DNA of 48,738 nt from positions 1 to 48,738 of the forward strand of contig PLXE01000014.1 in NCBI GenBank assembly GCA_003151335.1. Reading direction: 5' to 3'. Below, piece after piece: positions 1 to 48,738 of this stretch (the stretch's first letter is position 1; each line of letters starts with the position of its first letter). The position numbers were made by a program, and so were the translations under genes. Source of the stretch: Acidobacteriaceae bacterium (GTDB lineage Bacteria > Acidobacteriota > Terriglobia > Terriglobales > Acidobacteriaceae). The notes beneath the pieces are model-generated. The model did not search any database. It saw only the letters and a list, made by a program, of their open reading frames with translations, and was not told where the DNA came from.

Positions 1-226
1 GGACCTTCCTGGGTTCAACCCGTAATGCAAGCCGTCACCTGGGACCAGTTGGGAAAAGGATTCGCGATGAGTTCTTGAACGAGAGAATAACGTCGCGTAC
101 CCGCGAACGGCAGAACCCGCCCCGGTGAGGGCCTACGCAGTGCAGCAAGAAGGCTGATCGTATTCCTTAATAGACCTGAGAATTAGCTTGCCGTTTTCGC
201 TAGCCATGAGGGTAAAATGCGACGCC
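1..226. other. Left-edge non-coding stretch
   Basis: I see no convincing reading frame or RNA gene in the first 226 bases. The stretch ends immediately upstream of the serine hydrolase start and probably holds its promoter, but no clear -35/-10 pair stands out. Confidence 0.4.
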
Positions 227-2230
227 ATGAAAAAACTCGTCGTCGCCTGCCTCTTTTTGCTCAGCGCCGCACCGGTATTCGGACAAACCCAAAGCCCATC
301 GGTTCAACCAGCCACCAAGGCAGTAAACGGGCAGGCATCCGAGCGCCTCTCTGCCGATACCCCCAAAACCACCGTTCTCGGCAATGCCTTTGTCGCGCCC
401 CAGGATTGGTCCATTCGCGTCAAGGGCCCGGCAACCATCCTGCAAGCGCCCGAGGGAGACTCCTGGGTCGCGCTCGTCGATGTGCAAGCCAAGGGACCGG
501 ACGAAGCGTTGGCCGCCGCGTGGCAGGCTTACAAGCCCGAGGCGAAGTGGCCCGTGAAGGTCACGAACGATCTGCCCGACAGAGATGGCTGGAGCCGGCG
601 TCGCTATTACGAATACTTGACCTCGCCCAACGAGAAGCGCGGCGTGGCCGCCCTCGTCTACTACTCCGGATCGAGTTGGACCGTCGTTATCGAAGATATG
701 TCAGATGCGGTCGGCGAGAAGCGCGGCGGTCAGGTTGCTCTGATTTTTGGACGCTTGCTGCCCAAGGGCTACAGCCGCGAGTCGTTTGCCGGCAAGAAAG
801 CGAACAGTCTCGACAACGCGCGCATCGCGCAACTGTCCCGTTTTGTCGAGCAGGGCCAAAAGGTGCTGGGTGTCCCTGGAGTCGCTCTCGGCTTGGTACA
901 GGACGGCAAGAGCATCTTCGCTGATGGGTTCGGTGTCAAGGAACTCGGAGGCACCGAGAAGCCGGACGGCGACACCCTGTTCATGGTCGCCTCGAACACC
1001 AAGGCCATGACAACACTCCTGCTCGCCAAACTCGTCGATGAACACCGCATGACCTGGCAGACTCCGGTCATCAGCTTGCTTCCCAGCTTTCGTCTTGGCG
1101 ACGCCGAGACGACCCGTAGTGTTCTTGTCAAACACCTAATCTGCGCATGCACCGGAATGCCGCGCCAGGATCTGGAATGGATCTTCGAATACGGAAACAT
1201 GACGCCCGAGAGCTCGCTCGCCCTCCTCGGAACCATGCAACCGACCTCGAAATTCGGTGAACTCTTCCAGTATTCCAATCTCATGGCCGCAGCCGCCGGA
1301 TACACCGGTGCCTACGTACTCTATCCGCAAACGGAATCCGGCGCCGCATACGATCGCGCGATGCAATCGTATGTATTCGATCCGCTCGCGATGAAGTCGA
1401 CGACCTTCGACTTCGCGCGCGCACTCTCTGCCAACCATGCAACGGCGCACTCCCCCGACGCCGACGGAAAGCCCGCCAAAGCTTTGACGGCCATCAACTA
1501 CGCCGTCATACCTCTGCGCCCTGCCGGCGGAGCGTGGAGCAGTGTGCGCGACATGTTGAAATACGTCTCCATGGAGCTCGCGGAAGGCAAGCTTCCTGAT
1601 GGAAAAACCTATATCTCCAAGGAACCATTGCTCGAACGGCGCGCTCCCCAGGTTTATATCGGCAAAGACGTCTCCTACGGTATGGGCCTTATGGTCGACA
1701 CGACCTACGGAGTGCCCGTCGTTCATCATGGTGGCGACCTGACCGGATATCACAGCGACATGATCTGGCTGCCACAGCAGAACGTCGGCGCCGTCATCCT
1801 CACGAACGGCGACCCCGGATGGCTGCTTCGCGACCGCATCAGACGCAGGTTGCTCGAGGTCCTCTTCGACGGGCGTCCTGAGGCCGAGGCGCTGCTCAAT
1901 GCTGATGCCAAGAACTTCTATTCCAGTCTCGCCGCCGATCGCAAACTGCTCACTATCCCAGCTGATCTGAACGAAAGTGCAAAGCTCGCCAAACACTATG
2001 CCAATGCGTCACTCGGAGACATCACCGTAAGCACCTCGGGCTCTTCAACCGTCTTTGATTTTGACGAGTGGAAAAGCGAGGTAGCCACTCGCAAAAACCC
2101 CGACGGCACAATTTCCTTCATTACCATTGCACCCGGTGTCATGGGTTTTGAGTTTGTAGTGGGCGCCGGGCCCAAGCGAACGTTGACCATCAGAGACGCG
2201 CAACACGAATACGTGTTCAAAGAGCGTTGA
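227..2230 (+). CDS. Secreted serine hydrolase (class C beta-lactamase/penicillin-binding fold)
   Basis: This is probably an exported serine hydrolase of the beta-lactamase-related (PF00144) family. I chose the ATG at 227 because the protein then begins with a textbook signal peptide (MKKLVVACLFLLSAAPVFG). The frame is open back to a TTG at 188, but that would put a polar stretch before the signal. Residues about 20-210 form an extra N-terminal domain of unknown function. The catalytic domain carries SNTK as the SxxK nucleophile motif (Ser about 256), YSN as the second motif (about 349-351) and HGG (about 501-503) in place of the KTG triad. HGG is common in esterase/peptidase-like members. A small C-terminal domain follows. 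The substrate cannot be told from sequence: peptidase, esterase or lactamase activity are all possible, and resistance should not be assumed. It appears monocistronic. Confidence 0.9.
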   Translation: MKKLVVACLFLLSAAPVFGQTQSPSVQPATKAVNGQASERLSADTPKTTVLGNAFVAPQDWSIRVKGPATILQAPEGDSWVALVDVQAKGPDEALAAAWQAYKPEAKWPVKVTNDLPDRDGWSRRRYYEYLTSPNEKRGVAALVYYSGSSWTVVIEDMSDAVGEKRGGQVALIFGRLLPKGYSRESFAGKKANSLDNARIAQLSRFVEQGQKVLGVPGVALGLVQDGKSIFADGFGVKELGGTEKPDGDTLFMVASNTKAMTTLLLAKLVDEHRMTWQTPVISLLPSFRLGDAETTRSVLVKHLICACTGMPRQDLEWIFEYGNMTPESSLALLGTMQPTSKFGELFQYSNLMAAAAGYTGAYVLYPQTESGAAYDRAMQSYVFDPLAMKSTTFDFARALSANHATAHSPDADGKPAKALTAINYAVIPLRPAGGAWSSVRDMLKYVSMELAEGKLPDGKTYISKEPLLERRAPQVYIGKDVSYGMGLMVDTTYGVPVVHHGGDLTGYHSDMIWLPQQNVGAVILTNGDPGWLLRDRIRRRLLEVLFDGRPEAEALLNADAKNFYSSLAADRKLLTIPADLNESAKLAKHYANASLGDITVSTSGSSTVFDFDEWKSEVATRKNPDGTISFITIAPGVMGFEFVVGAGPKRTLTIRDAQHEYVFKER

Positions 2231-2319
2231 GAAATGCGTAGGCCCGGGATGCGGCTGCACGGGAATGATCACGTTTGCAAACCTTGGTGTCCACGCTAGT
2301 TCAGTTTAGAATTCGCGGC

Positions 2320-3492
2320 ATGCTGCGGTTGATAATCATTTCAGGTTGCTTATTGCTGGTAACTGTTTGTGCTGCCGACGAAGATCCCACACATCCACGT
2401 GTGCGCCAAGCGGGCGTGCAGGTCGGGGTGATCCCTCCGGGACCGCTCAATGCCATCACCGATGTAGCTGGCGTCCTGGTCGGGCAAACAACGGTCGTAC
2501 ACGGCGAGAAGGTGCGCACCGGTGTGACCGCGATCCTGCCGCACGCTGGCAATCTCTTCCGCGAGAAGGTGCCAGGAGCAGTGTTTGTTGGAAACGCTTT
2601 CGGCAAATTGGCTGGGTCGACACAAGTGAACGAACTGGGTGAAATCGAAACGCCCATCGTCCTGACCTCAACGCTAAGCGTGCCCCGTGTGGCCGATGCA
2701 GTAATCGATTACATGCTGGCGCTGCCCGGTAACGAGGACGTGCAGTCCATCAATCCACTGGTAGGCGAAACGAACGACGGCTATTTGAATGACATTCGCT
2801 CGCGGCCGATCACCCGTAAGGACGTGTTTGCCGCAATCCAGAATGCAAAAACAGGTGCGGTTGAGGAAGGCTCGGTGGGCGCAGGCACGGGTACCATTGC
2901 CTTCGGCTGGAAGGGCGGCATCGGCACTGCCTCGCGTAAACTTCCGCCTTCCCTCGGCGGATATATGGTTGGCGTACTGGTTCAGACCAACTTCGGCGGC
3001 GTGCTCTCCATCGCCGGCGCTCCCGTCGGAAAAGAGCTCGGTCGATACGCGTTTCGCGACCAACTGGAGGGAACCAAAGCCGAGGCAAGCGTCGTCGGGG
3101 ATGATAAGGCCGACGGCTCTTGCATGATCGTGGTCGCCACCGATGCCCCGGTGGACGCGCGCAACCTCAAGCGATTGGCCGCCCGCGCCATTATGGGCAT
3201 GGCACGCACGGGCGCGGCTGGTTCGAACGGCAGTGGAGACTACGTCATCGCCTTCTCCACCGCGCCTGAACTACGGATTCGACCGGGCGAGGCTAACAAG
3301 CCTAATGCCGCGACCGTGCTGGGCAATGAAGCCATGTCGCCGCTGTTCCTCGCAGTGATCGAGGCGACGGAGGAGGCGATTTACAACTCGCTATTTCGCG
3401 CTACCACCGTGACGGGTCGTGGACACACGGTTGAGGCTCTCCCGCTGGACAAAACGCTCCAAATCCTGCGCGAGCACCGGGCGATGAAGTGA
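2320..3492 (+). CDS. P1 family peptidase (DmpA-type L-aminopeptidase/D-esterase)
   Basis: The protein belongs to the DmpA/BapA (peptidase S58) family of self-processing N-terminal nucleophile enzymes. The ATG at 2320 is preferred over the upstream in-frame TTG (2275) because it starts a hydrophobic signal-like segment (MLRLIIISGCLLLVTVCA), which suggests export. The family N-terminus (ITDVAGVLVGQ) and the conserved NPLVGETNDGYLND block are present. The GSNGSGDYV segment near residue 305 carries the Gly-Ser at which these enzymes are expected to cleave themselves and expose the nucleophilic serine. The length (about 390 aa) is normal. It starts about 90 bp after the serine hydrolase on the same strand and could be co-transcribed. 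Assignment to the family is firm; the substrate (beta-peptides, D-amino-acid amides or others) is not known. Confidence 0.9.
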   Translation: MLRLIIISGCLLLVTVCAADEDPTHPRVRQAGVQVGVIPPGPLNAITDVAGVLVGQTTVVHGEKVRTGVTAILPHAGNLFREKVPGAVFVGNAFGKLAGSTQVNELGEIETPIVLTSTLSVPRVADAVIDYMLALPGNEDVQSINPLVGETNDGYLNDIRSRPITRKDVFAAIQNAKTGAVEEGSVGAGTGTIAFGWKGGIGTASRKLPPSLGGYMVGVLVQTNFGGVLSIAGAPVGKELGRYAFRDQLEGTKAEASVVGDDKADGSCMIVVATDAPVDARNLKRLAARAIMGMARTGAAGSNGSGDYVIAFSTAPELRIRPGEANKPNAATVLGNEAMSPLFLAVIEATEEAIYNSLFRATTVTGRGHTVEALPLDKTLQILREHRAMK

Positions 3493-3588
3493 GAACAAAT
3501 TAGATGGAGCGATCGTAGTCGGGGAATGTCTGCGCTCAGGAGTTTGCAACGTGCGTGAGGCGATCCGGCGACGGCTTAAAGTTGGAAC

Positions 3589-4188
3589 CTACTTTCGCTC
3601 GATGTGCCGGAATGTCAGGTTAATCCGCGGTAGCGCGACATCAGGTTCTTTTGGTACCTCATGTTTGAAGTTTTTCTGAGTCCTTCCCGCCATGATGAAC
3701 AGGCTTCCGTGGGGCAACCGTTCCGCAAAGGCAACCGCGCCATTTTTTCCTTTGAGACGAAATAAGCGTTCGGCACCCAGACTAACCGAAGCGATCACCA
3801 GCCCCATTTCCGGCTCCGCATCCGCATGCAGGCCGACGCTGTCATTTCCGTTTTTGTAAAGGTTACAGAGCACGGCGTTGTAGCCCAGCCTCGGCAAGCT
3901 CAAATTGGAATAAGCAGTTGCGGGAGTGGCCTCTTCGACGCGAGTCCTCAGGGAGAGCAATTCCGGAATCCAGGTGAGGGGCTTGTACTCGCGCCGCGAA
4001 TATGTGTAGTTGCTGCCAGGATCGCCATAGTACGCTTCGTCGCGAGGCACGGCATAGTTGAAGGAAGCTTTGTGTCGCTGCCAGGCGCACTTCGTCAATA
4101 GGATGTTGAACAAGATCGTCGCTTCCTCAGCTGGGAGGAAATTCTTGTCGTAGTAGATTTCTGCTCCCGGAATGGGAATCGTTTCCAT
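3589..4188 (-). CDS. alkB: AlkB-like 2-oxoglutarate/Fe(II)-dependent DNA repair dioxygenase
   Basis: This 199-residue protein is close in length and motifs to the small ALKBH2/3-like bacterial AlkB proteins, which remove alkyl groups from DNA or RNA bases by oxidative demethylation. The iron ligands are visible as LHADAE (HxD, about residues 119-121) and a downstream His in FKHEVP (about 176). The 2-oxoglutarate-binding RxNxTFR motif is present as RINLTFR near the C-terminus. It starts 7 bp after the dinB stop codon on the same strand, so the two form a two-gene repair operon with dinB first. This pairing suggests a joint response to alkylation: direct reversal plus lesion bypass. Confidence 0.93.
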   Translation of the reverse strand: METIPIPGAEIYYDKNFLPAEEATILFNILLTKCAWQRHKASFNYAVPRDEAYYGDPGSNYTYSRREYKPLTWIPELLSLRTRVEEATPATAYSNLSLPRLGYNAVLCNLYKNGNDSVGLHADAEPEMGLVIASVSLGAERLFRLKGKNGAVAFAERLPHGSLFIMAGRTQKNFKHEVPKEPDVALPRINLTFRHIERK

Positions 4189-4195
4189 ATTGGTG

Positions 4196-5257
4196 CTACT
4201 CGAAAAGGACGGGCTGCGCAGCAGTGCCCTCGGGTTCCCGAAAGTTGCTCAAACCTACGCCGACGAGCCGATAGCGTTGCTGCGGACCGAGATCAACCCG
4301 CTCTCGCAGCTTCAAGACGATGTCCGCCAATTCTTCGCAGGAGGAGGGTGGGGAGCCCAGCGTGTGGCTGCGAGTGAGAATCTTGAACTCGCTTGTCTTC
4401 AGCTTGAGGACAACCGTGCGTGCCATCCGTGATTCTTTGCGCGAAGCTGACCAAAGCTTTTCTGCAAGGCGCCGGATCATGGGCTCAGTTTCTGCCAACA
4501 GCACGTCGTGCTCAAAAGTATCCTCGACGGATATCGATTGCGTCGGCCTGTCCGGGACAACTTGGTTATGGTCGATACCGAGGGCAAGCTCGTGTAGCCG
4601 CCGACCAAAGCGGCCGAAGTGCTGTTCAAGTACGGGCAAGTCGAGAGTTCGCAGGTCCCTCACCGCCTGTGCTCCAAGTTTCGCCAGCTTCTCTCCCGTA
4701 ACTTTGCCGACGCCAGGCAAGCGTCCAACAGGCAATGGAAGCAGAAACGCGGCTATGTCCCCTGGCTGGATGACAAAGAGCCCATCAGGTTTGCGCCAGT
4801 CAGAGGCGAGCTTTGCTAAGAACTTGTTTGGCGCTACCCCCGCAGAAGCTGTCAGATTCAATTCCTGGCGGATTTGCTCACGGATCGTGCGAGCCACCAG
4901 GGTAGCGGTCGCTAAGCCGGTCTTATTCTCGGTGACATCGAGATATGCTTCGTCGAGAGACAGTGGTTCTACCAGGTCTGTATGACGCTTGAAGATCTCC
5001 CGCACGCTGCGGGAGACGGCGCGATAACGTGTGAAATCCGGAGGTACGAAGATCGCATCGGGACACAAGCGTTCCGCTCGCGATGCCGGCATGGCCGAAT
5101 GCACACCGAAACTCCTAGCCTCGTACGAAGCAGCGCAGACGACAGAGCGATTGCCTTGCCACGCAACGATCACGGGCTTACCGCGCAGCTGCCGGTCATC
5201 GCGCTGCTCGACCGAAGCGTAAAACGCGTCCATGTCCACGTGGATGATTTTTCGCAC
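4196..5257 (-). CDS. dinB: DNA polymerase IV (Y-family translesion polymerase)
   Basis: This is a full-length (353 aa) DinB. It begins at a GTG with a GGGAAG ribosome-binding site just upstream. The N-terminal palm has the catalytic carboxylates in HVDMDAFYASVEQ and in LSLDEAYLDV (about residue 100). The helix-hairpin-helix region reads LPGVGKVTGEKLAKLG (about 180), and the little-finger domain follows with SVEDTFEHD and a C-terminal VGVGLSNF block. No beta-clamp QLxLF-type motif is obvious; the last residues are PVLFE, which could serve as a weak one. It is the first gene of a dinB-alkB operon. A 14-bp perfect palindrome lies about 60 bp upstream. Identity is secure; SOS control is inference. 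Confidence 0.96.
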   Translation of the reverse strand: MRKIIHVDMDAFYASVEQRDDRQLRGKPVIVAWQGNRSVVCAASYEARSFGVHSAMPASRAERLCPDAIFVPPDFTRYRAVSRSVREIFKRHTDLVEPLSLDEAYLDVTENKTGLATATLVARTIREQIRQELNLTASAGVAPNKFLAKLASDWRKPDGLFVIQPGDIAAFLLPLPVGRLPGVGKVTGEKLAKLGAQAVRDLRTLDLPVLEQHFGRFGRRLHELALGIDHNQVVPDRPTQSISVEDTFEHDVLLAETEPMIRRLAEKLWSASRKESRMARTVVLKLKTSEFKILTRSHTLGSPPSSCEELADIVLKLRERVDLGPQQRYRLVGVGLSNFREPEGTAAQPVLFE

Positions 5258-5315
5258 AATCTTCCCGCAACAATACTATTCCGGGTTTCGGAACAGGGTG
5301 AACGCGGATCGGTCG

Positions 5316-5329
5316 GATCGTTAACGATC
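5316..5329. promoter_or_regulatory. 14-bp perfect palindrome between dinB and the divergent DUF2784 gene
   Basis: GATCGTTAACGATC reads the same on both strands. It sits in the 91-bp divergent intergenic region between dinB (minus) and the DUF2784 gene (plus), where an operator would be expected. It does not match the E. coli, Bacillus or alphaproteobacterial LexA boxes as I know them. Operator function is inference. Confidence 0.3.
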
Positions 5330-5348
5330 GGTGCTGTAAATTCTAAAG

Positions 5349-5735
5349 ATGCATGCAGCCGTTCTTGCTTCGAATTTCTATTCCGCACTCGCGATTTCTG
5401 TTCTCTTCCTGCATGCGCTATTCATTTTGTGGGTGGTTTTCGGTGCCTTGCTGACACGCTCGCGCCCGATTCTTCGCTGGCTGCATGTCGGTTCTCTTGT
5501 GTGGGGAATCCTTACGGAACTGCTTCCTTGGCCGTGTCCTTTGACTCTGCTGGAGAACCGGCTCGAAGGGAACGCCGGAGTCGAGCCTGACCAAGGCGGG
5601 TTCCTGCTCCATTACTTGGACAAGCTGGTTTATCCGGATATTTCTTCAACCATGCTAACGATTGCGGCGGTAATCATCTGCGCTCTGAATCTTGCGTTCT
5701 ATGGCCGGCAGGTCTGGATCGCTCGACGCCGCTAG
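5349..5735 (+). CDS. DUF2784 family small membrane protein
   Basis: This 128-residue integral membrane protein matches the DUF2784 family. It has a hydrophobic helix at about residues 8-32, a second at about 43-60, and the characteristic WPCPLTLLEN motif followed by an acidic loop. A further helix spans about 98-118, ending in a positively charged tail (WIARRR) that suggests a cytoplasmic C-terminus. The function of the family is unknown. The gene is divergent from dinB. Start codon ATG at 5349; a downstream in-frame Met is not needed. Confidence 0.8.
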   Translation: MHAAVLASNFYSALAISVLFLHALFILWVVFGALLTRSRPILRWLHVGSLVWGILTELLPWPCPLTLLENRLEGNAGVEPDQGGFLLHYLDKLVYPDISSTMLTIAAVIICALNLAFYGRQVWIARRR

Positions 5736-5973
5736 CCTACTAAAGCGGAAAGCCGCCAACGCCATCCTGCACGTTACTTTGTTGAGTTCGTCGCACCTCT
5801 GCGGCAAACCTCTATCCGAAAAAGAGGCGACGCGTTTCTTGTGCACCGAAGCGCGTCCTTCAATCATCTTAATCATCTTATTCGTGAGGTTGGTTTGCAC
5901 CAGGGGAAGGTCCCACGCCAGGTGGGTTTCATAGACCGAGCGAGTAATTAGAGGTACTCATCAAGGAGCAGAT

Positions 5974-6669
5974 ATGAAGATCAGCATCATCGGCGCAGGC
6001 CAAATCGGTGGTACCCTCACCCGTCGCTTCACTGCGCTGGGCCACCAAGTCTTTGTCGCCAACTCAAGAGGTCCCGAAACGCTCGCCGGCTTGGCCCGTG
6101 AGACAGGCGCGACTCCGGTCTCAGTCACCGAAGCTGCTCGTAGGGGAGATGTGGTCATCGTCACGATTCCCCAGAAAAACGTGGCCCACCTGCCAGCCGA
6201 TTTGTTTGCCGGAGTTCCCGACAACGTGGTCGTCGTAGACACCGGCAACTACTATCCGCAGCAGCGCGACGGCCGCATCGACGGGATCGAAGCTGGCGCG
6301 ACCGAGAGCCGGTGGGTTGCGCAGCAGCTGGGCCGGCCTGTGGTCAAGGCGTTTAATAACATCTATGCGCAACATCTCATGGATCTGGGCCGACCTGCAG
6401 GCTCCCCCGGACGAATAGCCCTGCCTATTGCTGGCGACGTCGAAGCGGCTAAGGCAGTGGTGCTTCGGTTGCTAAACGAGCTCGGATTCGATGGTGTTGA
6501 TGCCGGTGGGCTTGATGAGTCCTGGCGTCAACAACCCGGCAGCCCGGTCTATGCCACGGACTTCGACGTGGAAGGTGTAAAGCGCGCGCTATCTGAGGCA
6601 ACCAAAGAGCGCAAGCCAGAATGGCGTACGACCGCAAACAGTCCCGGGGACTTTGCGAAGCCGGCTTAA
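5974..6669 (+). CDS. NADPH-dependent F420 reductase-like / NAD(P)-binding oxidoreductase
   Basis: The N-terminus (MKISIIGAGQIGGTL) is a Rossmann GxGxxG dinucleotide-binding loop. The rest follows the F420:NADP oxidoreductase / coenzyme F420-dependent NADP reductase-like family (F420_oxidored): VVIVTIPQ around residues 65-72, VVVDTGNYYP about 90-99 and VKAFNNIYAQ about 125-134. An AAGG ribosome-binding site (AAGGAG) lies 7 bp before the ATG. True F420 use is uncertain, because many members in organisms without F420 act on other substrates. The upstream 240 bp contain no supported gene. The downstream neighbour is a HugZ-like gene relic on the other strand. Confidence 0.8.
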   Translation: MKISIIGAGQIGGTLTRRFTALGHQVFVANSRGPETLAGLARETGATPVSVTEAARRGDVVIVTIPQKNVAHLPADLFAGVPDNVVVVDTGNYYPQQRDGRIDGIEAGATESRWVAQQLGRPVVKAFNNIYAQHLMDLGRPAGSPGRIALPIAGDVEAAKAVVLRLLNELGFDGVDAGGLDESWRQQPGSPVYATDFDVEGVKRALSEATKERKPEWRTTANSPGDFAKPA

Positions 6670-6768
6670 TGCGATTTGCCGCGTCCGCCGCGAATTCCAG
6701 ATCGGCCAATCCCCAGTAGGGCAATTGGCAACTATGTGTACAAGTCCAACCGCGAAGCCCGGACTGGT

Positions 6769-7108
6769 TTATTGGTGACGCGCCTGCTTCACCATCTCAA
6801 CAAACACTTCTCTGGTCTGTGCCGGGTCGCTCACTTCCCACAAGAATGCAACTCGAGTTCCCTTCACGCCATCCTGGGTTTTCAGGCGCAGGTGAAAGCC
6901 CAGACGATCAACTGAGGTCATCTCCGCTTCTTGTGCCTCAATGCCTGCAAACCGCTTGGCGAGCAGGATGAGCGCATCCTTATGGTCGGCATTCATGTGC
7001 TGGAAGATGTCGCTCTTGTGCTCAACCAGCGGATCGGATTGCGCCTGGGATTAGTCCGAAGCCGCCACCCATCCCGTCACGCCGAAGCTTCCAAGTCGAA
7101 CATCGGAT
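6769..7108 (-). pseudogene. Truncated, stop-interrupted 3' relic of a HugZ-like gene
   Basis: Read on the minus strand, this encodes the C-terminal DUF2470 part of a HugZ-like protein, closely matching the end of the intact gene at 23371-24162 (from GFGVMGW-like residues to the C-terminus). At the codon matching Tyr in ASEYSQAES the relic has TAA, and the first two thirds of the gene are missing. The remaining open part (from an internal Met at 6996) reads NADHKDALILLAKRF and continues nearly identically to the stop at 6769. It directly abuts the stop of the large solenoid gene at 7116. It forms the left member of a repeat pair bracketing a 16-kb block. Confidence 0.85.
6777..7108. repeat. 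Left copy of ~330-bp HugZ-3' direct repeat
   Basis: From GACGCGCCTG onward, about 330 bp are clearly alignable, in the same orientation, with 23378-23710; I estimate mid-80s percent identity by eye. Outside these limits the flanks do not match. The intervening segment contains the BREX-like operon and addAB-like genes. Confidence 0.8.
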
Positions 7109-7115
7109 CGTAAAG

Positions 7116-9866
7116 TTATCGTTGAGAGCTACGGCGCGTATCACTCAACGTGCCTGCTAGGCAAATTGCGCGTTCGATCGAGCTCGCGCCGCGTCCTGAG
7201 CATCCGACCCATAGAGGGCAAAAGCTGCGCAGTTTCTTCCCCAAGTTCGTCCGGATTAACCTCATTACGACGACTGCATCCGAACGCTGAAGGAGTGGCT
7301 TCATTGATTCAAATTGATCACCCCAATTGCTGGACCACTTCGTGTGTTCGAAGTGAAGCTCCAAACCGGGCATGCTCTCCGCGAGCCGCTCCTGAATGGC
7401 CGCATCGAAGCGTGCCTGCGTCTCGTCCCCGCCGATGACTGTAATGCAAAGTCGTGTGGTGCTGCGAGAAGTCTCCGGTAAAAGGGTCTGCTGAAAGTGG
7501 GCTTCTTCCCAGCCGCGCAGTGTCCGCTTGAGATCTTCGACAGCATTATCTTGAAGACTGTAAGCAGAAATCCGCTCCACTATGTCAGTTGCCTCGTCTC
7601 GTGCAGAGAAATCTCCAGACCAGAGTCTCCGGTGAAACTCCTCCCGCAAGAACTGTGCTGCTTGTTCGTAGCTACCCGAACGCTCCAGAACGTGCACTGA
7701 TGCCCAAGAGGCCTCGGCCTGGCTCCATGCGGGGTCATACGCCGTACTGTCCCGCATCAGGCCAACGAACTCGTCGATGCAAACTCCCTGGCACGCCAGA
7801 TTTTCGAGTGCGTCTAGCGCCTGCTCTGCAAGATCGGTGTGCTGGGCCGCAATCGCTTCCTCAAGCAGTATCCGTAAATAGCGGAACCGTTTGGTGCGGG
7901 AATGGGAATCCGAGATCGCCCAATTGAACAGAGACGTCCATATCACGGTCGAACGACGCGCAACTTCGGCAGTCATCAGCGATTCCAGCGTTGCACCTCG
8001 GAGCTGAAGTTGAGATAGCGCCAGCTCTGCTGCTCGTTGCGTGCGGTCTGGGTCGACAGCTGCAAGCGACTCTAAAAACCGGCGAAGCAGATACCCCGGA
8101 GGCGAATAACCACTCAAGATTGAATTGGCAAACAGCTCGACTGCATAATCCTGACGAGTGTCGTCGAGAGTTTGAACAAGAGCGAGTGCCAAGTAAAAAT
8201 CGGCACCCTTAAGTAGATCTCCCACCACATATGTTTCGCCTCTCGCCCGCATGTAGCTGACAGCAGGTTCTAAGAGGCTAGCTGCGACCTGAGGGCTTAT
8301 GCTAGTGATAATGCTCTCTGCTAATGCAAGCATTCCGAGACAGTACTGCGCGTGTGCTTTTTCTCCGCGTGCACCCAACGCGAGTTCACATTCCTTCCTC
8401 AGTATCTGCATGCGGCCACAAAAATCCTGCAGCTGCTGCTCTTGTGGGGGCATTGCAATGTCGAACAGACCTCTAAACCCGGCTTTGATCATCGCGAGAT
8501 CTGTTCGGATGATCGATTCGGCTTCCAAATCCGGAGCCTTCAGAAGATCTTCGAGTATCTGAGTGGCAGGTTGGAAGTCGTGCTTCAAGCGTAAGCAGTG
8601 AGCTCGGCGGCGTTGCAATCTTTGAAATCTATCCCGAGAGATTTGATCTTCAGTGAAATGCGCTAGGGAACGATGCAAAAGGTCCAAAATCGCGGCTGCG
8701 TCATCAACCTTGCCCATGCGCAGCTGTTTTGTGCCCCATTCGAGCGCTGTATCAAAGAGATCCGCGTATGCAATCATTTGTGGAGTAAAAAACGTCGCTG
8801 CCGCGCCAGCACGACCCTGCTCACAAAGTGATTCGAACAAGAACTGCGCAGCCCGACGCGAGCACGGATTCAGCTCACGGCCGAATGATCGCAAGTCCTC
8901 TTTCTCGAAGAGGGCAACGATAGATGACGTATTACCCCGTCGCGCGTAGGCAACGATTGCCCCGCAGAGATACCAGGCACGCCTACTCGGGTTTTCACCG
9001 CGAAAATGTGGTTGGGGCTCTTTGTCCTGAAGGACATCAAGAAAACCGGGATGGAAGTAGCTCCTGTGCCGTTGTGCATTAAGGCTTATCAATTCAGTAA
9101 CCATGCTCTCGACCTGCCCGATTTCCAGCGCACCCTGAACCCCGGTTGCCCAGCCGACAATCGCAGTGGTTATTAGGTCGTCTACCACAGTGAAGTCTTC
9201 CAATCCCTCCGGGCGAGATATTTTCAAGGCTGGAGGCTCTGACGCGACAGCTTGAACAGAAGCTATGGTCTCGCGGCTCTCGCTTCCGTCCCCCGCCGGA
9301 TCAATCTGTTCCAGTCCCTTCCAGAAGCCAGGATCCTGCACAAACAGCACGTCTATGTAGAGGTCCACATCGCTAGCGGGGAATGCTCCGCGCAGCCCGG
9401 CAAGAGCATTGGCCAACTCTCGAGATGAAGGTGGGCTGTATTTATGTCGATCAAACCGGCAGTTCTCATGCTGAATCGAGAGAGAATCCAGGAAAGCCGC
9501 CATCATTTCGCGTTTGTGCTTGAATAGGTAACTTCGAAGCGCAGCACCCGCGACAGATTCAGACGGCTTGTGCTGAGCCGCGAGATAGCCGGCCAACTTG
9601 GGCGTAGTCAGGTGCCGGAGCTTGACTGTCCTCATGTGCAGTGTTGCGGAGAGATCGGCGATGGCCTGCTCATGCAAGTCTTCCGTGCCGTCCTTGCTCT
9701 CCCAAAACGCCTGCGCTACGTCAAGGCGCACCATATGAGGCAGGGCCTTCCAGACCGACTGAAAGGTCTGTCGACACATCCTTGGAGTCGCCACGCGAAC
9801 CTCTGAGCACAACGTGTTCTCAATGAGCCTGCCCACGAAGTTTACTGCGCAGAAGTTCGAAGTCAA
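7116..9866 (-). CDS. Large alpha-solenoid protein with C-terminal Rossmann-like domain, unknown function
   Basis: I do not recognise a named family. The ~916-residue protein is almost entirely helical, with repeated Ala/Leu-rich helix pairs from about residue 250 to 780 that look like a TPR-type or other alpha-solenoid. The last 130 residues differ. LCITVIGGDET (about 800), alternating beta/alpha segments, ASDAVVV-like text (SDAVVVMRL) and a final SGRGASSIERAI resemble the small Rossmannoid DUF2325-type fold, but this is a guess from pattern. The frame opens at a TTG (9866). The GTG at 9794, preceded by CAGAGG, or the ATG at 9779, are plausible real starts. It is divergently transcribed from the coiled-coil/BrxD/helicase operon 120 bp away, so a role in the same system is likely. 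Its stop abuts the HugZ relic. Confidence 0.6.
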   Translation of the reverse strand: MTSNFCAVNFVGRLIENTLCSEVRVATPRMCRQTFQSVWKALPHMVRLDVAQAFWESKDGTEDLHEQAIADLSATLHMRTVKLRHLTTPKLAGYLAAQHKPSESVAGAALRSYLFKHKREMMAAFLDSLSIQHENCRFDRHKYSPPSSRELANALAGLRGAFPASDVDLYIDVLFVQDPGFWKGLEQIDPAGDGSESRETIASVQAVASEPPALKISRPEGLEDFTVVDDLITTAIVGWATGVQGALEIGQVESMVTELISLNAQRHRSYFHPGFLDVLQDKEPQPHFRGENPSRRAWYLCGAIVAYARRGNTSSIVALFEKEDLRSFGRELNPCSRRAAQFLFESLCEQGRAGAAATFFTPQMIAYADLFDTALEWGTKQLRMGKVDDAAAILDLLHRSLAHFTEDQISRDRFQRLQRRRAHCLRLKHDFQPATQILEDLLKAPDLEAESIIRTDLAMIKAGFRGLFDIAMPPQEQQLQDFCGRMQILRKECELALGARGEKAHAQYCLGMLALAESIITSISPQVAASLLEPAVSYMRARGETYVVGDLLKGADFYLALALVQTLDDTRQDYAVELFANSILSGYSPPGYLLRRFLESLAAVDPDRTQRAAELALSQLQLRGATLESLMTAEVARRSTVIWTSLFNWAISDSHSRTKRFRYLRILLEEAIAAQHTDLAEQALDALENLACQGVCIDEFVGLMRDSTAYDPAWSQAEASWASVHVLERSGSYEQAAQFLREEFHRRLWSGDFSARDEATDIVERISAYSLQDNAVEDLKRTLRGWEEAHFQQTLLPETSRSTTRLCITVIGGDETQARFDAAIQERLAESMPGLELHFEHTKWSSNWGDQFESMKPLLQRSDAVVVMRLIRTNLGKKLRSFCPLWVGCSGRGASSIERAICLAGTLSDTRRSSQR

Positions 9867-9931
9867 GTCGTTCCGGCAGATATCGCGTGCTCCAAAAGCT
9901 TGGTACTCTTTATCGTCGCACCGCGATTCGG

Positions 9932-9961
9932 GGACAGAACGAGCTGATGCGGGGCTATAAT
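9932..9961 (+). promoter_or_regulatory. Candidate sigma-70-type promoter of the BREX-like operon
   Basis: A perfect TATAAT (9956-9961) lies 25 bp before the ATG at 9987. GGGACA (9932-9937) is 18 bp upstream of it and matches four of six bases of TTGACA. It is correctly placed to drive the four-gene plus-strand operon. Confidence 0.5.
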
Positions 9962-9986
9962 TCCCAATCTGGAGCAGAATGAATCA

Positions 9987-10829
9987 ATGCACGATGAGCT
10001 AAACACGGCGTTTGAGTCGGAGCTTGCGCGTCTTGAACAAGACGCAGAACGACAGCGCAATGACGCTGAACGGGCCGTTCGAGATGCCACACGATGGCAC
10101 AACCTGTGCATGACCGTCAGGCAATCCCTCAAGAAACACTGGTGGGTGAGCGTGATTCGCACGTTGCAGCACGAGTCTGACTTCCTTAGAGCCCAGCGCG
10201 GCTCGTCGCACGCAGAGGTCGAGTTGTTCGAATCTATCTATCGTGCGGCGCGTCAACAGGCAGATGGAATTATGGCGTCGTTCCCTTCGTTGGTTGCAGA
10301 AGAGTGCTCTCGACACAAACTAACGCTCGATGAGACATCTCGACATCCTAGATACACCTTCGCAAACGGTTTCGTAACTGTTGAAGTTCGTGAGTCTTCA
10401 TACAGCGCAGTCATTGCTCCTCGGGACGGGGAGAAGGTTGAGATCGGCGCGGATCCAGAGGCGGTTGTTGAGAAGCTCCTTTCCGAGAAGCGGCGATTGC
10501 TCGAGCGGCCGTTTAACGAATCCAAGTTTCTACATAGGCTGTACAACCATTACCGGGCGATAGCACGCGACAAGAAGGTTGCAGAGGGGGAACCAGTACC
10601 AATCCGCCGTATAACCGCAAGAATGTCTCGGGACATCGAAAAGTTCTCTATTGATGAATTCAACGTCGACCTCGGTCGAGTCGTTCAAAAAGGCGACGCC
10701 TCAGTGGAAGGGAAGGTTCTGGAGTTGAGCCAAACGCGTGATACGAACTCGGGGATGTTGCTTTACGGATTGGAATCGCGAGGCTACATCGGATTTATTG
10801 CATTCAAGGAGGTGGGAAGTGGCCGTTAA
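9987..10829 (+). CDS. Coiled-coil protein of unknown function, first gene of BrxD/BrxHI-like operon
   Basis: This 280-residue protein is not recognised. Residues about 5-45 are rich in Glu/Arg/Ala heptads (LARLEQDAERQRNDAERAVR) and should form a coiled coil. A central mixed region has beta-rich text (VTVEVRESSYSAVIAP, about 130-145). The C-terminal 70 residues contain RMSRDIEKFSIDEFNVDLG and a beta-like tail. It begins 25 bp after a TATAAT box and ends inside the next gene: the GTG at 10819 lies before its TAA at 10827. This overlap indicates translational coupling to the first BrxD-like ATPase and argues that it is a genuine component of the same system. Confidence 0.65.
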   Translation: MHDELNTAFESELARLEQDAERQRNDAERAVRDATRWHNLCMTVRQSLKKHWWVSVIRTLQHESDFLRAQRGSSHAEVELFESIYRAARQQADGIMASFPSLVAEECSRHKLTLDETSRHPRYTFANGFVTVEVRESSYSAVIAPRDGEKVEIGADPEAVVEKLLSEKRRLLERPFNESKFLHRLYNHYRAIARDKKVAEGEPVPIRRITARMSRDIEKFSIDEFNVDLGRVVQKGDASVEGKVLELSQTRDTNSGMLLYGLESRGYIGFIAFKEVGSGR

Positions 10830-12096
10830 TGTGATGGCAAAGCCTGACCCTGCATTTGCCGCGAGGATACTTGAAAGTCTCCGAGGTGGCATCCCTCCGC
10901 AAAGGGGCGTGGAACTCTATTCTGTTGGAAATGAAGAGCTGATGAACGGGATCTGTCGCTTGCATCTTGATGGTCTTCGAAACGGAGGAAGAATACGTTT
11001 CATTAGTGGCTCCTGGGGTGCTGGCAAGACTCACTTTTTCCGGTTACTGGCCGACAAGAGCTTTCAAAGGGGCTGCCTGGTATCTAACGTTGAGCTACGG
11101 GTGGACGACGCGCCGCTGAACAAGTTTGAGCGTGTTTTATTCAGCATCATCAGGAACATCAGCATACCCACGAACCCGATGGACGATCAGCAGGTAGCTG
11201 TTCCTTTTCGGCAGGTCATAGAGGCGGCGCTGCAACGCCTTGGCAATCCGCACAGAGCCGAACAGCCGATTCGCCAGACATTCCTGACAGCTCAGACGGC
11301 TTTCGCTGGCCATCAGGGAATCGACATCGATTTCAAGAAGATCGTACTTGCGTACTGGCAAACCTACGTAGCAGAGGACGCCGATCCCGTCGAACTCGAA
11401 ACTCAGCGTGAGGAGTTGCTGCAGTGGTTCGCGGGTGAAGGGACCATAGGCACGTATCGCAAGAAGTATAACGTAAACAAAATGGCGTCCCGTGAGAACG
11501 CCCGCTTGTTGTTGCAGTCATTGGTGCGCTTCGTCCAAGCGGCAGGATTTGAAGGGATCATCGTATTGTTTGACGAGGCGGAGGGAGCCTATTCGACAAT
11601 GCGGAAATCTGCCTTGAAGGATGCGCACAACAACCTTCTCTCCTTGATCAACAACATGGACAAGATTCCAGGGTTGTTCATGGTCTACGCGACAACTCCC
11701 GATTTCTTCATCGATCCGAAACATGGAATTATTGTTTACGGAGCACTCGCGCAGCGCATCGGAAAAGCCGAAGACAAGATTCCGAGTGCGCTCGATATCG
11801 TCTGGAACTTCGACAAGCTGCAGTCAACCATGGAGGATTACTGCAAGGCAGCGCAAAAGATCCACGCACTTTACGAACTCGGCTTCCCTGAGGCAAAAGA
11901 CCGGCTTGGTTCGCCAGACGAACTGGTTCCTCTCATTCAGGAGTGGGTAAAAGGACATGGGCCGTTTCACGCAGTGCGCGCGTGGCGCGTAGTCGTGTCC
12001 GCAACTGTGAAGTATCTCGACGACAGGGTAGAAGGACGCTCAGCGACTGCATCTGCCGTTTACCAAGATGTAATGAAGCGGTTGCGGGATCAATAG
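10819..12096 (+). CDS. BrxD-like P-loop ATPase (DUF2791 type), first paralogue
   Basis: The protein resembles BrxD, an AAA-like ATPase of type 2 BREX loci. The N-terminal family signature RGGIPPQRGVELYSVG (about 22-37) precedes the Walker A GSWGAGKT (64-71). Walker B is IIVLFDEAEG (about 249-258). YATTPDFF (about 292) is the family's sensor-like segment. The C-terminal VKGHGPFHAVRAW block contacts the next helical region. I place the start at GTG 10819 because a strong AAGGAGG lies 6 bp upstream; the frame is open further back, into the previous gene. Length (425 aa) is normal for BrxD. It overlaps the upstream gene by 11 bp, and the next gene starts 1 bp after its stop. The BrxD-like identity is from motifs; an antiphage role is inference. 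Confidence 0.75.
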   Translation: MAVNVMAKPDPAFAARILESLRGGIPPQRGVELYSVGNEELMNGICRLHLDGLRNGGRIRFISGSWGAGKTHFFRLLADKSFQRGCLVSNVELRVDDAPLNKFERVLFSIIRNISIPTNPMDDQQVAVPFRQVIEAALQRLGNPHRAEQPIRQTFLTAQTAFAGHQGIDIDFKKIVLAYWQTYVAEDADPVELETQREELLQWFAGEGTIGTYRKKYNVNKMASRENARLLLQSLVRFVQAAGFEGIIVLFDEAEGAYSTMRKSALKDAHNNLLSLINNMDKIPGLFMVYATTPDFFIDPKHGIIVYGALAQRIGKAEDKIPSALDIVWNFDKLQSTMEDYCKAAQKIHALYELGFPEAKDRLGSPDELVPLIQEWVKGHGPFHAVRAWRVVVSATVKYLDDRVEGRSATASAVYQDVMKRLRDQ

Positions 12097-12097
12097 G

Positions 12098-13354
12098 GTG
12101 AGCTGCCCACGGTGCATGAACGCGCCCGAGGCGGGCCACAAGTACTGCTGCGGCTGCGCTCAGGAAATCGTAGAGTCGCTGCGTTTCGGAATACCGCCTG
12201 ATGGCTGTGTTCGTGAGCTAACAGTCGGACGGGAACACGAAATATCCTATTTGCTCAACCACCTTTCCGGCACATCTCGATCGCTACTAGTAAAAGCCAA
12301 TTGGGGCGCAGGAAAGACCCACCTCCTTCGCTTGCTGCAAGAAGAGGCGCTCGCCCGCGGCTACATCACCAGCTTCGTGACGGCGGACGCAAATGCGGCT
12401 GTGCGTTTTAACCGAATGGATCAGGTGTTCGGAGCAGCATGCCAGAACATTCAAATTCCGGGCAAGCGGGAAAGAGGGCTGCAGCACCTCCTTGACGTCT
12501 TTGTTGAGGCCTACAATGACGATCCGCTCCGGCCTGGCTTACGTGAGATCAGCAACAACGGCAGGTGGGACTACTCTGAGTTCTTGGCTGCACCTGCGGT
12601 TTTTATAGCCTTGCGAGCTTGGCTATTTGCCGTCCAATCAACTAATGGACACGTGACCAGAAACACAATATTGGATTGGTTCGGCAGCCCTTGGGTATAT
12701 CGAACTCAGCGGCGTGTGCTCTATCGAGAACTCGTCGACCGAGATCGAGCCATGTTCCGCGATTCTCGGGCTGAATGGCAGTTTTATGCGGACAATGTGT
12801 TCTTTTTTCACACAGACGGTCATCGCCAGAGCTGGGATGCACTGAATGACCTGCATGTACTTGCGCAGGCGTTGGGATATGCCGGCCTAATACTACTAGT
12901 AGACGAGTTCGAAGACGTCATTCGGAATCTGGGAAGAATCAATTGGCAGCATGCTGCATTCTGGAATCTTTTCACGATGTTTAGAGGGCAGAGATTCAAG
13001 GGCCAAAGTTATTTCGCGGTAACGCCGGATTTCGAGCAGAGGTGCAAGCGTCTGCTGCTCGAGAAGATGATTGTAGACTACGACTACAACCAGTTCGACG
13101 AGCTCCCTTCATGCCGCATCACGCCTCCTACAGGAGGTCAACTACTCACACTGATCCCAAAACTGGTCGATATACACGAAGCTGCATATGGTTGGAAAGC
13201 TGACGAACCGAAAATCCAATTGACGCTTGCGCGGACTTGCGACGAGCTAGAAAAAAGTGTCATGGCCGATCGCGTCCGAATGACGATCAAGAAGATGGTT
13301 GCGTTTCTCGATGACGTGTATGGTAACCGGCTGAGCCATGGAACACGAACTTAA
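12098..13354 (+). CDS. BrxD-like P-loop ATPase, second paralogue with N-terminal zinc ribbon
   Basis: This 418-residue protein is a second, divergent BrxD/DUF2791-type ATPase. It opens with CPRC (3-6) and CCGC (17-20), a compact zinc-binding knuckle missing from its neighbour. The family signature LRFGIPPDGCVRELTVGRE follows (about 28-46), then Walker A ANWGAGKTH (about 67-75) and Walker B LILLVDEFED (about 264-273). VTPDFE marks the sensor-like segment. The start is GTG, one base after the upstream TAG. Its end overlaps the helicase start by 17 bp. Two different BrxD-like ATPases side by side suggest a hetero-oligomer or two-step loading machine. Classical BREX has one BrxD, so this is a variant arrangement. 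Confidence 0.72.
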   Translation: MSCPRCMNAPEAGHKYCCGCAQEIVESLRFGIPPDGCVRELTVGREHEISYLLNHLSGTSRSLLVKANWGAGKTHLLRLLQEEALARGYITSFVTADANAAVRFNRMDQVFGAACQNIQIPGKRERGLQHLLDVFVEAYNDDPLRPGLREISNNGRWDYSEFLAAPAVFIALRAWLFAVQSTNGHVTRNTILDWFGSPWVYRTQRRVLYRELVDRDRAMFRDSRAEWQFYADNVFFFHTDGHRQSWDALNDLHVLAQALGYAGLILLVDEFEDVIRNLGRINWQHAAFWNLFTMFRGQRFKGQSYFAVTPDFEQRCKRLLLEKMIVDYDYNQFDELPSCRITPPTGGQLLTLIPKLVDIHEAAYGWKADEPKIQLTLARTCDELEKSVMADRVRMTIKKMVAFLDDVYGNRLSHGTRT

Positions 13355-15464
13355 CGCCAGCGTAGCGAGGTCCTTCTTTGGGCGCTTCGCTAACCTCAGG
13401 CAGATACAACAGGCTGCAATCACTCCTATACTTCGCGGCGAAAACGTACTTTTGCTGTCTTCGACCGGCTCAGGAAAAACCGAAGCGGTCGTTGCCCCAA
13501 TCGTAAGCCGGTACTTGGACTTTTTCGCCGACACTGCTGGGACTGTTTGCGTCTATGTAACTCCTACGCGTGCACTTGCAAACGACTTGCGGTCCAGGCT
13601 GAGTCAACCGCTTGACGAATTAAATGTTCGTCTGGGGATTCGCCACGGCGACACGAAAGAGACGCACAAAGAGAAGAAGCCCCACCTTTTGATCACCACG
13701 CCGGAAAGTCTCGACGTTCTGCTCTGCCAATCTGTGCCTTACCTCCGAACGGTGCAAGCTTTGATAGTGGATGAGATCCACCTGCTCTACAACACGCAGC
13801 GTGGCTTTCAATTGTCAGTTCTTTTCAATAGATTGGAGCAGCACTGCGGCAGGAAGATTCAGTGGTGCGGCTTGTCGGCCACAGTGGCGTCCGCTGACAT
13901 GATCTGTAAGTTCCTGTTCCCCGCAGCGAAGCCTCCGGTGGTTATAACAGACCCTTTCCGTCGTGAGCTGCGGTCGCATGTAAGACTTACAACTGACAGG
14001 GAAAGCCTCAAGAATATCTTCCGTCAACTACTCGAGGCTGATACCCACAAACTGCTCATCTTTGCGAACTCACGAAGAGAGTGTGAGTCTGTCGCCGCGA
14101 CTGCCCGCAAGCTCGCACCTCTAGAACACTCTACGTTCGTTCACTATTCATCTCTAAGCCAGGAAGTTCGCCACACGACCGAAAAGGGCTTTTGGACTGC
14201 CGGTACTGCAGCGTGCGTCGCAACCAGTACTCTGGAATTGGGCATAGACATCGGCGACGTAGACGCAGTTGTGCTGCATGGGCCGACCGTGACCCTCGAC
14301 AGCTTCCTACAGAGAATGGGACGCGGAAATCGTCGAACTGAGTTCAACAATGTTGTCTGTCTTACTCGGCTCGATTCGCGACGGCCCCATGTCGAAAGCC
14401 TTGCACATCATGCACTGCTTAACCTTGCCGAGAAAGGCTTCATAGAAGGCTGCGATCCTGCACGAATCTACGGTGCCGCCGTCCAGCAGGTGTTTTCGAT
14501 CCTTGCAAGCAAGAAGGGCGCATACACTCGAGTGGTGGATTTTCTGGCGGCTTTCGACGGGCACTCCCATCTTTCCCGGCAAACCCTGGAGCATCTACTC
14601 GATCATTTGGCCAGTATCGGTTTTCTGCAGCAACATGGATTTCAGAATCGATTCGGTGCGGCAGAGCCGTTTTATGTAGTTTGGGATTCACGCATGATCT
14701 GGGGGAATTTCCCCGTTGGAGCCGAAGATGTTCGAGTAATGTTCAAGTCGCAGGAACTTGGGACGATCCCTGCGTTCAATCTCCTGAGATTAACCCCAAA
14801 TAGCGTCTTTCGATTCGGGGGGAAACTTTGGAGAGTTACAGAACTTTCGCGAGAAGGCATTCAGGTGCTACCCGCGACGAGAACCTCGTCTGCGATTGAC
14901 ATTTCTTACGGGGGAGCGGGATTGGGGTTCTCACCTCAAGTACTTGAAGAGATCCACCGAATGCTATCCACCCAAGACATTCCTAGAGGGAGAATGACGA
15001 AGGGCGATGAGGTGAACCTCATGGCCTGGGTGAGGAGCTTATCGGACTCGTTCGGCAGTTCAAGAATCCCCGAGTGTGGTTCAAATGGCTGCCGATGGTA
15101 CATAACTCTGGCCGGTGCCTATATAAACCGTGCACTGGCAATTCTTACCGGTCAGCCACGGGTCGACTGCGATGACTTCACAATCAGATGTACCGTACCC
15201 ATTAGCTTCTCCCATCTTCCGAAACGGCTCGAGTGTGTTCGTGACGTGATAGGACCTAACTTTAGTCCAGAGGCCGAGCGAACCATTTTCCAAGACATGC
15301 TCCCAGTCGAGATTCAAAACGAAGAGCTTTACGATCAGATCGTTAAGAACCCGGCGACGCAACGGATCTGGGAGCGACTGACACGCTCGGTTGCTGAGGC
15401 ATGTACTATTACGAATCTTTCTGAATTTGAACCGCCGCCCCCTCGGGCTTATTCAACAAGGTAA
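13338..15464 (+). CDS. BrxHI/Lhr-like superfamily 2 helicase
   Basis: This 708-residue DEAD/DEAH-type helicase has Walker A SSTGSGKT (about 36-43), YVTPTRAL (motif Ia, about 73), VDEIHLL (motif II, about 140-146), SAT (motif III, about 179), ATSTLELGIDIGDVD (motif V) and LQRMGRGNRR (motif VI, about 325). This layout is that of the Lhr-related helicases called BrxHI when next to brxD in type 2 BREX. It is much shorter than canonical Lhr (about 1,500 aa). The C-terminal third contains an Lhr-like beta-rich domain but no recognisable nuclease. It overlaps the second ATPase gene and is the last gene of the operon. DNA or RNA unwinding is expected; the target is unknown. Confidence 0.82.
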   Translation: MEHELNASVARSFFGRFANLRQIQQAAITPILRGENVLLLSSTGSGKTEAVVAPIVSRYLDFFADTAGTVCVYVTPTRALANDLRSRLSQPLDELNVRLGIRHGDTKETHKEKKPHLLITTPESLDVLLCQSVPYLRTVQALIVDEIHLLYNTQRGFQLSVLFNRLEQHCGRKIQWCGLSATVASADMICKFLFPAAKPPVVITDPFRRELRSHVRLTTDRESLKNIFRQLLEADTHKLLIFANSRRECESVAATARKLAPLEHSTFVHYSSLSQEVRHTTEKGFWTAGTAACVATSTLELGIDIGDVDAVVLHGPTVTLDSFLQRMGRGNRRTEFNNVVCLTRLDSRRPHVESLAHHALLNLAEKGFIEGCDPARIYGAAVQQVFSILASKKGAYTRVVDFLAAFDGHSHLSRQTLEHLLDHLASIGFLQQHGFQNRFGAAEPFYVVWDSRMIWGNFPVGAEDVRVMFKSQELGTIPAFNLLRLTPNSVFRFGGKLWRVTELSREGIQVLPATRTSSAIDISYGGAGLGFSPQVLEEIHRMLSTQDIPRGRMTKGDEVNLMAWVRSLSDSFGSSRIPECGSNGCRWYITLAGAYINRALAILTGQPRVDCDDFTIRCTVPISFSHLPKRLECVRDVIGPNFSPEAERTIFQDMLPVEIQNEELYDQIVKNPATQRIWERLTRSVAEACTITNLSEFEPPPPRAYSTR

Positions 15465-16092
15465 GCCTCCTTACGCTAGGTCGTTCGCCGCCTAGACTCG
15501 GACTTTAGTCAGGCGTGCGGCACGGAGGTGAGGTGTCAGCCTCGTATTTCCCGCCGGTCGTAGCAGCCCACTTGCCGTTCAGCATAGGGCTTATTGGGCA
15601 GTCGACTACACCCGCGCCTGACCGGATGCGATAAGGGCACGGGCCCAACGCAAGGCGCTTCCCGCGGAAGGCGTGCGTACCAATAAACCTGGATAGACCT
15701 CAATCATCACGTGCTCTCCTCCCGCCATGCCGAGGGCAGGGTCTGACGTATCCGGTATCCCGCTGCACATCCTGCAAAAAGCCGCACAACACCTGCAGAT
15801 CATTGTCTTGACCTGGCGCGAGCAGAATACCAAGCGGCTGGCGCACCGATCATCAGATTGGCTGACTGCTGTGTGCCGAGAGTGGCGCACGCAATCCCGT
15901 AGGTCTAGGTCGCAGAGTAGATCGCTGCTCGAACTTCATGTGAAGAGCTATGTACCAAACGGCACTGCATTGTCGATCCACAACAGATCCCCTACTCCAT
16001 TCCGTTTGTTCGCGGAATTGTTCGGCTGCCCAGGATGAACTGGCCAGACCAACACGTATTGGAAAGCGTGGCCCACAATCGAGTTCTAGGCG
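15465..16092. other. Gene-poor stretch between helicase operon and addA-like gene
   Basis: No convincing complete gene is present in these 628 bp, which lie between two convergent transcripts. The most gene-like fragment is 15727-15840 on the plus strand (LHILQKAAQHLQIIVLT). Its texture recalls the last strand of an SMC/AAA-type ATPase, but there is no Walker motif and the frame soon becomes Arg/Ser-rich. It may be a gene relic. Confidence 0.35.
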
Positions 16093-19000
16093 TCAGGCAC
16101 TGTTGTCAAGCGGCACCTTCTCGGACTCGAGGCGAACCGGGTAAACCTGGGATACGGCGTCTTCCATGCCAACAGCGACCAGTGCACGTTCGTACATCTT
16201 TAGCTGGTGAACATAGGAGCCAGACAGATCACCAAGCTCGACGTCTGTCTTGTAGTCGATGATGTGCCACGATTTCGGATCCTTGAATATGAGATCCATA
16301 ACGCCTGTGATGAGCTGTTTCTTATCGCCGGCATACGTGAATGGTGTTTCGACGGAACGCTCGTACTGAGCCGCTTGCTGCCAGAGTTCAGCTTTCGACA
16401 CTTCCAAAACCGTGCGCACCGCCTGATCGAGAACGCTGCGCAAGTCCGGCTCTTCGACCGAAAGCCACATTGCCAGTCGATATAGATCCGAGTAGTTCGC
16501 ACCCTTGTGGCGCATAGCGTGCTCAAGCAAGCCATGGACAAGCGTTCCCCACGCATGTCCGGCATCAGCCCGGTGGGCTGGCGTGTCGGGACTTACCACC
16601 TTGGACGGGTCGTCCGAGGCGATCTCGATCGACCGGATCATTCGAGCGATCTGTCGTGCCTCGGCCGTAACCGAGGTGATAGACCACGATGGTTGACACA
16701 GAGTGGCGTGGGATAAAGTTCGAGCAATCTCGGCCGCAGCTTGTGCCGCCTTGCCGCAATCCAAAGGCTCGACTGGCAACACCACAGGCGCCGCTGGAAT
16801 GGAGAGCTCCTGCGCCTGCCCAAGAAACTCGTCAAGAACGCCCCAGGCGGGATTCCTCAGATTCCCCGAGCACCGGCTGATAATCAGCATCTCTCGTGCA
16901 CGCGTCGCCGCCACGTATATCAGCCGATCCTCTTCAGCCTGAAGGTAAGGATTTTCAGCGGCTTCGTGAGCCGGCCAATCCGCATGTTCAGCGAGTAGCT
17001 TGTCCTGGTATGAGTTTTCGCTTCTTCGGACAATCTTCAACCACCCGTAAGCCGTCAGGCCACTCCGTTGAATACGCACGTCGACTCGCGAGCTGACCCC
17101 TCCGGCTGGATCGGCCAGGAACACGACCTTTGCCTCCAAGCCCTTAGCCTTGTGAAGATTCATAACCCGCACAACTTCCGTGCGCCCGGGCTCCAGGGGA
17201 AGAGACTCAACTTCGCTCGCGGCTTCCGCGTTGGCCTCCAATGCATCGGCAGCGTCTGCCAGACTTCCGCCACACTCGGCAACTTGTCGAACTCGGTCTA
17301 CCGCATGGAGGACGTCTCCCGCATCGGCGCCTCCAGGAGTAGTCGCTGCCAAGGCCAGGTATCCAGAGTCTTCAAGGATGCGATCTAGGGCAGCTGGTGC
17401 TGGCAACAGGCGGGTCCACCGATAGTATTCGCGCAGTACAGCAAGTGCTGACGAGACGCGGGACACAGGTTTCGTTGCTGCCCCGTCACTCTCGTTGAAC
17501 AGGCTGAACCAGCCCCCTGTCTGCTTGAAGTTGAAGAGTTCGCGATCGCTTATGCCGAATAATGCCCCGCGAAGAACCGCGATGAGGGACACCGGGTCCT
17601 GCGGATCCGCAAGCGCGCGAAGCAAAGTAATCAACGTCTGGACCGCCGTTGACTCCCCGAAAGCACCAGCTCCGCTTACCTCGATGGGTATGTTCATCGA
17701 TTCCAGCGCGTGAGCATACGGCGCGATGCGGTCCCTCTTCTTCCTGGTGAGAATCAGAAAGTCACTGAACCCCCGGCGTCCAGCATCCACCTCTGAACGA
17801 ATATAGACCGCGATCTTCTCGGCATCTTGCGCTTGAATGTCCTTGGGCTCGCAGTTATGTGCGATTGTGAAAACTCCGCCCGACTTCTCTTTGCTATTGG
17901 GGTCCAGTGGTGCGAACTTGGGTGCGTATGGCGTAGGATCGACCGGGAATCGGGTCTCGAACACGTCGTTTGCCCAATGGCAAAGACGAGGAACCGAACG
18001 GAAGTTTCGCGTCAAGGGCAGGACGCGCCCGACTGCCGCATTTTCGAACCGTTTTCGAACGACATTGTAGATGTCGATATCCGCTCTCCGGAAGCGATAG
18101 ATCGACTGTTTCGGATCACCAACAACGAACAGCGCACCCCGGCGTAATGGAACGGTACGCCAATCAGCAGTCTCGCGCTGTCCGGCAGAACACGGGAGAG
18201 TGCAATCCTCTGCTAACCAAAACAAGATTTCTGCCTGGACTGGATCCGTGTCCTGAAACTCGTCAACCAGTAGATACTTGAACTTCTGCTGTAGTGCGTG
18301 TCGCACCAGGAGATTTTCGCGCAGCACACGGGCTGTTAAGTTGAGCAGGTCGCCGTAGTTTAGGGCGTTTACACGCCGTCGCTCCACCGCAGCCTGTTCG
18401 CGTGCTCGAATCAGCAGCGTCATGGAGAGTCGATACACGTATTGGCGCCACTGCCACAGGTAAGGCTGGACAACCTCGGTACGAAAATGCTCATGTAGAG
18501 GTTCGACCAGATCACGCAAACGTTTCTTGTCCGCCGCCGTATCTGCCCAACGGTTCTGCGTAATCTTGGAAGCGCAGTCCCAGGTCTGAAGCAGAGACGC
18601 GATTACAGACGGGCGATCAAGTCGGTGTCGAGATACACGCATCTGCGCGCGGAACTCGCGTGCCTTCTGCTGGATCTTACAGGTCGTGTCATCTTCGATC
18701 TCACTCGGCAGATGATTCTGGAGTTCCTTCCAGAACTTCTGAAGCGCGGCCAGAGCAGGCTTGGGGTCGGGAGAACCCGTTTCGCCAACGGGGAAATCGA
18801 CATCTTCGTTGACGCAAACGGTCGCAAAAGCCGAGTCGAGGTCTTGCGGGCGTACGTCAGCCCCCAGAAGCGCCACAAGGTCAGGATCACCATTCGCTCG
18901 GGCGCTTGTGACGAAATCGCGCCACGACTGTTGCCGCAGTTCCAAGTCTAGAGTTTCGTCGAGCTCGGTGAAGCCCGGAGCCACACCCGATTCCACGGGA

Positions 19001-19377
19001 CGTTCCCGCAGCAGGCGGGCACAGAAAGAGTGAATGGTGCCCGCAAAAAAGCGTTCTAGGTTGGAGAGCGCGGATTCGATTCTGGTGATTCGCTCCGGAT
19101 CCGCAGCTCTGGGGCGGGCATTTTTGCGGGCTTTTTCGAGTTCAGCTTCGAGGGCGAGGTGGAACCGACCGCGTAGCTCAGAAGCAGCCTTTCGCGTGAA
19201 CGTCACGGCCGCCATCTGCTCCAACGGGTAGACTCCGGCTGCAACCCCGGCAGCCATGCGCTCAGCCAGCATCTGCGTCTTGCCGGATCCCGCGCCGGCC
19301 TCCACCAGGATGTTGGCTAGTAGCCCTTCCCGGATTAGTCGACGTGATTCTTCATCAATTGCACGCGAATCATTCAT
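16093..19377 (-). CDS. AddA/RecB-like UvrD helicase-nuclease
   Basis: The 1,094-residue protein has the layout of AddA/RecB: a UvrD-type superfamily 1 helicase with a C-terminal PD-(D/E)XK nuclease. Walker A is EAGAGSGKT (26-34) and motif Ia TFTRKAASEL follows. Motif II is LLVDEFQDTDP, motif III VVGDPKQSIYRFRRAD, motif V NLHKAKGLEAKVV and motif VI LIYVAATRAREML. The nuclease residues are in GVMDL and IIDYKTDV near residues 1028-1044. It starts inside the end of the addB-like gene (8-bp overlap), so the two are co-translated. Such complexes resect double-strand breaks and degrade foreign linear DNA. It could be host repair machinery or part of the flanked block. It is somewhat shorter than Bacillus AddA (about 1,230 aa). 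Confidence 0.9.
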   Translation of the reverse strand: MNDSRAIDEESRRLIREGLLANILVEAGAGSGKTQMLAERMAAGVAAGVYPLEQMAAVTFTRKAASELRGRFHLALEAELEKARKNARPRAADPERITRIESALSNLERFFAGTIHSFCARLLRERPVESGVAPGFTELDETLDLELRQQSWRDFVTSARANGDPDLVALLGADVRPQDLDSAFATVCVNEDVDFPVGETGSPDPKPALAALQKFWKELQNHLPSEIEDDTTCKIQQKAREFRAQMRVSRHRLDRPSVIASLLQTWDCASKITQNRWADTAADKKRLRDLVEPLHEHFRTEVVQPYLWQWRQYVYRLSMTLLIRAREQAAVERRRVNALNYGDLLNLTARVLRENLLVRHALQQKFKYLLVDEFQDTDPVQAEILFWLAEDCTLPCSAGQRETADWRTVPLRRGALFVVGDPKQSIYRFRRADIDIYNVVRKRFENAAVGRVLPLTRNFRSVPRLCHWANDVFETRFPVDPTPYAPKFAPLDPNSKEKSGGVFTIAHNCEPKDIQAQDAEKIAVYIRSEVDAGRRGFSDFLILTRKKRDRIAPYAHALESMNIPIEVSGAGAFGESTAVQTLITLLRALADPQDPVSLIAVLRGALFGISDRELFNFKQTGGWFSLFNESDGAATKPVSRVSSALAVLREYYRWTRLLPAPAALDRILEDSGYLALAATTPGGADAGDVLHAVDRVRQVAECGGSLADAADALEANAEAASEVESLPLEPGRTEVVRVMNLHKAKGLEAKVVFLADPAGGVSSRVDVRIQRSGLTAYGWLKIVRRSENSYQDKLLAEHADWPAHEAAENPYLQAEEDRLIYVAATRAREMLIISRCSGNLRNPAWGVLDEFLGQAQELSIPAAPVVLPVEPLDCGKAAQAAAEIARTLSHATLCQPSWSITSVTAEARQIARMIRSIEIASDDPSKVVSPDTPAHRADAGHAWGTLVHGLLEHAMRHKGANYSDLYRLAMWLSVEEPDLRSVLDQAVRTVLEVSKAELWQQAAQYERSVETPFTYAGDKKQLITGVMDLIFKDPKSWHIIDYKTDVELGDLSGSYVHQLKMYERALVAVGMEDAVSQVYPVRLESEKVPLDNSA

Positions 19378-22300
19378 GCTCGCCTAGCCTCCGGTAATTC
19401 TCGAGCTTGGGATCTTCCAGCTTCTCCTCAAGCTGCACGTTTTTGTATACCGCGCACCCTCGGCCATAGGAACAGAATTTGCAGTCTTTCTCATTCGAAC
19501 TCTGGGTGAACTCACCGTTGGTGATCAAAGTTCGCAGGTCTCGCATGACGGCAGTGATATCTGTCAGTTGAGGAGCATTAATCCTGTGACGTTCCTGACG
19601 TCCTTTGTGGGTCGGAAAGTAATAAACGCCAGCTTCCACCTTTGGGCTTTTATACTTGGCCTTTAGCAATTCGACTGCAGCGATCCCGTATAGGGCATGC
19701 TGGAGGCGCCGGCCCCCGTCGAACGTTCCTTTCCATCCCTCCCGCCAGAAACCGCCCGTCTTATAGTCGAGAACCTCAAACGATGCTTTGCCGACCTTGT
19801 CAATCCGATCAATCCGGCCAGCGATCCGGATTGTTAGGCCGCCTCCCAGATCCAGTTCTACAGGTTCCGGCCTCGCCAGAGGCTCACTACCGTCCTGTAG
19901 CGGCCGTCCAAATGACACCTCAAAACCGATTGGGGTCGAGTCCGAGTTGTCCGCTTCTGCTTCCAGGAACAGTTCGACATCCGCCACGAAATCCTTCGAC
20001 TCGCGCTCGAAGATCTCCGGCGTCGCGGCAGGTATTTCCTCATTCAATTCACGAAGGCGTGTCTGCGTCCGAGCAATCAGCCAAGCTTTGTCTTCGGCGT
20101 TCGGGCGGCGATTTCCATCACGTGCGCGCCGCAATAACGCGGCATACAAGTCGTGCAGTTCGGAGCCACGCGTCAAAGGATCGAGCCACACATCTTTATC
20201 GCGTTCAAGCTCATCGACAGGTTGTACCCCCAACCCTCGCTTAAGAAAGAATCGGAAGGGACATTGCGCTGCCCCTTCTAGCTCCGTTACTGAGAATGTG
20301 TTCATGGGTGAGCACGGATCGAGAACGGGACCTGCTTCGGGTACATAACCGTCGAACTCTGTGAATTCGGCTGACTGCCGATGCGCTTCGGCTGCACGTC
20401 CCTGTGCCACACCTTGGAAATTGGCATTGACCAGCGCGATTCCATTCTTTCCAGTATCGACGACACTGCGCAGCCACCATTCTCCGGAGCAAATGGCGGT
20501 GCCGCGCTCGTTTGGTACTGCAGATTTCGGTTCTCCCAGTGCCGCTTTCATTTCCGTGTATGAGAGCTTGGGATTTCCTTGCTGCAGCCGGAAGGCTTGC
20601 AGCATGATCCAGGAAGCGTATGTCTCGCGGTACTCTCGAGTGTCTCGGCACGAGTAGCTAAATGTGGCCGATACCGCCGACGACGAGAGCCGGTTCAGGA
20701 ATGCGTAAACCGATTCATCGATCCGGTCCTGAGACAATCGCAGCTCGTCCGAGATGCTCTGGCGCTCGCCATCCAGCAATACGGCATCTTCGGCAGCTGC
20801 AGGAAACACCCGTCCTTCCTCAAGGCCCACAACGAAGAGGTGCTGCCGGCCGGCAAAACCACATTGTGAGAGGCTGCATAAGTAAAGATGTCCTGGACGA
20901 GGACGCTCAGAAGCCACCTGAAGTGACTGCACACGTTCACGAACGAAGCGCAAGGCTTCTGACAGGCCACAGGAAAATGCCCCTAACGCACGGAGTTCGG
21001 CAATGTAATCCTGCAGCGCCGCGGCTGCCCGATGGTCAAGCGCACTGCCGCGCGCGGTTGCGCGTTCGAGAAATTCGAGCGTGGCGGTGACTACCGTCTG
21101 CAGCTCAACCTTTCGCTCTTGGTCCGGCTCTGGAACTGCTGCCACCAGCCCCACAATCCAGTCTCGAACGCTCGATGTCAGTTTTACCTTTTCTTCCGCA
21201 TAGGCACGATCGTCTTCAGAAGCCTCATCATCGGCAGCACGCGATTCGTAGTTCTTGAGCAGACGGGCAAAGGAGAGGCCATATGTCGCGCGTCCCCATC
21301 CGGCTCCTGCACGGGCCAGCTGCCGTGCCGCCTGTCCCGCACTGAACCTAAGATCTTCATCCACTCTAAGGTCGCCCGACTGAAGCAGTCGGCGAAAATG
21401 GCTGGCGGAGAAATCCGTTTCGATCCAATCGCACAATCCAATCAGGGCCCTGCCAGGCCGTGTAAAGGCAGCAGGGATGCCGGTGCCGAGTGTTACTGGC
21501 CAGTCATGGCGCAGTGCTTTTTCCCAGATCAATGCGACATGGGCATCAGACGGACAAGCAATTTCGATCTGGTCCAATGGCATGCCTGCGGCAAGAATGC
21601 GACGGAAGACCTCCTCAATCTCGGCTTCACGCCCGCCGGCGTTGAATAGGCTGATTTTCGTATTGCCAGACGTCTGCGCTGGAGTCGCTGGCGGACTCAT
21701 CAGAAACGCCAGCGGGTTCGTCGAGAAGTCGGCCTTAACCCTGTCTGTCGTCTGAGAGAGCAGTCGCCGAGGCGCCGGGTAATCACAAACTTCGAGCGCA
21801 CGCGGATGGATCCGTTCGCCGCAAACGGATGCGATGAGCCGCCGCTGGGCTGGGCTCCAAATGGTGTCCGGTAGCTCCGTCCAGCAGTCCTCGGGCTGGA
21901 TCGGACACCAGGACGGATGTTGCAGTGCTTCCTCGTATACCGTCGCCATGTCGCCGCGTTTGTGTTCTTCGAGAAAACGCTCATACGCTGACATCAGAGC
22001 AACCAGCTCCTGGTGCTTAGCGACCGACGAGAACCACTCCGGCTTCAATATCTCGGCACGAATGCTCGCCATGCGCATCTCGCGCACCGTTGACCACAAC
22101 GCCTGCGCCATCGTGGGGTGCTCTGCAAGGGGTCGAAAGTAGCCAGGTTGCACCGAAAGGTCGTGCAGAAGGCGCATCATCAGTGCGGGACCAAGCCCTT
22201 CTTCGGAAGGTTCGATCCCATGTTCAACCAGGAACGGCCCCGCCACGCGCAGTGCGACATCGAGCGGCGTTACGAATCGCAGGTTCAGCCAGCTAGTTCC

Positions 22301-22420
22301 CTCCAGTGTGAGGCGTTCACCAAGGGTCCTGCCAATTGCGTGTGAGGGGACGAAGACCCATTTATTTCGGGTCGGATACGAGGCACAAAGATGCTTTAGC
22401 TGTTCGACGAAGGGGTCCAC
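19370..22420 (-). CDS. AddB-like PD-(D/E)XK nuclease with Fe-S cysteines
   Basis: This 1,016-residue partner of the downstream addA-like gene resembles the AddB/RexB family. Its N-terminal helicase-like half lacks a canonical Walker A (PSHAIGRTLGERL stands there), which suggests a structural or recognition role. The C-terminal nuclease domain shows VLDYKTGGFW (about 880). The four cysteines expected for an AddB 4Fe-4S cluster are visible: one in AAQCPFRFF (about 716) and three in DCKFCSYGRGCAVY (about 980-990). The start is a GTG with AGAGGT about 7 bp upstream. Gene order addB-addA and the overlap are as in known AddAB operons. Confidence 0.87.
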   Translation of the reverse strand: MDPFVEQLKHLCASYPTRNKWVFVPSHAIGRTLGERLTLEGTSWLNLRFVTPLDVALRVAGPFLVEHGIEPSEEGLGPALMMRLLHDLSVQPGYFRPLAEHPTMAQALWSTVREMRMASIRAEILKPEWFSSVAKHQELVALMSAYERFLEEHKRGDMATVYEEALQHPSWCPIQPEDCWTELPDTIWSPAQRRLIASVCGERIHPRALEVCDYPAPRRLLSQTTDRVKADFSTNPLAFLMSPPATPAQTSGNTKISLFNAGGREAEIEEVFRRILAAGMPLDQIEIACPSDAHVALIWEKALRHDWPVTLGTGIPAAFTRPGRALIGLCDWIETDFSASHFRRLLQSGDLRVDEDLRFSAGQAARQLARAGAGWGRATYGLSFARLLKNYESRAADDEASEDDRAYAEEKVKLTSSVRDWIVGLVAAVPEPDQERKVELQTVVTATLEFLERATARGSALDHRAAAALQDYIAELRALGAFSCGLSEALRFVRERVQSLQVASERPRPGHLYLCSLSQCGFAGRQHLFVVGLEEGRVFPAAAEDAVLLDGERQSISDELRLSQDRIDESVYAFLNRLSSSAVSATFSYSCRDTREYRETYASWIMLQAFRLQQGNPKLSYTEMKAALGEPKSAVPNERGTAICSGEWWLRSVVDTGKNGIALVNANFQGVAQGRAAEAHRQSAEFTEFDGYVPEAGPVLDPCSPMNTFSVTELEGAAQCPFRFFLKRGLGVQPVDELERDKDVWLDPLTRGSELHDLYAALLRRARDGNRRPNAEDKAWLIARTQTRLRELNEEIPAATPEIFERESKDFVADVELFLEAEADNSDSTPIGFEVSFGRPLQDGSEPLARPEPVELDLGGGLTIRIAGRIDRIDKVGKASFEVLDYKTGGFWREGWKGTFDGGRRLQHALYGIAAVELLKAKYKSPKVEAGVYYFPTHKGRQERHRINAPQLTDITAVMRDLRTLITNGEFTQSSNEKDCKFCSYGRGCAVYKNVQLEEKLEDPKLENYRRLGEHE

Positions 22421-22672
22421 TCATGTACCTCTTGCTTAGCGCCAAGCTGTGGGGCTGAGCACAAGAAAGCTCGGACCAGAGTGATGTAACGAACCTATGC
22501 CCAGCGTGGAAACGATTTTGACGCAGGGCGGGGGCCGTGGCCGTGCGCAACATCACCGCAGGATGTGACCATTCGACAGCTTTCACATCGAAACGGAAGA
22601 GGACGCCGACACACGACGTCCGCTAATGAGCAGAACAGAGAGCAGAGGGGGTGTCCGATTGGCAACCATTCA

Positions 22673-22828
22673 TTAGCTTGCTCCCTTCTGTGATTCTCTC
22701 CGTAGCTCTTTAACGACTCGACCCAGTTCGTCTACGACCCTGTTCCAGTTGCCTTTTGAAACTGATCTGCCCCAGTTGACTCGAGTTGATGGCCCCGTTA
22801 TCAGCCTGCCGCCGTCATTGAGATCACT
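22673..22828 (-). CDS. Small ORF without canonical start (possible +1 frame continuation)
   Basis: On the minus strand, codons ending at the TAA (22673-22675) read GGRLITGPSTRVNWG, then GNWNRVVDELGRVVKELRRE. This is coding-like, with a clear amphipathic helix, but the frame has no ATG, GTG or TTG between the upstream in-frame stop and this text. Only a CTG (22807-22805) or ATA is available. It begins exactly where the 77-aa gene (22824-23057) stops, in the +1 frame. Either it is translated from a rare start, reached by a +1 shift at AAG-TGA, or it is a small pseudogene. Confidence 0.35.
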   Translation of the reverse strand, partial: SDLNDGGRLITGPSTRVNWGRSVSKGNWNRVVDELGRVVKELRRESQKGAS

Positions 22829-23057
22829 TCATCTGCTCTTCGAGAATTTGGACGAAGGCTCGCCGACTCTTTTTGACCGAATTCGTTTTGTTTCCCTTCG
22901 GCCACCACTCGACACTACCTCTTCCCATCAGCAGGTTTCCTAGAAGTTCATCGCCGCGTCGGACTTCGATCGAGAGCGAATTCTCGCTCTTGCGTTTACT
23001 TAGATCCATAAACCCTGGAAACATCACTGGGACTTTGGTTTGCTTGATCTTTTTCAT
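22824..23057 (-). CDS. Small unknown protein (77 aa)
   Basis: This short frame starts MKKIKQTKVPVMFPGFMDL, continues with a beta-rich middle (SIEVRRGDELLGNLLMGRG) and SVEWWPKGNK, and ends in a basic helix. The regular alternation of residues and the tight ATG with the AGAC/AAAG-rich leader make it look like a genuine small protein. The GxVEWWPKGN plus C-terminal helix pattern reminds me of widespread small hypothetical proteins, but I cannot name a family. It lies about 400 bp upstream of the addB-like gene on the same strand. The 313 bp between it and the HugZ-like gene (23058-23370) contain nothing I can support, and 22421-22672 is also empty. Confidence 0.6.
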   Translation of the reverse strand: MKKIKQTKVPVMFPGFMDLSKRKSENSLSIEVRRGDELLGNLLMGRGSVEWWPKGNKTNSVKKSRRAFVQILEEQMK

Positions 23058-23370
23058 CGGAAGAGTCTTTCTGTGAGTTCGTTTGGTTACCTGGCTGCTT
23101 CACTACTGTGTGACGTACTACGCATAGGCCTCAGTTCTGGTCTTATCCCGTCCTGATAAGTTGCGCCTAACGATGCGTCGTTATGGGCGGAATTCTACAC
23201 CCTCGAATCTGAAGGCTTCACTGACAGTAAACACCACGTTCGTGCACCTCGGCGCTGCGTGCTGTCTAGGACTTAGCCCCGCCTGGTTATGCATGTGAGG
23301 TGATGGTGCCCTTGAGCGCAGCCTTGTTTGGCCCGTACGCTCTGGGCGGGAGCGCCGTTCAACGGCATCA

Positions 23371-24162
23371 TTATCCTTGACGCGCCTGCCGTACCATCTC
23401 GATGAACACTTCTCTGGCCTGTGCCGGATCGCTCACTTCCCGCAAGAATGCAATACGGGCTCCACGCATCCCATCCTGGGTTTTCAGCCGCAGGTGGAAG
23501 CCGAGGCGATCGACGGAGGTCATCTCTGCCTCTTGCGCTTCAATGCCAGCAAAGCATTTCGCGAGAAGAATGAGCGCATCCTTATGGTCGGCATTCAGGT
23601 GCTGCATGACGCCTCTCTTGTGCTCAACCAGCGGATCGGATTCTGCTTGTGAGTACTCCGAAGCAGCCACCCATCCCATCACTCCGAAGCCACCCACGTA
23701 ATAAACGTCCAATACATCCATTCGGTAAAAGAAGAAATCGTCAAAATCGACCCAGTACTTGGCGTCTGGGTAACGCGTCAGGTAGACCGTCCGCACGGCT
23801 GCCAGCTCTGGCTCCGGTATTCTGCTAGCCGTTCCTATTAACGTGACTCTGGAGGCACCCAGCGGGTCGCCGCTGGCGTCAGGTTCGGTCACAAACAGGC
23901 TGGCGCGCGGGTCCGCTTGCAGGTTCTGCGTGTGCATGGCCATTGTGCTGATAAGGAAATTTGGGTGCCCCCGGCCGTCCAGCGCGTAAGGCACCAAGGA
24001 TCCGAATGGGAAACCCGGCTGCCTCCGGGACAGGGTGGAAAGACTGCCGATGCGGCCTGAGTGCATCAACGTGCGTGCTCTCTCGGCGAATGAAGGCTCG
24101 GGAACTGCAGACTGGCCGCTAGTCGCACCACTCGCGTGTTTTCCGAAGGACGACGAAGACAT
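23371..24162 (-). CDS. HugZ-like pyridoxamine 5'-phosphate oxidase-fold protein
   Basis: This is an intact 263-residue member of the HugZ/PNPOx-like split-barrel family with a C-terminal DUF2470 domain. The N-terminal part (about 25-170) carries the FMN/heme-binding split barrel, with GFPFGSLVPYALDGRGHPNFL, STMAMHTQNL and ADPRASLFV. The DUF2470 part (about 185-258) includes HKRGVMQHLNADHKDALILL and RLGFHLRL. Family members bind heme or flavin and some degrade heme; this copy could do either. Its 3' third is repeated as a relic at 6769-7108. The upstream region to 24336 is non-coding. Confidence 0.85.
   Translation of the reverse strand: MSSSSFGKHASGATSGQSAVPEPSFAERARTLMHSGRIGSLSTLSRRQPGFPFGSLVPYALDGRGHPNFLISTMAMHTQNLQADPRASLFVTEPDASGDPLGASRVTLIGTASRIPEPELAAVRTVYLTRYPDAKYWVDFDDFFFYRMDVLDVYYVGGFGVMGWVAASEYSQAESDPLVEHKRGVMQHLNADHKDALILLAKCFAGIEAQEAEMTSVDRLGFHLRLKTQDGMRGARIAFLREVSDPAQAREVFIEMVRQARQG
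23378..23710. repeat. Right copy of ~330-bp HugZ-3' direct repeat
   Basis: This is the 3' third of the intact HugZ-like gene and aligns, in the same orientation, with 6777-7108. Alignment starts at GACGCGCCTG just inside the stop codon. Together the copies bracket about 16.3 kb. Confidence 0.8.
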
Positions 24163-24336
24163 TGCTGATCACTCTCTCGGTATGCAACAAATTGTGTGGC
24201 AGTGTGTACCAGCACCGACACTAATACAGGCCAAGAGGAAAACCCGCTTGCGGATAGCAGCGGTCAGACTTTCCCGTGCTGCTTTACGACTATTTAGCAG
24301 ACCCGCGGAAACCGTCTTAAAACACCCAAGCACATT

Positions 24337-26442
24337 TCATTTTGTGTGTTGGACGGCTGGGCCCTTTCCCTCGTCTTTCTTTTCGCGCGCCGCGCTGCTT
24401 TCCGCCGTTGCGGCTGGAGAAACTTGAGGATCTTCCTCTTTTGGTTGCACGTCCAGTTGTAGAAAATGTTCGCCGGATGGGGTGATAACCACTGTTTTAT
24501 GATCTCTTAGCCGCGCAATTTCAGCGGCGGACAGCCATGTAAATATCAATGTCTGGAATGTCGACTGCTGTGCTAGTTGCTTTTCGAGAAATGTGAGAAA
24601 GAGCTCGCGGTGACTCTCATCGGGGTTCTGCTGCAACGGTTCATCCAAGACCACGAAGCCGGGATGCTCCCCAGCCATTTGCTGTGAAGTCGCCGCCAGC
24701 GCCAAGCTGTAGGCAGCCACCAGCCGCGACTGATCGCTCGCCGAGCCTAGTGCCCGCAACCGGCGTCCGTCCATGAACGGAACATATTCATCGTCGAGCG
24801 ATATCAGATGGGCATTGTCCTGGCGCACAGCACTATGCCCGAGAGCAATAAGGTATTTTCTCAGGGCATCGATGAACGCGCGGCGCCTGTTCTCAATGTC
24901 GGGAGACACCATGCTGGAACTGTCAAAGGCCTGCGCATCCGCGATCCACCGGTCAATAGATGCCTGAATGTCATCGAGTTCTTTGGCCGCGTCATCCAGC
25001 CGCTCCAACTCCCGTTCTGCGGCCGTAAGTTCCGAAGCAGTTGCAGCAAGCTGCTCCCGCACTGGCCCAACGGCACTCGTAACCGTCATAAGGGCTCTTT
25101 CGGCATCACGCAACTCAGAGTCAAGCGCTTCGATATTTGCGGATGTTGTTTTGATGCTTGCTGAAAGCGACTCAAGATTTTTCCGCATCAGTTCCCGGTC
25201 CCGCTTCAGCGCCTCTATGTGCGCATCCACCGACTCGACGGACTGTGTGGTCAACCCGAACATACTTGCATCCATGTCTCGATGACAGGTCGGACATTCC
25301 AGATGATCGAGCCTTCCGATCCCCGTCTTTTTCAGGCGCAACAGATCCGTCGCTGCGAGCAGTCGGTGATCGAGGCTTTCCGTAAGGCTTGAGGCCTGCT
25401 CGAACTGAGATCGCAGCGTATGGAGATCCCGATTAAGAGTATGTCGCTGCTCCTTCAGCTCGATGGCCTTTTGCGAAGCGGCAATCGGCGCAGACGAGTT
25501 GCTTGCGTCAATCGGCTGTTTTGTCAGAGTATTTCGTAGCGCTTTCGTTCTCTCGTTGATGCTCTTCAAGCGCGCCTCGATGTCCACCGAGGCATCTTCC
25601 CTTAGCGCCTGTCTCAGCTTCCGTCCAGACCATCTTGAGACGATGTCCTTCAACGACCCATGACTCGACCACTCGACGCGCCAGCCTCGCCTCATCATGG
25701 CGTCGGTCGCTTGATCTGTGATGAGTCGTGCACTCTTCTTCAATTCATCAGCGCGCTGGGCAGCCTGCAGACGGCTGACGCGCGCCTTAATGGCGTTAAG
25801 GGCCCCGAGAAGATACTCCACCGCGATCTGACCGATTTCCTGCTGTCCATAGCGCGCTATCTGGAGCGCCTGTATGTTGGTCCATCCCTCATTCTGGTCG
25901 ATGTAAAACAGCGGGGCCAGGTTCTCAAGGTATAATTCCGACCCTCCCATTCGGTAGGTAGGCACGTCTATGCGCGGCCATTTCAGCCAATCGAACACAA
26001 AGCGCTGGAAACCCCCGTGTTCATCCTGCATCGTGAGTTTCCGCGCGAGCAGCTTACTCTCCCTTGTCTTGCCATCCGCTTCCGTTTCACGGACCAAGAC
26101 CACGGTCGGGTCGCCGCCCTTAATAGAACGAGTAATCTCCAGTTTCCGTCCCGAGTCATCGCGAATTGTGATGCTACATTCAGACGAAACCACTTGGCTT
26201 TTGGCATGGCCTGCCAGCTCCAGATCTTCGCGCACTGCTTCTGGAAGGCGAATGGGGTCGTTGTCGGCATTGCCAAAGATCGGCTCAAGGCCAAAGCACC
26301 ATGCAATCGCTTTTACCGCCAGCGATTTTCCGTACGCGTTGCGGGCGGATATCACCTGAAGTCCAGAGGACAGCTCTAGGACTCCGGAAAAATCTCCGGC
26401 GTCTGCCTTGCCGCGCACTTCGATCTTTGCGAGGTGAATCAC
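24337..26442 (-). CDS. ABC-3C system SMC-like ABC ATPase
   Basis: The 701-residue protein is a Rad50/SMC-type ABC ATPase with the nucleotide-binding halves at the ends. Walker A is SARNAYGKS (32-40), with Ser where Gly is usual. A long coiled coil (about 215-540) is split by a CPTC zinc-hook-like motif near 383. The signature region is GSASDQSRLVAAYSLAL (about 563), and Walker B is FVVLDEPLQ (about 596-604). The C-terminal 40 residues are charged and disordered. It is the last of three tightly overlapping genes (4-bp overlap with the middle component). This matches ABC-three-component conflict systems, in which the ATPase senses invasive DNA and licenses an effector. Confidence 0.82.
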   Translation of the reverse strand: MIHLAKIEVRGKADAGDFSGVLELSSGLQVISARNAYGKSLAVKAIAWCFGLEPIFGNADNDPIRLPEAVREDLELAGHAKSQVVSSECSITIRDDSGRKLEITRSIKGGDPTVVLVRETEADGKTRESKLLARKLTMQDEHGGFQRFVFDWLKWPRIDVPTYRMGGSELYLENLAPLFYIDQNEGWTNIQALQIARYGQQEIGQIAVEYLLGALNAIKARVSRLQAAQRADELKKSARLITDQATDAMMRRGWRVEWSSHGSLKDIVSRWSGRKLRQALREDASVDIEARLKSINERTKALRNTLTKQPIDASNSSAPIAASQKAIELKEQRHTLNRDLHTLRSQFEQASSLTESLDHRLLAATDLLRLKKTGIGRLDHLECPTCHRDMDASMFGLTTQSVESVDAHIEALKRDRELMRKNLESLSASIKTTSANIEALDSELRDAERALMTVTSAVGPVREQLAATASELTAAERELERLDDAAKELDDIQASIDRWIADAQAFDSSSMVSPDIENRRRAFIDALRKYLIALGHSAVRQDNAHLISLDDEYVPFMDGRRLRALGSASDQSRLVAAYSLALAATSQQMAGEHPGFVVLDEPLQQNPDESHRELFLTFLEKQLAQQSTFQTLIFTWLSAAEIARLRDHKTVVITPSGEHFLQLDVQPKEEDPQVSPAATAESSAAREKKDEGKGPAVQHTK

Positions 26443-26978
26443 CAGCCCTCCAGCATCGCGTTGGTTATCTTGACGTCGCCAAGCTCCGCTATCACTTTTC
26501 TTTCGCTCGCGAACAAATTCTGCTTTTCAATGGATTCGCTAATTTCGTGCAGCACCTTGCCGTTTTGCCCGTTCACTAGGTGGCTTTCCTGCCAAAAGAA
26601 TATGTCGCACGCCACGAGATAGTTGATCACATCATCGTGGGCGGTATCGGAAAGAAAACCCCGGCGAATCCGTATTGAATGTGCGAAAGCAAGCGCCTCC
26701 TGCTCAACTCCCTTGCTCCACTCCTGGATTGCGGGCAGCAGCCATGGCCGAAGTGTTATGAACTGCAGCAGCTTCAGTCGGGCCGAGGATACTCTTCGAT
26801 GCCCCGCAGGCCCGAACGGCTTTGCAAACCTCTCGAACACCAGCGCTATCACTACCGTCCGATACTCGACATCATAGATGGCCGAGGGCGCCAGTCTTGA
26901 GGGAACGATAATCGGTTTTGCGGCGCTACTCTGAAGAAGAGCAACAAGGTCCTGAATCGGCTGTCCGTGCTTAAGCAT
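26439..26978 (-). CDS. ABC-3C system middle component
   Basis: This 179-residue helical protein is between the REase-like gene (8-bp overlap) and the ATPase gene (4-bp overlap). Its text (ALVFERFAKPFGPAGHRRVSSARLKLLQFITLRPWLL) suits the winged-helix-like middle components that bridge ATPase and effector in ABC-3C systems. No enzymatic motif is seen. The call leans on genomic position as much as on sequence. Confidence 0.68.
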   Translation of the reverse strand: MLKHGQPIQDLVALLQSSAAKPIIVPSRLAPSAIYDVEYRTVVIALVFERFAKPFGPAGHRRVSSARLKLLQFITLRPWLLPAIQEWSKGVEQEALAFAHSIRIRRGFLSDTAHDDVINYLVACDIFFWQESHLVNGQNGKVLHEISESIEKQNLFASERKVIAELGDVKITNAMLEGW

Positions 26979-27969
26979 CGGCCACCGGCTTTTCCCATCC
27001 GACCGGGCATTCGCCGATCAGACGCGCAATCTCGCCGGCACTCAAATCTTCTACCAGCATCCCGTACAGCTTCTCGAAGTCTTTCTGCAATATCTCTGAT
27101 GCAATCTCAGTCGCTTGCCCCAGCTCAGCCCATGGCGTGGCCGACCCGACCATCAGCATCAACACCCTCTTCAGGATGCGGGCGCGATTAGTCTCCAAAT
27201 CCCGATGGAGATTTGGCAACGTCTCATCCAGTTCTTGCTCAAAGGCAAGCGCCATGCGCCACGATGTCTGCAACTCAAGCCACAGCTTGTCGATCTGTTC
27301 TGTCCGCCCTGGATTAATCTCCTTAAGAGTCATCATCTTCAGATCGAACTTCTCAGTGCTGCCCAGCGTGACCGTTGCAGCCTTCGTCTGCACTTTCAGA
27401 ATGAAAATCCTTTGCCGTGCCCTCACAATCGTTACCTCGTCAACGGCGTAACGATTTGCTAGATCCTTTGGCCCCACGACGATCACGGTCGCGCTTGGCT
27501 CCACGTATCTGCATTTGCTCACTTTTTGGTATTCTTCCGCGGCGCTTAAGATCGGGTTCAGAATTCTGTGACTCTCGAACCAGTTAACCAGCAGCTCGAT
27601 CTGTTTGATTTTTCGGTCCTTCGGAAGAATCGTCGCCATCTCCGGGCTTTCGGAGACCTGCAGCACTTCTTTCTCAAAGTCCACTTCGTAGAGACGGCGT
27701 AGATCTCCCTTAAACTTATTGATGATCGCGTTCTCACGCTGTTTGTTCGTCTTGAATTCGTCGCGTTCCGGTCCATAGCAGCAGTACGCTCGCTCCCCAC
27801 GGTCCGAGAAGGCGTCGAGTCCTGCATCCCCTTGCGGCTTCGCAGGAACATTTTGAAAACCAATGATGAATGTTTGGAGGCGCGCGCAGACTTCGGCCTG
27901 GAAATCATTCCCGCTCAGTGCTGCGAGACTTTGCGCATATTCCTCAATAAGTGATTGACTGGTGGCCAT
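26971..27969 (-). CDS. ABC-3C system effector with PD-(D/E)XK-like nuclease domain
   Basis: The N-terminal 70 residues read as a restriction-endonuclease fold: SGNDFQAEVCARL supplies the early Glu, KPQGDAGLDAF the central Asp, and YCCYGPE the beta-strand that normally ends in ExK. The last residue pattern is degenerate, so activity is uncertain. The remaining helical region (about 95-330) is the ABC-3C C-terminal interaction part, with ETNRARILKRVLMLMV near 270. I place the start at ATG 27969 (MATSQSLIEEYAQ). The frame stays open upstream to 28053, but that extension is not family-like. It is first in the ABC-3C operon, 222 bp after the end of the PRTRC ThiF gene. Confidence 0.74.
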   Translation of the reverse strand: MATSQSLIEEYAQSLAALSGNDFQAEVCARLQTFIIGFQNVPAKPQGDAGLDAFSDRGERAYCCYGPERDEFKTNKQRENAIINKFKGDLRRLYEVDFEKEVLQVSESPEMATILPKDRKIKQIELLVNWFESHRILNPILSAAEEYQKVSKCRYVEPSATVIVVGPKDLANRYAVDEVTIVRARQRIFILKVQTKAATVTLGSTEKFDLKMMTLKEINPGRTEQIDKLWLELQTSWRMALAFEQELDETLPNLHRDLETNRARILKRVLMLMVGSATPWAELGQATEIASEILQKDFEKLYGMLVEDLSAGEIARLIGECPVGWEKPVADA

Positions 27970-28148
27970 CTTCAGACGGGTAGTGGGACGAGGGAATGGT
28001 AGCAGAGCACCTATCTTTGTGCATCCAACGGCGTCATGAAGAACCACATACATCGGCCAGCCAGCACGCCACGAGCTGTATTATGATCGCCCGATGGCAG
28101 AAATGGAGCTTACCCTAAAGACGAACAAAAAGCGAATAAGTGGGCCAC

Positions 28149-28167
28149 GACTGATCTACCATCAGTC
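28149..28167. other. 7-bp stem hairpin between PRTRC and ABC-3C operons
   Basis: GACTGAT-CTACC-ATCAGTC forms a perfect 7-bp stem with a 5-nt loop. It lies 25 bp after the ThiF-like gene stop in the direction of transcription, where a terminator might sit, but no T-run follows on the minus strand. Weak terminator or incidental. Confidence 0.3.
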
Positions 28168-28191
28168 AACTTGGAAAACCCTATCCTGAAA

Positions 28192-29007
28192 TCACGGTTT
28201 CGGGTCCGCAAAACCACATATTCCCGACGAGCGCTGGTTTTTGCCCCGTCCCTTGGGCGAATAATCTGTCCCAACCGACCGGATCGGTGACGGCACAAGC
28301 CTTCCGGTAGCCAGGTTGCAGAATCCGCCCTGATACGACAAAGAGCCATGGCGTAACAGTTGTGTGAGCATGCCCAAAGCCTGGTAGGCGAGATTCTGGT
28401 TGATGAAGGGTTCCTGCCGAGTTAGAGCCTCGGCTGCGCTGCAAGACGGCTGGTCGTCATCTCTTACACCGGGCGCAGCGATTTCTGGGAAAAGCTCCGT
28501 CACCGTTGGCAGGCGATGCTTCTTCTTTTGATTTACTCGGTTCTCAGGCTGCCCGAGAATGAACTGGCCGCTGGAGGCGTTGTTGCCAAGGTCAAGCCAG
28601 TACAGAACCCGGGAATGCAGCGCCCATTTGTCTATGGCACGCCGCGCTTTGCGCGTATCGACACACCCAATAACAAGATCGATGCCTGCGCTCTTCGTGA
28701 CCTGCTGTATTTGTGCCTGCATGCCCTGCCAGTTCAGGCCCCAAAAAAGATTGATCCGGTGTGCCAGCACGATAGCTTTCGGAAAGCCGATTTCCGTTCT
28801 GCAAAAAGGCTGGCGCACACAATTGGTTTCGCTGACCGTGTCGGGATCAATTAACGTCACCTGAAGGCCGCCAGGATGGCCGAATGCCAGCATGGCCTGG
28901 TGGAGGTAGGGGAGCCCGGAAACGATCGCACTGCCGTTGCCGCCGCAGCCGACTACCAGGATACGAATCGGCCGTTCCAGAAGTTGAGGATCGAGAGTGT
29001 GCATCAT
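28192..29007 (-). CDS. PRTRC system ThiF family protein
   Basis: This is an E1/ThiF-type adenylating-enzyme fold. The nucleotide loop is ILVVGCGGNGSAIV (about 17-30), LIDPDTVSETNCVRQPF (about 49-65) follows with the usual Asp and Arg contacts, and IGCVDTRKARR lies near 113. The 271-residue length and its place after protein B are those of the ThiF-related member of PRTRC cassettes. Its start overlaps the end of the protein B gene by 4 bp (ATGA). Presumably it acts on a ubiquitin-like or modified partner, but no function is proven for the cassette. Confidence 0.85.
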   Translation of the reverse strand: MMHTLDPQLLERPIRILVVGCGGNGSAIVSGLPYLHQAMLAFGHPGGLQVTLIDPDTVSETNCVRQPFCRTEIGFPKAIVLAHRINLFWGLNWQGMQAQIQQVTKSAGIDLVIGCVDTRKARRAIDKWALHSRVLYWLDLGNNASSGQFILGQPENRVNQKKKHRLPTVTELFPEIAAPGVRDDDQPSCSAAEALTRQEPFINQNLAYQALGMLTQLLRHGSLSYQGGFCNLATGRLVPSPIRSVGTDYSPKGRGKNQRSSGICGFADPKP

Positions 29008-29723
29008 CGTCGCTCTGTCTCCAGTCTCTTCAGGTATTTTTCCAGTGTTTCCAGCTCAATGAGCGTAGACAGCGGGAATCGTTTTTTCCCTGCTAGGCTC
29101 TTCCAAAGCGCCGTCGTTCCTCCACGGCGTTTCGTCAAGAGGCCACCGCCGCCCGGATGGGTGAATTCGCTCTGGAAGAACGCTCGCTGCCATGCGGCCA
29201 TTGAAGTCACGGTCAAGGACTTTGGCGCGCGCATCGTGCCGGCACACACGGCGCCGTCGCTGTCGGTGTTCCAGTACGGAGCAGCCGCCAATTTGCTCTC
29301 CGGACCCGGCTTTCGGGTGGCAGAAAGTGCGCGGATGTACAACACATCGTTCCGTGCTACGAACAGCAAGGCCGGGTGCGGAAACCGTTTTCCGGAGACG
29401 CCCTCAAGTTCCGATCCTGCGCGGAAGAACATTGGCCGCACCGCCGCCGGTGTCCACCACGCCAGCAGATCCGGAGTTCGGGCGACGACGTGGTCCGGCA
29501 AGAACTCCACCGGGCAACCAGTCCCCAGCTGCCGGGCCAACTCCCTCAGGCTCGCCGTGCTGAGCAGTTGTCCGGCACCAAGAAGAGGACTTCCATCGCC
29601 GTTTTGCTGCACAACGCCGTGGACGGTCGCCATGTAGCGGTTGCCGTGATCGTTCTTGTAAAGGAGCACGGCCTGGTACAACTTCAATTCGAGTTCGCTT
29701 CCGACATCGATGCTGAATCGCAT
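29004..29723 (-). CDS. PRTRC system protein B
   Basis: The 239-residue sequence matches the general pattern of PRTRC protein B. It has an N-terminal beta-rich start (ELELKLYQAVLLYKN), a central VARTPDLLAWWTPAAVRPMFF (about 82-102), FPHPALLFVAR (about 113-123) and a conserved tail (APYWNTDSDGAVCAG, about 145). The position between F and ThiF, with overlaps on both sides (40 bp with F, 4 bp with ThiF), supports it. Molecular function unknown. Confidence 0.82.
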   Translation of the reverse strand: MRFSIDVGSELELKLYQAVLLYKNDHGNRYMATVHGVVQQNGDGSPLLGAGQLLSTASLRELARQLGTGCPVEFLPDHVVARTPDLLAWWTPAAVRPMFFRAGSELEGVSGKRFPHPALLFVARNDVLYIRALSATRKPGPESKLAAAPYWNTDSDGAVCAGTMRAPKSLTVTSMAAWQRAFFQSEFTHPGGGGLLTKRRGGTTALWKSLAGKKRFPLSTLIELETLEKYLKRLETERR

Positions 29724-30688
29724 GTGGATTTCTCCCGGCTCTCGATGATGTTCTTGATCCGCACCGTGAGCACAAGCACCTGCATGAGCGTCTCATTGAC
29801 AGCAAGTGCTTGGCGCACGCTGGCGGGGTTTTCCGGCCGCACCGGAATGATCAGATTCGGTTCAGGCGTCTCCTGCCCCCAGTGTTCACATTCGTCGTCA
29901 AAACACGCCATGACGGCGTCGCCCGGTCGGAAGTACAACAGGACTGCTGGCAACGGCAGATCGAGCGAATGGTAGCTGCGCTCACTTTCGAGCCAGTCCT
30001 CATCGACTTTCGGCCGTTCCATCGAGAGGGAAACTCTATGTAACTCGATTGTGGTTTCGACCAGGTCTTTCGACCAGGGAACAGTGGGAACTGGAAACGC
30101 GGTGAGAGGCCGGACCTTGTCGGAACGTCGATTGTCCGCCAAGCAGGGCGGAAGATCCTGCTCGAGCTTTGGGATCTCGCAAGACTGAGGATCATCCTCT
30201 CCCTCGGCCCACTCGGTCATTTGCTCGATGCGTTCCCGGGCGTCCAAATCGTCATAGACATGGATCCAGCGGTATAAAGACTGGCGCAGGGTGTCGTAAA
30301 ACGCTTTTCCCATGCCGGCGTGGGCACCTTCAAGTTCTGAGATCGCCTCACCTACGCCCAGCGGAAAGGATGACTCCGTATTGAGAACGAAGAAGAGTTG
30401 TCCGGGGCAGCTTGGCTCTGCTTCGCCGTAGAGGCGGTCGACGATTGCTTCCCCGAGCGTCAGAGTAAGTTCGAAGTGTTCGGCGATGATCGATTGGCCA
30501 CGCTCGGCCAGATAACGGCGGAGCACTTGCTCGACCAGGGTGGATGGCCGTTTCTCTGCCGCGGTCCAGTCAGCTTCGGTGGCGAGGTCGATTTTCACAA
30601 GGGTTTGGGCCATCGCGGTAAGGCCGGACGGCCCAAAGCTGACCTTATTGCCAGCATGAACTGGTTCGAGTTGCGGAATTCCGATCAG
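29684..30688 (-). CDS. PRTRC system protein F (start uncertain)
   Basis: The protein matches PRTRC protein F in length and position. GVGEAISELEGAHAGMGKAFYDTL (in pieces, about residues 90-115), YRWIHVYDDLDARERIEQM (about 115-135) and a C-terminal LPAVLLYFRPGDAVMACFDDECEHW block are visible. The start is ambiguous. The first ATG (30613) would cut what looks like a family N-terminus (LIGIPQLEP), and the open frame further up overlaps the small upstream gene. A CTG at 30688, overlapping that gene's TGA stop as CTGA, is an attractive non-canonical start. I give that coordinate with caution. Confidence 0.78.
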   Translation of the reverse strand: MIGIPQLEPVHAGNKVSFGPSGLTAMAQTLVKIDLATEADWTAAEKRPSTLVEQVLRRYLAERGQSIIAEHFELTLTLGEAIVDRLYGEAEPSCPGQLFFVLNTESSFPLGVGEAISELEGAHAGMGKAFYDTLRQSLYRWIHVYDDLDARERIEQMTEWAEGEDDPQSCEIPKLEQDLPPCLADNRRSDKVRPLTAFPVPTVPWSKDLVETTIELHRVSLSMERPKVDEDWLESERSYHSLDLPLPAVLLYFRPGDAVMACFDDECEHWGQETPEPNLIIPVRPENPASVRQALAVNETLMQVLVLTVRIKNIIESREKSTCDSASMSEANSN

Positions 30689-30900
30689 GCTGGCGGGATT
30701 GGCCAGATACCCGGTCCGGGGAAGACGGGATCTCCGTGTCCTTGCAGGGAGAGAGCCCGTGCGAGAGCACTGCTTGCTTCTTGAGAGTCTTTGCATTCGA
30801 GCAGCTCCTGCATCAATCCGGTCAGAGGATTGGCGCTGGCCTGCCGCCCCTCTGATTCGCGGATTTCCTGTAACAGCGATTGTTTGGTGGTTTCCCTCAT
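30685..30900 (-). CDS. Small PRTRC-cassette ORF (71 aa)
   Basis: This 71-residue frame (MRETTKQSLLQEIRES...) is helical for the first 50 residues and ends in a Gly/Pro-rich tail. It starts 4 bp after the stop of PRTRC protein C and its TGA overlaps the presumed start of protein F. It is unnamed, but its exact fit in the operon argues that it is translated. Confidence 0.5.
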   Translation of the reverse strand: MRETTKQSLLQEIRESEGRQASANPLTGLMQELLECKDSQEASSALARALSLQGHGDPVFPGPGIWPIPPA

Positions 30901-30904
30901 CCCA

Positions 30905-31108
30905 TCAGCCCTTCGATCCGATCGCCCGCTCGAACGTGTAACGCAGGCGGTCACCAACCGTCTCAGGTCCGGTGATGGCTGCGTTGGTCAGCTCGGGAAA
31001 CTGAGCGGCGTAGAACGAACGGACTTCTTCAATCGAGAGAGTGGCGGCTGGATCGGCCAGCGTAGTTCCGTGGTAGAGAAATTCACGTTCGACCAGTTTG
31101 ATTTTCAT
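30905..31108 (-). CDS. PRTRC system protein C
   Basis: This 67-residue protein has the family's compact pattern: REFLYHGTTLADPAATLS, then VRSFYAAQFPELTNA, and an ERAIGSKG ending typical of PRTRC protein C. It overlaps the end of the protein E gene by 4 bp (ATGA). Function unknown; a ubiquitin-like fold has been suggested for such small proteins near ThiF homologues, but I cannot confirm this. Confidence 0.88.
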   Translation of the reverse strand: MKIKLVEREFLYHGTTLADPAATLSIEEVRSFYAAQFPELTNAAITGPETVGDRLRYTFERAIGSKG

Positions 31109-31557
31109 GACGCTTCACCTCCCTCCTCCTCTTCTGCGGCTGTCGTTTCCGGTTGCGCCTGTGGCGCAAACAGCGAGGGTGCCTCTGGTTCCCGAGAGAC
31201 GGTCGTCGCCGCTGGTGTCGCCGGAGTTGTTGAACTCGTCGGGCTGGATGGCTTAGCCGACTTCTTCCGTGCCTCGTCGCGAGCCGCTTTTGCGGCTGCT
31301 TCCATCTCAGCTTTGGCAGAGGCCAGGGTAGTTTGGAGTTGCAGGTGCGCCCCAGTGAATTCCACCAGCTGCTGAGGAAGGTCGCGATCGAGTTCCTCGG
31401 CTGTGCCGGTGATTGCCAATGGGGTGGTGACAGCGTTGTCGTCGGTATCAGACGCCTTCTGCGGAACGACGGTAGCTCTGATCGTATCGCCCTCAATAAG
31501 GGAGATGGTCAGTAGCAGCCTGCGTTTGCGCAGCAATGGCATCAGTTCTGTGAACAT
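31105..31557 (-). CDS. PRTRC system protein E
   Basis: The N-terminal half (MFTELMPLLRKRRLLLTISLIEG, then IRATVVPQ and PLAITGTAEELD) matches PRTRC protein E. The C-terminal half (about 85-150) is a low-complexity, Ala/Thr/Pro/Glu-rich tail, as is usual for this family. A strong GGAGGAAA ribosome-binding site lies 6 bp before the ATG, so this is probably the first gene of the operon. Transcription runs leftward through C, the small ORF, F, B and ThiF. Confidence 0.85.
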   Translation of the reverse strand: MFTELMPLLRKRRLLLTISLIEGDTIRATVVPQKASDTDDNAVTTPLAITGTAEELDRDLPQQLVEFTGAHLQLQTTLASAKAEMEAAAKAARDEARKKSAKPSSPTSSTTPATPAATTVSREPEAPSLFAPQAQPETTAAEEEEGGEAS

Positions 31558-31646
31558 GGGTCTTTCCTCCGTGTGTGAGATTGGACGAATGAGGAGTGTC
31601 GACTAGCGACTAAGGGCGGTGGATGTTGTAATGGTGCTCAGCCGCA

Positions 31647-32060
31647 ATGAAACGAGATCGACGGAGCCTTACGTGCGATGAGGATTACATACTCGACCTC
31701 TGCGACGAGCTGCTTGGTCGCCGGGCAGAAAGGCAGCGTCGGTTTTCTTTTCTGCGCGGAGACTCGGGACGATGCTTGCCTGTGGATGCGTTCTATCCCG
31801 CCCTAGGTCTCGCCATCGAGTACCGCGAACGTCAGCACTTTGAGACCGTATCGCTTTTCGATCGGCGGCCGACCGTAAGCGGCATGTCGCGCGGGGAGCA
31901 GCGGGCTCGTTACGATCAGCTGCGCCGCGACGTATTGCGTGAACAGGGCATCCACTTGATCGAGTTGAACGTAACGGAGTTTCCTCATAACGGGCGGAAA
32001 CGATTGCGCGCGGCGCGTGCGGCTCGAGGATTTGAATGTGCTTCGCCAGCGGCTTGCTGA
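31647..32060 (+). CDS. Small PD-(D/E)XK-type nuclease (DUF559/VSR-like)
   Basis: The 137-residue protein shows the small-endonuclease pattern LPVDAFYPALGLAIEYRERQHFE: an Asp, then Glu-x-Arg/Lys on a strand, followed by His. It then has RYDQLRRDVLREQGIHLIELNVTEF, a helix and strand like the C-terminus of DUF559/VSR nucleases. Glu-Tyr-Arg-Glu replaces the textbook E-x-K, so catalysis is plausible but not certain. The gene is divergent from the PRTRC operon, 90 bp away, and precedes the AbiE pair on the same strand. Confidence 0.6.
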   Translation: MKRDRRSLTCDEDYILDLCDELLGRRAERQRRFSFLRGDSGRCLPVDAFYPALGLAIEYRERQHFETVSLFDRRPTVSGMSRGEQRARYDQLRRDVLREQGIHLIELNVTEFPHNGRKRLRAARAARGFECASPAAC

Positions 32061-32120
32061 TTTTATGCATGAAGACACGCTTGGAAACCTCACGGAGCCG
32101 GATAATAAGCCTTGCAGACG

Positions 32121-32149
32121 TTAAGAAAAACTAGTACATTTTTTCTTAA
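32121..32149 (+). promoter_or_regulatory. Perfect 10-bp inverted repeat, candidate AbiEi operator
   Basis: TTAAGAAAAA (32121-32130) and TTTTTCTTAA (32140-32149) are perfect inverted copies separated by 9 bp. The second arm ends 20 bp before the AbiEi-like ATG. AbiEi antitoxins are known to bind inverted repeats in their own promoters, so negative autoregulation is likely. Confidence 0.6.
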
Positions 32150-32169
32150 TCGGTGAAACAGGTTTATCC

Positions 32170-32778
32170 ATGCAAACCAAGCAAGACCAGATACTTACGA
32201 GGATCGAACGGCTTGGCCCAGGAAAAGCCTTCTTAGCGAAGGATTTCCTGGACATTGCCAGCAGGACCATGATCGATGTCACCCTCGCAAGCCTCGCGCA
32301 GACTGGAAAAATCCGGCGGGTCCGGCGCGGCCTCTATGACGTGCCCAAGGTCAATCCGGCACTAGGCGGCGAGTTGAGCCCGGACATAGATGAGGCTGCG
32401 CGCGCGCTGGCACGAAGACAGCGTTGGAAAATTGTGCCGGAAGGCTCGTGGGCCGCAAATCTGCTCGGTCTCTCTGCACAGGTGCCATCGAAGATTATCT
32501 ACCTGACGGATGGCCCAAATAATATGGTGCCGATTGGGCGGCGCACCATTCACTTCAAACATGCACGCCCCAAGGCGCTTGCGGGACTTGAAGGCAAGTT
32601 TGCCCTTGTCGTCCAGGCGCTGCGGCATCTTGGAAAAGAGGGCGTTGGGCCACGCGAGATCGAGACGCTGCGCGCGGTTTTGTCCCCGGCCGAGAAGCGC
32701 AAGCTGGTGAGAGATACGCGGTTCGGTGTGGACTGGATCTACGACGTAGCGAAAAAGATCGCGGAGAAGGCAGCTTGA
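32170..32778 (+). CDS. abiEi: AbiEi-type antitoxin (DUF6088-like)
   Basis: This 202-residue protein fits the AbiEi/DUF6088 family. It has an N-terminal winged helix (FLDIASRTMIDVTLASLAQTGKIRRVRRGLYDVPK, in segments, about 28-58), then a domain with VPEGSWAANLLGLS (about 95-108) and FKHARPKAL (about 133-141). It is the antitoxin and probably the repressor of a type IV toxin-antitoxin/abortive-infection pair. Its stop overlaps the toxin start as TTGA. A perfect inverted repeat lies upstream. Confidence 0.85.
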   Translation: MQTKQDQILTRIERLGPGKAFLAKDFLDIASRTMIDVTLASLAQTGKIRRVRRGLYDVPKVNPALGGELSPDIDEAARALARRQRWKIVPEGSWAANLLGLSAQVPSKIIYLTDGPNNMVPIGRRTIHFKHARPKALAGLEGKFALVVQALRHLGKEGVGPREIETLRAVLSPAEKRKLVRDTRFGVDWIYDVAKKIAEKAA

Positions 32779-33788
32779 ACGGGATTGCCCGAATGGCCGC
32801 CGAGGAACGGGCGCAGGTATTTGCGGAAACAGCGGATCGCAAGGCGTTGGCCGAAGCCATCATTGAAAAAGATTTTTGGGTTTGCTGGATATTGAAGCAA
32901 CTGTTCTCGATCGAGGCGCTCTCCGGGCGGCTCCTCTTCAAAGGCGGCACCTCTCTGTCGAAAATCTTTCACGCGATAAACCGGTTCTCCGAAGATATTG
33001 ATCTGGCCGTGGACTACGTCGCTCTCGGCTTTACAGGAGACCGGGACCCGCGCCGCGATGATATCTCAAGGACAAGGCGGGCTAACATCCTCGACGAAAT
33101 GATGGCCGAGTGTCAGCGCTATATCGGCGGCGACTTCCTGGATGCACTAAAGGCACGGTGCGAGGAGATCCTCGGCGCAGCCGAGGCGTGGAGCTTGGAC
33201 GTAAGCGGGCAGGACCCGAACGTGATCCGATTTCAGTATCCGACGGCGAGTAGCAATAGCCTTGCTTATGTTGTTCCTCAAGTTGTGCTTGAGCTGGGAA
33301 CCCACGCCGAATTTGTGCCGCATGACCGTTTCACGATCCGCTCGTTAGTCGCCGAGGAATTTCCGGAGCTGGTTCCCGATGGCGACGTTGGGGTGGTTGC
33401 GCTCCTCGCAAAGCGGACCTTCTGGGAGAAAGCCACCATCCTTCACGCGGAATATCACCGCCCGCCGGAAAAGCCGATCCCCGACAGATACTCGCGTCAC
33501 TATTATGACGTTGCCATGTTGGCTCAGGGGGCAATCCGGGCTGAGGCTCTTGCTGACATGGACCTCCTAGCTCAGGTTGTGAGGCACAAAGAGACCTTCT
33601 ATCCTTCGGCCTGGGCTCGCTATGACTTGGCGCACCCCGGAAGCTTTCACGTAGTGCCGCCGCAGCCACGCATAGCGGCATTGGAGAGGGACTACCGCAA
33701 TATGGGCGTGATGATCTTTGGCAACCCGCCAACGTTCGACACGATCATGGCAACACTGGCTGCGCTTGAACAGGAAATAAACAGATAA
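32775..33788 (+). CDS. abiEii: AbiEii/AbiGii-type nucleotidyltransferase toxin
   Basis: The protein is a DNA polymerase beta-type nucleotidyltransferase of the AbiEii family. The core motif [21 protein letters not shown] is present in segments (about 54-75), followed by DIDLAVD (about 75-81), which supplies the metal-binding aspartates. A later [16 protein letters not shown] (about 208-225) and RHYYDVAML block are typical. I list the TTG at 32775, which overlaps the antitoxin stop by 4 bp; the ATG at 32793 is an alternative. Members of this family transfer nucleotides to tRNA or other acceptors and arrest growth. The length (337 aa) is normal, so the toxin appears intact. Confidence 0.85.
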
Positions 33789-33792
33789 CCAG

Positions 33793-35370
33793 ATGAACAA
33801 GAAAGACCTCACCGAACGCGACATCTGCTCCAAGTTCATTGGCCCCGCCGTGAGGCGCGCGGGATGGGATGGAATGATGCAGATCCGCGAGGAGGTCGCC
33901 TTCACCAAGGGACGGATCATTGTTCGCGGCAAGCTCGTATCTCGCGGCAAATCCAAACGTGCGGATTACATCCTCTATTACAAGCCGAATATTCCTATCG
34001 CGATTATCGAGGCCAAAGACAATAATCACAGAGTCGGCGACGGGATGCAGCAAGCTCTCGACTACGCCATGACGCTGAACATACCGTTTGTGTTCTCTTC
34101 GAACGGCGACGGGTTTGTCTTCCACGACCGCACCGGCATCAGCCCTGAGAAAGAGGCCAGCCTTACGCTGGACGAATTCCCGTCGCCTGCCGACCTGTGG
34201 GAAAAGTATCGTGCCTGGAAAGGACTGACACCCGACGAGGAACAGATCGTCCTGCAGGACTACTTCGACGACGCCAGCGGGAAAGCCCCGCGTTATTACC
34301 AATGCAACGCCGTCAACGCGGCGGTCGAAGCGATTGCCAAGGGTCAGAATCGTGTGCTTCTCGTTATGGCCACAGGCACCGGCAAGACTTACACCGCCTT
34401 TCAGATCATATGGCGATTGTGGAAGGCTGGGCGCAAGAAACGTATCCTCTTTCTGGCTGACCGCAACGTCCTCGTTGACCAGACGATGGTGAATGATTTC
34501 CGCCCTTTCGGGGCGGCGATGGCAAAGCTCAGCACGGGCGCGAAAACCATCGAGCGGGAAGACGGCTCTGAAGTCGCACTCCCGACGGCGCTCGACAGGA
34601 AACGCCGCATTGACACGGCTTACGAGGTTTACCTCGGTCTCTACCAGGCCATCACCGGGCCGGAGGAGCGGCAGAAACTCTTCCGGGAGTTTTCGCCGGG
34701 CTTCTTCGACCTCATCGTTATTGATGAGTGTCACCGTGGCAGCGCAGCTGAAGATTCCGCCTGGCGTGAGATTCTTGAGTACTTTTCCGCCGCTACCCAG
34801 ATCGGCCTGACCGCGACGCCGAAGGAAACTGAATACGTCTCGAACATTCACTATTTCGGCAAGCCGGTTTACTCCTATTCGCTCAAGCAGGGCAACCGTA
34901 AGGGACGCTATCCCACGGTCCAGTTCGACTTCCTCGGCTATACATTCCGGCCGAGGTTTACGGCATGGCCCAATGGGACATATGGCGTCTCGTTCCTGCC
35001 GGCGGCGTCCCAAGAGGCGCTAAAGGCGATGCGTCGGGAAGTCCGGCAATGGGGTCTCCAGAACCGGACCGACATGGCCCTTAATGATCTGGCACGGCTG
35101 GTCAATCCTTACCTCCGCGGTTGGATCAACTACTACAGTCACTTCTACAAATCGGCGATGCACAACAGTCTGCGCCGAGTTGACTTCCATCTGAGGAAGT
35201 GGGTACGCCGCAAGTTCAAGCGCTTCAAGCAAAAGCCCAAAAGCGCACGCGAGTGGCTCGCCCATGTCATTAGGACCAGCCCAGCGCTCTTCGCGCACTG
35301 GCCGCTTCTATATGCCGGACAGCCGGATACTGGGAGCCGGATGAGCCGAGAGGTTCACGTCCGGATCTGA
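33793..35370 (+). pseudogene. In-frame fusion of truncated HsdR with group II intron maturase C-terminus
   Basis: Residues 1 to about 366 are the start of a type I restriction enzyme R subunit (EcoEI-like): nuclease motif RADYIL with IIEAKD (about 53-75), helicase motif I MATGTGKT (about 192), motif [10 protein letters not shown] (about 313) and motif III GLTATP. After YSLKQG (about 362-367) the text changes abruptly to the C-terminal maturase/X domain of a class C group II intron protein: [30 protein letters not shown] and FAHWPLLY. The rest of HsdR, any hsdM/hsdS and the intron's 5' part and reverse-transcriptase domain are missing. The frame is unbroken, so a chimeric protein could be made, but restriction activity is not expected. 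Confidence 0.85.
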
Positions 35371-35408
35371 GAGAGCGCGGCGGTGAAACTCCGCCGCGCC
35401 ACTCTACC
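35334..35408 (+). ncRNA. Group II intron domains V and VI (3' end only)
   Basis: Domain V: GAGCCGGA (35334-35341) pairs with TCCGGATC (35360-35367) and contains the catalytic AGC; an inner GAGCC/GGTTC stem is capped by a GAGA tetraloop. Domain VI follows as GCGCGGCGG / CCGCCGCGC with a TGAAACT loop, ending ACTCTACCC as in bacterial class C introns. It overlaps the end of the maturase frame. No domains I-IV or 5' splice site are present, so the intron cannot splice. Confidence 0.75.
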
Positions 35409-35785
35409 CCTTAAAGTGGTGGGTATGGTTACTTTCGTAAGTAACCTCGGCTCTTTGTTACTGACTTTCTCTTCCAGGAGTAGCGAAAATAGCCTTGAGT
35501 TTCATCTTCGTCTAATACGAGGGAGGATCAGTTGAGGCCGCCAGCACCTTAAGTGTGGCTTGGATGGCCTGCAAGACTTTGTTGGTAGGCTCGTATTGCG
35601 CCATCGCAGTCCTCGGAACCGCCCTTTGTGGCGTGCGTCGCACGTCGACGCGGAAATGTGTGCCGCTCTCTCAAACCGAGAGAGCGGCCCCACAAGAAAG
35701 TACGCCCCAAGCTGTGTCCCGGCAGTTGTTCCAGGGTGGTTTCGAGTCCCACATCGGCGCCCACTGACCAGATCAGGAAAAGCTT
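35409..35785. other. Intergenic region between intron relic and signalling cluster
   Basis: No supported gene. It includes a GGTTACT-TTCGTA-AGTAACC hairpin shortly after the intron end (about 35428-35447) and a stronger hairpin at 35662-35688 (separate entry). The remainder probably holds the promoter of the histidine kinase gene. Confidence 0.4.
35662..35688. other. Perfect 11-bp stem-loop upstream of histidine kinase
   Basis: GCCGCTCTCTC and GAGAGAGCGGC are perfect inverted copies around an AAACC loop. It is 98 bp before the kinase start. No T-run follows on the plus strand (CCCACAAG), so a simple terminator is unlikely in that direction; a leader-RNA structure or a repeat element is possible. 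Confidence 0.45.
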
Positions 35786-38539
35786 ATGATACCTCAAGCC
35801 GACATCGGCATCCTGCGAAAGCTGGGTCACTTGGTCTCGCTTTGCAGTGTGCTCTCGGTGGTCTTTGGCTTATGGGTATTGGCCGGGTGGATGTTTCAGG
35901 CAGTGAAAGATGTTTTGCCTGGACTGGTCGCGGTACAGGCAAATGCTGCCATTTGTTTTGTCTTGATAGGGTTTAGTTTGTGGGCCGCGAGCAAGGAACA
36001 GCCGACGGTTGCTTCCGCCTGGAAGCCGGCCGCAAACATTGCAGCCGCCGCTGCCTGCGTGGTGGGCCTGCTTTCGCTGCTAGAGCACGTTTTCGGATGG
36101 GACCTTGGCATCGATCAGCTGCTGTTCACCGCTGCGCCGGAGGACCTTCTAGGAAGCGTACGACCGGGTCTAATGTCTCCCATTGCTGCTTTCGGGTTCC
36201 TTTGCCTTGGGCTGGCGCTACTGCTGCGGGACGCCAAAAGAAGTCTTGGCCGTTGGTCGGGACGCTTATTGCCTTGTGTGGTGGCGATTGCTTCCGTGTT
36301 CAGCCTCCTGGACTTCGTTCTGAATCCGACTACTACTCACACGCACATCTCTCCAATTATTTCTTCCGCTCTGTTTCTGCTTTCATTCGCGGTGATGTTT
36401 ACCCATCCCGAGTCGGGCTTGGGGGTACTAGTCGCGAGCGAAAACGTCGGCGGGACGTTGACGCGCCGGTTGTTCCCGGCCGTGATCGTCGTTCCTCTCG
36501 TGCTCGCCTGGCTGCACTGGAAGGGACGGGCTAGCGGCCTTTATTCGGATTGGGCCGGCTTGGCCCTCATGACCGTATGCACCATCCTACTGTTGGCAGG
36601 CCTCACGGTGTGGACAGGTTTCCTGGCGGAACGCCGCGACTGGGCGCGCCGCCAAAAGGACGAAATCATCGCCAGTTTGGCGTCCATCTTTCCCTCTTTC
36701 GACGACGCCATCATCGCGATAACCCTCGACGGTGTAGTCACGAGTTGGAACTCCGGGGCGGCGGCGATTTACGGCTACTCGGCGCAAGAAATGATTGGGA
36801 AATCCATTTCTATTACGATCCCGCCGGACCGTCGCGAAGAGCTTGCCGCGAACATGCAGAGAATCAAGGAGGGTCAGCATGTCCCACGGTTCGAAACGAC
36901 GCAGGTCCGAAAGGATGGGAAGATCATCGACATCGTTGCTTCCATCAGCCCGGTGAGGAACCGTGCGGGAAGGATCGTAGGAGCATCCACCAGTGCCCGC
37001 GATGTCTCGGAGCGGAAGCGACCCGAAAACGAACTGCGTTTGAGCCGCGAGCGACTCGCCCTGGCCCTGAAAGCGGGGCGGTCCGGTACGTTTGACTGGG
37101 ACATTCGCAACAATGTGAATATCTGGTCAACCGGAACCGAAGAGTTGTACGGACTTGCTCCGGGAACGTTCGGCGGCACTTATGAGGACTGGGAGTCGCT
37201 TATATTACGCAAAGATCTGGAACGTGCAAGAACCGCGATCCGAGAGTCCTTAAAAGCGGGTGAGTTTGCCTCGGAATGGCGGATTCGGCGGCGCGACAAC
37301 GGTGAGATCCGCTGGGTGAATGCCCGGGCGAAGGTGTTTTTCGATGATGCCGGACGGCCCACTCGCATGGTGGGTATCAAGGTGGACATCACCGAGCGCA
37401 AGCGTGACGAAGAGAAGTTAAGGAAAGCTTCCCACTATGCCCGCAGCCTGATCGAAGCCAGCCTGGACCCGCTGGTGACGATCAGTCGCGACGGCAAGAT
37501 CACCGACGTCAATGCGGCGACGGGAAAAGTCACCGGCGCTTCTCGCGAGCAACTGATTGGGAGCGACTTTTCGGATTACTTCACCGAGCCGGAAAAGGCC
37601 CAGCAGGTCTACCGGCGGGTGTTCGCCGAGGGCGTGGTGCACGACTACCCGCTGGCTATTCGCAGCACGACCGGCGTGGTTACAGACGTTCTGTACAACG
37701 CTTCGGTGTTCCGCAATGAAGTCGGCCAGGTGGAAGGCGTTTTCGCGGCAGCGCGCGATGTTACCGAGCGCAAGCAAGCAGAAAAAGAACTGGCAGAGCG
37801 AGCCGAGGAACTGGCCCGCTCCAATGCCGACCTGCAACAGTTCGCCTACGTGGCCTCGCATGACCTGCAGGAACCCTTGCGCATGGTGGCCAGCTACACC
37901 CAACTCTTGGGCAAGCGGTATCGCGGTAAACTCGACGCCGATGCGGATGATTTTATCGCCTTTGCGGTGGACGGTGCCCATCGCATGCAGGTGCTGATCA
38001 ACGATCTGCTCGCCTATTCCCGAGTGGGCACCCGCGGCAAGGAGGTCGCTTCTACCAGCAGCGAGAGCGTGCTCGAGGCCGTGCAGGTCAACTTAAAGGC
38101 CGCGATCGAAGAGGCGCACGCGGTCATCAGCCACGATCCTTTGCCCACGATCCCGGTCGACGCAACGCAGTTGAGCCAGGTTTTCCAGAACCTGATCGGA
38201 AATGCCCTGAAATTTCACGGCCCGGAACCGCCCCGCATTCACGTGTCGGTGCAACAGGAAGCCGGCGAGTGGCGCTTTTCCGTGCGCGATAATGGCATCG
38301 GAATCGAACCCCACGATGCCGATCGGATTTTTGTGATCTTTCAGCGCCTGCATGCCGGCCAGGAGTACCCGGGTACGGGCATCGGTCTGGCAATCACTAA
38401 GAAGATTGTGGAGCGGCATGGAGGCCGGATCTGGGTGGTGTCGGAGCCCGGAAAGGGGTCCACGTTTACGTTCACTATCCCAATGGCAGAGGTGAGTCAT
38501 GGTGGCTATCGGAGAGTACGTGCAAGTTCAGCCAGCTGA
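35786..38539 (+). CDS. Membrane PAS-domain sensor histidine kinase
   Basis: The 917-residue kinase begins with about eight hydrophobic helices (residues ~12-290, for example [11 protein letters not shown] and [18 protein letters not shown]), an integral membrane sensor. Three PAS domains follow at about 300-410, 420-540 and 550-665, each ending in a DxSER/DxTER-type motif (DVSERK, DITERK, DVTERK). The HisKA domain carries the phospho-accepting His in [12 protein letters not shown] (about 690), and the HATPase domain has N-box [10 protein letters not shown]1 RDNGIGIE and G2 GTGIGLAI. Its 3' end overlaps the next gene, a response regulator, by 41 bp, so the pair is almost certainly a cognate system. 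The signal is unknown. Confidence 0.92.
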
Positions 38540-38954
38540 AATTCTGGTGGTGGAAGACAACCCCGGAGACGTCAGGCTGATGCGGGAGGCGTTGCGGGAG
38601 TCGAAAATCATTAACCAGTTGCGCGCCGTTTCCGACGGGCAAGAGGCGCTGGCCTTTCTGCGCAAACAAGGCAGGTACGCCCATGTAACCCGGCCCGATC
38701 TGATTTTGCTGGATCTTAACCTACCGGGGAAGGATGGTCGCGAGGTCCTCTCGGAAATCAAAGCGGATCCGGATTTGCGACGAATCCCCGTGGTGATCGT
38801 CACCAGCTCCAAAGCGGAAGAGGACATCCTGAGATCCTACGACCATCACGCCAACTGCTATATCACTAAGCCGCTGGACTTGGAAAAATTTGTTGAGGTG
38901 GTACAGGCGATCCAGGATTTCTGGATCAGCATTGTAAAGCTTCCTCCCAAATAG
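38499..38954 (+). CDS. Rcp1-like single-domain response regulator
   Basis: A stand-alone receiver of 151 residues without output domain. It shows [14 protein letters not shown] (acidic pocket, about 15-28), [10 protein letters not shown] with the phosphorylated Asp (about 69), [11 protein letters not shown] and [10 protein letters not shown] with the conserved Lys. The NPGDVRL signature is typical of Rcp1-type partners of phytochrome-like PAS kinases. It overlaps the end of the upstream kinase gene and presumably relays phosphate to the downstream hybrid kinase or other outputs. Confidence 0.9.
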
Positions 38955-38973
38955 GGCACAGAAGGGAGGGTTT

Positions 38974-41634
38974 ATGCCGACGCATGTTCTACTGATCGAA
39001 GACAATCCGGGCGATGCCCGGCTTATTGCGGAGATGCTGAAGGAAGCTGATGGCGATGGGTTCGCGCTAGAGTGCGCCGAACGCTTGTCGGTCGGTCTGG
39101 AGAAGCTGAGGTCGAACCCTGCCGATGTTGTGCTTCTGGATCTCTCTCTTCCCGACAGTCGCGGACTAGAGACCTTTGTCCGCTTTCAGTCGAAGTTCCC
39201 CCAGCTACCCGCGGTGATATTGACCGGCCTGGACGATGAGGAAACCGCAGTGCAGGCCGCCCACGCGGGAGCGCAAGACTACTTCGTAAAGGGGACAATC
39301 GCTGGGCCGGCTTTGGGGCGGTCGCTGAAGTATGCGATCGAACGGAAAAAGGCGCAAGAGACCATTCGACTGCAGGCTGCGGCGTTGCAGGCGGCTGCCA
39401 ACTCCATCGTGATTACCGACAGCAACGGCACGATCCTGTGGAGCAATCACGCATTTTCACAACTGACCGGGTACGCTCCGGAAGAAGCTCTGGGTAGCAA
39501 TCCCCGGCTCTTGAAGTCGGGTAAACACGACCGTGCGTTTTATAGCAATCTGTGGGCAACAATCACCTCCGGGCATACCTGGGACGGGGAGATCATCAAC
39601 CGGCGCAAAGATGGAACCGTTTACACCGAGGAGATGACGATTACGCCGGTGTACCTCGGCAATAGTGGGATCACCCATTATGTTGCCATCAAGCAGGACT
39701 GCACCTCGCGAAAGATTGCCGAAGATAGGTTGCGTCAAGCCGAGGAAAAGTATCGCTCTATTTTTGAAGACGCCGTCATTGGAATCTTCCAGATTACTCC
39801 CGAGGGCCGGTCCGTGAGCGTCAATCGCGCCTTGGCGCGGATGCATGGCTATGATTCTCCCGAACAGCTCCTGGCGGAGGTCTCAAACGTGGGCCGCCAG
39901 TTATTTGTCGATCCCAACGCGCTGCAAGAATTGGCACACGTACTGGAAAACGATCGAGCGGTGCACAGTGTCGAATTGGAGAGCTGTGGCAAAGATGGCA
40001 AAAAGAAGTGGGTGTCAATGAACATACGGGCGGTGAGCGACGCCGATGGCAAAGTGGTGCTCCACGAAGGCACGGTCGAGGACATTACGGCGCGCAAAGA
40101 GGCCGGGGCCATTCAAGAGGAATTGAGCAGGATCATTGCCACCGTTCCAGGAATTGTTTATTCCTTTCTCATGCGGCCAGACGGGTCCAGCGCGATACCA
40201 TTTGCCAGCTCCGCGTTGCGCGATATATTTGATGTCGCTCCCGACGCTGTCAGCCAGGATGCCACGCCGGTGTGGGCGGCGATTCATCCTGACGATCTCG
40301 GCCACGTTAACGCAACCATTGCCGATTCATTCCGCTCGTTGACCCCATGGCACGAAGAGTTCCGGGTAAACCACCCCAAAAGGGGGCTGGTTTGGGTCAA
40401 AGGCGATGCCTCGCCGGAACGCCAGCAGGATGGCAGCGTGTTGTGGCATGGATTTCTGATCGACAATACGGAGCGGAAGCATCTCGAATCTCAACTCCTC
40501 CAGGCGCAGAAAATGGAGGCCGTCGGTAGGTTAGCGGGCGGAGTCTCCCACGACTTCAACAACATCATGGGCATTGTGATCGGCTACAGCGACCTGATCG
40601 CGGAGACCCTGTCGCCCTCGGATCTGAACCTGCCCCGAATCATGAAGATCAAGGACGCCGCGCAGCGCGCCAGCGCGTTGATCCGTCAGTTGCTGGCCTT
40701 CAGCCGCCTGCAGGTGTTCGCCCCTACGCTGATGGACCTGAATGGGAGCATTACTCATCTTGCCGAAATGATGCCGCGTCTGCTCGGGGAGGACATTCGA
40801 CTAACTCTATCGCTGGATCCGAACCTATGGAGCGTGAAGGCTGATCCCTCGCAGATTGACCAAGTCCTACTGAACCTCTCAATCAATGCCCGCGATGCCA
40901 TGCCGCACGGAGGCAAGCTGGTGATTGAGACCCACAATATCGAACTTGACGAGTCTTGTTCAACCATGCATCCGGACGTGCCGCCCGGCTCCTTCGCGAT
41001 GATCTGCGTTTCCGATACCGGAACCGGAATTAGCTCGGAAGCGATGCCGCACATCTTCGAGCCATTTTTTACGACCAAGGAGATGGGCAACGGAACGGGT
41101 TTGGGCCTGTCCACGGTATACGGAATTGTCCGACAAAGCGGAGGTTTCATCTCGGTCGACACGAAGGTACCGGGCGGTACGACCTTCAAGATATACCTGC
41201 CTCGCCAGTGCGGGTTGGCGCCTGTGGCAACTCCCCAAAGCGAGAGCGCAAGGCCGAAGAATGCCGCGTCTAAGACGATTCTACTGGCAGAGGACGACGC
41301 TGCCTTGCGGGAGATTGTAAGCCTCCAGTTGGAAGACTTGGGCTATAACGTGGTAGCGGCCAGCAACGGTCGGGAAGCCCTCCGGATGGCCGAAAAACAA
41401 GAAGGGCCAATCGATCTGCTGCTTACCGACGTGGTGATGCCCGGCATGAGCGGCCGGCAGCTGGCCGATAGGCTGAAGCAGAAGATTCCGCTGCTGAAGG
41501 TGCTGTTTGTTTCTGGCTACAGCGGTGACTTGATCTCGCGCGAGGGCAGCCTGGAACCCGGAACTTACTTCGCCCACAAGCCCCTCACGAAAACGGCCCT
41601 GGATGAGAGATTGCGCAGTATCTTCAGGGTCTAA
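38974..41634 (+). CDS. Hybrid REC-PAS-HisKA-HATPase-REC kinase
   Basis: This soluble 886-residue phosphorelay protein has an N-terminal receiver (VLLIEDNPGDARLI; Asp in VVLLDLSLPDS, about 55). It is followed by PAS domains at about 135-250, 255-375 and 385-500, and a HisKA with His in GGVSHDFNNIMG (about 525). The HATPase has LNLSINARDAMP, SDTGTGIS and GTGLGLSTVYG. A C-terminal receiver follows (ILLAEDDAAL; Asp in LLLTDVVMPG, about 819; Lys in HKPLTK). The lack of membrane helices suggests that it receives input from the upstream kinase/regulator through its N-terminal REC. It starts 19 bp after the Rcp1-like gene with an AAGGGAGGG ribosome-binding site. Confidence 0.92.
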   Translation: MPTHVLLIEDNPGDARLIAEMLKEADGDGFALECAERLSVGLEKLRSNPADVVLLDLSLPDSRGLETFVRFQSKFPQLPAVILTGLDDEETAVQAAHAGAQDYFVKGTIAGPALGRSLKYAIERKKAQETIRLQAAALQAAANSIVITDSNGTILWSNHAFSQLTGYAPEEALGSNPRLLKSGKHDRAFYSNLWATITSGHTWDGEIINRRKDGTVYTEEMTITPVYLGNSGITHYVAIKQDCTSRKIAEDRLRQAEEKYRSIFEDAVIGIFQITPEGRSVSVNRALARMHGYDSPEQLLAEVSNVGRQLFVDPNALQELAHVLENDRAVHSVELESCGKDGKKKWVSMNIRAVSDADGKVVLHEGTVEDITARKEAGAIQEELSRIIATVPGIVYSFLMRPDGSSAIPFASSALRDIFDVAPDAVSQDATPVWAAIHPDDLGHVNATIADSFRSLTPWHEEFRVNHPKRGLVWVKGDASPERQQDGSVLWHGFLIDNTERKHLESQLLQAQKMEAVGRLAGGVSHDFNNIMGIVIGYSDLIAETLSPSDLNLPRIMKIKDAAQRASALIRQLLAFSRLQVFAPTLMDLNGSITHLAEMMPRLLGEDIRLTLSLDPNLWSVKADPSQIDQVLLNLSINARDAMPHGGKLVIETHNIELDESCSTMHPDVPPGSFAMICVSDTGTGISSEAMPHIFEPFFTTKEMGNGTGLGLSTVYGIVRQSGGFISVDTKVPGGTTFKIYLPRQCGLAPVATPQSESARPKNAASKTILLAEDDAALREIVSLQLEDLGYNVVAASNGREALRMAEKQEGPIDLLLTDVVMPGMSGRQLADRLKQKIPLLKVLFVSGYSGDLISREGSLEPGTYFAHKPLTKTALDERLRSIFRV

Positions 41635-41697
41635 CGAGAAAGCTGTCTTGCCCTTTTGCTGTTTGCCGAAACCGGAATCTCAGGAAGATCAGGAACC

Positions 41698-43110
41698 ATG
41701 AGTGAACTAGAACAAATCAAGAAACCTGAATCGCGCGAATCGAAAGTCACGGTGCTGGCGATCGACGATGAGGCCGGCTTCCTGGAGTTTGTCGGGGAAG
41801 CAATCTCTGATGAAAACGTGGACTTCCTTTCCACAACTGACCCGGAAGAAGCGCTAACCATCGTCCAGAGGTGGCATCCCCCGGTCATCCTGTTGGATTT
41901 GAATATGCCGAAGGCCGCAGGGATGGAGGTTCTAGGGCGCATTCTAGGAATCGATCCCAATGCGGATGTAGTTATGCTGACCGCAGACTACTCCACCGAA
42001 TCCGCGGTACGGGCAATTCAACAGGGAGCGTGCGATTACCTGGTGAAGCCAATCACGGTCGAGCGTTTGCGGGAACGTGTCCGCTTGTTACTCCAGGAAG
42101 CGCGGCGACGCGAGCACCGCACGCGGCTGGAGGAGGACGTCTACCACTCGCTCCAGTTTGAGAGCATGGTAGGACAAAGCCCGATCATGCAGGAAGTCTT
42201 CGTCGCCATACGCCGCATCGCGCCGCATTTTCGAACTGTGTTGATTGGCGGTGCGACAGGAACGGGCAAGGAGCTGGTCGCGCGCGCGCTGCACCGCCTG
42301 AGTCCAGTTGCGAGCAAGCCCTTGGTGGTTTGCAACTGTGCCGCTATTACGGAAACGCTCCTGGAGAGTGAGTTGTTCGGATCCGTCCGGGGAGCGTTCA
42401 CCGGAGCCAGTCAGGACCGCATTGGTTTGATCGAAGCTGCTCATGGCGGGGTGCTGTTTCTGGATGAAATCGGCGAGATGTCGCAGGCGATGCAGGCCAA
42501 GCTGCTGCGCGTGTTTCAGAACCAAGAGGTGCGGCAGGTCGGAGCCACGGCTTCTCGTAAGGTGGACGTCCGCGTGATCGCCTCAACCCACCGCGACCTT
42601 CGCAAGATGGTGTCGCAGGGACAATTTCGAGAGGATTTGTATTACCGGCTTTCCATGATCGAAATCAAGCTGCCGCCGCTTGCCGAGCGCAAAGAAGACC
42701 TGCGCCTGCTGGAGCAGGGCATTCTTCGCCGTTGTGCGACGGAATTGAAAAAACCGGTCGCGGCCCTCACGGGCCGGGCGCAGACGGTGCTGTCACGCCA
42801 TTCTTGGCCCGGAAATATTCGTGAACTCGAGAACGTTCTGGGGCGCGCGTGCATGATGACGGCGACGAACACCATAGACGTCCGCGATCTTCCCGACTCC
42901 GTGAAGACCGTAGTTGCTGGTGGGAGCAACGGGGACGATGTGCTGGCACCGTTGGCTGATGTACAGAAAAGGCACATTGAGCGCGTGCTGCAGAGCGTGG
43001 ATGGGAACAAGGCGCGCGCAGCCGAGATACTTCAAATAAGCCGCTCCAGTCTCTATCGAATCCTACAGGAGTCCAGCGACCCTTCCGGAAATGCCTTAGT
43101 GGGTTCGTAG
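41698..43110 (+). CDS. NtrC-family sigma-54-dependent response regulator
   Basis: A full-length bacterial enhancer-binding protein. The receiver (about 15-130) has VLAIDDEAGF, ILLDLNMPKA and LVKPITVE. The AAA+ domain has Walker A GGATGTGKE (about 184), the sigma-54 contact loop GAFTGA (about 231), LFLDEIGEM (Walker B) and the R-finger region. The C-terminal Fis-type HTH includes HIERVLQSVDGNKARAAEIL and SRSSLYRIL. I prefer ATG 41698 (TCAGGA upstream) to an in-frame upstream TTG. It is likely the transcriptional output of the kinase cluster; no nearby -24/-12 promoter was found by eye. Its last ~200 bp are repeated downstream. Confidence 0.93.
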   Translation: MSELEQIKKPESRESKVTVLAIDDEAGFLEFVGEAISDENVDFLSTTDPEEALTIVQRWHPPVILLDLNMPKAAGMEVLGRILGIDPNADVVMLTADYSTESAVRAIQQGACDYLVKPITVERLRERVRLLLQEARRREHRTRLEEDVYHSLQFESMVGQSPIMQEVFVAIRRIAPHFRTVLIGGATGTGKELVARALHRLSPVASKPLVVCNCAAITETLLESELFGSVRGAFTGASQDRIGLIEAAHGGVLFLDEIGEMSQAMQAKLLRVFQNQEVRQVGATASRKVDVRVIASTHRDLRKMVSQGQFREDLYYRLSMIEIKLPPLAERKEDLRLLEQGILRRCATELKKPVAALTGRAQTVLSRHSWPGNIRELENVLGRACMMTATNTIDVRDLPDSVKTVVAGGSNGDDVLAPLADVQKRHIERVLQSVDGNKARAAEILQISRSSLYRILQESSDPSGNALVGS

Positions 43111-43385
43111 CTTAAGCGCCGCACTGTTCCTCTTGGACGACCTTTCCAGAGATGACCCAAGGTTCATCTCTCTCTTTATCGTGCAATTCTAAATTTTGGA
43201 GCATTCGCCTGGAGACCAAACCTATGTTCCAATCCAACACAGTGTCGCGGAAAGGAACACTTTCCCTCATCGGGATCTCCCCCCGATTCCGACCGCGTGT
43301 TCTAACCTCTTGATAACAAATGACCTCATTTCGTTTCTTCCTGGGTCGTGTGGACATTCACATGCTGCTCTTGTATTGGAGTGAC
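42906..43385. repeat. Copy 1 of ~480-bp duplicated segment
   Basis: This contains the last ~200 bp of the sigma-54 regulator gene and the following intergenic/promoter region. It aligns in the same orientation with 43976-44460 (offset about 1,070 bp): shared blocks include ACCGTAGTTGCTGG, GTGCTGCAGAGCGTGGATGG and TCTAACCT. Identity is high in the former coding part and lower in the intergenic part. Confidence 0.75.
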
Positions 43386-43427
43386 AGAAGTGGGCGGACG
43401 CCTTCTTAATGAATGGAGCCTTCTCAA

Positions 43428-44048
43428 ATGGAAAAAATTGATTGGCTCGACGAAGCCGTACAGCAGACGAAAGACAAGTATCAAGCGCAGCGGGCGCTGG
43501 AAGAGAAATTGCTTCAACAGGAGGCATTGAGAGCTACGCTGGCTAAGGAATTTTGCGGCGAGCTTTTCGAATGGCTCCAAACCATAGATGTAAAATTTAA
43601 CACTCGATTTGGCGGTCAGGTGCTTTCGGTAAGTCCGACCGGAAGTAATGGCGACCGTGGCCTTCAAGTCCTGGCCAGGCCTATTCGCGTCCAGGAAAGA
43701 ATTGCAGTTTTGAACTATCAGAAAGAGACCGCCTCTATCGCCTTGAGTATGGATTGCAATCCCACTAATCTTCCGCAAGTAATCAAGTTGGCTCTCGCTG
43801 CCGATGGCGCTATAGTGGCACAGATCGGTGCGGAGTCTTATATGCCGGAGCAGTTAGGCCGGAAGATAATCAACGATCTTTTGGGCATAGGCTCCAAGCT
43901 CCCGGTACCGCAGTTGCAATCCCCAGAGTCACCCTGTTGTAGCGTGTCGTGTAACAATATCGAATTGCGGGGTCCGACCGTAGTTGCTGGCGGAAGCAAC
44001 GAAGGCTATGCTGGCGCCATCGGACGATATGCAGGAAACGCATATTGA
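43428..44048 (+). CDS. Unknown protein with N-terminal coiled coil and captured C-terminus
   Basis: Not recognised. ATG 43428 is preferred over 43413 because GGAG lies 9 bp upstream. Residues about 10-45 (QQTKDKYQAQRALEEKLLQQ) form a short coiled coil; a mixed alpha/beta domain with GAESYMPEQLGRKIINDLLG ends near 160. The last ~25 residues (PTVVAGGSNEG...) are not native-looking: they come, in the same frame at first, from the duplicated end of the sigma-54 regulator (KTVVAGGSNGD), after which a 1-nt insertion shifts the frame to an early stop. It lies between two regulators and may be a signalling accessory. Confidence 0.6.
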   Translation: MEKIDWLDEAVQQTKDKYQAQRALEEKLLQQEALRATLAKEFCGELFEWLQTIDVKFNTRFGGQVLSVSPTGSNGDRGLQVLARPIRVQERIAVLNYQKETASIALSMDCNPTNLPQVIKLALAADGAIVAQIGAESYMPEQLGRKIINDLLGIGSKLPVPQLQSPESPCCSVSCNNIELRGPTVVAGGSNEGYAGAIGRYAGNAY

Positions 44049-44163
44049 GTACGTGCTGCAGAGCGTGGATGGGAACAAGGCGCGCTGGCGAGATACTTCA
44101 GATCAGCCGGTCTAGTCTCTATCGAATCCTTCAGGAGTCCAGCGACTCTTCCCATAATGCCTA
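43976..44163 (+). pseudogene. Decayed Fis-type HTH relic of the sigma-54 regulator
   Basis: This segment corresponds to the C-terminal HTH of the regulator at 41698-43110. It retains YVLQSVDGNKAR and SSLYRIL-like DNA, but a 1-nt insertion before it and a 2-nt deletion after GCGCGC break the frame. The first 73 bp serve as the end of the orphan gene. Confidence 0.7.
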
Positions 44164-44460
44164 AGTGATTTCCTAGCTTAAGAACCGCCCTCTTCATCCT
44201 GAATGCCCTTTCGAGAGATGAACACTAGGCCGTATCCCATCTATCTTGTGCCCCTGACTTTCCGAGCGTTCGCTTGGAGAACAACCTGTGTGTACCAATC
44301 CCGCACACAATCCCTGGAAGAAACAGTTCCCTTGGATTAGGATCGGCGGCGATTCCAGCTGTGCATTCTAACCTAATGATAATAAAGCACCTCGCCTTTT
44401 CCTCCCGGTGCTCCTTTGGGCGTTCACCTGCTCTATCCCCTTGTACCGATGTGATCATCG
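43976..44460. repeat. Copy 2 of ~480-bp duplicated segment
   Basis: Second copy of the segment at 42906-43385, now placed directly upstream of the REC-HD-GYP gene, so both the orphan gene and the HD-GYP gene are preceded by related intergenic DNA. Regulation by the same factors is a reasonable inference. Confidence 0.75.
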
Positions 44461-44484
44461 GTTGCCAGCAACAGAAAGGATGCC

Positions 44485-45510
44485 ATGTCAACCCTGTCGA
44501 GCCAAGTCGTAGTTACGTTTCCTAAAGATCTGAGTCAGGAAAGCAATCGCGCCACGATTTTAATTGCTGATAGTGACGAAGACTATCGGCAACTGTATTC
44601 CGATTTACTTCGGTCCGAAGGATTTCATACGTTCTGTGCAAAGACCGTCGATCAAGCCTTGGCGGTATTGCATCACGAACGCATTGACATAGCTCTGGTT
44701 GATGGCATGATGCCGAAAACGAACGGCATGACTGTATGCCGGGAATTGAGGAGCAATCCAGAGACCCGGCTGGTTCCCATACTGCTCCTCACCAGTTGGG
44801 AGCTCGCCCCAGGCCGTGCGATGGGAATCGATGCCGATGCCGATGCCTACTTAAAAAAACCGGTAAATAACATTGAATTGATTACCCGGGTGCGCACGCT
44901 GCTCGAGAAAAAGCGCTTTACCGATAACCTGGAAAACACGGAGAAGATGTTGCTTACTCTCGCGGAGTTGGTGGAAGCCAAAAATCCCTACAACGCCGGA
45001 CACGGTTTCCGAGTGAGCCGAACCGCTGTGTCCTTGGCCGCTCGTATGGGTTTGTCTGCGGACGACCGGGAATGGATTCGTCGCGGGGCGTTATTGCACG
45101 ACATCGGCAAAGTGGGGGTCCCCGACGAGATCCTATTGAAGCTGGGTCCGCTGACCGCCGAAGAGAAGAGCGTCCTCAACTCGCATACCTATGTGGGGGC
45201 ACGCATCTGCGCGCCCTTATCCTCATACCGTCCTCTGCTGCAAATCATTCGCAACCATCACGAGCGACTGGACGGGAGTGGATATCCGGACGGCCTTCGA
45301 GGAAAAGAGATCTCCATTTTGACCCGCGTGGTCTCAGTTGCCGATGTGTATGACGGTCTGACCACCCGCCGGCCATACCGCGGCAGCTTTTCCGATATGC
45401 AAGCGATCCATCAGATCCGCCGTGAGGCCGAACAAGGCTGGTGGGACTTAAGAATTCTCGCTGCGCTTGGAACCATGGTCAGCTTTCAGTGTGTTCCGGG
45501 ACGTGCGTAA
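44485..45510 (+). CDS. REC-HD-GYP response regulator (c-di-GMP phosphodiesterase)
   Basis: The 341-residue RpfG-like protein has a receiver domain (ILIADSDEDYRQLY at about 27-40, ALVDGMMPKTNG with the phospho-Asp near 73, LKKPVNN) and an HD-GYP domain. The catalytic HD is in LLHDIGKVGVPDE (about 203-215), then NHHERLDGSGYPDGLRG (about 255-271) and VVSVADVYDGLTTRRPYR. It should hydrolyse cyclic di-GMP under phosphorelay control. The last ~25 residues (WWDLRILAALGT...) depart from the usual helix but the domain appears complete. It precedes the Tad-like genes and may control surface attachment through c-di-GMP. A partial copy of its 5' end is at 48095. Confidence 0.92.
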   Translation: MSTLSSQVVVTFPKDLSQESNRATILIADSDEDYRQLYSDLLRSEGFHTFCAKTVDQALAVLHHERIDIALVDGMMPKTNGMTVCRELRSNPETRLVPILLLTSWELAPGRAMGIDADADAYLKKPVNNIELITRVRTLLEKKRFTDNLENTEKMLLTLAELVEAKNPYNAGHGFRVSRTAVSLAARMGLSADDREWIRRGALLHDIGKVGVPDEILLKLGPLTAEEKSVLNSHTYVGARICAPLSSYRPLLQIIRNHHERLDGSGYPDGLRGKEISILTRVVSVADVYDGLTTRRPYRGSFSDMQAIHQIRREAEQGWWDLRILAALGTMVSFQCVPGRA

Positions 45511-45650
45511 CACGCCCAGCGAAGGTGCCTAGCATCTACCCAGAGACTTGCGTATAGAGGTAAATCGACCGGACCGTGCCATTTTGAGGGAGGCCTTATC
45601 TTTCAGCAAGTTGGGGAAATATAGTTCGCCTAAAGGAGGTTCTTGACAAA

Positions 45651-46115
45651 ATGGTAAAAGCAAATGATTCCGGCCAAACGCTGGTGGAGTTTGCGATCTC
45701 ATTGCCGATTTTCTTGCTGCTCGTACTAGGAGTCATAGACTTTGGATATCTGTCTTCTACGAAGGTAACCCTCCAGAACGCAGTGCGGCAAGGGGGACGG
45801 TACGCCATCACGGGGAATTGCATAACCGGCAGTGATGGTACGTGCTCCCAAACAAGATACAACTCAATCCTGCAAACCGTCGAAACTGCCGCACTCGGCA
45901 GCCTTAACAGCTCCCAGATCAGCATAACTTGTCAGGACGAGGGCGGAGGGTGCCCCAACGGAGCTGGTGGGCCGGGTGACGTCGTAACCATCACCGTAAC
46001 CTACCCATATCATTTCATGACCGGGCCAATCGGGGCGTTCTTTACGGGCAACTCGGACACGTTAAAGGTAAGTTCGGCTTTTACCAATGAAATCTTTCCA
46101 CCCAGCCAAAGTTAG
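45651..46115 (+). CDS. TadE-like pseudopilin
   Basis: A 154-residue TadE-like protein: the N-terminal SGQTLVEFAISLPIFLLLVLGVIDFG (in segments, residues 7-32) is the diagnostic Glu-containing hydrophobic helix, followed by the NAVRQGGRYA motif and a Cys-containing exported domain. AAAGGAGG lies 12 bp before the ATG. It is the first of three Tad-like genes with spacing of a few bp. No prepilin peptidase or TadA ATPase is in the window. Confidence 0.87.
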   Translation: MVKANDSGQTLVEFAISLPIFLLLVLGVIDFGYLSSTKVTLQNAVRQGGRYAITGNCITGSDGTCSQTRYNSILQTVETAALGSLNSSQISITCQDEGGGCPNGAGGPGDVVTITVTYPYHFMTGPIGAFFTGNSDTLKVSSAFTNEIFPPSQS

Positions 46116-46122
46116 GGGGCGT

Positions 46123-46671
46123 ATGAAGACAAAGATAAAAAAGATAAATAGGGAGAAGTCGGGTCAGGCGTTAGTAGAATTACCGTTCGCGTTCCTCGTT
46201 CTGTGTGTCTTCGTCTTTGGAATCATTGACTTCGGCCGAGCCATCTATGACGTTGAGGTAATGAAGAATCTCATTGGAGAGGGTTCCAGCATGGCTTCGC
46301 GCGGAACCAGTGTTGCGACAACTGCGCAAACCGTGGCTAACTACGCGGGATCCGACCTAAACATAAGCACCCAAGGATGCGTCATAGTTACCTCTGTTAC
46401 CAACAACTCAGGTTCTCTCCAAGTCACAGGCCAAGCTTCTCAGGGTGGGATCGCGTGCACCAGTAAAGTCGGCTGCCTCAGCGGACAAGGAAGCTGTGGA
46501 AGTTCGAGTGCTACTCTCCCCGCAGCGGCATCTACGGCACTGCTAGCGGAACCCACGGGGTCGTCCCTTTACGTGACCGAAATCTTCTACACTTACAACA
46601 CCATCACTCCCATATCGGCTCTGTTAGGACAGAGCATGCCATCTCAGTTCTACAGCGTGGCTTATTACTAA
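46123..46671 (+). CDS. TadE/TadF-like pseudopilin
   Basis: A second pseudopilin: KSGQALVELPFAFLVLCVFVFG (in pieces, about 11-32) and IIDFGRAIYDVEVM carry the TadE motif. The remainder is a Ser/Thr/Gly-rich exported domain with paired cysteines (CTSKVGCLSGQGSCGSS). I take ATG 46123, preceded by GGGGG; an earlier in-frame ATG at 46087 overlaps the previous gene. It forms an operon with its neighbours. Confidence 0.85.
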   Translation: MKTKIKKINREKSGQALVELPFAFLVLCVFVFGIIDFGRAIYDVEVMKNLIGEGSSMASRGTSVATTAQTVANYAGSDLNISTQGCVIVTSVTNNSGSLQVTGQASQGGIACTSKVGCLSGQGSCGSSSATLPAAASTALLAEPTGSSLYVTEIFYTYNTITPISALLGQSMPSQFYSVAYY

Positions 46672-46685
46672 GGAAGGGTTTGCAT

Positions 46686-48065
46686 ATGTGCGATGCTAAC
46701 ATTGTAAAGAGCGAACGGGGGCAAATCGTTATTGTTCTCGCGCTGGTTCTGCCCATCCTTATACTGATCGCAGGGTTGGCCATTGATGTGGGAATTCTCT
46801 ATGCCACCAAGGCCAAGCTATCGACGTCTGTGGATGCCGCATGCCTCACGGCCATGAAGAATTTGTCGCTAGGGCAGACGACGGCTGCGGAACTGGGCAC
46901 CGGTATATTTAACGCCAATTTCGGAGCTAATCCGCCTACGCCAAGCGTCACGTTCCCGATCGATACCCACGGCGGGCAGCAGGTCAAGGTAACGGCCACC
47001 GCTTATGTGAACACTTTTTTCATGCAGTATCTCTCGCAATGGGCCAGCGTACCGGTGGGCGCCACCGCAGTGGCAACGCGGGGCAAGCTGGTCATGTCCA
47101 TCGTGTTGGACCGATCGGGCTCAATGTGCGGTGGAACTGAGCATTGCGATACCGGAGTCACCGGGGATAATGGAGGAGAGGCACTAAAGGCCGCCGTTCC
47201 ACTCTTCGTCGGTAACTTCGATAATTCGGCCACCGGCGACGAACTTGCGATGGGTAGCTTCTCTTCCAATGCGACGGTGGACTATACAATCAATTACAGC
47301 TTCAAGACACCGATCACCAATGCGGTCAACGCCCTGAGTTTCACCGGCGGCACATTCGGCACGGGAGCAGGAACCGCACCAATCCAAAGCAATACTATGG
47401 GGGCGCCGCTCTCGCTCGCCCAAGTACAAAACGGCAGCGTTCCCATACTACCGGGGCAGAACATAGTCAAAGTTATAGTATATTTCACAGACGGCTTGAT
47501 GAACACCATTCAGGACAAGTTTCATTGCGGCGGTACAACCGATCAGACTTTAACGCTCATCAACTATGGAGGGCATGACTCAGGATCGCAGGTTGACTTC
47601 TTCGATCCCACCAGTGCAACAACTGACTGGGGCCATTACACCAGCGGGACAGGCTTCCCGTACACCTCCGGAGGCGCCATTTGCAAGGATATCAACGGAA
47701 ATATTGTAACCAAGTTTCCCTCTCAGTCACAGGGGACACAGGTAACATTGTCACAGTCCGCCGTCACCGCTGATGCCAAGTACCGTGCCATTCAAACTGC
47801 CATTGCTTTGCGCACCGAAAGCCCTGTCCCCACCTATATCTTTACTATCGGGTTGGGTACGGGCGTAACCACAACCACGCAAGCTTTCTTGGCACAACTT
47901 GCAAATGACCCTAACTATCCTGCAACTTACATTAAAGGCCAGCCAGCAGGGTTGTTTTTTTATATACCAAGCTGTACGGGTAGCGCTCTCACGGCCTGCA
48001 AGAGTCAACTAAACACAGCCTTCCAAACCATTGCGGCCAAGGTTCTTTTGCGGCTAACGTCATAA
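46686..48065 (+). CDS. TadG-like protein with von Willebrand factor A domain
   Basis: The N-terminus (RGQIVIVLALVLPILILIAGLAIDVG, in segments) is the Tad/TadG membrane anchor, with ATKAKLSTSVDAACLTA after it. The vWA domain opens with the MIDAS motif DRSGSMCG (about 142), interrupted by a Cys-containing loop, and continues with VIVYFTDGLMN (about 262). The length, about 460 aa, is normal. ATG 46686 is favoured, 7 bp after GGAAGGG; a TTG lies 6 bp earlier. Such proteins anchor or assemble Tad pili or related surface adhesion structures. Confidence 0.87.
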   Translation: MCDANIVKSERGQIVIVLALVLPILILIAGLAIDVGILYATKAKLSTSVDAACLTAMKNLSLGQTTAAELGTGIFNANFGANPPTPSVTFPIDTHGGQQVKVTATAYVNTFFMQYLSQWASVPVGATAVATRGKLVMSIVLDRSGSMCGGTEHCDTGVTGDNGGEALKAAVPLFVGNFDNSATGDELAMGSFSSNATVDYTINYSFKTPITNAVNALSFTGGTFGTGAGTAPIQSNTMGAPLSLAQVQNGSVPILPGQNIVKVIVYFTDGLMNTIQDKFHCGGTTDQTLTLINYGGHDSGSQVDFFDPTSATTDWGHYTSGTGFPYTSGGAICKDINGNIVTKFPSQSQGTQVTLSQSAVTADAKYRAIQTAIALRTESPVPTYIFTIGLGTGVTTTTQAFLAQLANDPNYPATYIKGQPAGLFFYIPSCTGSALTACKSQLNTAFQTIAAKVLLRLTS

Positions 48066-48094
48066 CATCCCACCAGCGCCCAGTAGAAAAGATC

Positions 48095-48190
48095 ATGGCC
48101 CCTACTAATCTAAGCCAAGGAAGCAGTCGCGCGAATATTTTAATTGCTGATGGTGACGAAGACTATCGGGAACTGTATTCCGATCCACCT
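48095..48190 (+). pseudogene. Truncated 5' copy of the REC-HD-GYP gene
   Basis: About 30 codons closely match the start of the gene at 44485 (LSQGSSRANILIADGDEDYR versus LSQESNRATILIADSDEDYR), then homology stops abruptly at 48187 and the frame becomes unrelated. No phospho-acceptor Asp is left. The break coincides with the hairpin at 48188-48244. Confidence 0.75.
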
Positions 48191-48244
48191 ATCAGATGCA
48201 ACAAACAGAAACTGAAGGCCGCAGCCTTCTGCATCATCGATAGG
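48188..48244. other. Composite two-tier hairpin at the truncation point
   Basis: Outer arms CCTATC/GATAGG and GATGCA/TGCATC pair with small bulges; inside, GAAGGC-CGCA-GCCTTC forms a second stem immediately next to the right arm. It starts exactly where the REC homology ends. It may be the terminus of a mobile element or a strong terminator. Confidence 0.45.
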
Positions 48245-48435
48245 CCACTGATTTTGTCCGTGGCTTGCCCGAAAGCTTCTGGGCGGACACCAGGCCGATC
48301 ACGAGCCGAACTGCCGCAGTCACGGCCAAACGAGAACTGATCGAAAGGCATGGCTACTGAATTGTCGTTGTCGAAACCGGGAAATCCAGATCCGCGACAT
48401 CATTTGAGTTTGTGGATTGCCCTGGTTGTTTTTCT

Positions 48436-48738
48436 GGATGTGTTGCAACTTTCAGGGTCGCTGGCTGGTGACGTGAAAGAATTGCGAAATGGGAACCAGA
48501 CCCGCGATCTTCAAATGGCGGCAGACCGAACCCGGCCTCATACTTTGTGCAGTCCGGTGGTATCTTCGCTATTCTCTTTCGCTACGCGATGTTGAGGAGC
48601 TGCTGGAGGAGCGCGGTCTCAACGTCGACCACACAACGGTCTGGCGCTGGGTGCTGTATTACGGCCCTGAGTTGGAGCAGCGACTGCGACAGCATCTCAA
48701 GTCTTGGCGAGTGGACGAAACCTACGTGCGCGTGAAGG
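48436..48738 (+). mobile_element. IS6-family insertion sequence, left end (partial)
   Basis: GGATGTGTTGCAACTTT at 48436 resembles the GG...TGTTGCAAA terminal inverted repeat of IS6-family elements and lies 53 bp before the transposase start. The element continues beyond the right edge. Confidence 0.55.
48489..48738 (+). CDS. IS6-family transposase (partial, runs off right edge)
   Basis: The frame from ATG 48489 reads FKWRQTEPGLILCAVRWYLRYS, then LRDVEELLEERGLNVDHTTVWRW and WRVDETYVRVK. This is the N-terminal HTH and first catalytic Asp of IS6-family DDE transposases. Only about 83 codons are inside the window. Confidence 0.85.
   Translation, partial: MGTRPAIFKWRQTEPGLILCAVRWYLRYSLSLRDVEELLEERGLNVDHTTVWRWVLYYGPELEQRLRQHLKSWRVDETYVRVK

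Follow-up and report, generated by a model that had tools for sequence, protein, structure and literature searches.

The window analysed here, a stretch of 48,738 nucleotides on contig C52 of an Acidobacteriaceae genome (4.65 Mb, 121 contigs, completeness 100), carries four consecutive genes, designated A to D, which the initial annotation had described as a coiled-coil protein, two BrxD-like ATPases and an Lhr/BrxHI helicase standing without a BREX core. Within type 2 BREX the BrxD-helicase pair is puzzling, and the locus raises the question of whether it belongs to that system, to a relative of it or to a unit of its own. The four genes are a conserved movable unit present in several bacterial phyla, related to BREX and Shango yet separate from both. 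The features of the locus are listed in Table 1.

Table 1. Positions of the cassette genes, the island and its flanking repeats in the window
Feature	Position	Strand	Description or basis
Gene A	9987..10829	+	280 aa, new family
Gene B, ATPase 1, BrxC/BrxD family, putative ORC/Cdc6 type	10834..12096	+	Pfam, motifs, start placed by homologues
Gene C, ATPase 2, BrxC/BrxD family, lineage separate from B	12098..13354	+	Pfam, tree, AF2 model
Gene D, SF2 helicase, Lhr/BrxHI type	13338..15464	+	PADLOC, profile search, tree
Island, 16.3 kb: 916-aa gene, cassette, AddAB-like pair	7089..23370		Genus comparison
Left direct repeat, 313 bp, matches 3' part of CREG/DUF2470 gene	6776..7088	+	84% identical to 23378-23690
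Right direct repeat, within intact CREG/DUF2470 gene (23371-24162, minus strand)	23378..23690	+	DNA comparison, Pfam

Composition of the four-gene cassette

The open reading frame of B can be read from a GTG at 10738, and homologues and spacing indicate that the start is most likely the ATG at 10834. With this start, A and B are separated by 4 nt and B and C by 1 nt, so that overlap is confined to C and D (17 nt). The four plus-strand reading frames lie where the initial description placed them, and their overlap is limited to the last pair.

Gene A of the window had no match in Pfam, PADLOC or NCBIfam. A search of 22 A homologues against PHROGs and NCBIfam found no family at E ≤ 0.001, and 10 further homologues searched against Pfam and PADLOC (E ≤ 1) gave only scattered matches under every Pfam cut-off, together with two weak PADLOC matches (E 0.02 and 0.045). 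A is a protein family unrecognised by these four family libraries. Across the 22 homologues M1 alone was invariant, with G201, F225 and D228 nearly so, and the family thus lacks conserved polar residues of the kind that an enzyme would show. An AlphaFold (AF2) model built from three sequences (pLDDT 85.2, pTM 0.70) showed a helical N-terminal half whose first helix spans about 48 residues, as expected of the coiled coil proposed for this protein. The remainder was modelled as a four-stranded sheet followed by C-terminal helices and two long strands in a winged-helix-like order. Foldseek with this model against PDB and BFVD returned no fold match at E ≤ 0.001; above this threshold it listed PadR (E 0.38) and the C-terminal domain of Cdt1 (E 0.87), at a target TM of 0.42, both of which we take to be winged helices. 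The predicted topology, taken by itself, makes a C-terminal winged helix in A likely.

B and C are two BrxD-like ATPases, as annotated. The Pfam family BrxC_BrxD was matched by both (4.1e-47 for B and 8.7e-21 for C), and the highest-scoring PADLOC model was BrxD in each case (113.6 and 61.8 bits, respectively), with the SngB model second. Searching against BREX families, as the annotation had proposed, gave BrxD for B and C and BrxHI for D, with the qualification that B and C scored 110.9 and 63.7 bits against the NCBIfam BrxD model, far under its cut-off of 350. B carries the Walker A motif GSWGAGKT and the Walker B motif LFDEAE, and pattern matching found Walker A-type and Walker B-type motifs in 38 of 38 B and C rows. 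The copy of C in the window has a double-CxxC stretch at its N-terminus. With a weak AF2 model of C (pLDDT 62.4), Foldseek ranked archaeal ORC2 (1w5s) first and Drosophila ORC-Cdc6 third (E 0.02-0.05), and BrxC sixth at an E value above 0.001.

The reading of D as an Lhr/BrxHI helicase was confirmed by DEAD and Helicase_C domains, a weak WH_Lhr match (Pfam) and a PADLOC BrxHI score of 338 bits (2.3e-101), with SngC second (3.7e-81). Its motifs are GSGKT, DEIH, LSAT and QRMGRGNR. The Walker A-type pattern was present in 17 of 17 D rows, and the patterns for motif II (DE[AVIC]H), SAT and motif VI missed four, three and three of these rows, respectively, which may reflect spelling variants. The best matches of the D profile among solved sequences were 5v9x (1.2e-54) and 7lhl (1.1e-53), which we take to be Lhr helicases (PDB title: ATP-dependent DNA helicase). 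Lhr has a stand-alone housekeeping role, whereas D is operon-bound and patchy in its distribution. A nuclease domain was found in none of the four proteins. The Pfam scan covered 20 window proteins, from the part of the window up to 38.5 kb.

Recurrence and joint inheritance of A to D

To find further copies, we searched 72,556 plasmids with C by tblastn, which yielded two records, from Aulosira laxa and Desulfomonile tiedjei; the same search with A returned the identical two. A pattern scan of genome contigs added two MAGs, one from Phycisphaerae and one from Kiritimatiellae. The order A-B-C-D was identical in all four. In Desulfomonile the cassette occurs by itself on a 27-kb plasmid, and in Aulosira it immediately follows a BREX set (PglZ, BrxD, helicase).

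Profiles of A were then used to examine three phyla, the starting genome being counted each time. In the window's phylum a six-row profile detected A in 8 of 396 genomes; in that of the Phycisphaerae MAG, which we took as Planctomycetota, a 13-row profile detected it in 13 of 343. In the phylum of the Kiritimatiellae MAG, the 13-row profile matched 1 of 337 genomes, the MAG itself, and gave no new locus. These searches used A alone and yielded 19 new loci in two phyla (7 + 12). B adjoined A at 18 of them, and the full A-B-C-D set was present at 14.

When all 25 loci with A were taken together, including a partial locus in G048, 19 were complete; this count includes L049, where D is in two frames, L055, where two frames separate C from D, and L046, where A is cut by the contig start. 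Among the incomplete loci, L009, L048 and L052 are cut by a contig end, L054 and L057 have A-B-C without a visible D (1.1 kb of contig remaining and 6.8 kb examined, respectively), and L022 has A only.

When L046 and L049 were excluded for their truncated or divided frames, the other 17 of the 19 complete loci gave concordant pairwise distances for A, B, C and D (rho 0.78-0.84; 0 of 2000 permutations in every one of the six pairings). At the level of sequence this concordance shows joint inheritance of the four genes, not interaction of their products. On this concordance and the A-B adjacency we rejected a chance neighbourhood. Housekeeping genes were rejected for the patchy spread over the 61 relatives and over the three phyla; a B-like ATPase occurred in only 3 of the 61 relatives, namely the window's genome, G048 with its partial cassette and G031 with a Shango copy.

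Two weak partial matches were found in all on viral contigs, a further search of viral contigs gave no match, and D had no more than 3 partial matches among 50,697 phage records.

Relation to BREX, Shango and other ATPase-helicase systems

The absence of a PglZ-type phosphatase from the window, noted initially, extends to the whole genome that contains it, where PglZ (PF08665) had no match. The PglZ search covered 9 of the 17 whole genomes carrying a full cassette, and PglZ was absent from 7 of these 9, the window's genome included. G449 has PglZ on a different contig (234.5 bits). G118 is borderline, at 24.4 bits, or 25.1 with neighbours, against a cut-off of 25; the match lies in a 538-aa frame that we take to be a likely PorX-like protein. 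No PglZ was found in G188, G048 and G031, which lack the full cassette. The Aulosira plasmid carries PglZ and the Desulfomonile plasmid, the only part of that organism covered, does not.

With the BREX-2 PglX model NF033451, which detects type-2 PglX only, a score above the cut-off was obtained for one of 18 genomes or records, G465, where the match is on another contig; a 1337-aa frame adjoining PglZ in Aulosira reached 29.7 bits with this model. Matches under the cut-off occurred in 14 of the 18 and in 8 of 14 controls; the partial match in G545 reached 146 bits. The match in the window's genome (30.7 bits) lies inside a DISARM locus, and no solved relative was found for a 140-aa piece of this methylase. 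Neither PglW nor PglY/BrxC was present among the 20 window proteins scanned. The cassette is independent of PglZ, its homologues do not require BREX-2 PglX either, and the proposal of a stand-alone unit without a BREX core is borne out by these genomes; its homologues are not always found beside pglX or pglZ. A five-gene neighbourhood free of these genes had also been proposed. The four-gene set does recur, mostly without PglZ in the genomes searched, and the fifth gene had no match beside it at the other fetched loci.

The brxD-brxHI dyad of type 2 (and type 6) BREX resembles the cassette in placing an Lhr/Ski2-like helicase after a BrxC/BrxD-family ATPase, and in Pseudanabaena such a dyad also adjoins a PglZ named BREX-6. 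Unlike the dyad, the cassette has no pglZ or pglX in the unit, has the extra gene A, and has two ATPases of separate lineages in place of one. An ATPase tree was built from 19 cassette loci, 7 BREX BrxD and 7 SngB proteins, the reference sets being small and mostly plasmid-derived. The BREX BrxD proteins (100/99) and the SngB proteins (100/100) each formed a branch separate from B and C. C formed a single, moderately supported branch (85/78). B was not a single branch (3 changes), and six subfamily-I B rows fell weakly on the BREX and Shango side; in this tree the branches of L057 B and C are long and uncertain, and the letter composition of several rows is unusual. In a helicase tree, the 17 D rows lay on one side of a 100/100 branch and 13 reference helicases on the other (5 BREX, 7 Shango and 1 Deinococcus, a small set mostly from plasmids). 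Thus B, C and D are of the same families as BrxD and BrxHI, as annotated, but on branches of their own, and are not simply the BREX proteins.

Shango, which had not been considered in the initial annotation, is a known system as close to the cassette as BREX. It is likewise a small operon of a partner protein, a BrxD-like ATPase and a DEAD/DEAH helicase, in that order, and, as the nearest system with experimental tests, is reported to reduce phage plating and to protect cultures (PMC10250203). In contrast to the cassette, its partner SngA is TerB-like and unrelated to A, it has one ATPase (SngB), and its helicase SngC lies on another branch than D. TerB_N, TerB and TerB_C were present in the Shango copy of G031, and no TerB match was found in the window's A or in 10 A homologues. 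A third comparison is offered by a plasmid unit of Deinococcus psychrotolerans (L069), which shares the BrxD-like ATPase and the helicase and has no annotated pglZ in 17 kb. It differs from the cassette in having one ATPase per unit and partner genes of 851 and 451 aa, and it groups with BREX; the 451-aa partner had no match with A.

Two readings would assign the cassette to these known systems. A BREX remnant, or an add-on that functions only when the cell has a BREX core at another site, agrees with the Aulosira cassette lying directly after a pglZ-brxD-helicase set, with PglZ on another contig in the genome of L012, and with the PglX in G465 and the partial, sub-cut-off match in G545. The missing PglZ in the window's own genome and in most genomes tested disfavours this reading, as do the trees, which place B, C and D outside BREX BrxD and BrxHI, and we regard it as very improbable. 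A Shango variant in which the TerB protein was swapped for A and the ATPase gene duplicated is a little less remote, yet still improbable. It has in its favour the same ATPase and helicase superfamilies in the same order after a partner gene; against it, hhalign of 22 A proteins with 7 SngA proteins gave a probability of 0.1%, so that no profile similarity links A to the TerB protein, SngB and SngC sit on branches of their own, and the Shango helicases group with those of BREX and not with D. These results show an ATPase-helicase core shared by at least three separate systems: the BREX dyad, Shango and the cassette.

Insertion, surroundings and possible function

The window was compared with 8 further genomes of the genus, of which two are less than 80% complete. 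The island that contains the cassette had only short DNA matches in these genomes, of up to about 130 bases, and stretches to either side of it did match, for example at 96% over 2.4 kb of the left flank in G003 and at 90% over 5.6 kb of the right flank in G008. An empty site was found in G005 (L083), where the upstream stretch continues straight into the intact CREG gene. The cassette thus lies in an inserted island, bounded by the direct repeats of Table 1. Its G+C content is 53.0%, compared with 57.8% and 56.1% on the two sides, and no integrase was found among the seven island proteins scanned.

The island also carries a convergent RecB/AddA-like helicase and a PD-(D/E)XK protein. Further downstream are an LmuB/ASRP-like SMC-type protein, ThiF, Prok-E2_D genes, an AbiEii/DUF6088 pair and an HsdR-N-like ORF. 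Judged by these gene families, the window's surroundings are a conflict-gene neighbourhood, which is not evident at other cassettes. The AddAB-like pair was rejected as a fixed partner, since it had no blastp match near other cassettes. We surveyed 132 neighbouring genes at 14 cassette loci with long enough flanks (drawn from the 18 other complete loci and L057) and, as controls, 107 genes in 10 regions of the same genomes (14 had been asked for; 4 contigs were too short). PADLOC families numbered 160 near cassettes and 48 in the controls, and the best 25 of each list were mostly the same generic kinases. Among the PADLOC matches listed, models for type I methylase and specificity subunits and for RtcR-type regulators occurred near cassettes only, with two members each. 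The best 25 of 117 Pfam families at cassette neighbours were mostly metabolic, as were several neighbours checked singly at other loci.

Because the listed neighbours elsewhere are mostly metabolic, the case for defence is indirect and draws on kinship, carriage on plasmids and in an island, and patchy spread. On these grounds the cassette is probably a defence system of its own and seemingly undescribed; a literature search for the four-gene set found no description, subscription papers and most preprints lying outside its scope, which does not prove novelty. For type 2 BREX, BrxD has been suggested to load BrxHI (PMC12839542), and the following scheme is modelled on that proposal. B and C would form a mixed ORC/Cdc6-like AAA+ assembly, which A, with its long helix and probable winged helix, could couple to DNA or to some sign of an invader. 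Once recognition has occurred, this assembly would load or activate helicase D on foreign DNA, and unwinding or remodelling by D might halt foreign replication or open the foreign DNA to host nucleases. We lean slightly towards the cassette being a self-contained mobile system, the third kind to pair a BrxD ATPase with an Lhr-type helicase, whose B/C loader would act together with A to place D on invading DNA. A more specific version is somewhat short of even in our estimation: an undescribed, autonomous, nuclease-free defence, a third branch next to the BREX dyad and Shango, whose two paralogous ORC/Cdc6-like ATPases would be guided by A, a new adaptor family, and would load the Lhr-type helicase as a bacterial origin-recognition-like machine against phage or plasmid DNA. 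The cassette is a natural minimal version of the BREX pair, with four genes, no methylase, no PglZ and no nuclease domain found, and the effect of BrxD-type ATPases on their helicase is therefore directly testable in it.

Two other readings were weighed against a defence cassette of four genes. The helicase and the ORC-like ATPases are generic DNA-processing parts, the listed neighbours elsewhere are mostly metabolic, and A has no conserved polar residues suggesting a toxin or nuclease; all this would suit a DNA maintenance or repair module, active in replication restart or lesion processing, for which carriage on plasmids and in an island is incidental. Such a module is rather unlikely in view of the very patchy spread in the three phyla, the BREX and Shango models that score highest among defence models for B, C and D, and the location of the cassette on plasmids and in a strain-specific island near other conflict genes. 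The other reading extends the system to five genes by including the divergent 916-aa helical-repeat protein, the solenoid protein that the initial annotation had counted as a member. Its gene lies 120 bp from A in the same island. A blastp comparison with the ORFs of the other fetched loci gave no match to the protein, and we rejected its membership and give the five-gene reading hardly any credence. Among the 61 relatives it had 3 matches: the window itself and two frames of 187 and 171 aa, which match its N-terminal part only and lie in genomes without the cassette.

Island boundaries and conflict-type genes

The strain-specific 16.3-kb island that carries the cassette of genes A to D was bounded on both sides by a 313-bp CREG/DUF2470 repeat, and its insertion site was empty in another genome of the same genus (G005). 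Genes of conflict type were also present beyond the island, including a ubiquitin-like pair. One single open reading frame, in which a restriction part was joined to a maturase domain, is possibly a restriction gene interrupted by an intron. Like the window, with its DUF6088 and AbiEii pair, a Desulfomonile plasmid harbored an AbiEi/AbiEii pair near the cassette.

Features of the window inside and around the island
Feature	Position	Strand
Direct repeat, 313 bp, 84% identity, end of CREG/DUF2470 gene	6776-7088 and 23378-23690	
916-aa protein	7116-9866	minus
UvrD/AddA-like helicase with PDDEXK_1, and PD-(D/E)XK AddB-like protein	16093-22420	minus
LmuB/ASRP-like SMC-type protein	24337-26442	
ThiF and Prok-E2_D pair (ubiquitin-like conflict genes)	28192-29723	
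DUF6088 and AbiEii toxin-antitoxin pair	32170-33788	
Single ORF, HsdR N-terminal/ResIII part joined to group II intron maturase domain	33793-35370	

Cassette genes and their neighbors

In the window's copy of the cassette, gene C, the second BrxD-like ATPase, contained an additional N-terminal CPRC...CCGC stretch (12098-12160), which was missing from all four aligned homologues and may form a small zinc ribbon. In another cassette locus (L048), the homologue of A lay within a 637-aa open frame (4850-6763), representing either a fusion or a false upstream extension.

A Pfam search with the 916-aa protein returned no match. Its N-terminal ~170 residues matched two short frames (187 and 171 aa) from members of the family that lack the cassette (G015 and G031), which suggests that this part is a separable domain.

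Pairs resembling the UvrD/AddA-like and AddB-like genes were observed on plasmids of Salinibacter (pSR116) and Rhizobium. On Methylorubrum pCMU01, the phage defence system Shango was followed by a comparable pair (PD-(D/E)XK and UvrD), and in Polymorphobacter by a PD-(D/E)XK gene.

Related loci elsewhere

A Deinococcus psychrotolerans plasmid locus (L069, 3984-17170) carried two tandem copies of BrxD-helicase genes. Upstream of the first copy lay genes of 851 and 451 aa, and downstream of it an HNH gene. pglZ was absent from the annotation across the 17 kb displayed. These genes possibly constitute another BrxD-helicase system.

The window's own genome harbored a DISARM locus on contig C31, with matches to 7s9v (DrmA, 5.1e-171; DrmB, 7.2e-93). 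Genes of 1224 and 1321 aa were located upstream of DrmA/DrmB, the latter carrying a weak N6-methylase match.
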